A stretch of DNA of 56,091 bases from Nitrospirota bacterium. GTDB lineage: Bacteria > Nitrospirota > JACRHL01. Shown one piece after another: positions 1-56,091 of this stretch (its first letter is position 1; each line of letters begins with the position of its first letter). The position numbers and the translations under genes were made by a program. Under the pieces are notes generated by a model. It was not told the origin of the DNA, made no database searches, and saw only the letters and a program-made list of their open reading frames with translations. The stretch is taken from the NCBI GenBank assembly GCA_016212085.1, contig JACRHL010000007.1, positions 1 to 56,091 of the forward strand. Direction: 5' to 3'.

Positions 1-140
<140 letters not shown>

Positions 141-145
141 GGGTA

Positions 146-460
146 ATGATTACGGCCAGCCAGAAAATCCGCATTCGGTTGAAGGCGTATGATCATCGCC
201 TGTTGGATCGGTCGATGGAGGAGATCGTCGATACGGTCAGCCGGACCGGCGCTGTCGTGGTGGGGCCGATTCCCCTGCCCACCCGGATCAACAAGTTCAC
301 CGTGAACCGCTCGGTTCACACGGACAAGAAGTCCCGGGAGCAGTTCGAGATTCGGACGCACAAGCGTCTGATCGACATCATTCAGCCCAACCCGGAGACG
401 GTCGATGCGTTGATGAAGATCAACCTGTCCGCCGGCGTTGACGTGGAGATCAAGATTTAG
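146..460 (+). CDS. rpsJ: 30S ribosomal protein S10
   Basis: 104 residues, the usual bacterial length. The motif [15 protein letters not shown] is near the N-terminus and [20 protein letters not shown] follows in the middle, the S10 loop that reaches into the 30S head. S10 is also NusE, a partner of NusB in antitermination. The ATG is preceded by a GGAGTAAGGG purine stretch that overlaps the end of tuf. It opens the S10 gene cluster and lies 2 bases from rplC. Confidence 0.98.
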
Positions 461-462
461 CC

Positions 463-1080
463 ATGAGCGGACTGATCGGATCCAAACTGGGCATGACCCA
501 GGTGTTTGACGAGGAAGGCCGCATGGTCCCCGTGACCGTGATCGAGACCGGCCCGTGCGTGGTGACCCAGAAGAAGGTCACCGAGCGGGACGGTTATGCG
601 GCCACCCAGATCGGCTTCCAGGCGTCCAAGGAAAAGCACCTGAGCAAGGCGCAGCGGGGCCACCTGAAGGCGGCCGGCAAGCTGGTGCGCGTGCTCAAGG
701 AGTTCCGCGGCGAGTGGGACGTGAACGTGGGTGACGCCGTCGGCGCCGGCCTGTTCGAGGTGGGCCAGAAGGTGGACGTGACCGGCACCAGCAAGGGCAA
801 GGGCTTTGCGGGCACCATCAAGCGCCACGGCTTCAGCTCGGGCCCGCGCTCCCACGGCTCCATGAACGTGCGCGCCCCCGGCTCCATCGGTCAGTGCGCC
901 TGGCCGTCCCGCGTGTTCAAGAACAAGCGGCTGCCGGGCCACCTGGGTAACGTCACCCGCACCGTGCTGGGGCTGAAGGTGGTGCAGGTGCTGCCGGAAG
1001 AGAACCTGCTGTTTGTGAAGGGCGCGGTGCCCGGGCCTGTGGGCGCGGTGATCACCATCCGGCCTTCGGTGAAGGGGTAA
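463..1080 (+). CDS. rplC: 50S ribosomal protein L3
   Basis: 205 residues against about 209 in E. coli. It begins GLIGSKLGMTQVF and has the basic loop GTSKGKGFAG near residues 108-118 that reaches toward the peptidyl transferase centre. The segment GSIGQCAWPSRV includes the glutamine (about residue 144) that PrmB methylates in many bacteria. ATG at 463 follows the rpsJ stop by 2 bases, so translation is probably coupled. Confidence 0.98.
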   Translation: MSGLIGSKLGMTQVFDEEGRMVPVTVIETGPCVVTQKKVTERDGYAATQIGFQASKEKHLSKAQRGHLKAAGKLVRVLKEFRGEWDVNVGDAVGAGLFEVGQKVDVTGTSKGKGFAGTIKRHGFSSGPRSHGSMNVRAPGSIGQCAWPSRVFKNKRLPGHLGNVTRTVLGLKVVQVLPEENLLFVKGAVPGPVGAVITIRPSVKG

Positions 1081-1083
1081 GCG

Positions 1084-1713
1084 ATGGCGAAGGTAAAGGT
1101 AATCAGCGCGGCGGGCAAGTCCGCCGGCAGTGTCGAGGTGTCGGACAACGTGTTCGGTCGTGAGGCCAACGGTGTCCTGCTGCACGAGGTGGTGGTGCGC
1201 GAGCTGGCCGGCATGCGCCAGGGCACCCACGCCACCAAGACCCGCGGTCTGGTGTCCGGCGGTGGCAAGAAGCCGTGGCGCCAGAAGGGTACCGGGCGCG
1301 CCCGCGCCGGCTCCAACCGCTCGCCGCTGTGGAAGGGCGGTGGCACCATGTTCGGTCCGTCCCCCCGCGACTATTCCTATCGGATGCCGCGCAAGAAGGT
1401 GCGCGCCGCCCTCTACGTCGCCCTCAGCGACGCGCTGCGCGAGGGGCGCCTGACCTGTATCGATGTGCTCGACGTGGACGCGCCGAAGACCAAGTCGTTC
1501 GTGTCGTTGATGGCCGGCCTGGGCGGCGCCCGGGGGGCCCTGGTGGTGGTCGACCAGATGAGCGAGAACCTCGCCCTGGCCAGCCGCAACGTGCCGGGCG
1601 TGGCCGTGCTCGAGGCGTCTGACGTGACCCCGTACGACCTGGTCGTGGCCGAGCGTGTGGTGATTTCCAAGGCTGCCGTGGAGCAGCTGGGAGGGCAGTC
1701 CGATGAAGCGTGA
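1084..1713 (+). CDS. rplD: 50S ribosomal protein L4
   Basis: 209 residues. The conserved extended loop GTHATKTRGLVSGGGKKPWR and the following GRARAGSNRSPLWKGGGTMFGP mark L4, whose loop lines the exit tunnel and can bind macrolides. In enteric bacteria L4 also represses its own operon; I saw no obvious matching leader here because the operon start is outside the window. Its 3' end overlaps rplW by 11 bases. Confidence 0.98.
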   Translation: MAKVKVISAAGKSAGSVEVSDNVFGREANGVLLHEVVVRELAGMRQGTHATKTRGLVSGGGKKPWRQKGTGRARAGSNRSPLWKGGGTMFGPSPRDYSYRMPRKKVRAALYVALSDALREGRLTCIDVLDVDAPKTKSFVSLMAGLGGARGALVVVDQMSENLALASRNVPGVAVLEASDVTPYDLVVAERVVISKAAVEQLGGQSDEA

Positions 1714-1993
1714 TCCGCATACCATTCTGATCCGGCCGGTGGTGTCGGAGAAGAGCGTGGCCAGTGCCCAGGATGGCCGCCGCGCCGTCTTCGAGGTGGC
1801 CGTGGACGCCAACAAGGTGGAGGTCGCCAAGGCGGTCGAGGCCGTGTTCGACGTGAAGGTCGCCAAGGTGAACACCGTCCGCGTGGGCGGCAAGATGAAG
1901 CGGATGGGCCGGTTCGTCGGCCGCCGCCCGGACCGCAAGCGCGCCATGGTCACCCTGGCGCCGGGCCACACCCTGAACCTGTTGGAAAGCTAA
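1703..1993 (+). CDS. rplW: 50S ribosomal protein L23
   Basis: 96 residues. It starts MKRDPHTILIRPVVSEKS, the classic L23 opening, and ends with the GRFVGRRPDRKRAMVTL segment. L23 sits at the tunnel exit and docks trigger factor and SRP. The ATG lies inside the last codons of rplD (11-base overlap), indicating coupled translation. Confidence 0.97.
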   Translation: MKRDPHTILIRPVVSEKSVASAQDGRRAVFEVAVDANKVEVAKAVEAVFDVKVAKVNTVRVGGKMKRMGRFVGRRPDRKRAMVTLAPGHTLNLLES

Positions 1994-2002
1994 GGGATAG
2001 CC

Positions 2003-2827
2003 ATGCCAGTGCGTAATTACAAACCGACCTCCGCGGGCCGCCGCGGGATGAGTGTGTCGGGTTTCGACGAGATCACCACCAGCGAGCCCCACAAGCCGCT
2101 GCTGGTCAAGAAGAACCGCACCAACGGCCGCAACAACAACGGCCGCATCACCATGCGCCGCCGTGGTGGCGGTCACAAGCGCCACGTGCGTACCGTCGAC
2201 TTCCGCCGCAACAAGTTCGACATCCCGGCGCGGGTCGAGACCATCGAGTACGATCCGAACCGCTCCGCCCGCGTGGCCCTGGTGTGCTACCTGGACGGCG
2301 AGCGCCGCTACATCCTCCACGCCGCCGGCGTGGAGGTGGGCGACATGCTGGTGGCGGGTAACAAGGTGGATGTGCGGCCGGGCAACGCCATGCCGCTGGC
2401 CAACATGCCCCTGGGCACCCAGGTCCACAACGTGGAGCTGGCCCCCGGTGGCGGTGGCAAGATCGCCCGCTCCGCCGGCGCCTCGGTGCAGCTGATGGCC
2501 AAGGAGGGCGTCTTCGCCCTGCTGCGCCTGCGCTCCGGCGAGGTGCGCCGGGTGCGCATCGACTGCATGGCCACCGTTGGTCAGGTGGGCAACCTGGACC
2601 ACGAGAACGTGAAGATCGGCAAGGCCGGCCGCTCGCGCTGGAAGGGGCGCCGCCCCAAGGTGCGCGGCGTGGCCATGAACCCGGTCGACCACCCCATGGG
2701 CGGTGGTGAGGGCAAGACCAGCGGCGGCCGCCATCCGGTGAGCCCGTGGGGCCAGCCGTCCAAGGGTTACCGCACGCGCCACAATCCGCGCACCGACGGC
2801 CTGATCGTCAGCCGCCGCAAGAAGTAG
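2003..2827 (+). CDS. rplB: 50S ribosomal protein L2
   Basis: 274 residues, matching E. coli (273). Conserved N-terminal [15 protein letters not shown] and the C-terminal block [20 protein letters not shown] are present, including the histidine needed for peptidyl transferase activity. The OB-fold and SH3-like domains are both represented. Start ATG at 2003 is 9 bases after rplW. Confidence 0.98.
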
Positions 2828-2845
2828 TCGTTTGAGGAATTAAAG

Positions 2846-3127
2846 ATGCCGCGTTCGCTAAAGAAAGGGCCGTTCATCGACGCCTCGCTGGAGAAGAAGG
2901 TCTCCAAGGTCGTCGGGTCCGGTGGCCGGGAAGTGATCAAGACCTGGTCGCGCCGTTCCATGATCCTCCCCGAGATGGTGGGCATGACCGTGTCCGTGCA
3001 CAACGGCAGGCAGTTCATCCCGGTGTTCATCACCGAGAACCTGGTGGGACACAAGCTGGGTGAGTTCTCTCCCACCCGCAGTTTCCGCGGCCACGTCAAG
3101 AGCGAAAAAAAGAGCAAGGTTAGGTAA
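2846..3127 (+). CDS. rpsS: 30S ribosomal protein S19
   Basis: 93 residues. [12 protein letters not shown] at the N-terminus and [16 protein letters not shown] near the C-terminus are diagnostic. S19 contacts S13 in the 30S head. A TGAGGAATTAAAG stretch upstream of the ATG gives a clear ribosome binding site. The C-terminus is lysine-rich (KSEKKSKVR). Confidence 0.98.
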
Positions 3128-3133
3128 CAGGCT

Positions 3134-3478
3134 ATGGAAGCGACAGCGACATCAAAGTACCAGCGCGTGGGGGCCCGCAAGGCCCGGCTGGTCGTGGACC
3201 TCATCCGCGGCGCCCGCGCCGGTGACGCGCTGAACCACCTCAAGTTCATGCCCCACGCGGCCGCCCGGCTGGTGGAGAAGGTGCTGAAGAGCGCCATCGC
3301 CAACGCGGAGGACCGGCAGATCGGAGATGTGGACGATCTGGTCGTCACCCGCATCTGGGTGGACCAGGGGCCGATGCAAAAGCGTATCCACCCGAGCGCC
3401 CAGGGCCGCGCCAACCGCATCCTGAAGCGTTCCAGCCATATCACCGTCGTGGTCGCCGCCGGCGACCGGGCCAAATAA
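3134..3478 (+). CDS. rplV: 50S ribosomal protein L22
   Basis: 114 residues. The motif [15 protein letters not shown] and the C-terminal beta-hairpin [20 protein letters not shown] are the L22 features; the hairpin lines the nascent chain tunnel, where macrolide-resistance changes occur in other species. It begins 6 bases after rpsS. The hairpin is of normal length. Confidence 0.98.
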
Positions 3479-3495
3479 CGGGAGGTCGCGTTACA

Positions 3496-4137
3496 GTGGG
3501 CCACAAAGTCAACCCCATCGGGTTCCGCCTCGGCTACATCAAGACCTGGGACTCCGTCTGGTTCGCCGGCAAGCGTGACTATGCCAAGAACCTGCACGAG
3601 GATCTCAAGATCCGCCGCATGGTCAAGCAGCGCCTGTACCATGCCGGCCTTGCCAAGATCGAGATCGAGCGTTCCGGCAACCAGTTGCGCCTGAACCTGC
3701 ACACCGCCCGTCCGGGCGTGATCATCGGCCGCAAGGGCGCCGAGGTGGACAAGCTCAAGGCCGACCTGGACCGCATGACTTCGGCGGACGTGTACATCAA
3801 CATCCGCGAGATCAAGAAGCCCGAGGTGAACGCCACCCTGGTGGCCGAAAGCATTGCCCAGCAGCTGGAGAAGCGCATCGCCTTCCGGCGTGCCATGAAA
3901 AAGAGCGTGGCGTCGGCCTTGCGATTTGGCGCGGCTGGCGTTAAAATCACCTGTTCCGGTCGACTTGCCGGGGCCGAGATCGCCCGGACCGAATGGTACC
4001 GGGAGGGTCGGGTCCCCCTGCACACCCTCCGCGCGGATATCGATTACGGCGCCGCAGAGGCCCACACCACTTACGGCCGTATCGGCGTGAAGGTGTGGAT
4101 CTACAACGGCGACGTGTTGCCGGAGGCGCGCACCTAA
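3496..4137 (+). CDS. rpsC: 30S ribosomal protein S3
   Basis: 213 residues, GTG start at 3496 chosen because the protein then opens with the invariant [12 protein letters not shown]. The KH domain motif [16 protein letters not shown] lies near residues 73-90. S3 lies at the mRNA entry channel. GGGAGGTCGCG upstream supplies a Shine-Dalgarno. A 54-base spacer separates it from rplP, the largest gap in this part of the operon. Confidence 0.98.
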
Positions 4138-4191
4138 GCGGGTGTGTGCGGGTTGGTTCGTCGGTAACCCATTTTGCTTTAGAAGTTTGCG

Positions 4192-4608
4192 ATGTTAAGT
4201 CCCAAAAAAGTACGTCACCGCAAGATGTTCAAGGGCCGCATGCGTGGCGAGGCCACGCGCGGCGCGGCCCTGAGCTTCGGCGACTACGGCATCAAGGCGC
4301 TCAGTTGCGGGTGGCTCAGCAGCCGCCAGATCGAGGCCGCGCGTATCGCCATGACCCGCCACGTGAAGCGTGGCGCCAAGGTGTGGATCCGCGTGTTTCC
4401 GGACAAGCCCATCACCAAGAAGGCCGCCGAGACCCGTATGGGCAAGGGCAAGGGCACTCCCGAGTATTGGGTTGCCGTGGTGCGGCCGGGCCGCATCCTG
4501 TTCGAGATGGGCGGCGGCGACCGGGAGCTGACCATGGGCGCTCTGGAGCGGGCCGCGGCCAAGTTGCCGATTCCGGTTCAGATCGTTACGCGGGAGGGTA
4601 TGTCGTGA
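4192..4608 (+). CDS. rplP: 50S ribosomal protein L16
   Basis: 138 residues. [19 protein letters not shown] opens the protein and [18 protein letters not shown] is the conserved core. L16 helps place tRNA in the A site. No strong Shine-Dalgarno is seen in the 54-base spacer before it. Its TGA is shared with the GTG start of rpmC in a GTGA overlap. Confidence 0.97.
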
Positions 4609-4799
4609 CCATCATCGAGATGCGTAAGAAGGATGTCGCCCAGCTTCACACCCACGAGGGGGAGCTGCGCAAGGAGCTGTTCAACCTGCGCTTTCAGGCG
4701 GTGGTGGGCAGCCTGGCCAACCCCAAGCGGGGTCGCCAGGTGCGCCGCGAGATCGCCCGGGTGCTGACCGTGATCAACGAGAAGGCGGGTAACCAATAA
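4605..4799 (+). CDS. rpmC: 50S ribosomal protein L29
   Basis: 64 residues from GTG at 4605, which overlaps the rplP stop (GTGA) and has GGGAGGG about 7 bases upstream. The in-frame ATG at 4620 would give 59 residues but lacks a well-placed binding site. The helix-turn-helix shape and the motif [12 protein letters not shown] followed by [10 protein letters not shown] are typical of L29. Its TAA overlaps the rpsQ ATG by one base. Confidence 0.93.
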
Positions 4800-5062
4800 T
4801 GGCTAGTTCCGAAGAGAAGCGTCCCGCCCAGAAGAAGATCATCGAGGGCGTGGTCGTCAGCGACAAGATGGACAAGACGGTGGTGGTCCAGACCGAGCGC
4901 AAACTGCGTCACCCGCTCTACAAGCGCGTGATCCGCCGCCGGGCGAAGGTGTACGCCCACGACGAGCAGGGCATCGCCAAGACCGGCTCGCGGGTGCGCC
5001 TGATCGAGGCCCGTCCCCTGAGCAAGACCAAGCGTTGGCAGGTACTTGAGGTGTTGGCGTGA
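4799..5062 (+). CDS. rpsQ: 30S ribosomal protein S17
   Basis: 87 residues. The OB-fold signature [14 protein letters not shown] and the block [16 protein letters not shown] identify S17, a primary 16S rRNA binder in the 30S body. It shares one base with rpmC upstream and its TGA lies within the GTGA start of rplN. Confidence 0.97.
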
Positions 5063-5427
5063 TTCAGCCGCAGACCATTCTGGAGGTCGCCGATAACTCC
5101 GGCGCCAAGAAGTTGATGTGTTTCCACGTGGTGGGCGGTTCCAAGCGCCGTTACGCCAGCGTGGGCGATCAGATCGTGTGTGCCGTCAAGCAGGCCCTGC
5201 CGCACGCCGGCGTGAAGAAGGGCGATGTGGTGAAGGCGGTCGTGGTGCGTACCCGCAAGGAGGTGCGCCGTGACGACGGCAGCTACATCCGCTTCGACGA
5301 GAACGCGGCGGTGCTGATCGGCAAGGACGGGGAGCCGGTGGGCACCCGTATCTTCGGCCCGGTCGCCCGCGAGCTGCGCTGGAAGCGCTACATGAAGATC
5401 GTTTCTCTGGCTCCCGAGGTGTTGTGA
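5059..5427 (+). CDS. rplN: 50S ribosomal protein L14
   Basis: 122 residues, the invariant length. GTG start in a GTGA overlap with rpsQ gives the standard opening [18 protein letters not shown]. The [23 protein letters not shown] region and the ending [11 protein letters not shown] are conserved. L14 contacts L19 and 16S rRNA at the subunit interface and is the docking site of the silencing factor RsfS. Confidence 0.98.
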
Positions 5428-5756
5428 TGGCCCGCACGGTAAAGATCCGCAAGGACGACCAGGTTCTGGTGATCGCGGGCCGCGACAGCGGCAAGCGCGG
5501 CAAGGTGTTGTCCGTCGATGCGGGCAAGGGGCACGTGGTGGTGGAGAAGGTGCACATCATCAAGCGCCACTCCAAGCCCACCCCCAAGAACCAGCAGGGC
5601 GGCATCCTGGAGTACGAGGCGCCGGTGCAGATTTCCAACGTGATGGTGCTGTGTGGCAGCTGTGGCGCCCCGACCCGGGTGGGCCACCGCCTGCTGGCCG
5701 ACGGTGGCAAGCTGCGCATCTGCAAGCGCTGCGGCGAGAGCGTGGACAAGAAGTAG
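5427..5756 (+). CDS. rplX: 50S ribosomal protein L24, zinc-ribbon type
   Basis: 109 residues from the ATG at 5427, which shares its A with the rplN stop (TGATG); a GTG one codon earlier is also in frame. The KOW motif DQVLVIAGRDSGKRGKVL is near the N-terminus. Unlike E. coli L24, it carries two CxxC pairs, LCGSCG and ICKRCG, in the C-terminal part, suggesting a bound zinc. L24 starts 50S assembly. Confidence 0.96.
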   Translation: MARTVKIRKDDQVLVIAGRDSGKRGKVLSVDAGKGHVVVEKVHIIKRHSKPTPKNQQGGILEYEAPVQISNVMVLCGSCGAPTRVGHRLLADGGKLRICKRCGESVDKK

Positions 5757-5765
5757 GATTGAACA

Positions 5766-6308
5766 ATGCCCCGTCTTGAAGATAAATACAAGCAGGAGAT
5801 CGCGCCGGCGCTCCAGAACGAGCTGAGCCTCCGGAACGTGATGGAGATCCCGCGCCTGAGCAAGATCGTCATCAACGTCGGTCTGGGCGAGGCGATCAAC
5901 AACGGCAAACTGCTCGAAAGCGCCGTTGAGGAGTTGTCCACCATCACCGGCCAGCGCGCCGTCGTGACCCGTTCCCGCAAGGCGATTGCCGGTTTCCGGC
6001 TGCGCGAGGGGATGGCCATCGGCTGCAAGGTCACCCTGCGCGGCGCCCGCATGTACGAGTTCCTGGATCGCCTGATCAGCCTTGCCCTGCCGCGCATCCG
6101 CGACTTCCGCGGCGTGTCGGACAAGGGCTTCGACGGGCGCGGCAACTACACGCTGGGCATCAAGGAGCAGCTGATCTTTCCGGAGATCGACTACGAGCAG
6201 GCTGCCAGTGTGCACGGCATGGACATCTGTTTTGTGAGCACGGCCCGCACCGACGCGGAGGGCCGGGCCTTGATGCGGCACCTTGGGATGCCGTTCCGCA
6301 AGGCCTAA
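5766..6308 (+). CDS. rplE: 50S ribosomal protein L5
   Basis: 180 residues, as in E. coli (179). [16 protein letters not shown], the loop [16 protein letters not shown] and the C-terminal [15 protein letters not shown] are characteristic. L5 binds 5S rRNA and contacts P-site tRNA. ATG at 5766 lies 9 bases after rplX. Confidence 0.98.
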
Positions 6309-6328
6309 GCGAAAAAGGGTTTTGTAAA

Positions 6329-6514
6329 TTGGCCAAGAAATCAATGATTGCGAAGAGCCAGCGAACCCCAAAGTTCGCTGTGCGTGCCCGTAACCGCTGC
6401 CGTTGCTGCGGCCGTCCCCGGGGCTTCATGCGCCGGTTCCAGATGTGCCGTATCTGCTTCCGGTTGGAAAGCCTCGCGGGCCGCGTGCCCGGCGTGATCA
6501 AGTCAAGCTGGTAG
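6329..6514 (+). CDS. rpsN: 30S ribosomal protein S14, short zinc-binding type
   Basis: 61 residues from a TTG start. This is the short C+ form: CRCCGRPRG and CRICFRLE give four cysteines that bind zinc, whereas E. coli-type S14 is about 101 residues and lacks them. The ending [11 protein letters not shown] is the conserved C-terminus. The TTG at 6329 yields the normal [11 protein letters not shown] opening. The leader AAAAAGGGTTTTG supplies a weak binding site. Confidence 0.96.
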
Positions 6515-6525
6515 GGGAATAGATC

Positions 6526-6924
6526 ATGAGCATGACCGATCCGGTTGCCGACCTGTTGACCCGCATCCGCAACGCCGCCCAGCGTGGACATGCCACGCTG
6601 ACCGTTCCGGCCAGCGGGCTGAAGCGCAGCATCCTCCAGTTGATGGCGCGCGAGGGTTACATTTGCGGCTTTGAAAACGTCACCAGCGAGGCGGGCCACC
6701 CGGCCCTCCGTGTGGACCTCAAGTACGTGGACGGCAGCTCCGTCATCGAGGGGCTGCGCCGCATCAGCTCGCCGGGGCTGCGCCAGTACGTGGGCAAGGG
6801 CGATGTACCCTGGGTGCAGGGCGGGTATGGCATCGCCATCCTGTCCACCTCCCGTGGGTTGATTACCGACCGCGAGGCCCGTCGCCAGGGAGTTGGCGGC
6901 GAGGTGCTGTGCACGGTCTGGTAA
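6526..6924 (+). CDS. rpsH: 30S ribosomal protein S8
   Basis: 132 residues. The N-terminal MTDPVADLLTRIRNA and the C-terminal ISTSRGLITDREA-like block (here LSTSRGLITDREARRQGVGG) are diagnostic. S8 binds the central domain of 16S rRNA and represses the spc operon in E. coli. ATG at 6526 is preceded by GGTAGGGGAATAG. Confidence 0.98.
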   Translation: MSMTDPVADLLTRIRNAAQRGHATLTVPASGLKRSILQLMAREGYICGFENVTSEAGHPALRVDLKYVDGSSVIEGLRRISSPGLRQYVGKGDVPWVQGGYGIAILSTSRGLITDREARRQGVGGEVLCTVW

Positions 6925-6936
6925 GGGAGATTAGCG

Positions 6937-7476
6937 ATGTCACGTATTGGTAAGCTGCCCGTTGCGATTCCGGCCGGCGTCACCGTCCAGGTGGCCAGCG
7001 GCAAGGTGACCGTGAAGGGCCCCAAGGGCCAGCTCGACCGCGTGGTCGAGCGGTTCACGTCCGTGGCCGTTGCGGATGGCGAGGCGGTCATCAGCCGCAT
7101 CGGCGACGATCACGAGGCGCGCGCCCGCCACGGCCTGATGCGGGCCGACCTGAACAACATGGTGCGCGGCGTCTTGCACGGTTTCGAGAAGCGCCTGGTG
7201 CTGACCGGCGTCGGGTACCGCGTCCAGATGAAGGGCAAGGACCTGTCGCTGTCGCTGGGCTTCTCGCATCCGGTCGAGTATGCGGCGCCGCAGGGCATCC
7301 AGCTCGCGGTGGAAGGCAACACGACCGTGATCGTGTCCGGCATCGACAAGGCGCAGGTGGGGCAGGTGGCCGCGGACATCCGCGAGCATCGCCGGCCGGA
7401 GCCGTACAAGGGCAAGGGTATCGCCTACAGCGACGAAGTCATTCGCCGCAAGGAAGGCAAGAGCGGTAAGAAGTAA
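6937..7476 (+). CDS. rplF: 50S ribosomal protein L6
   Basis: 179 residues. [15 protein letters not shown] opens the protein; the second repeat ends with the conserved [16 protein letters not shown] motif. L6 lies near the GTPase-associated centre. It starts 12 bases after rpsH with a GGGAGA ribosome binding site. Confidence 0.98.
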
Positions 7477-7486
7477 GGGGTTCAAC

Positions 7487-7855
7487 GTGTCCAAGGGCTT
7501 GAGCAAGTCGGATGCGGCGCGTACGCGCCGCCGGGTGCGGGTGCGCCGCAAGATATCGGGGACGGCGGAACGTCCGCGTCTCAGTGTGTTTCGCAGCAAC
7601 CGCTTCATCTACGCGCAGCTGATCGACGACATCCAGGGGCAGACCCTGGCCGCGGCCTCCAGCCTCGAGTCGGGCGGGCAGGCGGAAGGCGCCACGGCCA
7701 CCGTGGCCGCCGCCGAGCGCGTGGGTGAGCTGTTGGCCGAGCGGGCCAAGGCGAAGGCCATCGAAGCGGTGGTGTTCGACCGGGGTGGCTACCGCTATCA
7801 CGGCCGGGTGGCCGCGCTGGCCGACGGTGCCCGCAAGGGCGGGTTGGTGTTTTAG
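7487..7855 (+). CDS. rplR: 50S ribosomal protein L18
   Basis: 122 residues from a GTG start at 7487. The motif [19 protein letters not shown] and the ending [28 protein letters not shown] identify L18, a 5S rRNA binder. A 74-base spacer follows before rpsE and contains a small CCCCG/CGGGG hairpin, but no coding sequence was seen there. Confidence 0.97.
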
Positions 7856-7929
7856 GGAAGGCGCGCCGCGCCCGCTCGAAGCTATCGCAAGCATGCCCCC
7901 GTCACGCGGGGCCGGATTAGGTCTGATTT

Positions 7930-8421
7930 ATGGCGTATCAATCTGAAGAAGACTCGCTCCAAGAGAAGGTCGTGTTCATCAACCGCACGGCGAAGGTGGT
8001 GAAGGGCGGCAAGCGCTTCTCCTTCTCGGCCCTGGTGGTGGTGGGTGACGGGGCCGGCTCGGTCGGGTATGGCAAGGGCAAGGCCCGCGAGGTCCCCGAG
8101 GCCATCCGCAAGGCCATCGAGAAGGCCAAGGCGTCGATGGTGCAGATCCCGGTGATCAACGGCACCGTGCCGTACCAGGTGACCGGCGCCTGGGGCGCCG
8201 GCAAGGTGCTCATCAAGCCCGCCCGCGAGGGCCGTGGCGTGATCGCCGGTGGCGCCGTGCGCGCCGTCATGGAGGCGGCGGGCATCCGTAACGTGGTGAG
8301 CAAGTCGCTGGGCGGCGGCAGCGCGAGCAACGTGCTGCGCGCCACCATGGCCGGGTTGCAGTCGCTGCGTCACCCGGACGACATCAAGCGCATGCGCCAG
8401 GCCTCCGGCCGGGGCGCGTAA
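7930..8421 (+). CDS. rpsE: 30S ribosomal protein S5
   Basis: 163 residues. [21 protein letters not shown] and [15 protein letters not shown] are the signature segments, and the [18 protein letters not shown] block follows. S5 lines the mRNA entry channel and affects fidelity. ATG at 7930 is chosen for normal length; the upstream sequence GTCTGATTT offers only a poor binding site. Confidence 0.97.
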
Positions 8422-8439
8422 CGCGAAGAGGGTAACGAC

Positions 8440-8625
8440 ATGGCGACGATCAAGTTGAAATTGACCCGCAGCATCATCGGCACCAAGCCGAAGTTGCGTG
8501 CCACCATCAAGGGGCTCGGGTTCACCCGCACCAATCAGGTGGTCGAACGGCTGGACACGCCGGAGATCCGCGGGATGGTGACCAAGGTGCGGGACTGGGT
8601 AAAAGTTGTTGAGGCGGGTAACTGA
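8440..8625 (+). CDS. rpmD: 50S ribosomal protein L30
   Basis: 61 residues, typical for the short bacterial L30. [23 protein letters not shown] and the ending VRDWVKVVE are conserved. The GAAGAGGGTAACGAC leader gives a good binding site. It is followed by rplO after 2 bases. Confidence 0.96.
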
Positions 8626-8627
8626 CC

Positions 8628-9068
8628 ATGCGGATCGAAGAGCTTAGACCGGCCCCCGGCAGCCGAAAGAACAAGAAGCGCGTCGGGCGCGGCCCCGGCA
8701 GCGGCAGGGGCAAGACCTCCACCCGCGGCGAGAAGGGTCAGAAGGCCCGCTCCGGTGGTGGCAAGGGTCCGGGTTTCGAGGGCGGCCAGATGCCGCTCAT
8801 CCGGCGCCTGCCCAAGCGCGGCTTCACCAACATCTTCCGTGAGCCGTTCGCGGTGGTGAACGTCGCCACCCTCGAGGCGCTGGCGGTGGACGACACCATC
8901 ACCGTCGACATGCTCCACGAGCGTGGCCTGATCCGCAAGTCGGCCAAGCGCGTGAAGGTTCTGGGCGAGGGCGATCTGGGCCGTGCCGTGAAGGTGCGGG
9001 TTCATGCCGTGAGCGCCAGCGCGCGCGCCAAGATCGAGGCGGCCGGTGGCAGCGTCGATCTGATCTGA
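8628..9068 (+). CDS. rplO: 50S ribosomal protein L15
   Basis: 146 residues. The glycine/basic-rich N-terminal half ([20 protein letters not shown]) and the [15 protein letters not shown] motif mark L15, a late 50S assembly protein. A 61-base spacer separates it from secY. Confidence 0.97.
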
Positions 9069-9129
9069 AAGCACGGTGCTGTGCCGGGCGGCCCCGGTCA
9101 CAGTCGACACGATGTAGGGGTAACCGTCT

Positions 9130-10443
9130 GTGCTTGCACGCATTAGCACCACCTTCCAGAACATTTTCAAGATCGAGGAGCTGCGCTCCCGCATCCTGTT
9201 CACGCTGGGGGTGCTGGCGGTCTACCGGCTGGCGGCGCACATTCCCACGCCGGGCATCAACGGTGATGCCCTGAGCTCGTTCCTGCTGGAGCGCGGCGGC
9301 GCCATCATGGGCTTCCTCGACATCTTTTCGGGTGGCGCCCTGTCGCGCGTGACCATCGTCGCGCTGGGCATCATGCCCTACATCTCCGCGTCCATCATCA
9401 TCCAGCTCATGACGGTGGTGATCCCTTCCCTGGGGCAGTTGGCCAAGGAGGGCGAGGCCGGCCGCCACCGCATCACCCAGTACACCCGCTATCTCACCAT
9501 GGGCATCGCCCTGGTGCAGGCCACGGGCATCGCCTTCGGCCTGGAGGGGATGAACAACGGGCAGTTCGTGCTCGATCCGGGCTGGTCGTTCCGCATCATG
9601 ACCGTCATCACCCTGGTGGGCGGCACCGCCTTCCTGATGTGGCTGGGTGAGCAGGTGACCGAGCGCGGCATCGGCAACGGCATCTCCCTGATCATCTTCT
9701 CCGGCATCGTCGCCGGCATGCCGGCGGGCATCATCAACACCTACCGCCTGTACGAGACCGGCCAGCTGAACGCCTTGGTGCTCGTGGGCCTGGTGGTCAT
9801 GATGGCGGTGGTCATCTGCGCCATCGTGTTCCTGGAGTCCGGCCGCCGCAAGCTGTCGGTGCAGTATGCGCGGCGCGTGGTGGGTAACCGGGTGTACGGC
9901 GGGCAGAACACCCACATCCCGCTCAAGATCAACACCGCCGGCGTGATCCCGCCCATCTTCGCCTCGTCGCTGATCGCGTTTCCGGCCACCATCGCGGGCT
10001 TCTTCACCGTTCCCTGGGTGCAGTCCATCGCCAACTCCCTGAGCCCCGGGCAGATTCTGTACACCTCCATGTACGTGGGGCTGATCGTCTTCTTCGCCTT
10101 CTTCTACACGGCGGTGGTGCTGAACCCCGTGGACATCGCGGAGAACATGAAGAAGAGCGGTGGCTTCATCCCCGGCATCCGCCCCGGCAAGCGCACCTCC
10201 GACTACATCTACTTCGTGCTCACGCGCATCACCTTCGCGGGCGCCGTCTACCTGGCCGTCGTCTGCGTGATCCCGGAGATCCTCATCAACAAGGTGGGCC
10301 TGCCGTTCTATTTTGGCGGCACCTCGCTGTTGATCGTGGTGGGCGTGGGGCTCGACACCGCGCAGCAGATCGAGACGCACATGATCCAGCGCAACTACGA
10401 GGGCTTCCTGCGCAAGGGCAAGGTGCGCGGGAGGAGCGCTTGA
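9130..10443 (+). CDS. secY: Preprotein translocase subunit SecY
   Basis: 437 residues, GTG start at 9130. SecY is the ten-helix channel of the Sec translocon. Visible markers are YRLAAHIPTPGIN at helix 1, the GALSRVTIVALGIMPYISASI plug/helix 2 region, and FAFFYTAVVLNPVDIAENMKKSGG in the C-terminal half. The sequence ends with the basic tail EGFLRKGKVRGRSA. Its TGA overlaps the adk ATG by one base (TGATG). Confidence 0.98.
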   Translation: MLARISTTFQNIFKIEELRSRILFTLGVLAVYRLAAHIPTPGINGDALSSFLLERGGAIMGFLDIFSGGALSRVTIVALGIMPYISASIIIQLMTVVIPSLGQLAKEGEAGRHRITQYTRYLTMGIALVQATGIAFGLEGMNNGQFVLDPGWSFRIMTVITLVGGTAFLMWLGEQVTERGIGNGISLIIFSGIVAGMPAGIINTYRLYETGQLNALVLVGLVVMMAVVICAIVFLESGRRKLSVQYARRVVGNRVYGGQNTHIPLKINTAGVIPPIFASSLIAFPATIAGFFTVPWVQSIANSLSPGQILYTSMYVGLIVFFAFFYTAVVLNPVDIAENMKKSGGFIPGIRPGKRTSDYIYFVLTRITFAGAVYLAVVCVIPEILINKVGLPFYFGGTSLLIVVGVGLDTAQQIETHMIQRNYEGFLRKGKVRGRSA

Positions 10444-11087
10444 TGCGCTTGATCTTCCTCGGACCGCCGGGCGCCGGAAAAGGCACCCAGGCCCAGCGCC
10501 TGGCGGCGGAGCGGGGAATCTGCCAGGTCTCGACCGGTGACATCCTGCGGCAGGCCGTGAAGGCCGGCACCGCGATGGGCCAGCGCGCCAAGGCGTGCAT
10601 GGACGCGGGGCAGCTGGTGCCGGACGATGTGGTGATCGGCATCGTGCGCGACAAGCTGGCCGCGCCGGAATGTGCCAAGGGGTTTATTTTAGACGGGTTC
10701 CCAAGAACCACTGGTCAAGCCGAAGCGCTTGATGGTATACTACTGGACTTTTCCGCTCCCATTGATCGGGTGGTGGCATTCACGGTTGACGACGAGCCTT
10801 TGGTGGCGCGGCTTTGCGGCCGGCGCACCTGCCCCGCGTGCGGGGCGATGTTCCACGTCGACTTTGCGCCGCCGAAGCAGGACGGTACCTGTGATCGGTG
10901 CGGCGGGGCGTTGGTGCAGCGCGATGACGACCGCGAGGCTGTGATCCGCGATCGGCTGGCCGTGTATGCGCGGAGCACGCGGCCGCTGTTGGACTATTAC
11001 CGGGGCAAGGGGGTGCTGACCGCGTTGTCGGCCGCCGCTCCGGTCGATTCGGTTTATGCCGCCCTCAAGGCGGCTGTGGACGCTTGA
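10443..11087 (+). CDS. adk: Adenylate kinase with zinc-type lid
   Basis: 214 residues. The P-loop GPPGAGKGT is at residues 7-15, followed by STGDILR and DGFPRTTGQAEAL. The lid has Cys130, Cys133, Cys150 and Cys153 (CPACG and CDRCGG), the structural zinc form of the long adenylate kinases. It interconverts AMP and ATP with two ADP. The middle of the gene (about 10680-10760) is visibly more AT-rich than its surroundings. Neither map nor infA follows, as would occur in many other genomes. Confidence 0.98.
   Translation: MRLIFLGPPGAGKGTQAQRLAAERGICQVSTGDILRQAVKAGTAMGQRAKACMDAGQLVPDDVVIGIVRDKLAAPECAKGFILDGFPRTTGQAEALDGILLDFSAPIDRVVAFTVDDEPLVARLCGRRTCPACGAMFHVDFAPPKQDGTCDRCGGALVQRDDDREAVIRDRLAVYARSTRPLLDYYRGKGVLTALSAAAPVDSVYAALKAAVDA
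10712..10741 (+). promoter_or_regulatory. Possible internal promoter inside adk
   Basis: An extended -10 element, TGGTATACT (hexamer 10736-10741), follows a weak -35-like TGGTCA at 10712-10717 with an 18-base spacer. It lies in the AT-richer part of adk and would feed rpmJ-rpsM-rpsK-rpsD-rpoA-rplQ. This is a pattern match only. Confidence 0.3.
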
Positions 11088-11143
11088 GCGGCGCGGTTGG
11101 CGCCGGCGGCGTTTTGATTGTGGGATTGTAAGAGGTTCTGCTC

Positions 11144-11257
11144 ATGAAGGTACGTGCTTCGGTCAAGCCGATCTGCGAGAAGTGCAAGGTGATCCGGCGT
11201 CGTGGCGTGTTGCGGGTGATTTGCATCAACCCGAAGCATAAGCAGCGCCAGGGCTAA
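11144..11257 (+). CDS. rpmJ: 50S ribosomal protein L36
   Basis: A 37-residue protein, [20 protein letters not shown] and then [17 protein letters not shown]. It is the zinc-binding C+ form, with CEKC, a later Cys and a His as ligands. The AAGAGGTTCTGCTC leader precedes the ATG. It lies 56 bases after adk and 17 bases before rpsM, the usual alpha-operon head. Confidence 0.97.
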
Positions 11258-11274
11258 TTTAAGGAGGACGCGCT

Positions 11275-11643
11275 TTGGCACGCATCGTTGGCGTTGAGAT
11301 TCCCGCGGGGAAGCGGATCGACATCGGCCTCACGGCCATTTTTGGCATCGGCCGCGCATCGGCGGCCAAGCTCATCAAGAAACTGGGTCTGGACCCGGCC
11401 ACCAAGGGCTCCGACCTGACCGAGTCCGAGATGGTTCAGCTGCGCGACGAGCTGGAAGCCAACTGGATGGTCGAGGGCGATCTGCGGCGCCGGGTGTCCA
11501 TGGACATCAAGCGCATGATGGACATCGGCTGCTACCGCGGCCTGCGCCATCGCCGCGGCCTGCCCGTGCGCGGCCAGCGCACCAAGACCAACGCGCGCAC
11601 CCGGAAGGGTCGCGTGAAGACCGTTGCCGGCAAGAAGAAGTAA
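11275..11643 (+). CDS. rpsM: 30S ribosomal protein S13
   Basis: 122 residues from a TTG start, with a strong AAGGAGGACG binding site. [20 protein letters not shown], the helix-hairpin-helix [11 protein letters not shown], and the C-terminal [13 protein letters not shown] tail are diagnostic. S13 forms head-to-50S bridges and contacts P-site tRNA. Confidence 0.98.
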
Positions 11644-11654
11644 GGGGACGCATC

Positions 11655-12035
11655 ATGGCCGTTCGTGGCAAGCGCAAGGAAAAGAAGAACGTGCCCCTGG
11701 GTGTGGCGCACGTGAAGGCGACCTTCAACAACACCATCGTGTCGTTGACCGACCGCGCCGGCAACGTGGTGGCCTGGGCCGCCGCCGGCGGGCAGGGCTT
11801 CAAGGGCTCGCGCAAGAGCACGCCGTATGCCGCCCAGCGTGCCGCCGAGTCCGCCAGCAAGGCCGCCATGGACCAGGGCATGCGCGAGGTCGAGGTGCAG
11901 GTGAAGGGCCCCGGCCCGGGCCGCGAGTCGGCCGTGCGGGCGCTGGTGGCCTCCGGCCTCAAGATCACCGTGATTCGTGACGTCACGCCGATCCCGCACA
12001 ACGGGTGTCGGCCGTGCAAGCGTCGCCGCGTTTAA
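11655..12035 (+). CDS. rpsK: 30S ribosomal protein S11
   Basis: 126 residues. The motifs [20 protein letters not shown] and [17 protein letters not shown] are conserved, as is the ending [19 protein letters not shown]11 forms part of the platform near the E site. It starts 11 bases after rpsM. Confidence 0.98.
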
Positions 12036-12057
12036 TCGACTGTAGTTAGGATTCGCT

Positions 12058-12690
12058 GTGGCTCGTTATACCGATTCCGTTTGCCGGCTGTGCCGGCGTG
12101 AGGGTGTCAAGCTGTTCCTCAAGGGCGACCGCTGCTTCAAGGAGAAGTGCGCGATCGACCGGCGTGCCTACGTTCCCGGCCAGCACGGCCAGTCGCGTCG
12201 GCCGAAGAAGCCCAGCGACTACGCGGTCCAGCTGCGCGAGAAGCAGAAGGTGCGCCGCATCTACGGGTTGCTCGAGAAGCAGTTCCGCAACCTGTACGAA
12301 AAGGCTGCCCGGCGCCCCGGCGTGACCGGTCACAACCTGATGGCCGCCCTGGAGACCCGGCTGGACAACGTGGTGTACCGTCTCGGCTTCGCCAAGTCCC
12401 GCTCCCAGGCCCGCCAGTTGGTGAACCACGGGCACATGCAGGTGAACGGCCGCAAGGTCACCATCGCCTCCTACCAGGTGCGCCCCGGTGACGAGGTTGC
12501 GCTGCGTGAGCGCAGCCGCGGCAACGCCTACATCGCCGACGCGCTGGAGAGCGTGCAGGGGCGCGGCCTGCCCGGCTGGCTGGCCGTGGTTCCGGCCGAG
12601 TTCAAGGGGACGGTGGTGCAGATCCCGCTGCGCGAGCAGATCGACCAGGACGTGAACGAGCAACTGGTGGTGGAGCTCTACTCCCGGTAA
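12058..12690 (+). CDS. rpsD: 30S ribosomal protein S4, zinc-binding type
   Basis: 210 residues, GTG start. The N-terminus has Cys9, Cys12, Cys26 and Cys31 in a C-X2-C-X13-C-X4-C pattern, the zinc-binding form of S4 known from thermophiles and Gram-positives. The S4 RNA-binding domain ([23 protein letters not shown]) follows near residues 98-120. S4 nucleates 16S rRNA folding and represses the alpha operon in E. coli. Confidence 0.97.
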
Positions 12691-12704
12691 CGCACCCATC
12701 CTGC

Positions 12705-12731
12705 GGCGGCCGCGCATCCTGACCGGCCGCC
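12705..12731. other. Hairpin between rpsD and rpoA
   Basis: The 71-base rpsD-rpoA spacer contains a 7-bp inverted repeat GGCGGCC/GGCCGCC around a 13-base loop. It has no T-run, so it is unlikely to be an intrinsic terminator. It could stabilise or separate the rpoA message. Role unknown. Confidence 0.3.
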
Positions 12732-12761
12732 ACGAGAAACGTCGAGACGTTGAGAGGTTCC

Positions 12762-13763
12762 ATGCTGATTCGTACCCCCGACTTCCAGTCGCCCTCGGGC
12801 CTGGAGGTGGACCGCAAGACCCTGACCGCCACCTATGGCAAGTTCTCCGCCGAGCCGTTCGAGCGGGGCTTCGGCACCACCATCGGCAACGCGTTGCGCC
12901 GGGTGCTGCTGTCGTCCATCGCCGGCGCCGCCGTGACCTCCATCCGGGTGCAGGGTGCGCTGCACGAGTTCACCAACATCCCGGGTGTGCGCGAGGATGT
13001 CACCGACCTGGTGCTCAACATCAAGCAGTTGCGGCTCAAGTCGGCGGTGACGGGCGAGCGCGTGATCCGCGTCAAGAAGAAGGGCGCGGGCATGGTCACC
13101 GGTGCCGACATCGATGCCGGCAACGACGTGATGGTGCTCAACCCCGGCCTGGTGCTCGCCACCCTGAACAAGGATGCCGAGCTCAACATGGAGCTGTCGG
13201 TCAACGTGGGCCGTGGCTACGTGCCGGCGGTGCAGAACAAGAAGGCCGACGATCCCATCGGCGTGATCGCCGTGGACGCCATCTTCTCGCCGGTGCAGCG
13301 CGTCAACCTGACCGTGGAAAACGCTCGCGTGGGCCACATCACCGACTACGACCGCCTCACCCTCGAGGTGTGGACCGACGGCAGCGTGAAGCCCGAGGAT
13401 GCCGTCGCCTTCGCCGCCAAGATCCTGAAGGACGAGCTGAGCGTCTTCATCAACTTCGACGAGTCGGAGGCCCCGGAGCGCACGGCCGCCAACGAGGCGC
13501 CCAACGAGCTGGTACAGGTGCTCAGCCGCCGCGTGGCCGATCTGGAGCTGTCGGTGCGTGCCGCCAACTGCCTGCGTGGCGCCGGCATCGTCACCCTGGC
13601 CGACCTGGTGCAGCGCAGCGAGTCGGAGATGCTGCGGACCAAGAATTTCGGCAAGAAGTCCCTCGACGAGATCAAGGAGGTGCTCACCGAGATGGGTCTG
13701 GGGCTGGGTATGGACCTGCACGGCGTGGACCTGAGCCAGGTCGCCACCGCCGAGGGTGCCTGA
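12762..13763 (+). CDS. rpoA: DNA-directed RNA polymerase subunit alpha
   Basis: 333 residues from the ATG at 12762, preceded by GAGAGG; an upstream in-frame TTG at 12750 is less likely. The N-terminal dimerisation domain includes PFERGFGTTIGNALRRVLLSS. The C-terminal domain (about 255-320) carries VRAANCLRGAGIVTLADLVQ and NFGKKSLDEIKE, which bind UP elements and activators. Its place before rplQ is standard. Confidence 0.98.
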   Translation: MLIRTPDFQSPSGLEVDRKTLTATYGKFSAEPFERGFGTTIGNALRRVLLSSIAGAAVTSIRVQGALHEFTNIPGVREDVTDLVLNIKQLRLKSAVTGERVIRVKKKGAGMVTGADIDAGNDVMVLNPGLVLATLNKDAELNMELSVNVGRGYVPAVQNKKADDPIGVIAVDAIFSPVQRVNLTVENARVGHITDYDRLTLEVWTDGSVKPEDAVAFAAKILKDELSVFINFDESEAPERTAANEAPNELVQVLSRRVADLELSVRAANCLRGAGIVTLADLVQRSESEMLRTKNFGKKSLDEIKEVLTEMGLGLGMDLHGVDLSQVATAEGA

Positions 13764-13800
13764 TCAACTTTCTTAGTGTTTTTGGATTGGTGGTGTTGTC

Positions 13801-14160
13801 ATGAGGCACAGAAACGCGGGACGTAAATTCGGGCGCAACCAGGCCCACCGCAAGGCGATGTTCCGTTCCATGGCCAGCTCGCTGCTGGTCCACGGGCGCA
13901 TCGAGACGACGGTGGAGAAGGCCAAGGAGGTCCGGCCCATCGTCGAGAAGCTCATCACCCTGGGGCGCACCGACAACCTCGCCAGCCGCCGCCGTGCCGC
14001 CGCCTATCTGCGTGGCAAGGAGCCGGTGCGGGCCCTGTTCGAGGTGGTGTCGCCCCGCTTCATGAACCGACCGGGCGGCTACACCCGCATCCTGCACACC
14101 CGCAACCGTCCGGGCGACGCGGCGTCGATGGCCATCCTGGAGCTGGTCGAACGGGGCTAG
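13801..14160 (+). CDS. rplQ: 50S ribosomal protein L17
   Basis: 119 residues. MRHRNAGRKFGRNQAHRKAM opens the protein and the C-terminal GGYTRILHTRNRPGDAASMA motif confirms L17. It closes the ribosomal super-operon. No clear intrinsic terminator was seen in the 49 bases before queD, so read-through into the next genes is possible. Confidence 0.98.
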   Translation: MRHRNAGRKFGRNQAHRKAMFRSMASSLLVHGRIETTVEKAKEVRPIVEKLITLGRTDNLASRRRAAAYLRGKEPVRALFEVVSPRFMNRPGGYTRILHTRNRPGDAASMAILELVERG

Positions 14161-14209
14161 CGTCAGCCCCGCGGACGCCACACGATAGCGCGTGCGGGCG
14201 CACCGGCCG

Positions 14210-14581
14210 ATGTACGAGGTTACCGTCGAAACCGGTTTCTCCGGCGCCCATCTGCTGCGGGGTTACGAGGGCAAGTGCGGCCATCTGCACGGCCACAACT
14301 GGAAGGTGGTGGTGACCGCCGCCGCCAGCCACCTGGACGGGGTTGGCATGGCGGTGGACTTCGCGGTGCTCAAGGACGAGACCCGGGCCATCCTGGCCCA
14401 GGTGGACCATGCCTACCTGAACGAAATATTCCCGTTCACCGAGCTCAACCCCACGGCGGAAAACATCGCCAAGTGGGTTTGGGACCTGCTCGCCAAGCGC
14501 ATCGAGACCGACCGGGTGACGCTGCGCCGCGTCGCGGTGTGGGAATCGGACAACGCCTTTGCCACCTATTCAGGGGAATAG
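14210..14581 (+). CDS. queD: 6-carboxytetrahydropterin synthase QueD
   Basis: 123 residues from ATG 14210; an in-frame GTG at 14192 would add six residues but neither start has a strong binding site. QueD converts dihydroneopterin triphosphate to 6-carboxytetrahydropterin, the second step to queuosine. Zinc ligands His14, His27 and His29 and catalytic Cys23 (GKCGHLHGHNW) are present, with AVWESDNAFATY near the C-terminus. The other queuosine genes are not in the window. Confidence 0.92.
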   Translation: MYEVTVETGFSGAHLLRGYEGKCGHLHGHNWKVVVTAAASHLDGVGMAVDFAVLKDETRAILAQVDHAYLNEIFPFTELNPTAENIAKWVWDLLAKRIETDRVTLRRVAVWESDNAFATYSGE

Positions 14582-14654
14582 CGGCCCATTCCGGCGCTCG
14601 GCCCGCCCCCGGCGCGCCGCCGTCGACAATCCTTAGAGGAACACCCGCCAAGCC

Positions 14655-15068
14655 ATGGAACAGACGCTTTCGATCATCAAGCCCGACGCGGTCGCGAAGA
14701 ACGTGGTCGGCCGGATCATCACCCGTTTCGAGGACGCAGGCCTGTGCGTCGTGGCCATGCGCCGCATGCAGCTTTCCGAGAAGGATGCCGGTGAATTCTA
14801 CGCCGTGCATCGGGCGCGCCCGTTCTACAAGGACCTGGTCTCGTTCATGATCTCCGGGCCGGTGGTCGTGATGGTGCTCCAGGGGGCGGGTGCCATCGCC
14901 AAGAACCGCGAGCTGATGGGCGCCACCAACCCCAGGGATGCCGCGCCCGGCACCATCCGCGCCGACTTTGCCGACAGCATCGACGCCAACGCCGTGCACG
15001 GCTCCGACGGTCCGGAAACGGCCGCCCAGGAGATCGCGTTCTTCTTCCCGCGCCGCGAGATCAACTAG
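14655..15068 (+). CDS. ndk: Nucleoside diphosphate kinase
   Basis: 137 residues, the normal size. It transfers phosphate from ATP to other NDPs through a phosphohistidine. The active His115 lies in NAVHGSD, and the opening [15 protein letters not shown] and [14 protein letters not shown] are invariant family blocks. A TAGAGGAACACC leader precedes the ATG. gcvH starts 7 bases after the stop. Confidence 0.98.
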
Positions 15069-15075
15069 GCTGGCC

Positions 15076-15465
15076 ATGGCTGACCCGATCCGCATCCGCT
15101 TTACCCGCGACCACGAGTGGGCGCGCCTGGAGGACGGGCGCGTGGTGGTCGGCATCACCGACCATGCCCAGGACGCCCTGGGCGACGTGGTCTACGTGGA
15201 CCTGCCCAAGCCGGGGCGCCGGGTGGCCGGCGGCGAGGCGGCGGGGGAGGTGGAATCCACCAAGACCGTGGCCAGCGTCATGGCGCCGGTGTCCGGCGAG
15301 GTGGTGGCGGTGAACGATGCCCTGGCGGCCGCCCCGGAGACCGTCAATGCCGACCCGTTCGGTGCCGGCTGGATGTTCGCCATTGCCCCCGCCAACCCGG
15401 CGGAGTGGGAGGGGCTGATGGATGAGGCCGCCTACCGGGCCTATGTGGCGGAGGAGGCCGGTTAG
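15076..15465 (+). CDS. gcvH: Glycine cleavage system H protein
   Basis: 129 residues. H protein carries the aminomethyl group on a lipoyl-lysine; Lys63 in EVESTKTVAS is the attachment site. FTRDHEWARLEDGRVVVGIT and the C-terminal GAGWMFAIAPANP are conserved. The T, P and L proteins are not nearby. H-like proteins can also take part in lipoate transfer, so a lone gcvH need not mean glycine cleavage is local. Confidence 0.95.
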   Translation: MADPIRIRFTRDHEWARLEDGRVVVGITDHAQDALGDVVYVDLPKPGRRVAGGEAAGEVESTKTVASVMAPVSGEVVAVNDALAAAPETVNADPFGAGWMFAIAPANPAEWEGLMDEAAYRAYVAEEAG

Positions 15466-15637
15466 CGGCGTCGGCGCCAGGCTGGCGCTGTTCGCCCTGT
15501 TCCTGGCGGCCTTCCTGGCGCTCAAGGGGTGCCTGACGGCCAACTGGCTGGCGGGCGAGCGCCTGGGCCACGGGGTGCCCGACCCGGGAGCCGGACCGGC
15601 CGGCGGAGCCAACGGACCAAGCGGAAACACCGGATGA
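15443..15637 (+). CDS. Small predicted lipoprotein or anchored peptide
   Basis: A 64-residue frame from ATG 15443. It begins inside gcvH and ends in an ATGA overlap with tyrS, leaving no real gap in the operon. It has arginines, then a hydrophobic stretch [17 protein letters not shown] (a weak lipobox, LKGC), then a short Gly/Pro-rich tail. The start is uncertain because the better GGAGGAGG binding site lies inside the frame. No family recognised. The ATGA junction and hydrophobic core argue for a real gene. Confidence 0.5.
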
Positions 15638-16830
15638 CCGAGCTGGAACGGCAGTTGGAGATCCTTTCGCGCGGCTGCGTCGAGCTGCTGCCCGAGGGCG
15701 CCCTCGCGGAGCAGCTCGCCCTTGCCCTCAAGGTCGGCCGGCCGCTGCGCGTCAAGGCCGGTTTCGACCCCACCGCGCCCGACATCCACCTGGGCCACAC
15801 GGTGCTGCTCTACAAGCTGGCCCAGTTCCAGCGGCTGGGGCACGAGGTGATCCTGCTGATCGGCGACTTCACCGCCCGCATCGGCGACCCCACCGGCCGC
15901 TCGGAGACCCGCCCGCCCCTTTCCGAGGAGGCGATCCGCAAGAACACCGAGACCTATACGGCCCAGGTGTTCAAGATCCTCGACCCGGAGCGCACGCGGG
16001 TGGTGTTCAACGGCGACTGGCTGGGCCGGTTCACCCTGGTCGACCTGCTCACCCTGTGTGCCAAGTACAACGTCGCCCCCATGCTCACCCGCGACGATTT
16101 TTCGAAGCGCTACAAGGCGGGCCACCCCATCGCCATCCACGAGTTCCTGTACCCGCTGATGCAGGGCTACGACTCGGTGGCCCTGGAGCCGGACCTGGAG
16201 CTGGGCGGTTCCGACCAGACCTTCAACCTGCTGGTGGGGCGCGACCTGATGCGCGCCTATGGCCAGAAACCCCAGTCCATCATGACCATGCCGCTGCTCG
16301 AGGGCACCGACGGCGTGCGCAAGATGAGCAAGTCCTACGGCAACTACATCGGGGTGACGGAGGCGCCGGATGGGATGTTCGGCAAGGTCATGTCCCTCTC
16401 CGACGAACTGATGCTGCGCTACATGGAGCTGCTCACCGACTGGGATCTGGAGCGGGTTCGGGCCGAGCACCCCATGGCGGCCAAACAGCGCCTGGCCATG
16501 GAGTTCGTGGCCCGTTTCCACGGCAGGGAGGCGGCGGAGGCCGCGCGCGACGCCTTCGTGGCGCGCTTTTCCAAGCGGGAGGTGCCGGACGACCTGCCCG
16601 AGGTGAATGTGCCCTGCCCGCAAGGCGACATGTGGCTGCCCGACGTGCTGGTGGCCGCCGGCATGCCCAGCAAGTCCGAGGCGCGGCGCCGCATCGGCGC
16701 CGGCGCCGTGTATGTGGACGGGGAGCGGGTCACGGACGAGCAGGCCCGCCTGGCCGCCGGGGGCACCTATCTGGTCAAGGCCGGCAAGCGCAGCATGTGG
16801 CGCGTCACCCTGACCTGGGCGCACGGCTGA
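15634..16830 (+). CDS. tyrS: Tyrosyl-tRNA synthetase
   Basis: 398 residues from ATG 15634. The class I HIGH motif appears as HLGH at residues 52-55 and KMSKS at 230-234. The layout [19 protein letters not shown] belongs to the second bacterial TyrRS type (TyrZ-like) of about 400 residues. A C-terminal S4 domain (about 335-398, [21 protein letters not shown]) binds the tRNA. The start overlaps the preceding small gene by 4 bases and yicC follows after 1 base. Confidence 0.97.
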
Positions 16831-16831
16831 C

Positions 16832-17701
16832 ATGGCCCTGGTGAGCATGACCGGATACGGCCGGTCCGCCGGCGACGGGGGCCTGGCGGTGGAGGTGCGC
16901 AGCGTCAACCACCGGCACCTGGACATCCACTGCCGCCTGCCCAAGGGGTGGGCGGCACTGGAGGCGGCGGTGAAGGCCGAGGTGGCGCGCCACCTGCGGC
17001 GCGGGCGGGTGGAGCTGGGGGCGTTCTTCGGCCAGGGCGGCGACCAGGACGGCTACGCCGTGGACCGCGACCAGGCGGACCGCTACATCAGCGCCATCGC
17101 CCACCTGGCGCCCGGCGGCGGGGTGGAGCGGGTGCTGGACGCGGCGCAGTTGCTGGCCCTGCCCGGCGTGGTGGTGCCCGCCAGCGCCACCCTGGACCCG
17201 GCGGTGGGAGAGGCGCAACTGCTGGCGGCGGTGGCCGATGCCTGCCGCGCCGCGCTGGCCATGCGCACCGGGGAGGGGATCGCCCTGGGGCGGGAGCTCA
17301 GCCAGCGGCTGGATGGCGTCGAGGCGGCGGTGGCGCGCCTGGAGGCGCGTCGCCCCGGCGCGGTGGCCGAAACCCACCAGCGCCTGCGCGCCCGCGTGGC
17401 GGAGCTGGCGGCGGACGTGCAGATCGACCCGGCCCGCCTGGCCCAGGAGGTGGCGCTGCTGGCCGACCGGAGCGACGTGACCGAGGAGCTGGCCCGGCTG
17501 AACAGCCACATGGCCCAGTTCCGCGCCAATCTGGATGCATTGGAGCCGGTGGGGCGCACCCTCGACTTTTTGGTGGTCGAGATGAACCGCGAGGCCAACA
17601 CGGTGGGTTCCAAGTGCCAGGACGCCATCATGGTGAACGACGTGCTGTTCATCAAGGGCGAGCTGGAGAAGGTCCGGGAGCAGGTGCAGAATGTCGAGTG
17701 A
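16832..17701 (+). CDS. yicC: YicC family endoribonuclease
   Basis: 289 residues. The family opening MTGYGRS and the C-terminal block EMNREANTVGSKCQDA are both present. YicC proteins are stress-linked endoribonucleases reported to act on small RNAs. The gene sits in the common yicC-gmk-rpoZ arrangement and overlaps gmk by 11 bases. Confidence 0.94.
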   Translation: MALVSMTGYGRSAGDGGLAVEVRSVNHRHLDIHCRLPKGWAALEAAVKAEVARHLRRGRVELGAFFGQGGDQDGYAVDRDQADRYISAIAHLAPGGGVERVLDAAQLLALPGVVVPASATLDPAVGEAQLLAAVADACRAALAMRTGEGIALGRELSQRLDGVEAAVARLEARRPGAVAETHQRLRARVAELAADVQIDPARLAQEVALLADRSDVTEELARLNSHMAQFRANLDALEPVGRTLDFLVVEMNREANTVGSKCQDAIMVNDVLFIKGELEKVREQVQNVE

Positions 17702-18323
17702 GCGGCCGTGGGTGCAGCGCCGGGGGCTGCTGATGGCGGTGGCCGCCCCGTCCGGCGCCGGCAAGACCACCCTGTGCGTGCGCATGACCCAGCGCTTCGA
17801 GCGGCTGCGCTATGCCATCTCCTACACCACCCGCAAGCCGCGCGTGGGCGAGGTGGACGGCGAGCACTACCACTTCGTGGATACGGCGCGCTTCAAGCGC
17901 ATGGTGTCGGAGGGGGCCTTCCTGGAGTGGGCGGAGGTGCACGGCAACTTCTACGGTACCCCCAGGGCCGAGGTGGAGGCCATGCGCGACCAGGGCATCG
18001 ACGTGCTGCTCGACATGGACGTGCAGGGGGTGGAAACCATCCGCTCGCTGGGGGTGGCCGGGGTGTTCTGCCTGATCCTGCCGCCGTCCTACGAGGTGCT
18101 GCGCGACCGGCTGGTGACCCGCGGCAAGGATTCGGAGGACGAGATCGAGCGGCGCCTGACCATCGCCGTCAAGGAGATCGCCCGCATCGACCTGTTCGAC
18201 TATGTGATCGTCAACGACGACCTGGAGGAGGCGGCCCGCACCCTGGAGTCGGTCATCCGCGCCGAGCACGCGCGGCGTGACCATATCGACCGGGGCTGGT
18301 TTCGGGGTGCCTTTTTCCCGTAG
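17691..18323 (+). CDS. gmk: Guanylate kinase
   Basis: 210 residues. The P-loop APSGAGKT lies at residues 19-26 and SYTTRKPRVGEVDGEHYHFV is the GMP-binding block. It phosphorylates GMP to GDP. The ATG is within yicC, indicating coupling. LDMDVQGVETIRSL and the lid region ERRLTIAVKEI are normal. Confidence 0.97.
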   Translation: MSSERPWVQRRGLLMAVAAPSGAGKTTLCVRMTQRFERLRYAISYTTRKPRVGEVDGEHYHFVDTARFKRMVSEGAFLEWAEVHGNFYGTPRAEVEAMRDQGIDVLLDMDVQGVETIRSLGVAGVFCLILPPSYEVLRDRLVTRGKDSEDEIERRLTIAVKEIARIDLFDYVIVNDDLEEAARTLESVIRAEHARRDHIDRGWFRGAFFP

Positions 18324-18359
18324 AATGTAAGGTCCGTCATTAGGAGATTTTTGGAGCCC

Positions 18360-18731
18360 ATGAAAGACATCGTCAGTTTGCCCATGGAAACCCCCGGCCC
18401 GGGCGTGGACAGCAAGTACCGCCTGTGCGTGGTGGCGGGCCAGCGCGCCCTGCAGATCATCAAGGGCAGCAAGGCGCGCATCGACGTGCCCTACTGCAAG
18501 CCGACCACCGTGGCCCTGGCGGAGGTTCAGGGGGGCCTGGTGCCGTTCGCCCAGGACGATGATGCCTTCAAGGCGCGTGAGGCGGACGAGGTGACCTACA
18601 AGACCGTGCTCGCCGAGACCCGTGCCGCCTATGTGGACGAGGAGGGCAACGCCCTGTTCTCGCACCACGGCCCGTCCGCGCCCGCCGCGGCGCGCAACGA
18701 GCCCCATGCGGCCCCCGCGCCGGCCGGCTGA
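18360..18731 (+). CDS. rpoZ: RNA polymerase subunit omega
   Basis: 123 residues from ATG 18360; an in-frame TTG at 18351 sits closer to the TAGGAG binding site and is a real alternative. The conserved core SKYRLCVVAGQRALQIIKGS followed by KPTTVALAEVQGGLV matches omega, which helps beta-prime folding and, in many proteobacteria, ppGpp binding. The C-terminal tail is Ala/Pro-rich. Position directly after gmk is standard. Confidence 0.88.
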   Translation: MKDIVSLPMETPGPGVDSKYRLCVVAGQRALQIIKGSKARIDVPYCKPTTVALAEVQGGLVPFAQDDDAFKAREADEVTYKTVLAETRAAYVDEEGNALFSHHGPSAPAAARNEPHAAPAPAG

Positions 18732-18742
18732 CGCCTGACCCC

Positions 18743-19969
18743 ATGACCGGCGCCCGCTTTCACGGCGTGCGTCTGCTGCTCGGCGTGTGTGGCAGCATCG
18801 CCGCCTACAAGTCCGTCTACCTGGTCCGCCGGTTGACGGAGCAGGGGGCCACCGTGCACGTGGCGATGACCGGCGCCGCCACGCGCTTCGTCACGCCGCT
18901 CACCTTCGAGACGGTCTCCGGCAACCCGGTCATGACGGACCTGTTCAGCGGCCCGCCCAACCGCCACATCGAGCTGGCGGAGGCGGTGGACGCGGCGCTG
19001 GTCGCCCCCGCCACCGCCAACACCCTCGCCCGCCACGCGGCGGGCATCGCCGACGATGCCCTGGGCACCCTGCTGCTGGCCCTGCGCGGGCCGCTGCTGG
19101 TGGCCCCGGCCATGGACGGCGGCATGTGGGACCACCCGGCCACCCGGGCCAACGTGGACACCTTGCAGGCGCGCGGCGTGGCCTTCGTGGGCCCGGCCAG
19201 CGGCCCGCTGGCCTCCGGCCTGGAGGGGGTCGGCCGCGTGGCCGAGGTGCCCGAGATACTGGATGCCCTGGAGGCCATGCTGGCGGACGTGCGAGTGGCC
19301 GCCAGCATGGCCGGGGAGCACGTGCTGGTGACCGCCGGCGCCACCCGCGAGCACCTGGACCCGGTGCGCTTCCTTTCCAACCCCAGCACCGGCCGCATGG
19401 GCTTTGCCGTGGCCGCCGAGGCGGCGCGCCGGGGCGCGCGGGTGACCCTCGTCGCCGGCCCCTCCGAGCTGCCCACGCCGCCGGGCTGCACGCGGCTGGA
19501 CGTGACCTCCGCCGCCGACATGGCCGATGCGGTGCGCGCCCACGTGGGCGGCGCCAGCATGCTGGTGATGTGTGCCGCCGTGTCCGACTTCCGCCCCGCC
19601 GTGCGCCACCCGCACAAGGTGAAGAAAGACGCGGGGGAGGGCCATGTCGCCCTGGAGCGCACGGAGGATATCCTCAAATCCCTGGCCGGGCGCACGCCGG
19701 AAGGCCTGGTGAAGGTGGGCTTCGCGGCGGAGACGGAAGACCTGCTGGCGCACGCCCGCCGCAAGCTGGTGGAGAAGGACCTGGACCTGATCGTCGCCAA
19801 CGACGTCACCCAGCCCGGCGCCGGCTTCAGGGTGGCCACCAACCGCGCCACCCTGATCGGCCGTGACGGTTCGGAGCAGGCGCTGGACATCCTGCCCAAG
19901 GCGCGCCTGGCGGCCCTCATCCTCGACCGCGCCGTGGCCCTGCGCCAGTCGGTACGGCCCGCCCGCTGA
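18743..19969 (+). CDS. coaBC: Bifunctional phosphopantothenoylcysteine decarboxylase/synthetase
   Basis: 408 residues. The N-terminal flavoprotein domain (CoaC, about 8-185) has His75 in NRHIELAEA; the C-terminal domain (CoaB) has GATREHLDPVRFLSNPSTGRMG and FAAETEDL. It makes phosphopantetheine in CoA synthesis. Two active-site positions differ from E. coli Dfp: residue 125 is Asp in PAMDGGMW and residue 158 is Ser in LASGLEGVGR, where E. coli has Asn and Cys. This matches an alternative subclass I recall from Bacteroidetes and deltaproteobacteria. Confidence 0.95.
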   Translation: MTGARFHGVRLLLGVCGSIAAYKSVYLVRRLTEQGATVHVAMTGAATRFVTPLTFETVSGNPVMTDLFSGPPNRHIELAEAVDAALVAPATANTLARHAAGIADDALGTLLLALRGPLLVAPAMDGGMWDHPATRANVDTLQARGVAFVGPASGPLASGLEGVGRVAEVPEILDALEAMLADVRVAASMAGEHVLVTAGATREHLDPVRFLSNPSTGRMGFAVAAEAARRGARVTLVAGPSELPTPPGCTRLDVTSAADMADAVRAHVGGASMLVMCAAVSDFRPAVRHPHKVKKDAGEGHVALERTEDILKSLAGRTPEGLVKVGFAAETEDLLAHARRKLVEKDLDLIVANDVTQPGAGFRVATNRATLIGRDGSEQALDILPKARLAALILDRAVALRQSVRPAR

Positions 19970-20003
19970 GACCGCCGCCGGCCTCCCACGCGGGGCGCAT
20001 TGC

Positions 20004-20012
20004 TGGTATAAT
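20004..20012 (+). promoter_or_regulatory. Extended -10 promoter of ilvE
   Basis: TGGTATAAT contains a consensus -10 hexamer TATAAT (20007-20012) with an extended TG, 45 bases before the ilvE ATG. No good -35 is seen, as is common for extended -10 promoters. It is unusually clear for this GC-rich sequence. Confidence 0.55.
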
Positions 20013-20057
20013 CACCCGTTCCTTTTGTTAACCCTTTGCGTAGGTGTTCGAAACGCC

Positions 20058-20969
20058 ATGACGGAGTGCAAGGTCATCTGGATGGACGGCAAGCTGGTTC
20101 CCTGGCAGGATGCCAAGGTCCACGTACTGACCCACGCGCTCCATTACGGCATGGCGGTGTTCGAGGGCCTGCGCTGCTACAAGGGCGAGTCGGGCAGTTA
20201 TGTGTTCCGCCTCCAGGAGCACACCCGGCGCCTGTTCGACTCGGCGCGCATCCTGCGCATGGACATCCCGTTCACCGAGGAGGCCATCAACCAGGCCACC
20301 CTCGACACCCTGCGCGCCAACGAGCTGGAGGCGTGCTACATCCGCCCCATCGCCTTCATGGGCTACGGGGCCATGGGGCTGTACGCGCCCCAGAACCCGG
20401 TCCAGGTGTCCATCTCCGCCTGGCCGTGGGGCAGCTATCTGGGCGAGGAGGGGCTGGAGAACGGCATCCGCGTCCAGGTGTCGTCCTTTGCCCGCCACCA
20501 CGTCAACGTGTCCATGCCCCGCGCCAAGGCGGCGGGCTATTACATCAACTCGGTGCTGGCCAAGCTCGAGGCCAAATCGTGCGGGTTCGACGAGGCGCTG
20601 CTGCTGGACGTGAACGGCTTCATCGCCGAGGGCGCCGGCGAGAACCTGTTCGTGATCCGGGGCGGCGTGATCGCCACCCCGCCGCTCACGGCGGTGCTGG
20701 ACGGCATCACCCGCAACACGGTCATCACCCTGGCCCGCGAGAAGGGCTACCAGGTGGTGGAGCGCGCCCTCACCCGTGACGACGTGTACATCGCCGACGA
20801 GGCCTTCTTCACCGGCAGCGCCGCCGAGGTGACGCCGGTGCGCGAGGTGGACCACCGGGTGATCGGCAACGGCAGGCGCGGCCCGGTCACGGCGGAGCTC
20901 CAGGCCGCCTATTTCGACGTGGTGCACGGCCGTTCGCCCCGGCACATGAACTGGCTCACCAAGGTCTGA
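20058..20969 (+). CDS. ilvE: Branched-chain amino acid aminotransferase
   Basis: 303 residues from ATG 20058. This class IV PLP enzyme catalyses the last step of Val, Leu and Ile synthesis. ALHYGMAVFEGLRCY near residue 30, the PLP lysine Lys157 in RAKAAGYYINS, and the cofactor-binding block EGAGENLFVI are all present. The gene has its own promoter-like element and ends before a strong hairpin. Confidence 0.96.
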   Translation: MTECKVIWMDGKLVPWQDAKVHVLTHALHYGMAVFEGLRCYKGESGSYVFRLQEHTRRLFDSARILRMDIPFTEEAINQATLDTLRANELEACYIRPIAFMGYGAMGLYAPQNPVQVSISAWPWGSYLGEEGLENGIRVQVSSFARHHVNVSMPRAKAAGYYINSVLAKLEAKSCGFDEALLLDVNGFIAEGAGENLFVIRGGVIATPPLTAVLDGITRNTVITLAREKGYQVVERALTRDDVYIADEAFFTGSAAEVTPVREVDHRVIGNGRRGPVTAELQAAYFDVVHGRSPRHMNWLTKV

Positions 20970-20994
20970 CGGGCCGTCCGGCGGCCACCCCCCG

Positions 20995-21036
20995 AACGCC
21001 CCCCGTCGGTCCGGAGCGGACCGGCGGGGGGCGTTT
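20995..21036 (+). terminator. Strong hairpin after ilvE
   Basis: The arms AACGCCCCCCGTCGGTCCG and GGACCGGCGGGGGGCGTT pair over about 19 bp, with one G-T pair, around a 4-base loop. A short TTTG run follows. It closes the plus-strand block that began with the ribosomal operon. Confidence 0.75.
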
Positions 21037-21039
21037 GTC

Positions 21040-21059
21040 ATTTGCGGCGGGCGGCAAAT
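21040..21059. promoter_or_regulatory. Inverted repeat upstream of the glycosidase gene
   Basis: ATTTGC-N8-GCAAAT is a perfect 6-bp inverted repeat with operator-like geometry. It lies 73 bases before the glycosidase-like gene, between the ilvE hairpin and that start. It could bind a dimeric regulator; no regulator gene is adjacent. Confidence 0.35.
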
Positions 21060-21131
21060 CCGCTAGTGTTATGGTAGACACCGCGGCGCGGCGGGCATGG
21101 GGTTTGCCGCGCCGTGGCGGGAGGTGCCGCC

Positions 21132-23375
21132 ATGATGCCGGTAAAGTGGATCCCCCTCAAGTTCATCATCCGCCGGGTGGCCCAGGCGCACGGCTTCCTG
21201 GACCCCATCGCCCTGCTCGCGCGCTTGCAGCGCTTCACCCAGCCGTCGGAGGTGGGGGAGCCCATCGAGTTGTTGCGCGCCGGGGTGGTGCTGCATGCCC
21301 GGGGCCTCATCAACAGCCGCGTGATCCAGCACAACCTGGACTGGGTATGGCCCTATTGGGTGGAGCGCCAGTTCGACCCGGAGGACATATCCTTCGTGCC
21401 GCGCGCCTTCTCCATCACCCACATCAACCTGACCCACCGCAACTGGACCGCCGTGGGCCTGCCCGACTGCGACCACCTGCCCATCGTCGATCCGCGCGGC
21501 CTGCTCACGCCCCTGTTCGACGAGTGGTCGCTGGATGCCTGGGTGATGGGTGCCGAGGGCCGCGTGCTGCTGCCCAGCCGGGCGCCGGACGCCCGCCAGG
21601 AACTGGCGTGGGACGCGGCCGGGCCGTGGGTGGCCACCACCACCGCCCAGGATGGCATGCACCTGACCACCCGCGCGCGGGTGCTGGCGTCGGGCGGCCG
21701 GCCCATGTGCCGCTGGGAGGTGTCCGGCGGCGCCCCCGGCGGCGGCTGGCTGGCGGTGGCGCTGCGCCCGTACAACCCGGAGGGAATCTCCTTCGTCCAC
21801 CAGGTGGCCCTGAATGCCGCCCGCAACGGCTGGACGGTGAACGGCAACCAGCACGTTCACTTCAGCGAGCGGGTGGCGCGCCACCATGTGTCGGACTACC
21901 GTTCCGGCGACGTGCACATCCACCTGCGCGACCGGGAGGATCAGGACGCGGGGCACTGCGACGTGGGGATGGTCACGGCGGCGGCCCTGTTCGCGCTGCC
22001 GGAGGGCGGCGCCCGCCAGATCCGGGTGGAGGTGCCGCTGGGGAGTGTCACCGAGAGCGGCGGGCCGTGCTGGGTGTCCTGGCCCGACGCCCTGGCCGGC
22101 CACGCGCCCCTGGACGTGCCCGACCCGCATATCCGCTTTTTGTACGACGCGGCGATCCGCACCCTGGTGCTGCACTCGCCGGGGGATGTCTATCCGGGGT
22201 CCTACACCTACAAGCGCTTCTGGTTCCGGGACGCGGCCTTCATCGCCTGGGCGCTGCTGTGCGCCGGGCTCACGGAGCGCGCGCGGCGGGCCCTGGAGCG
22301 GTTTCCGGGGCGCCAGACGTCGCTGGGCTTTTTCCACTCCCAGGACGGCGAGTGGGACGCCAACGGCGAGGCCCTGTGGATCATGGAGCGCTACTGCCGC
22401 ATGACCGGCCAGGCGCCGCCCGCGCACTGGAGCAAGGCGATATTGAACGGTGCCCGCTGGATCACCCGCAAGCGCCTGTCCGGCGTGCACGGGGTGCCCC
22501 ACGCGGGGCTGCTGCCGGCGGGTTTCAGCGCCGAGCACCTGGGGCCCAACGACTATTATTACTGGGACGATTTCTGGGGCGTGGCCGGGCTGCGCGCCGC
22601 GGCCGCCATGGCCGACGGCCTGGGCCACGGGGACGAGGCGGCGCTGTTCCGCCGCGACGCGGACATGTTCTGGGCCGACCTGGTCACCAGCCTGGACGGC
22701 GCCGCGCGCCGCCTGGGGCGCCCGGCCATGCCCGCCTCCCCCTACCGGCGCCTGGATGCGGGCATGATCGGCTCGGTGGTGGCCGGCTACCCGTTGCAGC
22801 TGTTCGCCCCGGACGACCCGCGCCTGCTGGACGGCGTCGCCTACCTGCGCGAGCACTGCTTCTTCCGGGGCGGCTTCTTTCAGGACATGACCCACTCCGG
22901 CGTGAACGCCTACCTGACGCTGCACGTGGCGCAGGTGCTGCTGCGCGCCGGCGATCCGGCGTTTTGGGACATCGTCCGCGCCGTGGCCGACCTGGCCTCG
23001 CCCACCGGCCAGTGGCCGGAGGCGGTGCACCCGCGCACCGGCGGCGGCTGCATGGGTGACGGCCAGCACGTGTGGGCCGCCGCCGAGTGGGTGGCCATGC
23101 TGCGCAACTGCTTCGTGCGCGAGGAGGGAGACGGCCTGGTGCTGGGCGGCGGCGTGCCGGCGGCATGGCTGGCGGGCACGGAACCCGTTGGCTTCGGCCC
23201 CGCTCCCACCGCCTTCGGCCCGGTGCGGGTGACGCTCACGCCGCGCCCGGGCGCGCTGGAGGTGGCGTGGGAGGGGCGCTGGCACGGGGCACCGCCCGCC
23301 ATGTCCGTCCGCCTGCCGGGGCACGCGCCGGTGGTGGCGGACCCGGCCGCCGGCCGGGTGGTGCTGCCGGCGTAA
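21132..23375 (+). CDS. Predicted (alpha/alpha)6 glycoside hydrolase (GH15/GH63-like)
   Basis: 747 residues from ATG 21132, which has GGGAGG 7 bases upstream. The N-terminal 330 residues look beta-rich. The C-terminal half has the six-hairpin glycosidase pattern: KRFWFRDAAFIAW near residue 360, DGEWDANGEALW near 405 and YYYWDDFWG near 475, all rich in acidic and aromatic residues. I infer a glucosidase or debranching-type activity; the substrate is unknown. No signal peptide is seen, so it is probably cytoplasmic. A GT4 glycosyltransferase follows after 10 bases, suggesting a shared glycoside pathway. Confidence 0.6.
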   Translation: MMPVKWIPLKFIIRRVAQAHGFLDPIALLARLQRFTQPSEVGEPIELLRAGVVLHARGLINSRVIQHNLDWVWPYWVERQFDPEDISFVPRAFSITHINLTHRNWTAVGLPDCDHLPIVDPRGLLTPLFDEWSLDAWVMGAEGRVLLPSRAPDARQELAWDAAGPWVATTTAQDGMHLTTRARVLASGGRPMCRWEVSGGAPGGGWLAVALRPYNPEGISFVHQVALNAARNGWTVNGNQHVHFSERVARHHVSDYRSGDVHIHLRDREDQDAGHCDVGMVTAAALFALPEGGARQIRVEVPLGSVTESGGPCWVSWPDALAGHAPLDVPDPHIRFLYDAAIRTLVLHSPGDVYPGSYTYKRFWFRDAAFIAWALLCAGLTERARRALERFPGRQTSLGFFHSQDGEWDANGEALWIMERYCRMTGQAPPAHWSKAILNGARWITRKRLSGVHGVPHAGLLPAGFSAEHLGPNDYYYWDDFWGVAGLRAAAAMADGLGHGDEAALFRRDADMFWADLVTSLDGAARRLGRPAMPASPYRRLDAGMIGSVVAGYPLQLFAPDDPRLLDGVAYLREHCFFRGGFFQDMTHSGVNAYLTLHVAQVLLRAGDPAFWDIVRAVADLASPTGQWPEAVHPRTGGGCMGDGQHVWAAAEWVAMLRNCFVREEGDGLVLGGGVPAAWLAGTEPVGFGPAPTAFGPVRVTLTPRPGALEVAWEGRWHGAPPAMSVRLPGHAPVVADPAAGRVVLPA

Positions 23376-23385
23376 ACGGCCCGCT

Positions 23386-24687
23386 GTGAACATCCTCATG
23401 ATGACCAACACCTTCACCCCCCACGTGGGCGGGGTGGCGCGCTCGGTGGCGTCGTTCGCCGCCGCCTACCGGGAGCGCGGCCACGGGGTGCTGGTGGTGG
23501 CCCCGGCCTTCGAGAACATGCCCGCCGTGGAGGAGGACGTGGTGCGCCTCCCCGCCATCCAGAACTTCAACGGCAGCGACTTCTCGGTGGTATTGCCCGT
23601 GTCGGAGTTCCTGATGTCCGCCGTGTCCCGCTTTCAGCCGGATGTGGTGCACGCCCATCACCCGTTCCTGGTCGGCTCCACCGCCTTGAGGGTGGCACAC
23701 CGCTTCCGCCTGCCGCTGGTGTTCACCCACCACACCATGTACGAGCGCTACACCCACTATGTGCCCGGCGACTGCGCCACCCTGCGCCGCTTCGTGGTGG
23801 GCCTGTCCACCGCCTACGCCAACCTGTGCGACCTGGTGTTCGCGCCCAGCGACAGCGTGGCGGCGGCGCTGGTGGAGCGGGGCGTGCGCACCCCGGTCGT
23901 GGTGGTGCCCACCGGCGTCCGGCTGGAGGACTTCGCCGCTGGCGACGGCACGGCATTCCGACGCGCCGAGGGTATCCCGGACAATGCGGTGGTGCTGGGC
24001 CACGCGGGCCGCCTGGCGCCGGAAAAGAACCTGGAATTCTTGACTGATGCCGCCCTGCGCCTGGTGGCGGCGCAAGCGGACCGGCACTTCCTGGTGGTGG
24101 GCGCGGGCCCGTCCGACGTGGCCATGCGGCGCGCCTTCGAGGCGGCGGGGCTGGCGGACCGCCTGCACGTGACCGGGGTGGTGGTGCGGGAGCGGCTGCG
24201 CGATGCCTATGCGGCCATGAACCTGTTCCTGTTCGCCTCCCTGAGCGAGACCCAGGGCATGGTGCTCACCGAGGCCATGGCGGCCGGGGTTCCGGTGGTG
24301 GCGCTGGATGCCCCCGGCGCCCGCGAGCTGGTGGCCGACGGCGTCAACGGGCGCCTGCTGGCCGGGGCCGACGTGGCGGCGTTCGCCCAGGCGGCGGAGG
24401 GGGTGCTCACGGCCCCCGCAGGGCGGCGCGCGGCCCTGCGCGAGGGGGCCCTGGCCGCCGCCGCCGCCAACGCCATGCCCATGACCGCCACCCTGGCGCT
24501 GGCCCACTATCAGCATGTGCGCGGCGGCGCCTTCATGCCGCCCCCGGAGGACTACGACGCCTGGCGCGGCGTGTTGCGCCAACTGCGTGCCGAGTGGGAA
24601 CTGCTCAAGGGCATGGCCGGGGCGGCCGCCGACGCATTGCAGCAGCCGGAGGCCGGGCGCCCGCTCGCCCCGGATCAGGGCCGGTGA
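23386..24687 (+). CDS. Glycosyltransferase family 4 protein
   Basis: 433 residues, GTG start at 23386. The N-terminal Rossmann domain opens MMTNTFTPHVGGVARSV. The nucleotide-sugar site includes GRLAPEKNLEFL near residue 207 and the EX7E motif SETQGMVLTEAMAAG near 288, both GT4 hallmarks. The overall form resembles diacylglycerol or mannosyl glycosyltransferases. Acceptor and donor cannot be told from sequence. The C-terminal tail after residue 375 is less conserved. It converges on the beta-barrel gene with a 51-base gap. Confidence 0.85.
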   Translation: MNILMMTNTFTPHVGGVARSVASFAAAYRERGHGVLVVAPAFENMPAVEEDVVRLPAIQNFNGSDFSVVLPVSEFLMSAVSRFQPDVVHAHHPFLVGSTALRVAHRFRLPLVFTHHTMYERYTHYVPGDCATLRRFVVGLSTAYANLCDLVFAPSDSVAAALVERGVRTPVVVVPTGVRLEDFAAGDGTAFRRAEGIPDNAVVLGHAGRLAPEKNLEFLTDAALRLVAAQADRHFLVVGAGPSDVAMRRAFEAAGLADRLHVTGVVVRERLRDAYAAMNLFLFASLSETQGMVLTEAMAAGVPVVALDAPGARELVADGVNGRLLAGADVAAFAQAAEGVLTAPAGRRAALREGALAAAAANAMPMTATLALAHYQHVRGGAFMPPPEDYDAWRGVLRQLRAEWELLKGMAGAAADALQQPEAGRPLAPDQGR

Positions 24688-24738
24688 ACCCGCACGGCAG
24701 CGGTGGCGGGCGCCCAAGGGGCGGCGCCGTCCACCTGG

Positions 24739-27702
24739 CTAGAAGTTGATGCGGTAACCCAGGGTGGCGTAGTAGCCGTAGGTGTCCTCGCGGGCGCCGT
24801 TGAAGAAGTTGCCGGACCAGTCGCCGCCCGTCTCCATCTCGAGCTGGAACAGCCGCCCCAGGCGGTAGTCGGCGCGGATGGACGGGAAGATGCCGATCAG
24901 CTTCGACTTGTCCGTGAAGTTGTCGCGGTAGTCGATATGCGCGCGCGGGTTGATGCGCCAGCGGTTGCCCACCGGGTAGCGCATGTTGAAGTTGAGCGAC
25001 GTGGAGGTGGCGGTGCTGGTGTTCGCGTAGCGCGCGCCCAGGATGGTCACGTCGTCGTCGCGGATGAGGTGGTTGACGATCATCTGGGTGTTGATGAAGA
25101 ACTCATCGCCCGTTCCCGCCACCGCCAGGACGCCCTCCGACGCGGGCGTGCCACCCAGTTTCGACACGGTCACGTCGGCGTTGATCTGCACCCGGCCGTT
25201 GATGGGGTGGGTGGCGCCGAGGGTGAGGGTGCGGCTGGTGGGCGTGCGGTCCAGCGCCACCTCGCGGGTGCGGTTCACGCCGAGCACGTACCTCATGGTC
25301 TCGATGGTCCCGTACGGTTGGCCCTGCAACGCGTTGCTGGTGGTAAGCACCGGGCTCTTGCGCACGTCGATGGTCAGGCTCAGGGTGCTCTTGTCCGGCA
25401 GGGTCAGGTTGCCCAGCAGCAGCATGGTGTTCACCTTGCCGAACATGATGTCGTAATCGAACAGGCCGAACAGGGAGCGGTTGGGGCGGAAGTAGCGCAC
25501 CTCGGTACCCACCGCGCGCCGGTCCACCACCGCGTCGTAGGCGATCTGCTGGATGGCGAACAGGTTGAAGTCCCACGCGTCCGCATAGGTGCCCAGGTCG
25601 GCATTGATGCCCACGAAGTAGCGCTTGTAGGTGATCTGCTCCGAGTTGGCGATGTCCACCGGGAAACCGGCCACCAGGTTCAGCTGCCGGCGCGGCGCCA
25701 GCCGGTAGCCCAGGTTGAAGCCGTCGTAGCGGCCGAGCACGCCGCCGGAGGTCTGCGTCTGGCGCCCCAGGCGGCCGGACCACGGGTTGCTGCGGTGGCT
25801 CAGGTCCACGTACAGGGTGGTGATGCGCGCCGCGCTCGCGGAGCCGTTGTTGGTGCTGGCGGACAGGAAGTCGTAGCGATGGTCCGCCGACAGCCGCGTG
25901 CGCACGTTGAGGGCGCCGCCACGGCGGCGCAGGTTGACGTCCAGATCGGAGGACAGGGCCGACTGGAGCACGTCCTGGTTGCCGTCCTGGTCGATGTTGA
26001 CGTCGTAGCGGTAGTATTGGTTGATGCCGCCGCCCACGTCCCAGCGCACCGCCTGGTCGCGCCGTTCCGACTTTTTCAGCCGTTCCTGCGGGGCGCGGGT
26101 GGCGGTGACCAGGCCGGCCAGGCGCTGGCGCACGCGGTCCGCGCCGGTCCCCTCCGGATACACCTCCAGGTAGCGCTCATACTCCGCCTTGGCGTGGGCG
26201 AACTGGCCGTTGCGCTCGCGCGCCAGCCCCAGGAACTCCTGCGCGTCCTGCTGGTAGGAGTGGTCGGGGATGGTCAGCACCTTGGTGTAGATCTGGATGG
26301 CGCGCGGGTAGTCGCCCCGGGTGATCGCCTTGCGGCCCTGGTCCATCAACTCGATGAGCGTCTTCTCCTCCTCGTCGGTTAGTGCGCGCAGGGGGCGCTG
26401 GGCGGTCGCGGGGGCCGGGGCGGGGCCGGTCTGCTGGATCTGGGTGCGCACCGAGTCGCGGCGCTCCACGATGGGCACCTTGGTCACCCAGTTGCCCGGG
26501 AAGTCCGCCGCCAGCGCGCGCTGGTACTGGGAGGCCTCGCCGGTGGTGGTGAAGAAGCCGAGGCGCAACTGGTAGATGGCCTTGCCGCCCTGGGCGGATT
26601 CGGCCACGTACAGCCGGTAGGCGCGCAGGGCCACGGGCAACTGGGGCAGCGCCGTCGGGCTGATGGGGGTCTCCGACAGCATGAGCTGGATGGCGTAGGG
26701 GGCGGTGAGGTCCACCTTGGGGGTGATGGGCCGCACGGTGCGCACCGGGGGCGCCGCCAGGCCCGCCTCGGCGGCCGCCTGCGCCGGGGCCGGTTCGGGG
26801 GCCGGCTTGTCCTTGGCCCACAGTTCGCCATTGGCGGAGGCGAGGCGCTCCTCCTGCGGGGTGCGCATCACCCAGTTGCCGGGAAATTTCTTTTCCAGGG
26901 CCGGTTGCAGCGCCGTCGCTTCCGCCGCGGTGGTGAAGAAGCCGATACGCAGCTGGTACCAGGTGATGCCGCCCCGGTCCACCGTGCTCACGTACACCCG
27001 GTAGCCCGTCATCTCGGGGAGTCTGGGGACCGCGTTCGGGTCGATGGGTGTCTTGGTCAGCATGAGCTGGATGGCGTAGGGCGCCTCCACCTGCCTGGGT
27101 GTCTCGCCCGCCTTCACGGCGGCCTTCGCCACCTCCGCCGGCGCCTGGCTGGCCATGGCGGTGGCGGCGGTGGCGGCGGTGGTATTGGCCGCCGCGGCCG
27201 TGGTGTCGACCGCCTTGTCGCCACCACCGAACAGCCGCGCGAGGAAGCCCCCCTTGACCGCCCGCTTGGCGAGCAGCTGTTTGGCGGAGGCCTTGCGCTC
27301 CTTCATGGAGACGCGCGTCACCCAGCTGCCGGGAAAATCCTGCTCCAGTCGCGGTTGCAGGGCGGCCGCCTCCGCATTGCTGGAAAAGAAGCCCATGCGC
27401 AGCCGGTACCAGGTGATGCCCTGGCTGACATAGGTGCTGACGTACAGGCGGTACCCCTCCATGACCGGGAGCTGTGCCACGTTGTCCGGCGTGATGGGGG
27501 TGGACGCAAGCCGCAACTGGATGGCGTAGGGGTTGTTCAGGTCCACGTCGTCGCTGGCGAGGGCCGGCCACGGCAGCAGGAGGGACAGCGCCAGCAGGGC
27601 GCCGCCCATTGCCCGCCACGCGGTCCGCCGGTGGCGCCCAGGGGTGCCCGGCAGTGCCTTGGGCATCCATGCCCGGAATAGCGTCAACGTGAGGTCGGTC
27701 AT
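24739..27702 (-). CDS. Outer-membrane beta-barrel protein with three SPOR-like repeats and TPR-like region
   Basis: 987 residues from ATG 27702 (27666 is an alternative start). A signal peptide ends near ALA at residue 48. Three related repeats of about 70 residues (59-130, 209-279, 335-408) share YAIQL, WYxLRxGFF and FPGxWVT, and look like SPOR domains, which bind bare peptidoglycan glycan. A TPR-like helical region spans about 445-530. From about 555 to the end are alternating, aromatic-rich strands ending GYYATLGYRINF, a terminal-Phe outer-membrane barrel signature. It is the last gene of the multiheme cytochrome operon and is the likely porin of that conduit. Function inferred; the domain combination is unfamiliar to me. 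Confidence 0.7.
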   Translation of the reverse strand: MTDLTLTLFRAWMPKALPGTPGRHRRTAWRAMGGALLALSLLLPWPALASDDVDLNNPYAIQLRLASTPITPDNVAQLPVMEGYRLYVSTYVSQGITWYRLRMGFFSSNAEAAALQPRLEQDFPGSWVTRVSMKERKASAKQLLAKRAVKGGFLARLFGGGDKAVDTTAAAANTTAATAATAMASQAPAEVAKAAVKAGETPRQVEAPYAIQLMLTKTPIDPNAVPRLPEMTGYRVYVSTVDRGGITWYQLRIGFFTTAAEATALQPALEKKFPGNWVMRTPQEERLASANGELWAKDKPAPEPAPAQAAAEAGLAAPPVRTVRPITPKVDLTAPYAIQLMLSETPISPTALPQLPVALRAYRLYVAESAQGGKAIYQLRLGFFTTTGEASQYQRALAADFPGNWVTKVPIVERRDSVRTQIQQTGPAPAPATAQRPLRALTDEEEKTLIELMDQGRKAITRGDYPRAIQIYTKVLTIPDHSYQQDAQEFLGLARERNGQFAHAKAEYERYLEVYPEGTGADRVRQRLAGLVTATRAPQERLKKSERRDQAVRWDVGGGINQYYRYDVNIDQDGNQDVLQSALSSDLDVNLRRRGGALNVRTRLSADHRYDFLSASTNNGSASAARITTLYVDLSHRSNPWSGRLGRQTQTSGGVLGRYDGFNLGYRLAPRRQLNLVAGFPVDIANSEQITYKRYFVGINADLGTYADAWDFNLFAIQQIAYDAVVDRRAVGTEVRYFRPNRSLFGLFDYDIMFGKVNTMLLLGNLTLPDKSTLSLTIDVRKSPVLTTSNALQGQPYGTIETMRYVLGVNRTREVALDRTPTSRTLTLGATHPINGRVQINADVTVSKLGGTPASEGVLAVAGTGDEFFINTQMIVNHLIRDDDVTILGARYANTSTATSTSLNFNMRYPVGNRWRINPRAHIDYRDNFTDKSKLIGIFPSIRADYRLGRLFQLEMETGGDWSGNFFNGAREDTYGYYATLGYRINF

Positions 27703-27846
27703 GCGGAAAAAAGCGTGCTGTCGCGTCCTTGCGGTGTACCGCGCCGTTGCCGGACCTGCACCACCGGGGCCGGGTGGTAAACGGGTTGTCGGGCACACAG
27801 ATTACAAGTCTGTATCGGCGGATTGTCTCCGGGGATTGAACGGAAT

Positions 27847-27887
27847 GGCAACGCCCCCCCGTCCCGCGGGAGCGGGGGGGCGTTGCC
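27847..27887 (-). terminator. Long hairpin after the giant cytochrome gene
   Basis: GGCAACGCCCCCCCG and CGGGGGGGCGTTGCC form a perfect 15-bp stem, and the inner TCCCG/CGGGA extends it with one bulge. It lies 9 bases beyond the giant cytochrome stop and 145 bases before the barrel gene. No T-run follows on either strand, so it may attenuate or protect the 3' end of the mRNA instead of fully terminating. Confidence 0.55.
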
Positions 27888-27896
27888 GAGGGTGGG

Positions 27897-30800
27897 TCAA
27901 TCGAACGAACCGTCGCTCACCCGGTGCTCGCGGGTGCGGGTTCTCAGGATGGTGGTAAAGCTGTTGTCCGTGTACACGTGGCAGGCACCGGAACAATCCC
28001 TGAGCTCGCTCACCGTGTAGCGGACGGTGGTGGGCACCTCGGTCTTCTTGTGCGGATCCGCCCGGTAATCCCCCGCGTGGCATCCGGCGCAGGCCGGCTG
28101 GTAGCCGTACGGCCAGGGGATCACCTCGCTGTTGCTCTGGTGGCAGGCGCTGCAGGTCAGCGCCCGGCGGTGGTCACCCGGGTAGTTGCTGGAGGTGTGC
28201 CGGAAGGTCAGCGGCGTCCACCCCGTCGAGTTGTGGCAGTGGTCGCAGGAACGGGTGGTGACGAAGTGGCTGCCCGACTTGCCGGTGGCGCTGCTGCCGT
28301 TGTGGCAGTTGGCACAGGTTCCCGCCGACACGTTGGCGTGGTTGAAGCTCGCGTTGCTCCAGGTGGTGGTGCCGTGGCACTCGTCGCAGGTGTTGCTGCT
28401 CTGCACGTGGCCCGCCGGCTTGCCCACCGCCGTGTTGCCGTTGTGGCAGCTGAAGCACGAGCCCGCGGTCACGCCGCTGTGGTTGAACGATGCCCCCAGC
28501 CAGCTGGCGGTGGTGTGGCAGTCGTCGCACACGTTGCTGCTGTTGATGTGGGTGCTCGGCTTGCCGGCGGCGCTGGTGCCGTTGTGGCAGGTGTAGCACG
28601 ACCCTGCGGTCACGCCGCCGTGGTTGAACGATGCCCCCAGCCAGCTGGCGGTGGTGTGGCAATCGTCGCACACGTTGCCGCTGGCGATGTGGGTGCTGGG
28701 CTTGCCGGTGGCGCTGGCGCCGTTGTGGCAGCTGAAGCACGAGCCCGGCGTCACGCTGCCGTGGTCCCAGGTGGTGACCCACGTGCCGGTGCCGTGGCAC
28801 TGGTCGCACGACGCGCCGTTGGTGGGCACGTGGCCGCCGGGCAGGCCGGTGGCGTTGGTGCCGTTGTGGCAGGTGACGCAGGTGCCGGGCTGCACGTTCT
28901 GGTGGTTGAACGTCGCCCCGGTCCAGCGCGTGGTGGTGTGGCACACGTCGCACGAGTCGCTGGTGGGGATGTGGCCGCCGGGCAGGCCGGCGGCGTTGGT
29001 GCCGTTGTGGCAGGTCTTGCAGGTGCCCGCCACCACGCCCGAGTGGTCGAACTGGACCAGCCAGTTGGCGGTGGTGTGGCACTGGTCGCACGGCTGGCTG
29101 GTGGGGATGTGGGTCGATCCCTTGGTGCGCGCGTTCACGCCGTTGTGGCAGGTGGCGCAGGTGCCGGGCCGCACGTTCTGGTGGTTGAACGTGGTCAGCC
29201 AGCTCGCCGGCGTGTGGCACACGTCGCACGCGTCGTTGGTGGGCAGGTGGGTGGCCGTCTTGCCGGTGGCGTTGGTGCCGTTGTGGCAGGTGGCGCAGGC
29301 GCCCGGCGCCACGCCCGAGTGGTCGAAGGTGCCGCGCCACTGGGTGGTGGTGTGGCAATCGTCGCACACGTTGCCGCTGGGCACGTGGCGCGCCGTCTTG
29401 CCGGTGGCGTTGGTGCCGTTGTGGCAGTTGAAGCAGGTGCCCGGATCCACGTTGTGGTGGTCGAAGGCCACGAACCAGCTGCCGGCGGTGTGACAGCCGT
29501 CACAGGTGTTGTTGCTCGGGATGTGGTTGCTGGGCTTGCCGGTGGCGCGGGTGCCGTTGTGGCAGTTGAAGCAGGTGCCCGGCACCACGTTGCCGTGGTC
29601 GAACGTGGTCAGCCAGCTCGACGTGGTGTGGCACACGTCGCACGCCTCGGTGGTGGGGATGTGGGTGGCCGCCTTGCCGGTGGCGTTGGTGCCGTTGTGG
29701 CAGGTGGTGCAGGTGCCGGGCTGCACGTCCGAGTGGTCGAAGATCACGAACCAGCTGCCGCCGGCGGTGTGGCAATCATCGCAACCCTGGCTGGTCGGAA
29801 TGTGGCCCGCCGTCTTGCCGGTGGCGTTGGTGCCGTTGTGGCAGGTGGCGCAGGAGCCCGGCGCCACGCCTGAATGGTCGAACTGCACGAACCAGCTGCC
29901 GCCGGTGGTGTGGCACCGGTCACACTGGGCCCCGCTGGTGGGCAGGTGGCCGGCGGGCAGCCCGGTGGCGTTGGCGCCGTTGTGACAGGTGGTGCAGGTG
30001 CCCGGCTGCACGCCCGAGTGGTTGAACGTGGTCAGCCAGCTTGCCGGCGTGTGGCACACGTCGCACGCCTCGCCGGTGGGCAGGTGGGCCGCCGACTTGC
30101 CGGTGGCGTTGGTGCCGTTGTGGCAGGTGGCGCAGGAGCCCGGCGCCACGCCGGAGTGGTCGAACGAGCCGCGCCAGCCGGTGGTCACGTGGCAGTCGTC
30201 ACAGGTGTTGCCGCTGGGCACGTGGCGCGCCGACTTGCCGGTGGCGTTGGTGCCGTTGTGGCAGGTGAAGCAGGTGCCCGGCTCCACGGTGCGGTGGTTG
30301 AACGAGGTATGCCACGACGAGGTGTTGTGGCACTGGTCGCAGGCGTTGCCGCTGGGCACGTGACTGTTGGGCTTGCCGGTGGCGCGCACGCCGTTGTGGC
30401 AGTTGATGCAGGCGCCCACCACGTCGACATGGTCCACCTGGAACGGGCGCCAGGTGAGGGGCAGGTGACAGTGCTCGCAGGCGTTGGAGGTCTGGACGTG
30501 GGCGGCCGTCTTGCCGATGGCGGTGCTGTTGTTGTGGCAGCTGAAGCAGTTGCCGGTGACCTGGGTGTGGTCGAACACCGCGGACGCGAAGTTGGTGGTG
30601 GTGTGGCAGTCGTCGCAGGCGTTGCCGCTGGCGATGTGGTCCGCCGACTTGCCCGGTGCGATACGGCCGTTGTGGCAGTTCTCGCAGGTGCCGATCACCG
30701 AGACATGGTCCACCTGGAGGGCCGGCGACCAGCTGGCGGCGCCGTGGCAGTCGTCGCAGGTGTCGTAGCTCTTGATGTGGTTGGGCGACTTGGCGGTGGC

Positions 30801-31070
30801 CCCCACCCGGCCCGACTGGGTGTGGCAGCCGACGCAGGTGGACGGGATGCCGGTGAACACGCCGCCCTGGTGACAGCGGGCGCACTCCACCTGGCCGTGG
30901 GCGCCGTCGAGCGGAAAGCCGGTGGTGAAGTGATCGAAGTTGGCGCCCGGCGTGGCCGAGTTGGCGAACACCGGGAAGAACCCGGCAAACAGCAGCGCCA
31001 GGCCCACGATGCGCAGGATGCGACCGAGGGGATAGCGGGTCGGGACGGGATGTCTGAAGATGTGTGCCAT
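27897..31070 (-). CDS. Giant multiheme c-type cytochrome (41 CxxCH plus one CX3CH)
   Basis: 1057 residues. The signal peptide (GLALLFAGFFPVFA) sends it through Sec to the periplasm or beyond. I counted 41 CxxCH heme sites and a final DCSGACH (CX3CH). Most of the protein is about 17 tandem units of about 46 residues, each with one CxxCHNGTNATGK site, a GHxPT histidine, one CDxCHTT site and an FxHSGV histidine. The extra histidines fit bis-His axial ligation. The ATG is one base from the stop of the 21-heme gene. Family knowledge: such heme wires carry electrons across the envelope or outside the cell. An outer-membrane or surface place is inferred. Confidence 0.9.
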   Translation of the reverse strand: MAHIFRHPVPTRYPLGRILRIVGLALLFAGFFPVFANSATPGANFDHFTTGFPLDGAHGQVECARCHQGGVFTGIPSTCVGCHTQSGRVGATAKSPNHIKSYDTCDDCHGAASWSPALQVDHVSVIGTCENCHNGRIAPGKSADHIASGNACDDCHTTTNFASAVFDHTQVTGNCFSCHNNSTAIGKTAAHVQTSNACEHCHLPLTWRPFQVDHVDVVGACINCHNGVRATGKPNSHVPSGNACDQCHNTSSWHTSFNHRTVEPGTCFTCHNGTNATGKSARHVPSGNTCDDCHVTTGWRGSFDHSGVAPGSCATCHNGTNATGKSAAHLPTGEACDVCHTPASWLTTFNHSGVQPGTCTTCHNGANATGLPAGHLPTSGAQCDRCHTTGGSWFVQFDHSGVAPGSCATCHNGTNATGKTAGHIPTSQGCDDCHTAGGSWFVIFDHSDVQPGTCTTCHNGTNATGKAATHIPTTEACDVCHTTSSWLTTFDHGNVVPGTCFNCHNGTRATGKPSNHIPSNNTCDGCHTAGSWFVAFDHHNVDPGTCFNCHNGTNATGKTARHVPSGNVCDDCHTTTQWRGTFDHSGVAPGACATCHNGTNATGKTATHLPTNDACDVCHTPASWLTTFNHQNVRPGTCATCHNGVNARTKGSTHIPTSQPCDQCHTTANWLVQFDHSGVVAGTCKTCHNGTNAAGLPGGHIPTSDSCDVCHTTTRWTGATFNHQNVQPGTCVTCHNGTNATGLPGGHVPTNGASCDQCHGTGTWVTTWDHGSVTPGSCFSCHNGASATGKPSTHIASGNVCDDCHTTASWLGASFNHGGVTAGSCYTCHNGTSAAGKPSTHINSSNVCDDCHTTASWLGASFNHSGVTAGSCFSCHNGNTAVGKPAGHVQSSNTCDECHGTTTWSNASFNHANVSAGTCANCHNGSSATGKSGSHFVTTRSCDHCHNSTGWTPLTFRHTSSNYPGDHRRALTCSACHQSNSEVIPWPYGYQPACAGCHAGDYRADPHKKTEVPTTVRYTVSELRDCSGACHVYTDNSFTTILRTRTREHRVSDGSFD
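28233..30690 (-). repeat. Tandem heme-unit repeats inside the giant cytochrome gene
   Basis: About 17 in-frame direct repeats of roughly 138 bases (46 codons), each coding for two heme sites. Many copies share long identical DNA blocks, for instance around GTTGGTGCCGTTGTGGCAGG on the plus strand. Small length changes (an extra Gly-Ser or Gln) occur in some units. The pattern suggests growth by unequal recombination and may vary between strains. Confidence 0.85.
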
Positions 31071-31071
31071 G

Positions 31072-32646
31072 TCAGCTCTCGATACGTAGCTTGTCGAACG
31101 CTTCGGTGGTGTGACAGCGGGCGCAGTGCGGGCCGAAGCCGCCGTCGTGGATGTCGTCCTGCTGGTGGCAATCGCCGCAGGCGGAGGAAAGCTCGATCTT
31201 GTCCTTGACCGGGCGCTGGTGGCAGCCGTCGCAGGCCAGCCCCTTGTGGGCGCCGGTGAGTTCGAAATCGGTCTGGGTGTCGTGGTCGAAGCGCCACAGG
31301 TTCCAGGCGTTGGGGTTGTGGCACTGGGCGCAATCCGGCCCCAGGCGGCGCTCATGTTCGTCGTCACCCTTGTGGCAGGCGTCGCAGTCCATGGCGGTGG
31401 CCTTGAAGGTGGCGCCCAGGTGGCACTCGTCGCAGGGCGTCACCGCGTGCAGGCCGATGAGCGGGAAGCGCGTCAGGTCGTGGTCGAAGAAGACCTTGTG
31501 GCCCCAGCCCTTCTCGTTGTGGCACTTGTCGCACACCTTGCCCTGCTCGCCGCCGTGCACGTCGTCCTTGCGGTGGCAGGTGTAGCAGTCGGTGCCGCGC
31601 TCTTCTTTCTCGATGGTGCCCTGGTGGCAGGCCTTGCAGTCGAGCTTGGCGTGCTTCTCCAGGAGCGGGAAGTCGGTGTCGGTGTCGTGGTCGAAGGCGG
31701 TGTCGCGCCAGCCCTTGGGGGCGTGGCAATCGTCGCATTTCTCGCCGAAGCGGCCCTTGTGCTCGTCGTCGTTCCGGTGGCAGCCGTGGCAGGTGGTGGG
31801 GGTTTTCTCGTCGTACAGGTCGTCGCTGGTGTGGCAGGCGTTGCACGTCACGTCCTTGTGGCGCTCCACCAGCTTGTAGTCCGTGTCCTTGTCGTGGTTG
31901 AAGGTCGGCTTGTCCCACGCCTTGGGGGTGTGGCAGGTGTCGCACTTCTCGCCGTAACGCCCGCCGTGGGTGTCGTTCAGGCGGTGGCAGGCGTGGCAGG
32001 TGGTGGGGGTTTTCTTGTAGCGCTCGTTGGGGTGACAGGCGTTGCAGAGCACCTTCTCGTGCTCGCCCTGCAACGGGAAGTCGGTGTCCTTGTGGTCGAA
32101 GGCGGTGTCGGACCAGGCGCGCTCGTTGTGGCATTCGTGGCATTTTTCGCCAAGCTTGCCGTCGTGCGGGTCGTCCTCCTTGTGGCAGTCGAGACAGGCG
32201 TGCGGTGCGTCGCGATACGGCTTCTTGTCCTTGTGGCAGCGGTCGCAGGTGACGGCCCGGTGGGCGCCCTTGAGCACAAAATCGGTGTTGCCGTGGTCGA
32301 AGGTCTCCCGGTCCAGTTGCACCACGTCGGCGCCGCGCCCCAGGTGGTCGGAGTGGCAGCGCTTGCACTCGGCGGTCTGGATGCCGGCGATGCGGCCGTG
32401 GAACCCGCTCTTGCCCTTGATGTCGCCGTCCACCTTGTCGTGGCAGTCGAGGCACAGGCGCGACTGGCCGGCCTTGGTGAACGGCTGGTGGCACTTGCTG
32501 CACTCGCTCTCGTACTTGGCGTGCCCCGCAATGACCTTGCCGGGCATCACCAGCTCCTCGAAGCTGGCGGCCAGGGCGGCGGGGGTGGATGCAAGCAGGG
32601 TGGTCACGGCAAGTGTCAGCAGGATGCGCGCGTGGCGGAACAGCAT
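31072..32646 (-). CDS. 21-heme periplasmic c-type cytochrome
   Basis: 524 residues from ATG 32646 (an in-frame TTG lies at 32652). A signal peptide ends near AALA. I counted 21 CxxCH sites, laid out as about seven units of three hemes with recurring EKCxxCH, FDHxxTDFPLxGxH and TxCHxCH elements. Spacing and histidines resemble the cytochrome c3/c7 and MtrA-like periplasmic shuttles. It lies between the b-type membrane protein and the giant cytochrome, as expected for a link between inner membrane and porin. Confidence 0.92.
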   Translation of the reverse strand: MLFRHARILLTLAVTTLLASTPAALAASFEELVMPGKVIAGHAKYESECSKCHQPFTKAGQSRLCLDCHDKVDGDIKGKSGFHGRIAGIQTAECKRCHSDHLGRGADVVQLDRETFDHGNTDFVLKGAHRAVTCDRCHKDKKPYRDAPHACLDCHKEDDPHDGKLGEKCHECHNERAWSDTAFDHKDTDFPLQGEHEKVLCNACHPNERYKKTPTTCHACHRLNDTHGGRYGEKCDTCHTPKAWDKPTFNHDKDTDYKLVERHKDVTCNACHTSDDLYDEKTPTTCHGCHRNDDEHKGRFGEKCDDCHAPKGWRDTAFDHDTDTDFPLLEKHAKLDCKACHQGTIEKEERGTDCYTCHRKDDVHGGEQGKVCDKCHNEKGWGHKVFFDHDLTRFPLIGLHAVTPCDECHLGATFKATAMDCDACHKGDDEHERRLGPDCAQCHNPNAWNLWRFDHDTQTDFELTGAHKGLACDGCHQRPVKDKIELSSACGDCHQQDDIHDGGFGPHCARCHTTEAFDKLRIES

Positions 32647-32670
32647 TCCCAATACGTCGGGCAGGCCCGG

Positions 32671-33660
32671 TTAATACATGTGAACGGCCACCACGTGCAT
32701 CACGCCCGCGACGACCAGCATAAAGAACAGTGGCAGGTGCAGCACGTGCCAGAATGAAAACAGGCGCTCGTAGAAGCCCAGCTCCGCCACCTGGCGCACG
32801 GTGCGCAGATAGACGCTCAGGAAGCGCCGGGCGTCGCGCCGGTTGCGGCGCCGCTCGCGCCAGGTCCAACCCGCCTGGCGTGCCTTGAGCCTGACGGCCC
32901 CGCTCATGAACCGGCTCAGGCGGAGCCGGGTGGCGCGCACGCGCATGCCCAGCACCATGACCTTGACCAGCCCGTGCAGGGGGTTCCGTGCCGGCGCCAG
33001 CACGCGATCCTCGAAGGCCTGCAAGCGCGCCCGCAGCTGCGGGGCGAAGGCGAACTCCGCCGACAGCCGGCCCTTGGCGGTCAACGCGTCCTCGCGCAGG
33101 GCGTTCAGGGTGACGCGCCCGCCATACAGGCCGTAGTGAACCTTGGTGTAGATGAAGCGTCCGATGATGCCGCTGCCGGCCACCGTGAGGGTGCTGATGA
33201 GCGCCACGTTGCTGTTCAGGGAGCCGAGCTGGAAGTTGGCGTGGAACAGGATGCACACGGGGGCGATGATGCCCATGATCATGTGGGTGGAGAACCACAC
33301 GGGCACCGAGCCCCAGCGGCGCATGAACGACAGCCGCTTGCGCATCGGGTAGAGCAGCAGCAGGATCATGGTGACGGCACCGATGATGCCCAGGGCGTAG
33401 CCCGTCCCCGACTCGGCGGTAAGGCCGCTCTGGTCGCGCCCCAGCCAGCCCCAGGCGATGATCGCGATCGTGCACAGGCTGAACAAAATGGAACCGACCC
33501 ACCCGCGCCAGGGCGATCCGCCGCGGTGGGGGGCGGCGGCGCGCGACGATGCCTCGGCCGGACGCGCCGGCGTCTCGGCGGCGGCCGGCGTGGCCGCGTG
33601 GGCGCTGGATCGGCGGGCGACGGTATCGGGCGCGTCTAGGGTTTGGTTCGCGGTCGGCAT
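32671..33660 (-). CDS. Membrane b-type cytochrome-like protein
   Basis: 329 residues from ATG 33660. The first 50 residues are Ala/Pro-rich and low in complexity. Predicted helices are at about 54-74, 87-105, 122-142, 152-172 and 303-327. Histidines 126, 140, 175, 305, 308, 322 and 327 lie in or next to helices and could bind b hemes, as in ferric reductase-like or cytochrome b561-like proteins. A basic cytoplasmic-looking loop spans 180-295. It is the first gene of the cytochrome operon, so I infer a quinone- or ferredoxin-linked inner-membrane entry point. No exact family recognised. Confidence 0.65.
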   Translation of the reverse strand: MPTANQTLDAPDTVARRSSAHAATPAAAETPARPAEASSRAAAPHRGGSPWRGWVGSILFSLCTIAIIAWGWLGRDQSGLTAESGTGYALGIIGAVTMILLLLYPMRKRLSFMRRWGSVPVWFSTHMIMGIIAPVCILFHANFQLGSLNSNVALISTLTVAGSGIIGRFIYTKVHYGLYGGRVTLNALREDALTAKGRLSAEFAFAPQLRARLQAFEDRVLAPARNPLHGLVKVMVLGMRVRATRLRLSRFMSGAVRLKARQAGWTWRERRRNRRDARRFLSVYLRTVRQVAELGFYERLFSFWHVLHLPLFFMLVVAGVMHVVAVHMY

Positions 33661-34149
33661 GGTCCCATCATGGGGTCGATCAATCCTGTCGGTGGAGAGT
33701 ACAGCAATCGGCGTGCCAACCCGTGGCAATTCCCGGTTTTGTTCCGTCACCGCGGGGCTCCAGGGCCCCGCCGGCCACACGGCACGGGGCGCGATCTGGT
33801 ACACTCAGCGGCGGACGGGGCCGTGCCGGGCGCGCGGGGCGCATGGTCGGTCGGTCCCACCGTCAACGGTTTGGCCTGGGTTGGCGAAATGGCTGCTCCT
33901 CCCCCTCCTGCCGGGGCCGCGCCGGCTCCAGGGGTGCGGCTCGACCGACAGGTCATGTGGTTAGACGACGGCACCGTGCAAAAAGTTCCCGGCTTCGGCC
34001 ACGACCCGGGCATTTTTTCAACGGCCGGTCCGGGCGCCGGCCCTGGAGCGCGGCGGATCGGCGCGGAACGGATCTTGCTAGGGGGTTCCCTCCCGCACCG
34101 GCCCGGATGGCGGACCGGGCCCCGCCGTCATGTTCAGGTTACTATTCGG
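33661..34149. promoter_or_regulatory. Divergent intergenic region of the cytochrome cluster
   Basis: This 489-base stretch separates the two divergent operons and must hold both promoters. I see a possible extended -10 (TGGTACACT, hexamer 33800-33805), an imperfect palindrome with A- and T-runs at 33975-34023, and a 7-bp inverted repeat GGCCCGG-N8-CCGGGCC at 34100-34121, 28 bases before the plus-strand ATG. An open plus-strand frame crosses the region but has no coding character. Confidence 0.55.
33975..34023. repeat. Imperfect palindrome, third copy of the TTTTTCAAC element
   Basis: CGTGCAAAAAGTTCCCGG and CCCGGGCATTTTTTCAACG are imperfect inverted arms around a 12-base centre. The right arm recalls the TTTTTCAAC arm found at 37537-37570 and 53018-53049. 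The match is the weakest of the three. Confidence 0.35.
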
Positions 34150-35463
34150 ATGGAAATCGCCCTTAATTTAGCGCTTTACCTCGTTCCACTGGGTCTGGTC
34201 TGGGCTGCCTACCATTTTGCGCGCAATCGGGTCAGCCGGCGCAACCGGGCCATTCTGGCGGAGGCGGAGGAGGCGGGGCTGACCGAGCCCGCATCGCTGC
34301 ATCCGCTCATCGACGAGGTGCGCTGCATCGGCTGCGCCGCCTGCGTGACCGCCTGCCCGGAGCACAAGCACCATGTGCTGGGGCTGATCGACGGCCGTGC
34401 CCAGCTCACCAATCCCACCTATTGCATCGGCCACGGCGCCTGCAAGGCGGCCTGCCCGGTGGACGCCATCACCCTGGTGTTCGGCACCGCCAAGCGCGGC
34501 GTGGACATCCCCGTGGTGCAGCCCACCTTCGAGACCAACGTGCCGGGCATCTTCATCGCCGGCGAGCTGGGCGGCATGGGCCTGATCCGCAACGCCATGG
34601 AGCAGGGCAAGCAGGCCATGGAGAGCATCGGCCGGGTGCCCGGCATGGGCGGCGGCGGCACGACCGACGTGGTCATCGTCGGCTGCGGCCCGGCGGGCAT
34701 CGCCGCCTCCCTGAGCGCCAAGGCGGCGGGCCTGCGCTACGTGACCCTCGACCAGGACTCGCTGGGCGGAACGGTCTACAATTTCCCCCGTGGCAAGCTG
34801 GTGATGACGGCGCCGGTGGAGCTGCCCATCGTCGGCAGGACGCGCTTCACCGATACCACCAAGGAGGCGCTGCTGGCCTATTTCGAGGGGATCGTCGCCA
34901 AGGCGGATTTGAGGATCAACTTCAGGGAACGCATGGACGCCATCGTTCCCGTGGACGGGGGCTTCGTGGTCAAGACGCCGCGCGCCGAATACCGCACCCG
35001 CGCCGTGCTGCTGTGCATCGGCCGGCGCGGCACGCCGCGCAAGCTGGGCGTGCCCGGCGAGGAGGGCAGCCCCAAGGTGGTGTACCGGCTCATGGACCCG
35101 GAGCAGTACAAGGGCCAGCACGTGCTGGTGGTGGGCGGCGGCGACAGTGCCCTGGAGGCGGCAGCCAGCATCGTCGACCAGCCCGGCACCACCGTCACCC
35201 TGTCCTACCGCTCCGAGGCGTTCGGCCGCGCCAAGGCCGCCAACCGCGAACGGGTGCGCCAGGCGACGGAGACGGGGCGCCTCACGGTGATGCTCAAGTC
35301 CAGCGTGAAGGAGATCACCCCGGACCGGGTGCGGATCGAGTGGGACGGCACCACCCGCGACCTGCCCAACGACGCGGTGATCGTCTGCGCCGGGGGCATT
35401 CTGCCCACCCCGTTCCTGAAGGAGATCGGCATCATGGTGGAGACCAAGTATGGGACCGCGTGA
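34150..35463 (+). CDS. Membrane-anchored ferredoxin/FAD-NAD(P) oxidoreductase
   Basis: 437 residues. One N-terminal helix (3-22) anchors it. A ferredoxin domain follows: Cys59, 62, 65 and 69 form one [4Fe-4S] site, while the second has Cys92, His95, Cys98 and Cys102, with His at the usual second Cys place. Residues 118-160 resemble the C-terminal TNVPGIFIAGELGG segment of thioredoxin reductase-like enzymes, yet they precede the main FAD domain (GCGPAG at 178-183). An NAD(P) motif (VVGGGDSALEAA) follows. It may link NAD(P)H or ferredoxin to the divergent cytochrome operon. Its end overlaps the next gene by 14 bases. Confidence 0.8.
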   Translation: MEIALNLALYLVPLGLVWAAYHFARNRVSRRNRAILAEAEEAGLTEPASLHPLIDEVRCIGCAACVTACPEHKHHVLGLIDGRAQLTNPTYCIGHGACKAACPVDAITLVFGTAKRGVDIPVVQPTFETNVPGIFIAGELGGMGLIRNAMEQGKQAMESIGRVPGMGGGGTTDVVIVGCGPAGIAASLSAKAAGLRYVTLDQDSLGGTVYNFPRGKLVMTAPVELPIVGRTRFTDTTKEALLAYFEGIVAKADLRINFRERMDAIVPVDGGFVVKTPRAEYRTRAVLLCIGRRGTPRKLGVPGEEGSPKVVYRLMDPEQYKGQHVLVVGGGDSALEAAASIVDQPGTTVTLSYRSEAFGRAKAANRERVRQATETGRLTVMLKSSVKEITPDRVRIEWDGTTRDLPNDAVIVCAGGILPTPFLKEIGIMVETKYGTA

Positions 35464-37501
35464 CCCGGGCCTTTGCCGGCGCGTCGCCACCGCCCTGCTG
35501 GCCGGCCTGCTGGCCCTGGCGGCGCCCGCCCTGGCCGACGAGCTGGACGACGCCAGGCGCGCCATCCTCGTGAAGGACTTCGAGCGCGCGGTGAGCATCC
35601 TGGAGCCCCTGGCCACGGGTGGCAACGCGGAGGCCCAGTATCAGATGGGCGCCCTTTACCGTTCCGGCACCGGCGTGGCCAAGAACCACGAGCAGGCGGT
35701 GCGCTGGTACCGCCTGGCCGCAGAGCAGGGGCACGACAAGGCCCAGTACAACCTGGGCGTCATGTACGAAAACGGCTGGGGGGTGGACGCGGACTGGGAC
35801 CAGGCCAAGGCGTGGTTCAAGAAGGCCGCGGCCCAGGGCCATACCATGGCCAAGTCCAAGCTGGGCGAGGAAAAGAGCCCGCGCATCAAGGACGTGAAGG
35901 ACAAGCCGGACGCGGATCAGCCCAGCGATGACGAGGCGCTGCGCTGGGCCGCGGGAGGCGGTGACCTGCGCCGCGTCTCCGCCCTGGTCGCCGCCGGTGC
36001 CAGGGTGGACGCGCCGGGCCCGTATGGCAAGACCGCGCTGATGAACGCCGCCGAGGCGGGCGACCTGCCGATGGTCAAGGTCCTGCTCGCTGCCGGGGCC
36101 GATCCGAACCGGCGCGACGATTACCAGGACACGCCGCTCACCCTGGCGGCGCGCGAGGGGCGGCCCGAGACCATGCAGGCCCTGGTGGGCGCCGGCGCCG
36201 ATCCGGCGGTACGCGACGCCAACGGCAACACGCCGCTCATCCTGGCGGCGCAAAAGGGGCATGCCCAGTCGGTGGCGGTCCTGCTGGACCTGGGTGTGGA
36301 CATCGCCGCCACGAACAAGAAGCAGTGGAGCGCCCTGCGCGAGGCGGACAGCCGCGACCACAAGGAGGTTGCCAAGCTGCTCACCGCCCGTGGCGCCGTG
36401 CTCGAGGAGTTGCCCCAGCCGGAGCCGGCGGTGCCGCTCATCGTGCTCGAGGAAATGGCCGCCAAGGGCGCGCCCGATGACGATGCCTCCCTTTACGAGG
36501 GTTGGCCCACGCTCATGGTGGCCGCCTGGCGCGGCCAGATGGACGCGGTGAAAACCCTGCTCGCGCAGGGCGCGGCCGTGGACGCCCGCGACAAGGATGG
36601 CCACACCGCCCTAAGCCGTGCCGCGTGGCAGGGCTATCACGAGGTGGTCAGCGTGCTGCTTGGGAGCGGAGCCGGTCCCAACGCCCGCCAGGGCAACGGC
36701 AAGGCCCCCATCATGTGGGCGGCGGAGGGGGGGCACGACGACGCGGTGCGGGTGCTGCTGGGCGCGGGCGTCAGCCCCAACACCCGCCAGGAGGGGGCCG
36801 CCTACGACACCCTGATGGCCGCGGCAGAGGGGGGCAACGTCGCGGTGGTCAGGCGGCTCCTCAAGGCCGGGGCCGACGTGCACTTTGCCCAGGACGATGG
36901 CACCACGGCCCTGATGCTGGCGGTGCAGGCGGGCAACGCGGACGTGACGGCGGCGCTGGTCAAGGCCGGGGCCGAGGTGAACGCCCACGACCGCTTCCGG
37001 CGCAACGCCCTGTCGTTTGGCGCCGCCGGCGGCCACGGCGCGGTGGTGTCGGCCCTGATCGCCGCCGGCGCGCACCTGGAGGAGGCGGACACGGATGGCC
37101 ACACCGCCCTGTCGCGCGCCGCCTGGCGCGGCCATGAACAGGTGGTGCGGGCGTTGGTGACGGCGGGCGCCAACTTCGCCACCCACACCCGCTCCGGCAA
37201 CACGCCGCTGATGCTGGCGGCGGGCGCCGGCCACGACCAGGTGGTGCGGTTGCTGGTGGAGGCGGGCGCGCCGCTGGACGACAAGAACGGCGTGGGCAAC
37301 ACGGCCTTGATGCTGGCCGCCGCCGGGGGCTACCCGGAAACGGCGCGGCTGCTGCTGGACGCCGGGGCGAACGCCAAGGTGCGCAACAAGCGCCGCGAGC
37401 AGGCCGCCGACATGGCCGCCCACGCGGGCCACGCGGCGATCGTCGAGCTGATCGAAAGCCACTCGGGAAAGGGCGGGAAGGGCCTGTTCGACATGTTCTA
37501 G
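35450..37501 (+). CDS. Secreted Sel1/ankyrin repeat protein
   Basis: 683 residues. A signal peptide (ATALLAGLLALAAPALA) is followed by two Sel1-like repeats (about 50-125: AQYQMGALYRSGTGVAKN and AQYNLGVMYENGWGV). From about 155 to 665 there are roughly a dozen ankyrin repeats with the G-TALxxAA pattern. It is a periplasmic protein-interaction scaffold by architecture. Its ATG lies inside the oxidoreductase gene, so both are coupled, which suggests a role in the electron-transfer cluster, for example assembly. The partner is unknown. Confidence 0.8.
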   Translation: MGPRDPGLCRRVATALLAGLLALAAPALADELDDARRAILVKDFERAVSILEPLATGGNAEAQYQMGALYRSGTGVAKNHEQAVRWYRLAAEQGHDKAQYNLGVMYENGWGVDADWDQAKAWFKKAAAQGHTMAKSKLGEEKSPRIKDVKDKPDADQPSDDEALRWAAGGGDLRRVSALVAAGARVDAPGPYGKTALMNAAEAGDLPMVKVLLAAGADPNRRDDYQDTPLTLAAREGRPETMQALVGAGADPAVRDANGNTPLILAAQKGHAQSVAVLLDLGVDIAATNKKQWSALREADSRDHKEVAKLLTARGAVLEELPQPEPAVPLIVLEEMAAKGAPDDDASLYEGWPTLMVAAWRGQMDAVKTLLAQGAAVDARDKDGHTALSRAAWQGYHEVVSVLLGSGAGPNARQGNGKAPIMWAAEGGHDDAVRVLLGAGVSPNTRQEGAAYDTLMAAAEGGNVAVVRRLLKAGADVHFAQDDGTTALMLAVQAGNADVTAALVKAGAEVNAHDRFRRNALSFGAAGGHGAVVSALIAAGAHLEEADTDGHTALSRAAWRGHEQVVRALVTAGANFATHTRSGNTPLMLAAGAGHDQVVRLLVEAGAPLDDKNGVGNTALMLAAAGGYPETARLLLDAGANAKVRNKRREQAADMAAHAGHAAIVELIESHSGKGGKGLFDMF

Positions 37502-37515
37502 CAGGCCGCCGGAAA

Positions 37516-37570
37516 GCGCCGCCGTTCCGGCGGCGCGTCGAGAAGGTCCGGGTCGGGACTTTTTCAACGT
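37516..37570. terminator. Double hairpin between the ankyrin and LysM genes
   Basis: GCGCCGCCG/CGGCGGCGC forms a 9-bp perfect stem at 37516-37536. Right after it, CGTCGAGAAGGTCC and GGACTTTTTCAACG form a 14-bp stem with three mismatches. The second hairpin has an internal T-run. Together they probably end the two converging genes. Confidence 0.6.
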
Positions 37571-37577
37571 CCCGCAG

Positions 37578-39167
37578 CTAGCGGGGCGGCGAATCCGGGA
37601 TGGGGGCGGCGCTGGGGATGGTCAGGATCTGGCCCGCCGTCAACCGGTCCGGGTTGGTGAGTTGCGGGTTGGCCCGCCACACGGTCTCCCAGAATGCCGG
37701 GTCGCCGAAGTATCGCGCGGCGATGGTGCCCAGCGTGTCGCCCGCCGCCACCGTGTGGCGGGTGGGCGGTCCGCCGTCCGGAGGCGGTGCGGGCAGGGTG
37801 AGCGCCATGCCCGCCGTCAACCGGTCCGGGTCGGTCAGCCAGGGGTTGGCCGCCCACACCCGCTTCCACAGGCGTTTGCTGCCCAGGTGGCGCTCGGCGA
37901 TGCTGCCCAGGGTATCGCCGGCGGCCACCACGTGCCGGCCGGTCACGGCTTCCCGTGGCTTCGGCGGGGGCAGCGGGCGGGCCTGCGGCCGTGGCGCGCC
38001 CGGTGCCGGGATCAGCAGCACGTCGCCCGCCTCCAGCCGGTCCGGGTTGTCCACGTGCGGGTTGGCCTCCCGGATCCACTCCCACAGGGCGGGGTCGCCC
38101 AGGTAGCGGGCCGCCAGGGTGCCCAGGGTGTCGCCGACCACCACCACGTGGTCCACGGTGCCGGGCACGGCCAGGGCGGTGAGGGTCGGCGTCGGCGGGG
38201 CGGGCGGCACGGGGGCGGCGCCGGGCGTGGGGGGTGCGGACGGGGCGGGCGCCGTGGGATGCGGCGCGGTGTCCGTCTCCGGGACGGGAATGATGATGAT
38301 CTGGCCCACCTCCAGGCGGTTCGGATCACCCAGCGCCGGATTGGCGCGCCAGATGGCCTTCCAATGATCGGGCGCGCCCAGGTAGGCGGTGGCGAGGGTG
38401 CCCAGCGTCTCGCCCGCCCGCACCGTGTGCCGGCCCATGGACGGGACGGCGGCGCGCGGGGCGGCCGTGGCCGGCATGGCCGGTGCGATGGTGCCGGGAA
38501 CGTTCAGGCGCTGGCCCACCTTCAGGTGGTGCGGGTCGGTCATGGCGGGATTGGCCCCCCACACCTCGCGCCAGCGGGTGGGGCTGCCCAGGTACAGGGT
38601 GGCGATGGTGCCCAGGGTCTCGCCGGGGGCCACCGTGTGGCGGGTGACCGCCGGGGCCGGGGGCGCCGTGGCGGGCTTGGGCGCGGGCTTCCGTGCGGCC
38701 GCCGGCGCGGGTGCCGGTTCCGTGCGGGGTGTCGCGTGCGCCACGGGCGGGGCGGGTTCGGGCCTTGGCCTCGCGGCGGCCGCCGGCGGCCGCCCGGCGG
38801 GGCGGGCCTCCACCTTGCCCAGGCGCTCCTCGATCAGCGCCAGCATGTCGCGCACCAGCTCCAGCTGCTGCTCGGAGCGTTGCCGTTCCGCCGCCAGCAG
38901 GTTCAGTATCTCGCGGGTGTCGGGGACGCCCAGGCCCTGGCGTTGCCAGCTCAGCTCGCCCATGGCGCGTTCCAGGTTGGTGACGCGGGCGCGGGTGACC
39001 TCGAGCTCCGCCATCTGGTCGAGGATCTGCTCCTGCTGCCCCTTCAGGGCGGCCAGGTCGCGCTCCAGGCGCAGGGTGTCCGCATGGGTGGCGCAACCCC
39101 CCGCGGCAAGGGCCAGGGTGGCGGCCAGCAGCGCGCCCGGCAAGGCGGTCCGCAGCACGCGGCGCAT
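37578..39167 (-). CDS. Lipoprotein with five LysM domains
   Basis: 529 residues from ATG 39167; an in-frame GTG at 39212 would add 15 residues before the signal. The lipobox LALAAGGC marks a lipoprotein. A helical, likely coiled-coil part follows (about 30-115), then a Pro/Ala-rich linker, then five LysM units starting near HTVAPGETLGTIA, HTVRAGETLGTLA, HVVVVGDTLGTLA, HVVAAGDTLGSIA and HTVAAGDTLGTIA. Each has a WxxIWxANP-type half. LysM binds peptidoglycan N-acetylglucosamine, so this protein may tie the envelope together. No catalytic domain is seen. Confidence 0.85.
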   Translation of the reverse strand: MRRVLRTALPGALLAATLALAAGGCATHADTLRLERDLAALKGQQEQILDQMAELEVTRARVTNLERAMGELSWQRQGLGVPDTREILNLLAAERQRSEQQLELVRDMLALIEERLGKVEARPAGRPPAAAARPRPEPAPPVAHATPRTEPAPAPAAARKPAPKPATAPPAPAVTRHTVAPGETLGTIATLYLGSPTRWREVWGANPAMTDPHHLKVGQRLNVPGTIAPAMPATAAPRAAVPSMGRHTVRAGETLGTLATAYLGAPDHWKAIWRANPALGDPNRLEVGQIIIIPVPETDTAPHPTAPAPSAPPTPGAAPVPPAPPTPTLTALAVPGTVDHVVVVGDTLGTLAARYLGDPALWEWIREANPHVDNPDRLEAGDVLLIPAPGAPRPQARPLPPPKPREAVTGRHVVAAGDTLGSIAERHLGSKRLWKRVWAANPWLTDPDRLTAGMALTLPAPPPDGGPPTRHTVAAGDTLGTIAARYFGDPAFWETVWRANPQLTNPDRLTAGQILTIPSAAPIPDSPPR

Positions 39168-39360
39168 GGGGGCGCATGTTGTCCGAAGCCGATTCAAAAC
39201 GGTCGCCACCACCCGTCCATTCCCCTTGCCTCATCGCCTGCGCCGCGGGCGCGGAGCCCCGTTCCGGAACGGTCCGGAACAAGGATACACGGCGGCGCGG
39301 GCACGCGGGTTCCTGCTGCCCTTATCGGTCCATGGGGCGTTTACGCATCAGGGCGGCGGG

Positions 39361-39386
39361 AAAAAAACCGCCGCTCCGGGGCGGCC
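39361..39386 (-). terminator. Intrinsic terminator of the nitroreductase gene
   Basis: Read on the minus strand, GGCCGCCCCGGAGCGGCGG is a GC-rich stem-loop directly followed by seven T. It lies 13 bases beyond the nitroreductase stop. This is the cleanest intrinsic terminator in the window. Confidence 0.8.
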
Positions 39387-39398
39387 GAAGGGCGCCGG

Positions 39399-39989
39399 TC
39401 AGGGCAGGGGATCGCCCCACCTGCCGTTGAAAACAAAGGCGTCTTGCGGCACCCGTTGGCGGGGCGCCCGTTCCCGCTCGCGTAAACTGTCCGGCAGCCC
39501 GTCCGGGTCGCCCGCCTCCCCCAGGGCGATGGCGGCCACCGGCTGGTGGCCGCCCGGGATGCCCAGGGCGGCGCGGGCGGCGTCCGGGTCGAACCCCGCC
39601 ATCTGGTGTATGTGCAGGCCGAGCGCCGTGGCCTGGAGGGTCATTTGCGCCGCCGCCTGCCCCACGTCGTGCCAGGCGTGGCGGTTGGGGGCGCCGTTGT
39701 GGGCGAAGGCGGCGCGCGCCACCGACAGCATCAGCACCGGGGCGTGGCGTGCCCACTCCCGGTTGCCGGGCACCAGGCAATCCAGCAGGCGCTGGAAGGC
39801 CGGCTCGCCGCGCCGGGTGACCACGAACGCCCACGGCTGGTCGTTGTAGCTGGAGGCCGCCCAGCGCGCCGCCTCCAGCACGGCGCGCAACTCCGCGTCG
39901 GTCACCGGCCGGCCGGAAAAGGCGCGCGGGCTCCAGCGCTCGCGGAGCAGGGAATGCACCGGGTGGTCCGTGGCGGCGGGGCGCTTCAT
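39399..39989 (-). CDS. Nitroreductase family protein
   Basis: 196 residues from ATG 39989, in an ATGA overlap with the pirin gene. The FMN-binding RWSPRAFSGRPVTDAEL and AARWAASSYNDQPWAFV segments are typical of the nitroreductase fold, as is GQAAAQMTLQATALGLHIHQMAGFD. These flavoenzymes reduce nitro compounds or quinones with NAD(P)H. The natural substrate is unknown. Confidence 0.9.
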   Translation of the reverse strand: MKRPAATDHPVHSLLRERWSPRAFSGRPVTDAELRAVLEAARWAASSYNDQPWAFVVTRRGEPAFQRLLDCLVPGNREWARHAPVLMLSVARAAFAHNGAPNRHAWHDVGQAAAQMTLQATALGLHIHQMAGFDPDAARAALGIPGGHQPVAAIALGEAGDPDGLPDSLRERERAPRQRVPQDAFVFNGRWGDPLP

Positions 39990-40882
39990 TGCGCCGTGCT
40001 CCCGTGCCGGATGCGCCCCATGCGCCCCGCCTGGTAGTCGGCCACCGCCTGGCGGATCTCCTGGTGGGTGTTCATCACGAACGGGCCATAGCGCGCCACC
40101 GGTTCGCCGATGGGGGTGCCGGAGAGCAGGATCAATTCCGCCGGGCCGGATGCCGTCTCCGGCACCGCCAGGCGCACCGCCGTGCCGCCGCCGAACAGCG
40201 CCAGGCGCGTGGTGCCCACCGTCACCGCGTCCGCGCCGGCGCGGATCTCCCCCTTGAAAACGTAGACGAACGTGTTCTGTTCCGGCGCCACCGGGTGATC
40301 GATGGACGCCCCCGGGCGCAGGGTGAAGTGCACGTAACCGATGGGTGTGTGGGTGTCGATGCGCGCGCGTGCGCCCAACGCCTCGCCGGCGATCACCCGT
40401 GCCGTCACCCGCCCGTCGGCGCTGGTGGCGGCGGGGATCCGGTCGGCGGCGATGTCCTGGTAGCGGGGCGGGGCCATCTTGTGGGTGGCCGGCAGGTTCA
40501 CCCACAACTGGAAGCCGTGCAGCACGCCGCCCCGGCGCTTGAAGTCCGCCTCCGGCATCTCCGCGTGGACGATGCCGGCGCCCGCCGTCATCCACTGCAC
40601 GTCGCCGGGGCGCAGCACGGCGCCGCCGCCGGCGGAGTCGCGGTGCTCCATGGCCCCTTCCAGGATGTAGGTCACGGTCTCGAAGCCCCGGTGCGGGTGG
40701 TCGGGCACGCCGCTGGCCTCCCCCGGCGCCCAGCTCACGGGCCCGAAATGGTCGAGCAGCAGGAACGGATCGTGCTGCATGCGGCGGGTGGTGGGGAAGG
40801 CGCGCCGCACCGGCAGGCCGGCGCCCTCGACGGTATGGTACACGTCCTCGACGGACGTGACGGGACGTGGCGATGGGGTCAT
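39986..40882 (-). CDS. Pirin family protein
   Basis: 298 residues from ATG 40882, with GGGAGG 6 bases upstream. The bicupin N-terminal domain has the metal-binding pattern DHPHRGFETVTYILEG and GIVHAE (three His and one Glu). Bacterial pirins can act as quercetin dioxygenases or redox-sensitive modulators. It is coupled to the nitroreductase and probably under the palindromic site upstream. Confidence 0.93.
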   Translation of the reverse strand: MTPSPRPVTSVEDVYHTVEGAGLPVRRAFPTTRRMQHDPFLLLDHFGPVSWAPGEASGVPDHPHRGFETVTYILEGAMEHRDSAGGGAVLRPGDVQWMTAGAGIVHAEMPEADFKRRGGVLHGFQLWVNLPATHKMAPPRYQDIAADRIPAATSADGRVTARVIAGEALGARARIDTHTPIGYVHFTLRPGASIDHPVAPEQNTFVYVFKGEIRAGADAVTVGTTRLALFGGGTAVRLAVPETASGPAELILLSGTPIGEPVARYGPFVMNTHQEIRQAVADYQAGRMGRIRHGSTAQ

Positions 40883-40903
40883 GGCGGCCTCCCTGGCCAA
40901 GCT

Positions 40904-40929
40904 GTTAACTGGTTAACTATTTCAATATA
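40904..40929 (-). promoter_or_regulatory. Promoter and operator-like site of the pirin operon
   Basis: On the minus strand, TATATT (40924-40929) could be a -10. It is followed by GTTAACCAGTTAAC (40904-40917), two perfect GTTAAC palindromes two bases apart. This is AT-rich in an otherwise GC-rich region and looks like a dimeric repressor site. The regulator is not in the window. Confidence 0.5.
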
Positions 40930-41119
40930 GCCCCCCGCCCGCTCCCGCGCAACCCCATGGTGGCGACCGGCATGGGCACGCCGGGAACCCCCGGCGTTTG
41001 CCGGACCCGTAGCGTTTCGCTCACGCCGGGTGGACACGATGACCCCTATGCTGGATACTGGTGCCGAGGTGGCGTGTGTGGCCAACGGGGTATAACCATA
41101 CGCGAGGGGGAGGCCGACG

Positions 41120-42613
41120 ATGAGGTGGCGTCACGGGGGGTTGCGGGGCGGCCTGGCGCTGGTGGCGCTGGCGGCCGCCATGCTGTTGCCGGCCGGCAGC
41201 GGGCGGGCGGCAGGCCCGCTGCCCATCGAAACCCTGAGCGAGCCGTCGCGCGCCTGCGTGGGCTGCCATCAGATGACCAGCGTCAACGTGTACCAGCAGT
41301 GGGGCCGCAGCACGCACTATGGCGCCAACGTGGGCTGCTACGAGTGTCATCGGGCCCAGGCGTCCGACCCGGATGCCTTCAAGCACAACGGCTTCACCAT
41401 CTCCGTCATCGTCTCCCCCAAGGACTGCGCCCAGTGCCACGCGTCCACCGTGCGCGAGTTCACCGAGTCCCACCACGCCAAGGCCGCCCGCATCCTGGGC
41501 TCGCAGGACAACCTGCTGGCCGAGGTGGTGGAAGGCAACAACGGCTTCGTCACCCCGGCCTTCCCGGAGGGGGTCTCCGCCGCCGCGGTGAACGGCTGCT
41601 GGCAGTGCCACGGCGCCGAGGTGCGGGTGCTCAAGGACGCTGCCGGCCAGCCGACGGGTCAGCTCGACCCGGCCACCTGGCCCAACACGGGCATCGGCCG
41701 CATCAACCCCGACGGCTCGGAGGGGAGCTGCTCCGCCTGCCACCAGCGCCACGAGTTCTCGGTGGCCCAGGCCCGCCAGCCGGAGGAGTGCGGCAAGTGC
41801 CACATGGGGCCGGACCACCCCCAGATCGAGATCTACAACGAATCCAAGCACGGCATCAACTACCGCGCCAACCGGGAGCGCATGAACCTGGACGCCAACA
41901 AGTGGGTGGTGGGGGAGGACTACTTCGCCGCGCCCACCTGCGCCACCTGCCACATGTCCGCCACCCGCGACCTGCCGGTCACCCACAACGTGGGCCTGCG
42001 CATCAAGTGGAACAACCGCCCGGTGCATCCCACCCTGGCCCATTTGACGGACAAGAAATGGGGCCTGCCCTCCGCCCAGGTGAGCGGCGACCGGCGCCGG
42101 GCCGACATGGAACTGGTGTGCGAGGCGTGCCACGCGGGCAGCTTCATCGGCAACTTCTTCGTCCAGTACGAGGCGTTGCTCACCCTGTACGACCAGAAGT
42201 TCGCCACCCCCGGCGAGAAGCTGTACCAGGTGGCCACCGACGTGCTCAGGAAGGCCAAGGGCGAGCGCTACGTGGCCTTCGGCCAGAAGATCGACTTCAC
42301 CTGGTTCGAGCTGTGGCACCACGAGGGGCGGCGCGCCCGCCACGCGGCCTCCATGCAGGCGCCGGACTACACGCACTGGCACGGCACCTACGAGCTGGGG
42401 CGCAACTTCTACACCGAGTTCATCCCCGAGATCGAGGCGCTCATCGCCGACAACGCGCGCGGCCCCGCCGCCCGCGAGGCGGCCATCCTCAAGGAGCTGC
42501 TGGCCGAGGTGCTGAACAGCCCCGACCACCGCTGGTACCTGGGGGCCATGTCCGCCGCGGAACGCAAGGCCCGCGACCAGCGCCGCGAACAGTTCCTGGA
42601 ACGCTACAAGTAA
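41120..42613 (+). CDS. Octaheme cytochrome of the hydroxylamine oxidoreductase family (first copy)
   Basis: 497 residues with a signal peptide to about residue 31. Eight CxxCH sites start at 46, 73, 103, 160, 204, 224, 274 and 334; the fourth is at the catalytic heme place of HAO. The family hallmark CGKCHMGPDHPQIEIYNESKHG occurs at 224-245. Tyr417 in APDYTHWHG lies where a P460 cross-linking Tyr would be sought, but I cannot align it here. HAO-family enzymes oxidise hydroxylamine or hydrazine, or reduce nitrite or hydroxylamine. GGGGGAGG precedes the ATG. The second copy follows after 12 bases. Confidence 0.88.
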   Translation: MRWRHGGLRGGLALVALAAAMLLPAGSGRAAGPLPIETLSEPSRACVGCHQMTSVNVYQQWGRSTHYGANVGCYECHRAQASDPDAFKHNGFTISVIVSPKDCAQCHASTVREFTESHHAKAARILGSQDNLLAEVVEGNNGFVTPAFPEGVSAAAVNGCWQCHGAEVRVLKDAAGQPTGQLDPATWPNTGIGRINPDGSEGSCSACHQRHEFSVAQARQPEECGKCHMGPDHPQIEIYNESKHGINYRANRERMNLDANKWVVGEDYFAAPTCATCHMSATRDLPVTHNVGLRIKWNNRPVHPTLAHLTDKKWGLPSAQVSGDRRRADMELVCEACHAGSFIGNFFVQYEALLTLYDQKFATPGEKLYQVATDVLRKAKGERYVAFGQKIDFTWFELWHHEGRRARHAASMQAPDYTHWHGTYELGRNFYTEFIPEIEALIADNARGPAAREAAILKELLAEVLNSPDHRWYLGAMSAAERKARDQRREQFLERYK

Positions 42614-42625
42614 GGAGGGGCGGCC

Positions 42626-43900
42626 ATGGCGAACGCATTCCGGCGCTGGCTGATCCTGCCCGCGCTGCTGGTGCTGCTGGGCGCCGGCGCGGCCTGGGCC
42701 AAAAGTTGCGACCAGTGCCACGAGGTGCTGAACCCCGGCATCGTCGCCGACTGGCGGGAGAGCCTGCACGGCAAGGTGGGCATCAAGTGTTCCGCCTGCC
42801 ACGGCACCAAACACCGCACCGAGAAGGACGTGGCCGAGGCCAAGATGCCCACCCCCGAGGTGTGCGCCACCTGCCACCCGGACCGGGTGGCGGAATACAA
42901 GGCCGGCAAGCACGCCAAGGCCTGGGAGGCCATGAAGGCGATGCCCACCGTCCACTGGATGCCCATGGAGATGATCGAGGGCTTGAAGGGGTGCGGCGGC
43001 TGCCACAAGGTGGGCCTCAAATCCGAGACGGAGGTGCGCACGCTGCTCAAGGAGGACGGCGGCAAGGGGGTGGCCTCCTGCGACGCCTGCCACACCCGAC
43101 ACCTGTTCTCCACCGCCGAGGCCCGCCAGCCGCAGGCCTGCCAGACCTGCCACATGGGGTTCGACCATCCCCAGTGGGAGATGTATTCCACCTCCAAGCA
43201 CGGGGTGCGCTACCTGCTCAAGCAGAACGGCATCCTGCCGCCCCACGTGGCCGCGCCCACCTGCCAGACCTGCCACATGTCCGGCGGCAACCACGAGGTG
43301 CGCACGCCGTGGGGCTTCCTGGCGGTGCGCTTGCCGCTGCCGGCCGACCCCCAGTGGAAGGCGGACCAGGTGACCATCCTGCAGGCCCTGGGGGTGCTGG
43401 ACCCGGCCGGCAAGCCGACCCCCCGGCTGGACGTGGTGAAGGCCGCCGACGTGGCGCGGCTCACCCAGGCGGATTTTGACCGGGAACGGGCGCGGATGAT
43501 TGAAATCTGCACCGGCTGCCACACCCGCTCCTTCGGCCGCGGCGAGATGGAAAAGGGCGACCGGGTGATCCGCGCCGCCGACCACCTGATGGCGGAGGCG
43601 ATTCGCATCGTGGCGGGCCTGTACCGGGACGGCGTGCTGGAAAAGCCCAAGGATTACGCCAGCGCATTCCCCGACCTGCTCACCTTCCACGACGCGCCCA
43701 CGCCCATCGAGCAGCGCCTGTTCGTGATGTTCCTCAAGCACCGCATGCGCACCTTCCAGGGGGCGTTCCACGCCAGCCCGGACTACAGCCTGTGGTACGG
43801 CTGGAGCGAGATGCGCACCGACCTGACGGACATCAGCCACATGGCCAAGGAGCTGCGCCGCGTGGCCGGCAAGGGCGGCCAGGGGGCGGCGGGGGGATAG
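42626..43900 (+). CDS. Octaheme cytochrome of the hydroxylamine oxidoreductase family (second copy)
   Basis: 424 residues, shorter than the first copy. The signal peptide ends AAWA at residue 25. Eight CxxCH sites start at 28, 55, 80, 123, 152, 172, 213 and 295. CQTCHMGFDHPQWEMYSTSKHG matches the HAO hallmark with Pro-to-Phe next to the Gly. Tyr387 in SPDYSLWYG aligns with Tyr417 of the first copy. It may be a partner subunit or a diverged enzyme. GGAGGGGCGGCC is the binding site. Confidence 0.86.
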   Translation: MANAFRRWLILPALLVLLGAGAAWAKSCDQCHEVLNPGIVADWRESLHGKVGIKCSACHGTKHRTEKDVAEAKMPTPEVCATCHPDRVAEYKAGKHAKAWEAMKAMPTVHWMPMEMIEGLKGCGGCHKVGLKSETEVRTLLKEDGGKGVASCDACHTRHLFSTAEARQPQACQTCHMGFDHPQWEMYSTSKHGVRYLLKQNGILPPHVAAPTCQTCHMSGGNHEVRTPWGFLAVRLPLPADPQWKADQVTILQALGVLDPAGKPTPRLDVVKAADVARLTQADFDRERARMIEICTGCHTRSFGRGEMEKGDRVIRAADHLMAEAIRIVAGLYRDGVLEKPKDYASAFPDLLTFHDAPTPIEQRLFVMFLKHRMRTFQGAFHASPDYSLWYGWSEMRTDLTDISHMAKELRRVAGKGGQGAAGG

Positions 43901-43901
43901 C

Positions 43902-44498
43902 GTGGATCTGGCCATCGCCATCGCGGCGGGTGTCAACATCATCCTGCTCACCGGCGCGCTGTTCCGGCTCGTCCCCATGGGGTCCGGCGCGCGCAAGCTG
44001 GTGCTGTTCGGCGCGCTGGGCATGTTCCCGGTGCTGTGGGGCACCCTCGCCTTCGGCTACAACTTCAACCGCATCAAGCACGTGGAGTTCTGCGGCACCT
44101 GCCACGCCATGGATGGCCACGTGCGCAGCCTGGGGGTGGACGACACCGAGCCCCTGTCGGCGGTGCACTACCAGAACAACTACGTGCCCCAGGAGACCGC
44201 CTGCTACTTCTGCCACACCGGCTACACCTGGTTCGGGCCGGTGATGGGCAAGGTGAACGGTATCCGTCACATCTACGTGAACTACTTCAAGGGGGTGCCG
44301 GAGCGGATCCACATCTACACCCCCTACCCCAACCGCGACTGCCTGCGCTGCCACGGCAAGGCGCGCCGCTTCCTGGAGAAACCGGTCCACAACCGCCAGG
44401 ACGGCCAGATGATGCGGCACCTCCAGGACGGCACCATGTCGTGCCTGACCGACGGCTGCCACGACCTGGCGCACCTGCTGCCGGAGGACTGGTCGTGA
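43902..44498 (+). CDS. NapC/NirT-like tetraheme membrane cytochrome
   Basis: 198 residues, GTG start 1 base after the previous stop. Two hydrophobic segments (3-22 and 32-52) are followed by heme sites CGTCH at 64, CYFCH at 101, CLRCH at 147 and CLTDGCH at 181. The last is CX4CH, unusual for NapC/NirT proteins. This family oxidises or reduces the quinol pool and passes electrons to periplasmic enzymes, here surely the two octaheme proteins. The stop overlaps the next GTG. Confidence 0.82.
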   Translation: MDLAIAIAAGVNIILLTGALFRLVPMGSGARKLVLFGALGMFPVLWGTLAFGYNFNRIKHVEFCGTCHAMDGHVRSLGVDDTEPLSAVHYQNNYVPQETACYFCHTGYTWFGPVMGKVNGIRHIYVNYFKGVPERIHIYTPYPNRDCLRCHGKARRFLEKPVHNRQDGQMMRHLQDGTMSCLTDGCHDLAHLLPEDWS

Positions 44499-44701
44499 CG
44501 CCCAAGGTGGCGCGCCGCACCCTGGCGGCCTACTGGTGCAACGTGGCGGGAACGGTGCTGCTGGGGGCCTCGGTGTTCATCGACCACCCGCTGGTTTTCA
44601 TGATCGTGATCGCCCTGGGCGTGCCGCTGCTGTGCATCGGCTTTCTGCTGTGGGCATGGCGCGTGCTGGAGCAGGCGCTCGGCAAGGGCATGACGCCGTA
44701 G
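44495..44701 (+). CDS. Two-helix small membrane protein
   Basis: 68 residues from a GTG in a GTGA overlap with the tetraheme gene. Two hydrophobic segments (about 14-30 and 32-54, the second rich in Ile, Leu and Trp) span most of its length. No family recognised. The tight coupling suggests a subunit or chaperone of the quinol-linked cytochrome complex. Confidence 0.7.
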   Translation: MTPKVARRTLAAYWCNVAGTVLLGASVFIDHPLVFMIVIALGVPLLCIGFLLWAWRVLEQALGKGMTP

Positions 44702-44729
44702 CGCGCCGCCCGGCCGTGGCGGCAGGGGG

Positions 44730-46025
44730 TCAAACCGGCGCGAACGGCGGCACGGAGCGGCCCCGCAGCAGCATGAAATCCATGCGGCCAAAGGCCTCGT
44801 GAACGGGGCGCAGGTCCGCCAGCAGCTCGGCGTCGGTGGGGGCGTGCCCGGTGCGCGCGCGGACGGCGTCGAACACCTGGGCGGTGGAACGGGTGCCGTC
44901 GATGGCGGTGAGCAGCTCGGCGCTGTAGCGGCCCGGCACCACCGACAGCGCATAGCCCTGGCTGCTCCAGGTCATGGGCTTGCCGGTGCCCCGCGCGGCG
45001 GCCATGCCGCGGGCGAAATTTTCCGCGAAATCGGCGCTCAGGCTGAACAGATAGGGCACGTTGTCCAGGTCGTCCAGGCGCGCGCAGCGGTCCGGCAGGG
45101 CGGTCACGTAAAAGCTGTGGCGCAGGATGGCGCCGGTGAACAGTTCCATGGCCGCCTCCCGGTCGCGCTGCGACAGGCGCCCCATGCGCCCCAGCAGGTG
45201 GGTGTCGGTGATGTGGAACTCCGGCGCCATCAGCAGCCGGTCCAGGGGGGCGGAAAAGCCGCCGAGGTGCAGCCCGGCGCGTTCAACAAAGTCGTAGCAC
45301 TCGGGCACCGTGTAGGCGCGGTCGTGGGTGTGCAGCAGCATGTCGTAGATGCCCGCGTCGCCCAGGCGCACGTCGTCCAGCATGTGTTCGTTGTGGTGGA
45401 ACCAGTTGGTGGGCGGCGCGGTTTGCAGCACCGCCTTGGCGTTCCTGATGCAGCTCTCGACGTTGCGCTCGTTCTGGTTGATGAGGCGCAGCATGGCCTG
45501 CATGGGGTACACCCCGGCGCGGCCGTACCGGGCGTAGAGCATGATGCCCATGGCGCCGTCGGGCTTCAGGGCGCTCTTCAGGGCCCGCAGCCCCTCGTCC
45601 GGGTCTTCCAGGTGGTGCAGCACGCCGGTGCAGTTGATGTAGTCGAACGGCCCCAGCCCCAGGCCGGGCAGCTCCAGCAGCGACTCGTGCACCCAGGTGA
45701 TGTTGGTCAGGCCGCGCACCTTGGCGCGCCTCTGGGCCACCTGGGTGCTGGCGCGGCTGAAGTCCAGGTGGGTGACGTGGCCGCCCATGTCCCTGAGCTG
45801 GTGGGCCAGGAAGATGGTGGCGTCACCGGTGCCGGCGCCCGCCACCAGCATGTTGCAGCCAGAAAAATCCTTTTTCCCCGCGAAGCAGTAGTGGTTGATG
45901 GCCGACAGCTCGCTCAGGTTGAAGCGCAGCAGCCGGTGCTTCTCCTCCTCCGGGTTGCGGGTGGGGTAGGGGTAGTCCTCGTACTGGTTGCGGACCACCT
46001 TGAGGTGCTTGGACGTCTTTTTCAT
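44730..46025 (-). CDS. Class I SAM-dependent methyltransferase
   Basis: 431 residues, ATG 46025. The opening NQYEDYPYPTRNPEEEKHR resembles the QYExxPYP start of several bacterial methyltransferases. Motif I NMLVAGAGTGDAT is at 58-70, the acidic residue after strand 2 is Asp88, and CTGVLHHLEDPDEGLRAL is the later motif. The C-terminal 100 residues (SQGYALSVVPGRYSAEL onward) form an extra domain of winged-helix or PqqD-like appearance. The substrate is unknown. It converges on the cytochrome operon and lies downstream of the fdh operon hairpin. Confidence 0.8.
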   Translation of the reverse strand: MKKTSKHLKVVRNQYEDYPYPTRNPEEEKHRLLRFNLSELSAINHYCFAGKKDFSGCNMLVAGAGTGDATIFLAHQLRDMGGHVTHLDFSRASTQVAQRRAKVRGLTNITWVHESLLELPGLGLGPFDYINCTGVLHHLEDPDEGLRALKSALKPDGAMGIMLYARYGRAGVYPMQAMLRLINQNERNVESCIRNAKAVLQTAPPTNWFHHNEHMLDDVRLGDAGIYDMLLHTHDRAYTVPECYDFVERAGLHLGGFSAPLDRLLMAPEFHITDTHLLGRMGRLSQRDREAAMELFTGAILRHSFYVTALPDRCARLDDLDNVPYLFSLSADFAENFARGMAAARGTGKPMTWSSQGYALSVVPGRYSAELLTAIDGTRSTAQVFDAVRARTGHAPTDAELLADLRPVHEAFGRMDFMLLRGRSVPPFAPV

Positions 46026-46057
46026 GGGCCTCGGTCGGGGTTACAGCCACACGCCTG

Positions 46058-46100
46058 GGGGCGGCGGGATGCGGTTCAGCATAGCGTGATCCGCCGCCCC
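46058..46100 (-). terminator. Hairpin at the end of the formate dehydrogenase operon
   Basis: GGGGCGGCGGGAT and ATCCGCCGCCCC pair with a one-base bulge around an 18-base loop. The structure begins 1 base beyond the fdhA stop. No T-run follows. It may still terminate or block 3' decay. Confidence 0.5.
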
Positions 46101-46101
46101 G

Positions 46102-48810
46102 TCAAACCGGGGGCGGCGCCGGCCGGTCCGTGGGTTCGATGCGGGCGGCCACGCACTTGTATTCGGGAATCTTGGACTGGGGGTCCAGGGTGTCGTGGAT
46201 CAGCCGGTTGACGGGCGTTTCGGCGAAGTGGAACGGCACGAACAGCACCCCCGGCAGGGCGTCGTCCACCGCCCGGGCGGTCACCTGGATGGTGCCGCGG
46301 CGGGTGCTCAGGCGCACGCTCCCGCCGTCCGCCGCGCCCGCCCGCGCCAGGGTGTCCGGGTGGGCCTCCAGCCAGGCACCGGGCACCTGGGCGTCGAGCA
46401 CCGGCGCGCGGCGCGACATGGTGCCGGTCTGGTAGTGGTACAGGTTGCGGCCGGTGGTGAGCAGCAGGGGGAAATCCGCGTCCGGCGCCTCCGCCGGGGC
46501 CGCCAGGCGCGGCGGCTGGAAGCGCGCCCTGCCCCGCGCCGCGCCCCCCGCGTGCAGGATGGGCGTGCCCGGATGGGCGGCGGTGGGGCACGGCCAGATC
46601 ACGTCCCCCTTGCGCAGGCGTGCGGTGGACAGCCCGCCGTGGCTGGGGGTGAGCGCCGCCATCTCCGCCAGGGCGGCGGCCGGGTCGCCACTGGCGGCGC
46701 CCATGCCGGCGCGGCGCATCAGTTCCGCCAGGATGTCGCCGTCCGCCCGCGCCTGGCCCGGCGGCGGCAGCACCGGGACGCTCTGCTGGATGCGCCGCTC
46801 CGTGTTGGTGACGGAGCCATCGCGCTCCAGCACCGATGCGGCGGGCAGGATCACGTGGGCGTGGGCGCAGGTTTCGGTGAAGAAGATGTCCTGCACCACC
46901 AACGTGTCGAGCCGCGCCAGCCCCGCTTTCACGTGGTCCAGGTCGGGATCGCTCAGCGCCGGGTTCTCGCCCATCACGTGCAGGGCGCGCAGGCCGCCGT
47001 CGGCCGCCGCGCGCATCATCTCGACCACCGTCAGGCCGGGCGCGGTGGGCAGTTCCACCCCCCAGGCGGTGGCGAAGCGTGCCCGCACCGCCGGGTCCGC
47101 CGGGTCCTGGTAGCCGGGCAGCACGTTGGGCAGCACCCCCATGTCGCTCGCCCCCTGCACGTTGCTCTGGCCGCGCAGGGGGTTCAGCCCCGCGCCGGGG
47201 CGCCCCAGGTTGCCGGTGAGCAGGGCCAGGCCCGCCACGGCGGCGCAGTTGATGGAGCCGGCCACGTGCTGGGTGATGCCCATGCCCCAGCCGGTGAGGG
47301 CCGCGCCGGCCGTGCCGATGGCCCGGCCCGCCCGTTCGATGGCCGCCCAGGGCACGCCGGTGACCGTGGCCACCTCGTTCGGGTCCAACGCCAGCAGCCC
47401 GTCCCGGTAAACCTCGAAGCCCTCGGTGCGGGCGGTGATGAAGGCGTCGTCCACCAGGCCCGCGTCCAGCACGGCCCTGGCCAGGCCGTTCACCAGCCAC
47501 GGGTCGCTGCCCGGGCGGTGTTGCAGGTGGATGTCCGCCTCCCGGGCCAGCCCTACCCGGCGCGGGTCCGCCACCACCAGGGTGGTGCCGGCGCGCTGCG
47601 CCTGGCGGATGAAGGTGGCGATCACCGGATGGGTTTCCAGGGTGTTGGTGCCGATCAAGAAGATGGTGTCGGCGAGCAGGAAGTCGGTGTTCGGGTTGGT
47701 GGCGGCGCCACTGCCGAGCATCGCCTGCAAGGCCACCACGCTGGACGAATGGCACAGGCGCGCGCAGTGGTCCACGTTGTGGGTGCCCAGGCCTGCCCGC
47801 AGCCACTTCTGGAACAGGTAGTTGTCCTCGTTGGTGCACTTCGCGCTGCCCAGGCCGCCCACCGCCCCACCGCCGTGGCGGCGCGCCGCCTCCAGCAGGC
47901 GCGTGGCGGCCAGGTCCAGGGCCGCGTCCCAGGTGGCCGGGCGGAAGCCGTCCGGCCCGCACGGCCCGGTCACTCCGTCGCGGCGGACAAGGGGTGTGGT
48001 CAGGCGCCCGGGGTGGTGCTGGAAGTCCAGGCCGAAGCGCCCCTTCACGCACAGGCGGCCGTGGTTCGCCGGGCTGTCCGGCGGTGACGTCACCTGGCGG
48101 ATCGCCCCTCCGCCCACGTGGCAGGTAACCTGGCAGCCCACCCCGCAATAGGGGCAGACGGTGGTGACCGCCGTCATGCGCGGCAGCGGCGCCACGGCGG
48201 CGGACAGGGCGCCGGTAGGGCAAGATGCCACGCACTGGCCGCACGCCACGCAGGCGCTGCCCGCCAGGGAGTCCGTGCCGGAAAACGCCAGCCGGCGCCG
48301 GGCGGCACGCCCCTGCCAGGTGATCACGCCGTGCCCCTGGATCTCGCCGCAGGCGCGCCCGCAGCGGCCGCACTGGATGCAGGCGGCCAGGGAAAAATGG
48401 ATGGCCGGATGGGCCCGATCCACCGCCGGGGGCGGGCCGGGCGCGGGCAGGGGAATGCCCAGCGCCCCGGCCAGCCGTTCCAGCTCGCAGGGGCCGCGCG
48501 GGTCGCCGGGGTCGCGGCATGGCGCCGGGTGGCCCTCCAGGATCAGGGACAGGGTGGCGCGCCGCTGCGCCGCCAGGCCGTCGTCGGTGGTGGTGACGGC
48601 CATGCCCTCGGCGCAGGGGGTGTCGCACGCGGTGACCGGAAGGGCCTGCCCCGCCAGCCGCACCACGCACAACCGGCAGCTCCCCGCCGGCGACATGCCG
48701 TCCATGTGGCACAGGGTGGGCAGGTCCGCCCCCGATCGCCGCGCCGCGTCCAGCAGGGTGGCGCCGGGCGGCACGGTGACCGGTGCGCCGTCGACGGTGA
48801 GGGAGATCAT
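46102..48810 (-). CDS. fdhA: NAD-dependent formate dehydrogenase, catalytic subunit
   Basis: 902 residues from ATG 48810, overlapping the upstream gene by 4 bases. The N-terminus is NuoG-like: a [2Fe-2S] site (Cys34, 45, 48, 62), then [4Fe-4S] sites Cys144/147/150/154 and Cys187/190/193/197. The molybdopterin domain has its own cluster (Cys219, 222, 226, 254) and the active residue Cys353 in ARLCHSSS, so Cys replaces selenocysteine. The C-terminal domain includes TGRNLYHYQTGTMSRR. It oxidises formate to CO2, or the reverse, with electrons to the NuoF-like partner. Confidence 0.94.
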   Translation of the reverse strand: MISLTVDGAPVTVPPGATLLDAARRSGADLPTLCHMDGMSPAGSCRLCVVRLAGQALPVTACDTPCAEGMAVTTTDDGLAAQRRATLSLILEGHPAPCRDPGDPRGPCELERLAGALGIPLPAPGPPPAVDRAHPAIHFSLAACIQCGRCGRACGEIQGHGVITWQGRAARRRLAFSGTDSLAGSACVACGQCVASCPTGALSAAVAPLPRMTAVTTVCPYCGVGCQVTCHVGGGAIRQVTSPPDSPANHGRLCVKGRFGLDFQHHPGRLTTPLVRRDGVTGPCGPDGFRPATWDAALDLAATRLLEAARRHGGGAVGGLGSAKCTNEDNYLFQKWLRAGLGTHNVDHCARLCHSSSVVALQAMLGSGAATNPNTDFLLADTIFLIGTNTLETHPVIATFIRQAQRAGTTLVVADPRRVGLAREADIHLQHRPGSDPWLVNGLARAVLDAGLVDDAFITARTEGFEVYRDGLLALDPNEVATVTGVPWAAIERAGRAIGTAGAALTGWGMGITQHVAGSINCAAVAGLALLTGNLGRPGAGLNPLRGQSNVQGASDMGVLPNVLPGYQDPADPAVRARFATAWGVELPTAPGLTVVEMMRAAADGGLRALHVMGENPALSDPDLDHVKAGLARLDTLVVQDIFFTETCAHAHVILPAASVLERDGSVTNTERRIQQSVPVLPPPGQARADGDILAELMRRAGMGAASGDPAAALAEMAALTPSHGGLSTARLRKGDVIWPCPTAAHPGTPILHAGGAARGRARFQPPRLAAPAEAPDADFPLLLTTGRNLYHYQTGTMSRRAPVLDAQVPGAWLEAHPDTLARAGAADGGSVRLSTRRGTIQVTARAVDDALPGVLFVPFHFAETPVNRLIHDTLDPQSKIPEYKCVAARIEPTDRPAPPPV

Positions 48811-50330
48811 CCCCCCTCCCCGAAGCACACGCCCGCGGGACAGGTGCGCCCGCCGTGGGCCGTCACCTCGGCGCCGAAGTGCGCAAGCAGGCTGGTGACC
48901 ACCAGCGGCGCGGCGCGCCCCAGGCCGCAGATGCTGCCGGCGCGCATGGCCGACGCCACGGCGGTCAGGTGGAACAGGTCCGGCAGTGTCCCGCCGCGCA
49001 AGGCGGTGAGGGTGTCGTGCAGCCGGGCGGTGCCCAGCCGGCACGGGTCGCACTGGCCGCAGGATTCGGCGGCGAAGAACGCGGCCAGGCGCGCCGCCAC
49101 CGCCACCGGACAGGCATCGGTGCCCAGGAACACCAGCCCGCCGGTGCCCGGCTGGGTGCCCCAGGCGGCCAGTCCCGCCGGGGTCAGCGGGGCATCCAGG
49201 GCCTCCGGCGGCAGCAGGCCGGTGGCGCCGCCGCCGGGGATGAAGCCCTTGGGAGGGCGGCCGTCCACCATGCCGCCGGCGGCGGCGAGCAGATCGGCGG
49301 CGGTGCTGGTCAGGGGCCGTTCGTACACGCCGGGGCGCACCACCGCGCCGCTCACCGAGAAGAGCCGCCGCCCGCCGCCGTCCGCGTACCAATTCGCCCC
49401 GTGGCGGGCGATGCCGGCGGCGTGGTACAGGGTTTCCACGTTCTGCACCAGGGTGGGCAGGCCCCACAGGCCGCTCTCGGCGGGATAGGGCCCGGCGTGC
49501 GACGGTTCCCCCCGGCGGTCCTCCAGCGACGCGATCAGCGCGCTCTCCTGGCCGCAGATGTACGCCCCGCCGCCGCGCACCAGGGTGACCTCCGGCCGCC
49601 CCGGCGTGGGGGTGGCGCCGTCGGCGATCCGCTGCGCGGCGCGCAGCCGGGAGATCAACCCGGCCAGAATCCGTTCCTGGGCGCGGTACTCGTTGCGCAG
49701 GTACACGATCACCCGCCCGGCCCCCACCGTGGCCGCCGCCAGCAGGGCGCCGGCCAGCACCTGGGCCGGATGGCGGTCCAGCAGCCAGCGGTCCTTGAAG
49801 GTGCCCGGCTCCCCCTCGTCCGCGTTGACGATCACCACCCTGTCGCCACCGGGGCGGCCCTGCACCGCCCGCCACTTGCGCCAGGTGGGAAAGCCCGCGC
49901 CGCCCATGCCGCAAAGGCCGCTGGCGCGCAGGGTGGCGATGGGGTCGGCGGGCACGGCATCGGATTTGCCCCACGCGTCCCAGTCGGCGGGGATGGCGCT
50001 GGCTGGGGTTTCCGGCATGTCGGGGAGGGTCAGCGGGGCCCGCTCGCAGCGCCCCTGGCACGGCACGCCGCGGGTGCCCGGCGCCGCAAGCAGCCGCTCG
50101 GCACCGACGGCCACGCAGGCGGGGCCCAGGCACACCGCATTTTCGCCCGTGGCGGGCGGCCCGGTGCGGAAGCCGTTGAAAAACGAGACGAAGTCCGCCA
50201 GGTCGCCATCGGACATGCCGCGCTCCCTGGCCAGCCCGGCCAGGGCGTCCGCCGGCAACAGGCCGTGCCGGTCCTGGATGGCGTGCAGGGCGGAGAGCAG
50301 CGGAACGGACGGGATCGGCCGGGCGTGCAC
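48807..50330 (-). CDS. fdhB: Formate dehydrogenase NADH-binding subunit, NuoE-NuoF fusion
   Basis: 507 residues, GTG start at 50330 behind an AAGGGGGCAG site. The first 100 residues match NuoE, with a [2Fe-2S] pattern of Cys67, Cys72, Cys91 and Cys95 (C-X4-C, C-X3-C). The rest is NuoF-like: GLCGMGGAGFPTW, the FMN/NADH block NADEGEPGTFKDR and the [4Fe-4S] motif SCGQCDPCRLG. It passes formate electrons to NAD. It opens the fdh operon and is divergent from ppsA. Confidence 0.93.
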   Translation of the reverse strand: MHARPIPSVPLLSALHAIQDRHGLLPADALAGLARERGMSDGDLADFVSFFNGFRTGPPATGENAVCLGPACVAVGAERLLAAPGTRGVPCQGRCERAPLTLPDMPETPASAIPADWDAWGKSDAVPADPIATLRASGLCGMGGAGFPTWRKWRAVQGRPGGDRVVIVNADEGEPGTFKDRWLLDRHPAQVLAGALLAAATVGAGRVIVYLRNEYRAQERILAGLISRLRAAQRIADGATPTPGRPEVTLVRGGGAYICGQESALIASLEDRRGEPSHAGPYPAESGLWGLPTLVQNVETLYHAAGIARHGANWYADGGGRRLFSVSGAVVRPGVYERPLTSTAADLLAAAGGMVDGRPPKGFIPGGGATGLLPPEALDAPLTPAGLAAWGTQPGTGGLVFLGTDACPVAVAARLAAFFAAESCGQCDPCRLGTARLHDTLTALRGGTLPDLFHLTAVASAMRAGSICGLGRAAPLVVTSLLAHFGAEVTAHGGRTCPAGVCFGEGG

Positions 50331-50444
50331 GGTTCGCTGCCCCCTTGCCCTTCCTAGGCGTCGTCCACGATGTTATAAGTGAGGCGAGGGACAACCGATT
50401 CCGGCCCGGGCGCAAGGCGCGGGCGGCCAGCCAAGGGGGGCGTG
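50331..50444. promoter_or_regulatory. Divergent promoter region fdhB/ppsA
   Basis: 114 bases separate the two divergent starts, so promoters of both operons must lie here. The AT-richer TGTTATAAGTGAGG (about 50370-50384) contains TTATAA, which could be a -10 on either strand. No firm -35 or operator was seen. Confidence 0.45.
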
Positions 50445-52853
50445 ATGGAAACCGTCCGCTTCTTTGAAGACACGACCATTGACGACATTCCCCGGGTGGG
50501 CGGCAAGGGCGCCTCGCTGGGCGAATTGTACCATTTCCTGCGCCCCGCCGGGGTGCCGGTGCCGGACGGCTTCACGGTCACCGCCGCCGCCTTCCGGCAG
50601 CTGCTGGAATCCGCCGGTCTGGTGCCCGCGATCACCGCCCTGCTGGCGGATCTGGACCCGGCCGACGTGGCCGAGCTGGCGCGGCGTGGCAAGCGCATCC
50701 GCGACATGGTCGTGGCCGCCCCGGTGCCGGACGGCTTGAGGGACGACATCCTGGCCGCCTACCGCACGATATCCGCCGGCCACGGCGGGCCGCTCGACGT
50801 GGCGGTGCGCTCCTCCGCCACCGCCGAGGACCTGCCGGACGCCTCCTTTGCCGGCCAGCACGACAGTTTCCTGCACATCCAGGGCGAGGCGGCGGTGATG
50901 GATGCGGTGCGCCGCTGCTGGGCGTCCCTGTTCACCGACCGGGCCATCTCCTACCGCATCTACAAGGGCTTCGAGCACATGGCGGTGGCGCTGGCGGTGG
51001 TGGTGCAGCAGATGGTGCGCTCGGACCGGGCCACCTCCGGCGTCATGTTCACCCTGGACACGGAAACCGGGTTCGACGGCGTGGTGCTGGTGAATGCCGC
51101 CTACGGCCTGGGCGAATACGTGGTGAAGGGGGAGGTCAGCCCGGACGAGTTCTACGTGTTCAAGGGCACCCTGGACAGTGCGCCGTGTCCGGTCATCCGC
51201 CGCGCCCTGGGCGCCAAGCGCGAGCGGCTGGTGTACGGCGCGGGCGCGGAACCCACCGGCGGCGAGGCGGTGCCCGACGTCGACCGGTGGCGCTTCTGCC
51301 TCACCGACGCCCAGGTGCTCACCCTGGCCCGTTACGCCGTGCAGGCGGAGCGCCACTACTCGGAACGGGCCGGGCACCCGGTGCGGCTGGACCTGGAATG
51401 GGCGCAGGACGGCGCGGACGGCCCGTTCTACGTCATCCAGGCACGCGCCGAGACGGTCCACTCCCGCGCCCGGCGCAGCACCATGATCCGCTACCGGCTG
51501 ACGGGCTCCGGGCCGGTGCTGGCGCGCGGGGTGGCCATCGGCGGCGGCATCGCCACCGGCATCGCGCGGGTGATCCGTTCCGATGCGGAACTGCCATCCC
51601 TGAAACCCGGCGAGGTGCTGGTGGCGGAAACCACCGATCCCGCCTGGGAGCCGATCATGAAGACCGCCGCCGGCATCATCACCGACAAGGGCGGCCGCAC
51701 CTGCCACGCCGCCATCGTCAGCCGCGAACTGGGCCTCACCGCCGTGGTGGGCACCGGTGGCGCCACCCGCGCCATCCGCACCGGCGATCCGGTCACCCTG
51801 CACACGGTGGGCGGGGGCGAGGGGGTGGTCTACGCGGGGGAGCTGCCGTTCACCACCGAAACCGTGTCGCTGGCGGTCGGCGAGCGGCCGCGCACCCGCA
51901 TCATGATGAACCTGGGCAACCCGAACCAGGCCTTCGAGGCCTCGCGCCTGCCCAACGACGGCGTGGGGCTGGCGCGGCTCGAGTTCATCATCAGCGCGCT
52001 GATCCAGGCACACCCGGCGGCGCTGCTGCACCCGGAACAGGTGACCGATCCCGCCGTCCGGGGCGCGATCGTGCGCCTCGCCCGGGGCTATGCGGACCCG
52101 GCCGCGTACTTCGTGGAAAAACTGGCGGAGGGGGTGGGCACCATCGCCGCGGCCTTTCACCCCAAGCCGGTGATCGTGCGGCTGAGCGACTTCAAGTCCA
52201 ACGAATACGCCAACCTGCTGGGCGGGCGCGACTTCGAGCCGCACGAGGAGAACCCCATGCTGGGCTTCCGCGGCGCCGCCCGCTACGTGAGCGACAGCTA
52301 CCGCGAGGGGTTCGCCCTGGAGTGCCGCGCCATGCGCCGGGTGCGCGAGGACATGGGCCTCACCAACGTGAAGCTGATGATCCCGTTCCTGCGCACCGTG
52401 GCGGAGGGGGATCGGGTGCTGGCGCGCATGGCGGAGAACGGCCTGAGGCGCGGCGAGAACGGCCTGGAGGTGTACGTGATGTGCGAGATCCCCGCCAACG
52501 TCATCCTGGCGGAGCGGTTTCTGGAACGGTTCGACGGTTTCTCCATCGGTTCCAACGACCTGACCCAGCTCACCCTGGGGGTGGACCGGGATTCGGAACG
52601 GGTCGCGGGGGTGTTCGATGAGCGCGACGATGCGGTCAAGACATTGATCTCGCAGGCCATTCGCACGGCCCGCAGGATGGGCCGCCACGTGGGCCTGTGC
52701 GGGCAGGCGCCGTCGGACTACCCCGACTTCGCCGAGTTCCTGGTGCGCGAGGGCATCGAGTCCATGAGCCTCACCCCGGACGCCATCCTGCCCATCACCG
52801 AGCGGGTGCTGGCGGTGGAGAAGGGGCTGGCCACGGACGCTGGCGCCTGTTGA
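50445..52853 (+). CDS. ppsA: Phosphoenolpyruvate synthase
   Basis: 802 residues from ATG 50445, behind AAGGGGGGCGTG. It converts pyruvate and ATP to PEP, AMP and phosphate. The N-terminal nucleotide-binding domain has VAVRSSATAEDLPDASFAGQ. His421 in GGRTCHAAIVSRELG is the phosphorylated residue, and the C-terminal PEP/pyruvate domain has FSIGSNDLTQLTLGVDRDS and the catalytic Cys in GLCGQAPSDYP. Length fits PpsA (792 in E. coli), shorter than pyruvate phosphate dikinase. Confidence 0.96.
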   Translation: METVRFFEDTTIDDIPRVGGKGASLGELYHFLRPAGVPVPDGFTVTAAAFRQLLESAGLVPAITALLADLDPADVAELARRGKRIRDMVVAAPVPDGLRDDILAAYRTISAGHGGPLDVAVRSSATAEDLPDASFAGQHDSFLHIQGEAAVMDAVRRCWASLFTDRAISYRIYKGFEHMAVALAVVVQQMVRSDRATSGVMFTLDTETGFDGVVLVNAAYGLGEYVVKGEVSPDEFYVFKGTLDSAPCPVIRRALGAKRERLVYGAGAEPTGGEAVPDVDRWRFCLTDAQVLTLARYAVQAERHYSERAGHPVRLDLEWAQDGADGPFYVIQARAETVHSRARRSTMIRYRLTGSGPVLARGVAIGGGIATGIARVIRSDAELPSLKPGEVLVAETTDPAWEPIMKTAAGIITDKGGRTCHAAIVSRELGLTAVVGTGGATRAIRTGDPVTLHTVGGGEGVVYAGELPFTTETVSLAVGERPRTRIMMNLGNPNQAFEASRLPNDGVGLARLEFIISALIQAHPAALLHPEQVTDPAVRGAIVRLARGYADPAAYFVEKLAEGVGTIAAAFHPKPVIVRLSDFKSNEYANLLGGRDFEPHEENPMLGFRGAARYVSDSYREGFALECRAMRRVREDMGLTNVKLMIPFLRTVAEGDRVLARMAENGLRRGENGLEVYVMCEIPANVILAERFLERFDGFSIGSNDLTQLTLGVDRDSERVAGVFDERDDAVKTLISQAIRTARRMGRHVGLCGQAPSDYPDFAEFLVREGIESMSLTPDAILPITERVLAVEKGLATDAGAC

Positions 52854-52886
52854 CACAACGCCGCGCCTGCCATGTGTGTTGACAGG

Positions 52887-53060
52887 CCCTGGCAGGCTGT
52901 CGAAAAACACCGTCTTTCGGCATGCCTGCGTCCGGCACGGGGATGTGCCGGCGGATTGCGAGCGCGTAGGCGCCAGGAGTCCGGAGCAACCGGGACACCG
53001 CGTTTGTCCGGTTTCGAGTTGAGAAAGTCCATGGAGGGACTTTTTCAACAGCCTGCTGGT
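52887..53060. repeat. MITE-like element with imperfect terminal inverted repeats
   Basis: GGCAGGCTGTCGAAAAAC at the left end and TTTTTCAACAGCCTGC at the right end form imperfect inverted ends of about 17 bases, some 140 bases apart. No ORF inside has coding character. Inside the right end lies a 13-bp hairpin. No target-site duplication was confirmed. Confidence 0.5.
53018..53049. repeat. Palindromic GTTGAGAAAGTCC hairpin
   Basis: GTTGAGAAAGTCC and GGACTTTTTCAAC pair with one mismatch around a 6-base loop. A closely similar hairpin is found at 37537-37570 and a looser one at 33975-34023, all between genes. Confidence 0.6.
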
Positions 53061-53423
53061 TAAAGCGCCCGCCGCCACCCCGCGCGGCAATCCTTTCCCG
53101 TTATTCGGCTCCCCGTTTCCCAACGGGGGCGGTCCGGCATCCCGGCCCTGCGCGGAAAACGTGCTATTCTTGTATGCTGCCGCCGGAACCCAGATCAAAC
53201 GCCGTCGTTCGTGTGTGACGAAATTCTCACGCCGTACCGGTTTTCCGGCACAAGTCCGCCGTTCCAAGGCCATTTTCGTGGATAACCACGGCTTGGCACG
53301 GGGAATGCTTGCTTGTTCCCTGAATGGAAACGCGGTGACTACCGTACCGGGGGGTTGGTGACCACGGAGAGGCCCTTGTCCGCGCGCGGGGCGGGGGGCG
53401 GTGCTCCACCTGGGAGTTTTTGT

Positions 53424-56091
53424 ATGGGAGCGGTCCGCGGCATCCGTGCCGCGCTATTGTTGGCTCTTTCCCTGTTGCTGGCCGGCTGCGTCGGCGACGG
53501 CGTGGGGACCAGTACGTCCGCGACCGCCGGCGTGACCGTGGCCGGCGGCGGCGTGAAGGGCCCGCTGGCCAACGCCATCGTCACCGTCTATGCGGTCGAT
53601 CCCGCCCAGCCGGGCTTCAAGGGCGTGGTGGCCGCCACCGCCACCACCAACGCCGGGGCCGCCATCGTCGGCCTGGTCCTGCCGGCCCCCGCCGCGCCGC
53701 CCTACATCCTCGAATTCACCAGCACCACCGGCACCGCCGACCTGACCACCGGCATGGCCCCGGTGATCACCACCCTGCGCACGGTGCTCACCCAGGCCAT
53801 GCTCGACGCCGGCACCAACGTGTATGCCACCCCCCTCACCACCATGGCGGTGGACATGGCCGCGCTGCGCAGCGCCAGCGCGGCGGCCTTCGTGGCGGCG
53901 CTGCCGGTGGCGGGGCAGGAGATCGCATCCACCCTCGGCTTCGGCATCGACGCCAGTGTCGACATCTTTTCCACGCCGCCGCTGATCAACAACGCCACCG
54001 TGCTGGCGGCGGACCAGCAGGCGGTGGCCGGTTACCGCAGCGCCGTGGAGGCGCTCACCGCGCTGGTCACCCAGATGGACGCGCGCATCAGCGCCAGCAA
54101 CGCCGACACGGTGCTGAACGCCCTGGCGGTGGACCTGAACGACGGCACCATCGACGGCCTCGTCGCCGGCGGGCTGCCCAGCCCGGTCATCACCGCCCAG
54201 GCGCTGCGGGTGCTGGAGCAGGGCACGGCCACGCTGCTGATCCCCAACACCACGCTCACCGTGGCCCAGGTCACCCAGATCCTGGTCATCGAGACCGCCG
54301 TCACCGGCACCACCACCAGCACCGCCCCCCTGGCGGCCACCACCGTCGAGCTCATTCCCACGGCCAGGACGCCGGACACGGACGGCGACGGGGTGCTGAA
54401 CGCCTACGACGCCTTCCCCTACGACCCCACGGAAACCGTGGACACGGACCGGGACGGCATCGGCGACAACGCGGACACGGACGCCGACGGCGACGGCGTG
54501 GCCGATATCGCCGACGCCTTCCCCCTGAACGCCGCCGAAACCGCCGACACGGACGGCGACGGTATCGGCAACAATGCCGATCTGGACGGCGATGGCGATG
54601 GCGTGGACGACGTCTTCGACGCCTATCCCCTGGACCCCACCCGCAGCCTCCTGAGCGACGCCGACGCCGACGGCTGGGACGCGGCCTACGACCCGGACGA
54701 CGCCAACCTTGCCGTGCCCGTGGAGTCCATTGCCAGCCAGGACCCGGACGGCGACGGCGTGCCGAGCAGCGCCCCCCCCGCCCGCATCGGCTCGTTGGTG
54801 GACACGGACGACGACGGCGACGGCGTGCCCGACGCCTCCGACGCGTTTCCCCTCAACCCGGCGGAATCCGCCGACCTGGACGGTGACGGCATCGGCGACC
54901 AGGGCGACCCGGACCTGGATGGCGACGGCGTGGCCAACGCCCTCGACGCCTTCCCCCGCAACGGGGCGGAATGGGCCGACCTGGACGGCGACGGCATCGG
55001 CGACAACGCCGACCCGGACGCGGACGGCGACGGCCTCACCGCCGCCCAGGAGGCGGCCCTGGGCACCAACCCGCTGCTGCGCGACACGGACGGCGACGGC
55101 TACTTCGACGGTCCGGGTGCCGACATGTTTCCGCTGAACCCCGCCGAAACCAACGACCTGGATGGCGACGGCACCGGCGACAGCGCCGACCCGGACGCGG
55201 ACGGCGACGGCCTCACCACCGCCCAGGAGATCGCCGCCGGCACCAAGCGCCTGAATGCCGACACGGACGGCGACGGCGCCCTGGACGGTGCCGACGCCTT
55301 CCCCCTCGACCCCACCGAGACCGCCGACACGGACGGTGATGGCACCGGCGACAACGCCGACCTCTGCCCGCTGGACGCGGATAACGACAGCGACGCCGAC
55401 GGCCTGTGTTCCGGCGCCACCTTCCGGGCCCCGGCCGTGGGCGGGGGCGACATCTGCCCGGCGGACGTGAACAACGACGCGGACGGCGACGGCATCTGCA
55501 ACGGCGCCACCTTCCAGGCCCCCGCCACCGGCGCCGGGGACCGCTGTCCGGCGGATACCAATAACGATTCGGACGGGGACGGCATCTGCAACGGCACCGC
55601 CTTCCTGTCCCCCGCCATCGGTGCGGGCGACCGCTGCCCGGCGGACACCAACAACGACGCGGATGGCGACGGCCTGTGCGCCGGGGCGCTGTTCGCCGCC
55701 CCCGCCACCGGCGGCGGCGACACGTGCCCGCTGGACGCGAGCAACGACTCCGACGGCGACGGCATCTGCACCGGCGCCGCCTTCCAGGCCCCGGCCGTGG
55801 CCGGTGGCGACATCTGCCCGGCGGACACCAACAACGATTCGGACGGGGACGGCATCTGCTCCGGCACCGCCTTCGCCGCTCCGGCCACCGGCGCCAACGA
55901 CCGGTGCCCGGCGGATGCGGACAACGACGCGGACGGGGACGGCATCTGCTCCGGCCTGCTGTTCGCCGCCCCCGCCACCGGCGGCGGCGATTTCTGCCCC
56001 GGTGACGCCAACAACGACGCGGATGGCGATAACCTGTGCGCCGGGCCGCTGTTCGCCGCCCCCGCCACCGGCGGCGGCGACCCGTGCCCGC
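53424..56091 (+). CDS. Large calcium-repeat (thrombospondin type 3-like) lipoprotein, partial
   Basis: The frame from ATG 53424 is open for 889 codons and leaves the window. The signal SLLLAGC is a good lipobox. Residues about 30-120 form a Gly/Ala-rich beta-like domain with a carboxypeptidase-regulatory look (VKGPLANAIVTVYAVD). A helical domain follows to about 310. Then come many DTDGDGxxDxxDAFP units, thrombospondin type 3-like and probably calcium-binding, and finally about eight 30-residue units with CPADxNNDxDGDGIC. It is presumably exposed at the cell surface. GGGAG lies 9 bases upstream of the ATG. Confidence 0.85.
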   Translation, partial: MGAVRGIRAALLLALSLLLAGCVGDGVGTSTSATAGVTVAGGGVKGPLANAIVTVYAVDPAQPGFKGVVAATATTNAGAAIVGLVLPAPAAPPYILEFTSTTGTADLTTGMAPVITTLRTVLTQAMLDAGTNVYATPLTTMAVDMAALRSASAAAFVAALPVAGQEIASTLGFGIDASVDIFSTPPLINNATVLAADQQAVAGYRSAVEALTALVTQMDARISASNADTVLNALAVDLNDGTIDGLVAGGLPSPVITAQALRVLEQGTATLLIPNTTLTVAQVTQILVIETAVTGTTTSTAPLAATTVELIPTARTPDTDGDGVLNAYDAFPYDPTETVDTDRDGIGDNADTDADGDGVADIADAFPLNAAETADTDGDGIGNNADLDGDGDGVDDVFDAYPLDPTRSLLSDADADGWDAAYDPDDANLAVPVESIASQDPDGDGVPSSAPPARIGSLVDTDDDGDGVPDASDAFPLNPAESADLDGDGIGDQGDPDLDGDGVANALDAFPRNGAEWADLDGDGIGDNADPDADGDGLTAAQEAALGTNPLLRDTDGDGYFDGPGADMFPLNPAETNDLDGDGTGDSADPDADGDGLTTAQEIAAGTKRLNADTDGDGALDGADAFPLDPTETADTDGDGTGDNADLCPLDADNDSDADGLCSGATFRAPAVGGGDICPADVNNDADGDGICNGATFQAPATGAGDRCPADTNNDSDGDGICNGTAFLSPAIGAGDRCPADTNNDADGDGLCAGALFAAPATGGGDTCPLDASNDSDGDGICTGAAFQAPAVAGGDICPADTNNDSDGDGICSGTAFAAPATGANDRCPADADNDADGDGICSGLLFAAPATGGGDFCPGDANNDADGDNLCAGPLFAAPATGGGDPCP
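55360..56091 (+). repeat. 90-base tandem repeats in the calcium-repeat gene
   Basis: About eight in-frame units of 30 codons, each with two Cys, a NNDxDGDG calcium-type loop and an APAxGxG linker. DNA copies are very similar but not identical. The array continues past the window edge, so its true number is unknown. Confidence 0.85.

Follow-up and report, generated by a model that had tools for sequence, protein, structure and literature searches.

A PCC3-type porin-cytochrome cluster in a Nitrospirota genome and its predicted Fe-S flavoprotein partner

Among the described systems that join a porin to multiheme cytochromes, the closest to the locus presented here is PCC3. As described by He et al. 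2017 (PMC5566968), it comprises a porin, two multiheme cytochromes (MHCs), of which the large, extracellular one has a median of 34 hemes and the periplasmic one a median of 21, and an inner-membrane protein (IMP) with roughly 300 aa, five helices, an SGXXG motif on TM4 and a WX3HX13H motif on both TM3 and TM5. Among its carriers are Leptothrix and, with two clusters (Slit_0867-0870 and Slit_1446-1449), Sideroxydans lithotrophicus. The likeness extends to the porin, a giant MHC, an MHC of about 21 hemes, the IMP motifs, the low number of residues per heme and the gene order. The published hosts are Alpha-, Beta- and Gammaproteobacteria, whereas the host here belongs to the Nitrospirota, and the flavoprotein, the ankyrin protein and the SPOR domains that occur at this locus are absent from the published model.

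Other systems share parts of the arrangement. MtrCAB and MtoAB likewise combine a barrel with periplasmic and outer cytochromes, but MtrA and MtoA are decahemes, whereas the cytochromes of the locus fall under the decaheme-family cut-offs, and electrons enter MtrCAB at the inner membrane through the tetraheme CymA, where the locus has a heme-b protein. MtrB has 26 strands, compared to the 22 predicted here. PCC_1 of 'Candidatus Manganitrophus' (PMC9040806) is also a nitrospirotal porin with a multiheme cytochrome, but it is described as a porin-dodecaheme complex and within the Nitrospirota as confined to the Manganitrophaceae. At the inner membrane, the NADPH oxidase/ferric reductase (FRD) family offers a parallel in its two stacked b-hemes, HX13H pairs on TM3 and TM5, and FAD/NAD(P) partner. 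Unlike FRD, the membrane protein of the locus has no Pfam match (up to E 0.01, ferric-reductase transmembrane domain included) and its flavoprotein is a separate, Fe-S-bearing protein similar to thioredoxin reductase (TrxR) and YpdA.

The window, a stretch of 56,091 nucleotides, comes from a 2.70 Mb genome (99% complete) of a small family of the Nitrospirota. A first-pass annotation had claimed that an oxidoreductase, a b-type membrane protein, 21-heme and 42-site cytochromes and a barrel lie together at 24739-35463; the five genes are present in the claimed order, and the heme counts are confirmed (Table 1). Transcription on the minus strand runs from the membrane protein through the 21-heme and 42-site cytochromes to the barrel protein, and a divergent plus-strand operon encodes the Fe-S/FAD oxidoreductase followed by the Sel1/ankyrin protein; no sigma-70-like site was found in the intergenic region between the two. 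The order IMP, MHC, MHC, porin is that of PCC3, and it recurs in related loci from many phyla. As every PCC3 feature that can be tested in sequence is present, the locus is, at that level, an ordinary PCC3, a further member in a Nitrospirota genome. The suspected resemblance to PCC3 is borne out by homology, conserved synteny and the motifs of the He et al. definition, and on these grounds the prediction of a PCC3-type trans-envelope conduit holds.

Table 1. Features of the conduit locus and of neighbouring genes within the window.
Feature	Position	Strand	Basis
Outer-membrane porin: signal peptide, three SPOR, TPR, C-terminal 22-strand barrel (predicted)	24739..27609	minus	Pfam, AlphaFold2, related loci
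Giant multiheme cytochrome c, 42 heme sites, 1057 aa	27897..31070	minus	CXXCH count, Cytochrome_C7
Periplasmic 21-heme cytochrome c (predicted), 524 aa	31072..32646	minus	21 CXXCH, homologs
Inner-membrane di-heme b protein (predicted), 329 aa, 5 TM, N-in	32671..33660	minus	Motifs, loop charge, model
Divergent intergenic region between the two operons, 489 bp	33661..34149	.	Sequence
Membrane-anchored 2x(Fe-S)/FAD/NAD(P) oxidoreductase (predicted), 437 aa	34150..35463	plus	Fer4_10, Pyr_redox_3, motifs, permutation, linkage
Periplasmic Sel1/ankyrin-repeat protein (predicted), second gene of divergent operon	35450..37501	plus	Ank_2 E=1.7e-102, Sel1 E=1.9e-21
Protein with five LysM domains	37578-39212	minus	
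Operon of two octaheme cytochromes and a NapC/NrfH-like tetraheme	41120-44498	plus	
Formate dehydrogenase alpha subunit	46102-50415	minus	TIGR01591 over cut-off

The inner-membrane protein carries two W-X3-H-X13-H motifs, at residues 122 and 304, and one SGXXG motif (as SGIIG), at residue 163, with H126/H140 and H308/H322 as the putative heme-b ligands. Of 51 homologs, 49-51 retain each of these four histidines (two rows stop short of H322); SGXXG and a further histidine, H175, are likewise conserved. The loop between TM4 and TM5 holds 29 K/R to 9 D/E, which argues for an N-in topology; H126/H308 would then lie towards the cytoplasmic side and H140/H322 towards the periplasmic side. The structure model (pLDDT 84) had no significant fold match in the PDB, the top match being a di-heme cytochrome b561 (E=0.5).

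The two cytochromes have 25.2 and 25.0 residues per heme, inside the PCC3 range of 22-39. The giant protein contains 41 CXXCH and one CX3CH at a near-constant spacing of 23-24 residues, far above chance, and matches Cytochrome_C7 in Pfam (E=4e-52); a longer reading frame (to 31367) is an upstream extension that overlaps the next gene. By eye it begins with a Sec-type signal peptide, and no lipobox was seen. It is the likely equivalent of the PCC3 'extracellular MHC', which would place it outside the cell. A homolog of the 21-heme protein (21 CXXCH, about 25 aa per heme) adjoins the membrane protein in most related loci, and a sequence search of the PDB returned no relative of it. A decaheme DmsE-type model scored 132.5 bits on the giant cytochrome against a cut-off of 192.2, and decaheme-family models gave no match to the 21-heme protein.

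Variants of these cytochromes occur among the related loci. In three records, L030:7638-10100, L079:11279-14548 and L091:12409-15510, of which the first two are deltaproteobacterial, the giant cytochrome itself begins with SPOR domains (E=4e-13, 7e-15 and 9e-5), and this end would then lie in the periplasm. Single cytochromes of 40-71 heme sites (L125:6910-11832, also L135-L140) fuse 21-heme-type and giant-type arrays; in the Nitrospirota family f8 the 21-heme-type spacing comes first and the regular giant-type spacing follows, an order that argues for the two cytochromes being end-to-end neighbours. The N-terminal SPOR domain of L030 and L079, together with the fusion to the 21-heme type, suggests that the N-terminus of the giant MHC is periplasmic, at least in those variants.

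The porin, whose start may lie further upstream (27666 or 27702), matches SPOR (E=5e-19 for the whole protein) and TPR in Pfam, and a purpose-built profile finds three SPOR-like copies. The first-pass annotation had taken the peptidoglycan-binding modules to be an addition of this locus; with that profile, SPOR domains instead turn up in 31 of 46 porins of PCC3 loci (17 of 37 with Pfam), and what is rarer is the presence of three copies, seen in the window and in L028 only. AlphaFold2 predicts 22 strands, with pLDDT > 90 in most barrel blocks. By textbook geometry the lumen of such a barrel measures ~30 Angstrom, which may be wide enough for a multiheme wire, and we infer a cytochrome-in-barrel assembly. 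The barrel could instead be an ordinary solute porin, with the cytochromes acting as a periplasmic electron store, and the fold search would agree with this: the best matches are general porins and ushers, and MtrB is absent from the 50 best. We nevertheless consider it improbable, as the barrel gene adjoins the cytochromes across many phyla, where porin homologs lie downstream of the giant cytochrome, and as family f8 has an unrelated barrel in the same place.

The flavoprotein shares FAD and NAD(P) domains with YpdA, thioredoxin reductase and ferredoxin-NADP reductase, but differs from that family in two fused Fe-S motifs, an N-terminal transmembrane helix and a relocated FAD segment, and scores 152 bits against TIGR04018 (cut-off 339.9, NCBIfam). 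The listed TTG start at 33643 falls inside the neighbouring gene. Its Fe-S motifs are CxxC/SxxCxxxCP and an invariant CxxHxxCxxxCP (residues 92-102), the latter pointing to an Fe-S cluster with either a His ligand or three Cys. The C-terminal FAD segment, IPVVQPTFETNVPGIFIAGELG, precedes the Rossmann domain; searched alone, it aligns weakly (E = 0.017) with a ferredoxin-NADP reductase of 342 residues, at positions 270-291. With a rearranged query, the aligned part of YpdA (7a7b) grows from chain residues 5-272 to 5-294, and the score increases from 84 to 91 bits. The gain is modest and consistent with a circularly permuted FAD domain. The TrxR/YpdA-like fold, and the extreme number of CXXCH motifs encoded at the locus, would also fit a role in assembly or thiol homeostasis, in which the protein would maintain the CXXCH cysteines in the reduced state that heme attachment needs. 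We consider that role very improbable: the TrxR-like part contains no CxxC, the only invariant cysteines being those of the Fe-S motifs, so the protein is no classical disulfide reductase, and the positive charges that follow the N-terminal helix would put the catalytic part in the cytoplasm.

The divergent redox operon had also been regarded as peculiar to this locus, a view that does not survive comparison. In a sample of the 80 best matches to this membrane protein, which is biased to close relatives, 76 loci were assessable, and 65 of these have the flavoprotein gene close to that of the membrane protein, placed divergently upstream in 58. The flavoprotein is not nearby in eleven related loci, several from Nitrospira, and is therefore not strictly required. 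Five records of Nitrospira/Nitrospirae (L074, L086, L088, L097 and L102) have the porin and giant cytochrome divergent from the membrane protein and a 21-27-heme cytochrome, with no adjacent flavoprotein. A record titled as a Klebsiella pneumoniae MAG (L089) encodes a PCC3 membrane protein with the flavoprotein and is almost certainly mislabelled or a contaminated bin.

Across 246 Nitrospirota genomes, 22 encode a full-length flavoprotein, 24 a strong match to the membrane protein and 20 both (Fisher p=2e-23, a value inflated by the non-independence of genomes of one genus). Counted by genus (n = 120), both occur in 12, the membrane protein alone in two and the flavoprotein alone in none. The flavoprotein is kept even where its gene and the membrane-protein gene lie on separate contigs (G115, G147 and G181). 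The co-occurrence test applies to the Nitrospirota; beyond the phylum the evidence is linkage, which comes without a negative set. Distance matrices of the proteins are correlated (flavoprotein/IMP 0.83, flavoprotein/21-heme 0.87, IMP/21-heme 0.82; permutation maximum 0.16). In family f8 the membrane protein, the fused 40-71-heme cytochrome, the unrelated barrel and the flavoprotein form a single operon, a layout which argues that the flavoprotein belongs to the system. Genomic linkage does not imply physical contact between flavoprotein and membrane protein. Combined, these observations make the flavoprotein a well-supported candidate partner gene for the whole PCC3 family, apparently unreported: a search of the open-access literature found no report of PCC3 in Nitrospirota and no mention of either the flavoprotein or SPOR domains in PCC3.

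In 41 of the 60 related loci that could be assessed, the gene for the ankyrin protein immediately follows that for the flavoprotein. The protein was considered as a defence factor and rejected, the PADLOC matches being to its ankyrin repeats and its start resembling a signal peptide. The LysM-domain gene that adjoins it is not conserved in related loci, nor are the nitroreductase, pirin-like, octaheme and glycosyltransferase neighbours, and all of these are excluded from the system for that reason. The two octahemes, encoded 8 kb from the conduit, are akin to hydroxylamine oxidoreductases and to the octaheme protein of Ignicoccus (4qo5, E=4e-47 for the first of the two), and their operon probably encodes a quinone-linked octaheme enzyme. 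The formate dehydrogenase, which has an N-terminal NuoG-like 2Fe-2S/4Fe-4S part, is a possible source of NADH.

We consider it likely that the locus encodes a PCC3-type trans-envelope conduit with the Fe-S flavoprotein as its dedicated cytoplasmic end. Held at the cytoplasmic face by its N-terminal helix, the flavoprotein would exchange electrons with NAD(P)H (or ferredoxin), and its Fe-S clusters would hand them to the heme b on the cytoplasmic side of the membrane protein (H126/H308). The route would continue over the periplasmic heme b (H140/H322) and the 21-heme wire and lead inside the barrel to the giant 42-heme cytochrome on the cell exterior, with the SPOR and TPR domains anchoring the barrel to peptidoglycan. 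Electrons would in this way cross the whole envelope, and the membrane protein and flavoprotein would together form a two-subunit, split analogue of NADPH oxidase/ferric reductase that stands outside that family.

In the published PCC3 model, an extracellular donor, for example Fe(II), gives its electrons to the giant cytochrome, and at the membrane protein they end up in the quinone pool; the flavoprotein would then be a passenger with a separate function. He et al. 2017 (PMC5566968) tie the membrane protein to quinones and not to NAD(P)H, several Fe(II) oxidisers carry PCC3, and the host encodes a COX1-type oxidase and belongs to a phylum with Fe and Mn oxidisers. Several properties of the flavoprotein speak against it, namely its near-universal linkage, its co-occurrence, the similarity of its distance patterns and its membership in an operon, as do the data from Sideroxydans ES-1, where expression of both PCC3 clusters is lower on Fe(II) than on thiosulfate (PMC8788666) and the extracellular PCC3 cytochrome Slit_1448 was not detected in the Fe(II) or magnetite proteomes (PMC12016527). 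These data argue against Fe(II) oxidation by PCC3 in that strain, and we regard the published scheme as unlikely for this locus.

For a conduit with the flavoprotein at its cytoplasmic end, we agree with the first-pass annotation that sequence cannot tell the direction of electron flow. No RuBisCO was found in the host genome, nor dsrA above cut-off, so those pathways leave the direction unfixed. Outward flow, in which reductant would be disposed of to minerals, other cells or O2, is slightly favoured over uptake because of the nucleotide link and the ES-1 expression; the PCC3 inner-membrane gene of Sideroxydans CL21, which is up when iron oxidation is possible (PMC12442390), counts against it.

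More tentatively, PCC3 as a whole may be an NAD(P)H (or ferredoxin) oxidoreductase that spans the envelope and resembles an NADPH oxidase split into parts, and not a quinone-linked outer-membrane conduit, with the permuted CxxHxxCxxxCP Fe-S flavoprotein as a core subunit, in which case the cytoplasmic nucleotide pool would be wired to the cell exterior in many phyla. Given the conserved flavoprotein partner, the inner redox pool of the widespread PCC3 systems is predicted to be soluble NAD(P)H or ferredoxin, and the system becomes testable with one purified protein and the membrane protein. The flavoprotein gene may also serve as a marker gene for functional PCC3 loci, those of the Nitrospirota included.
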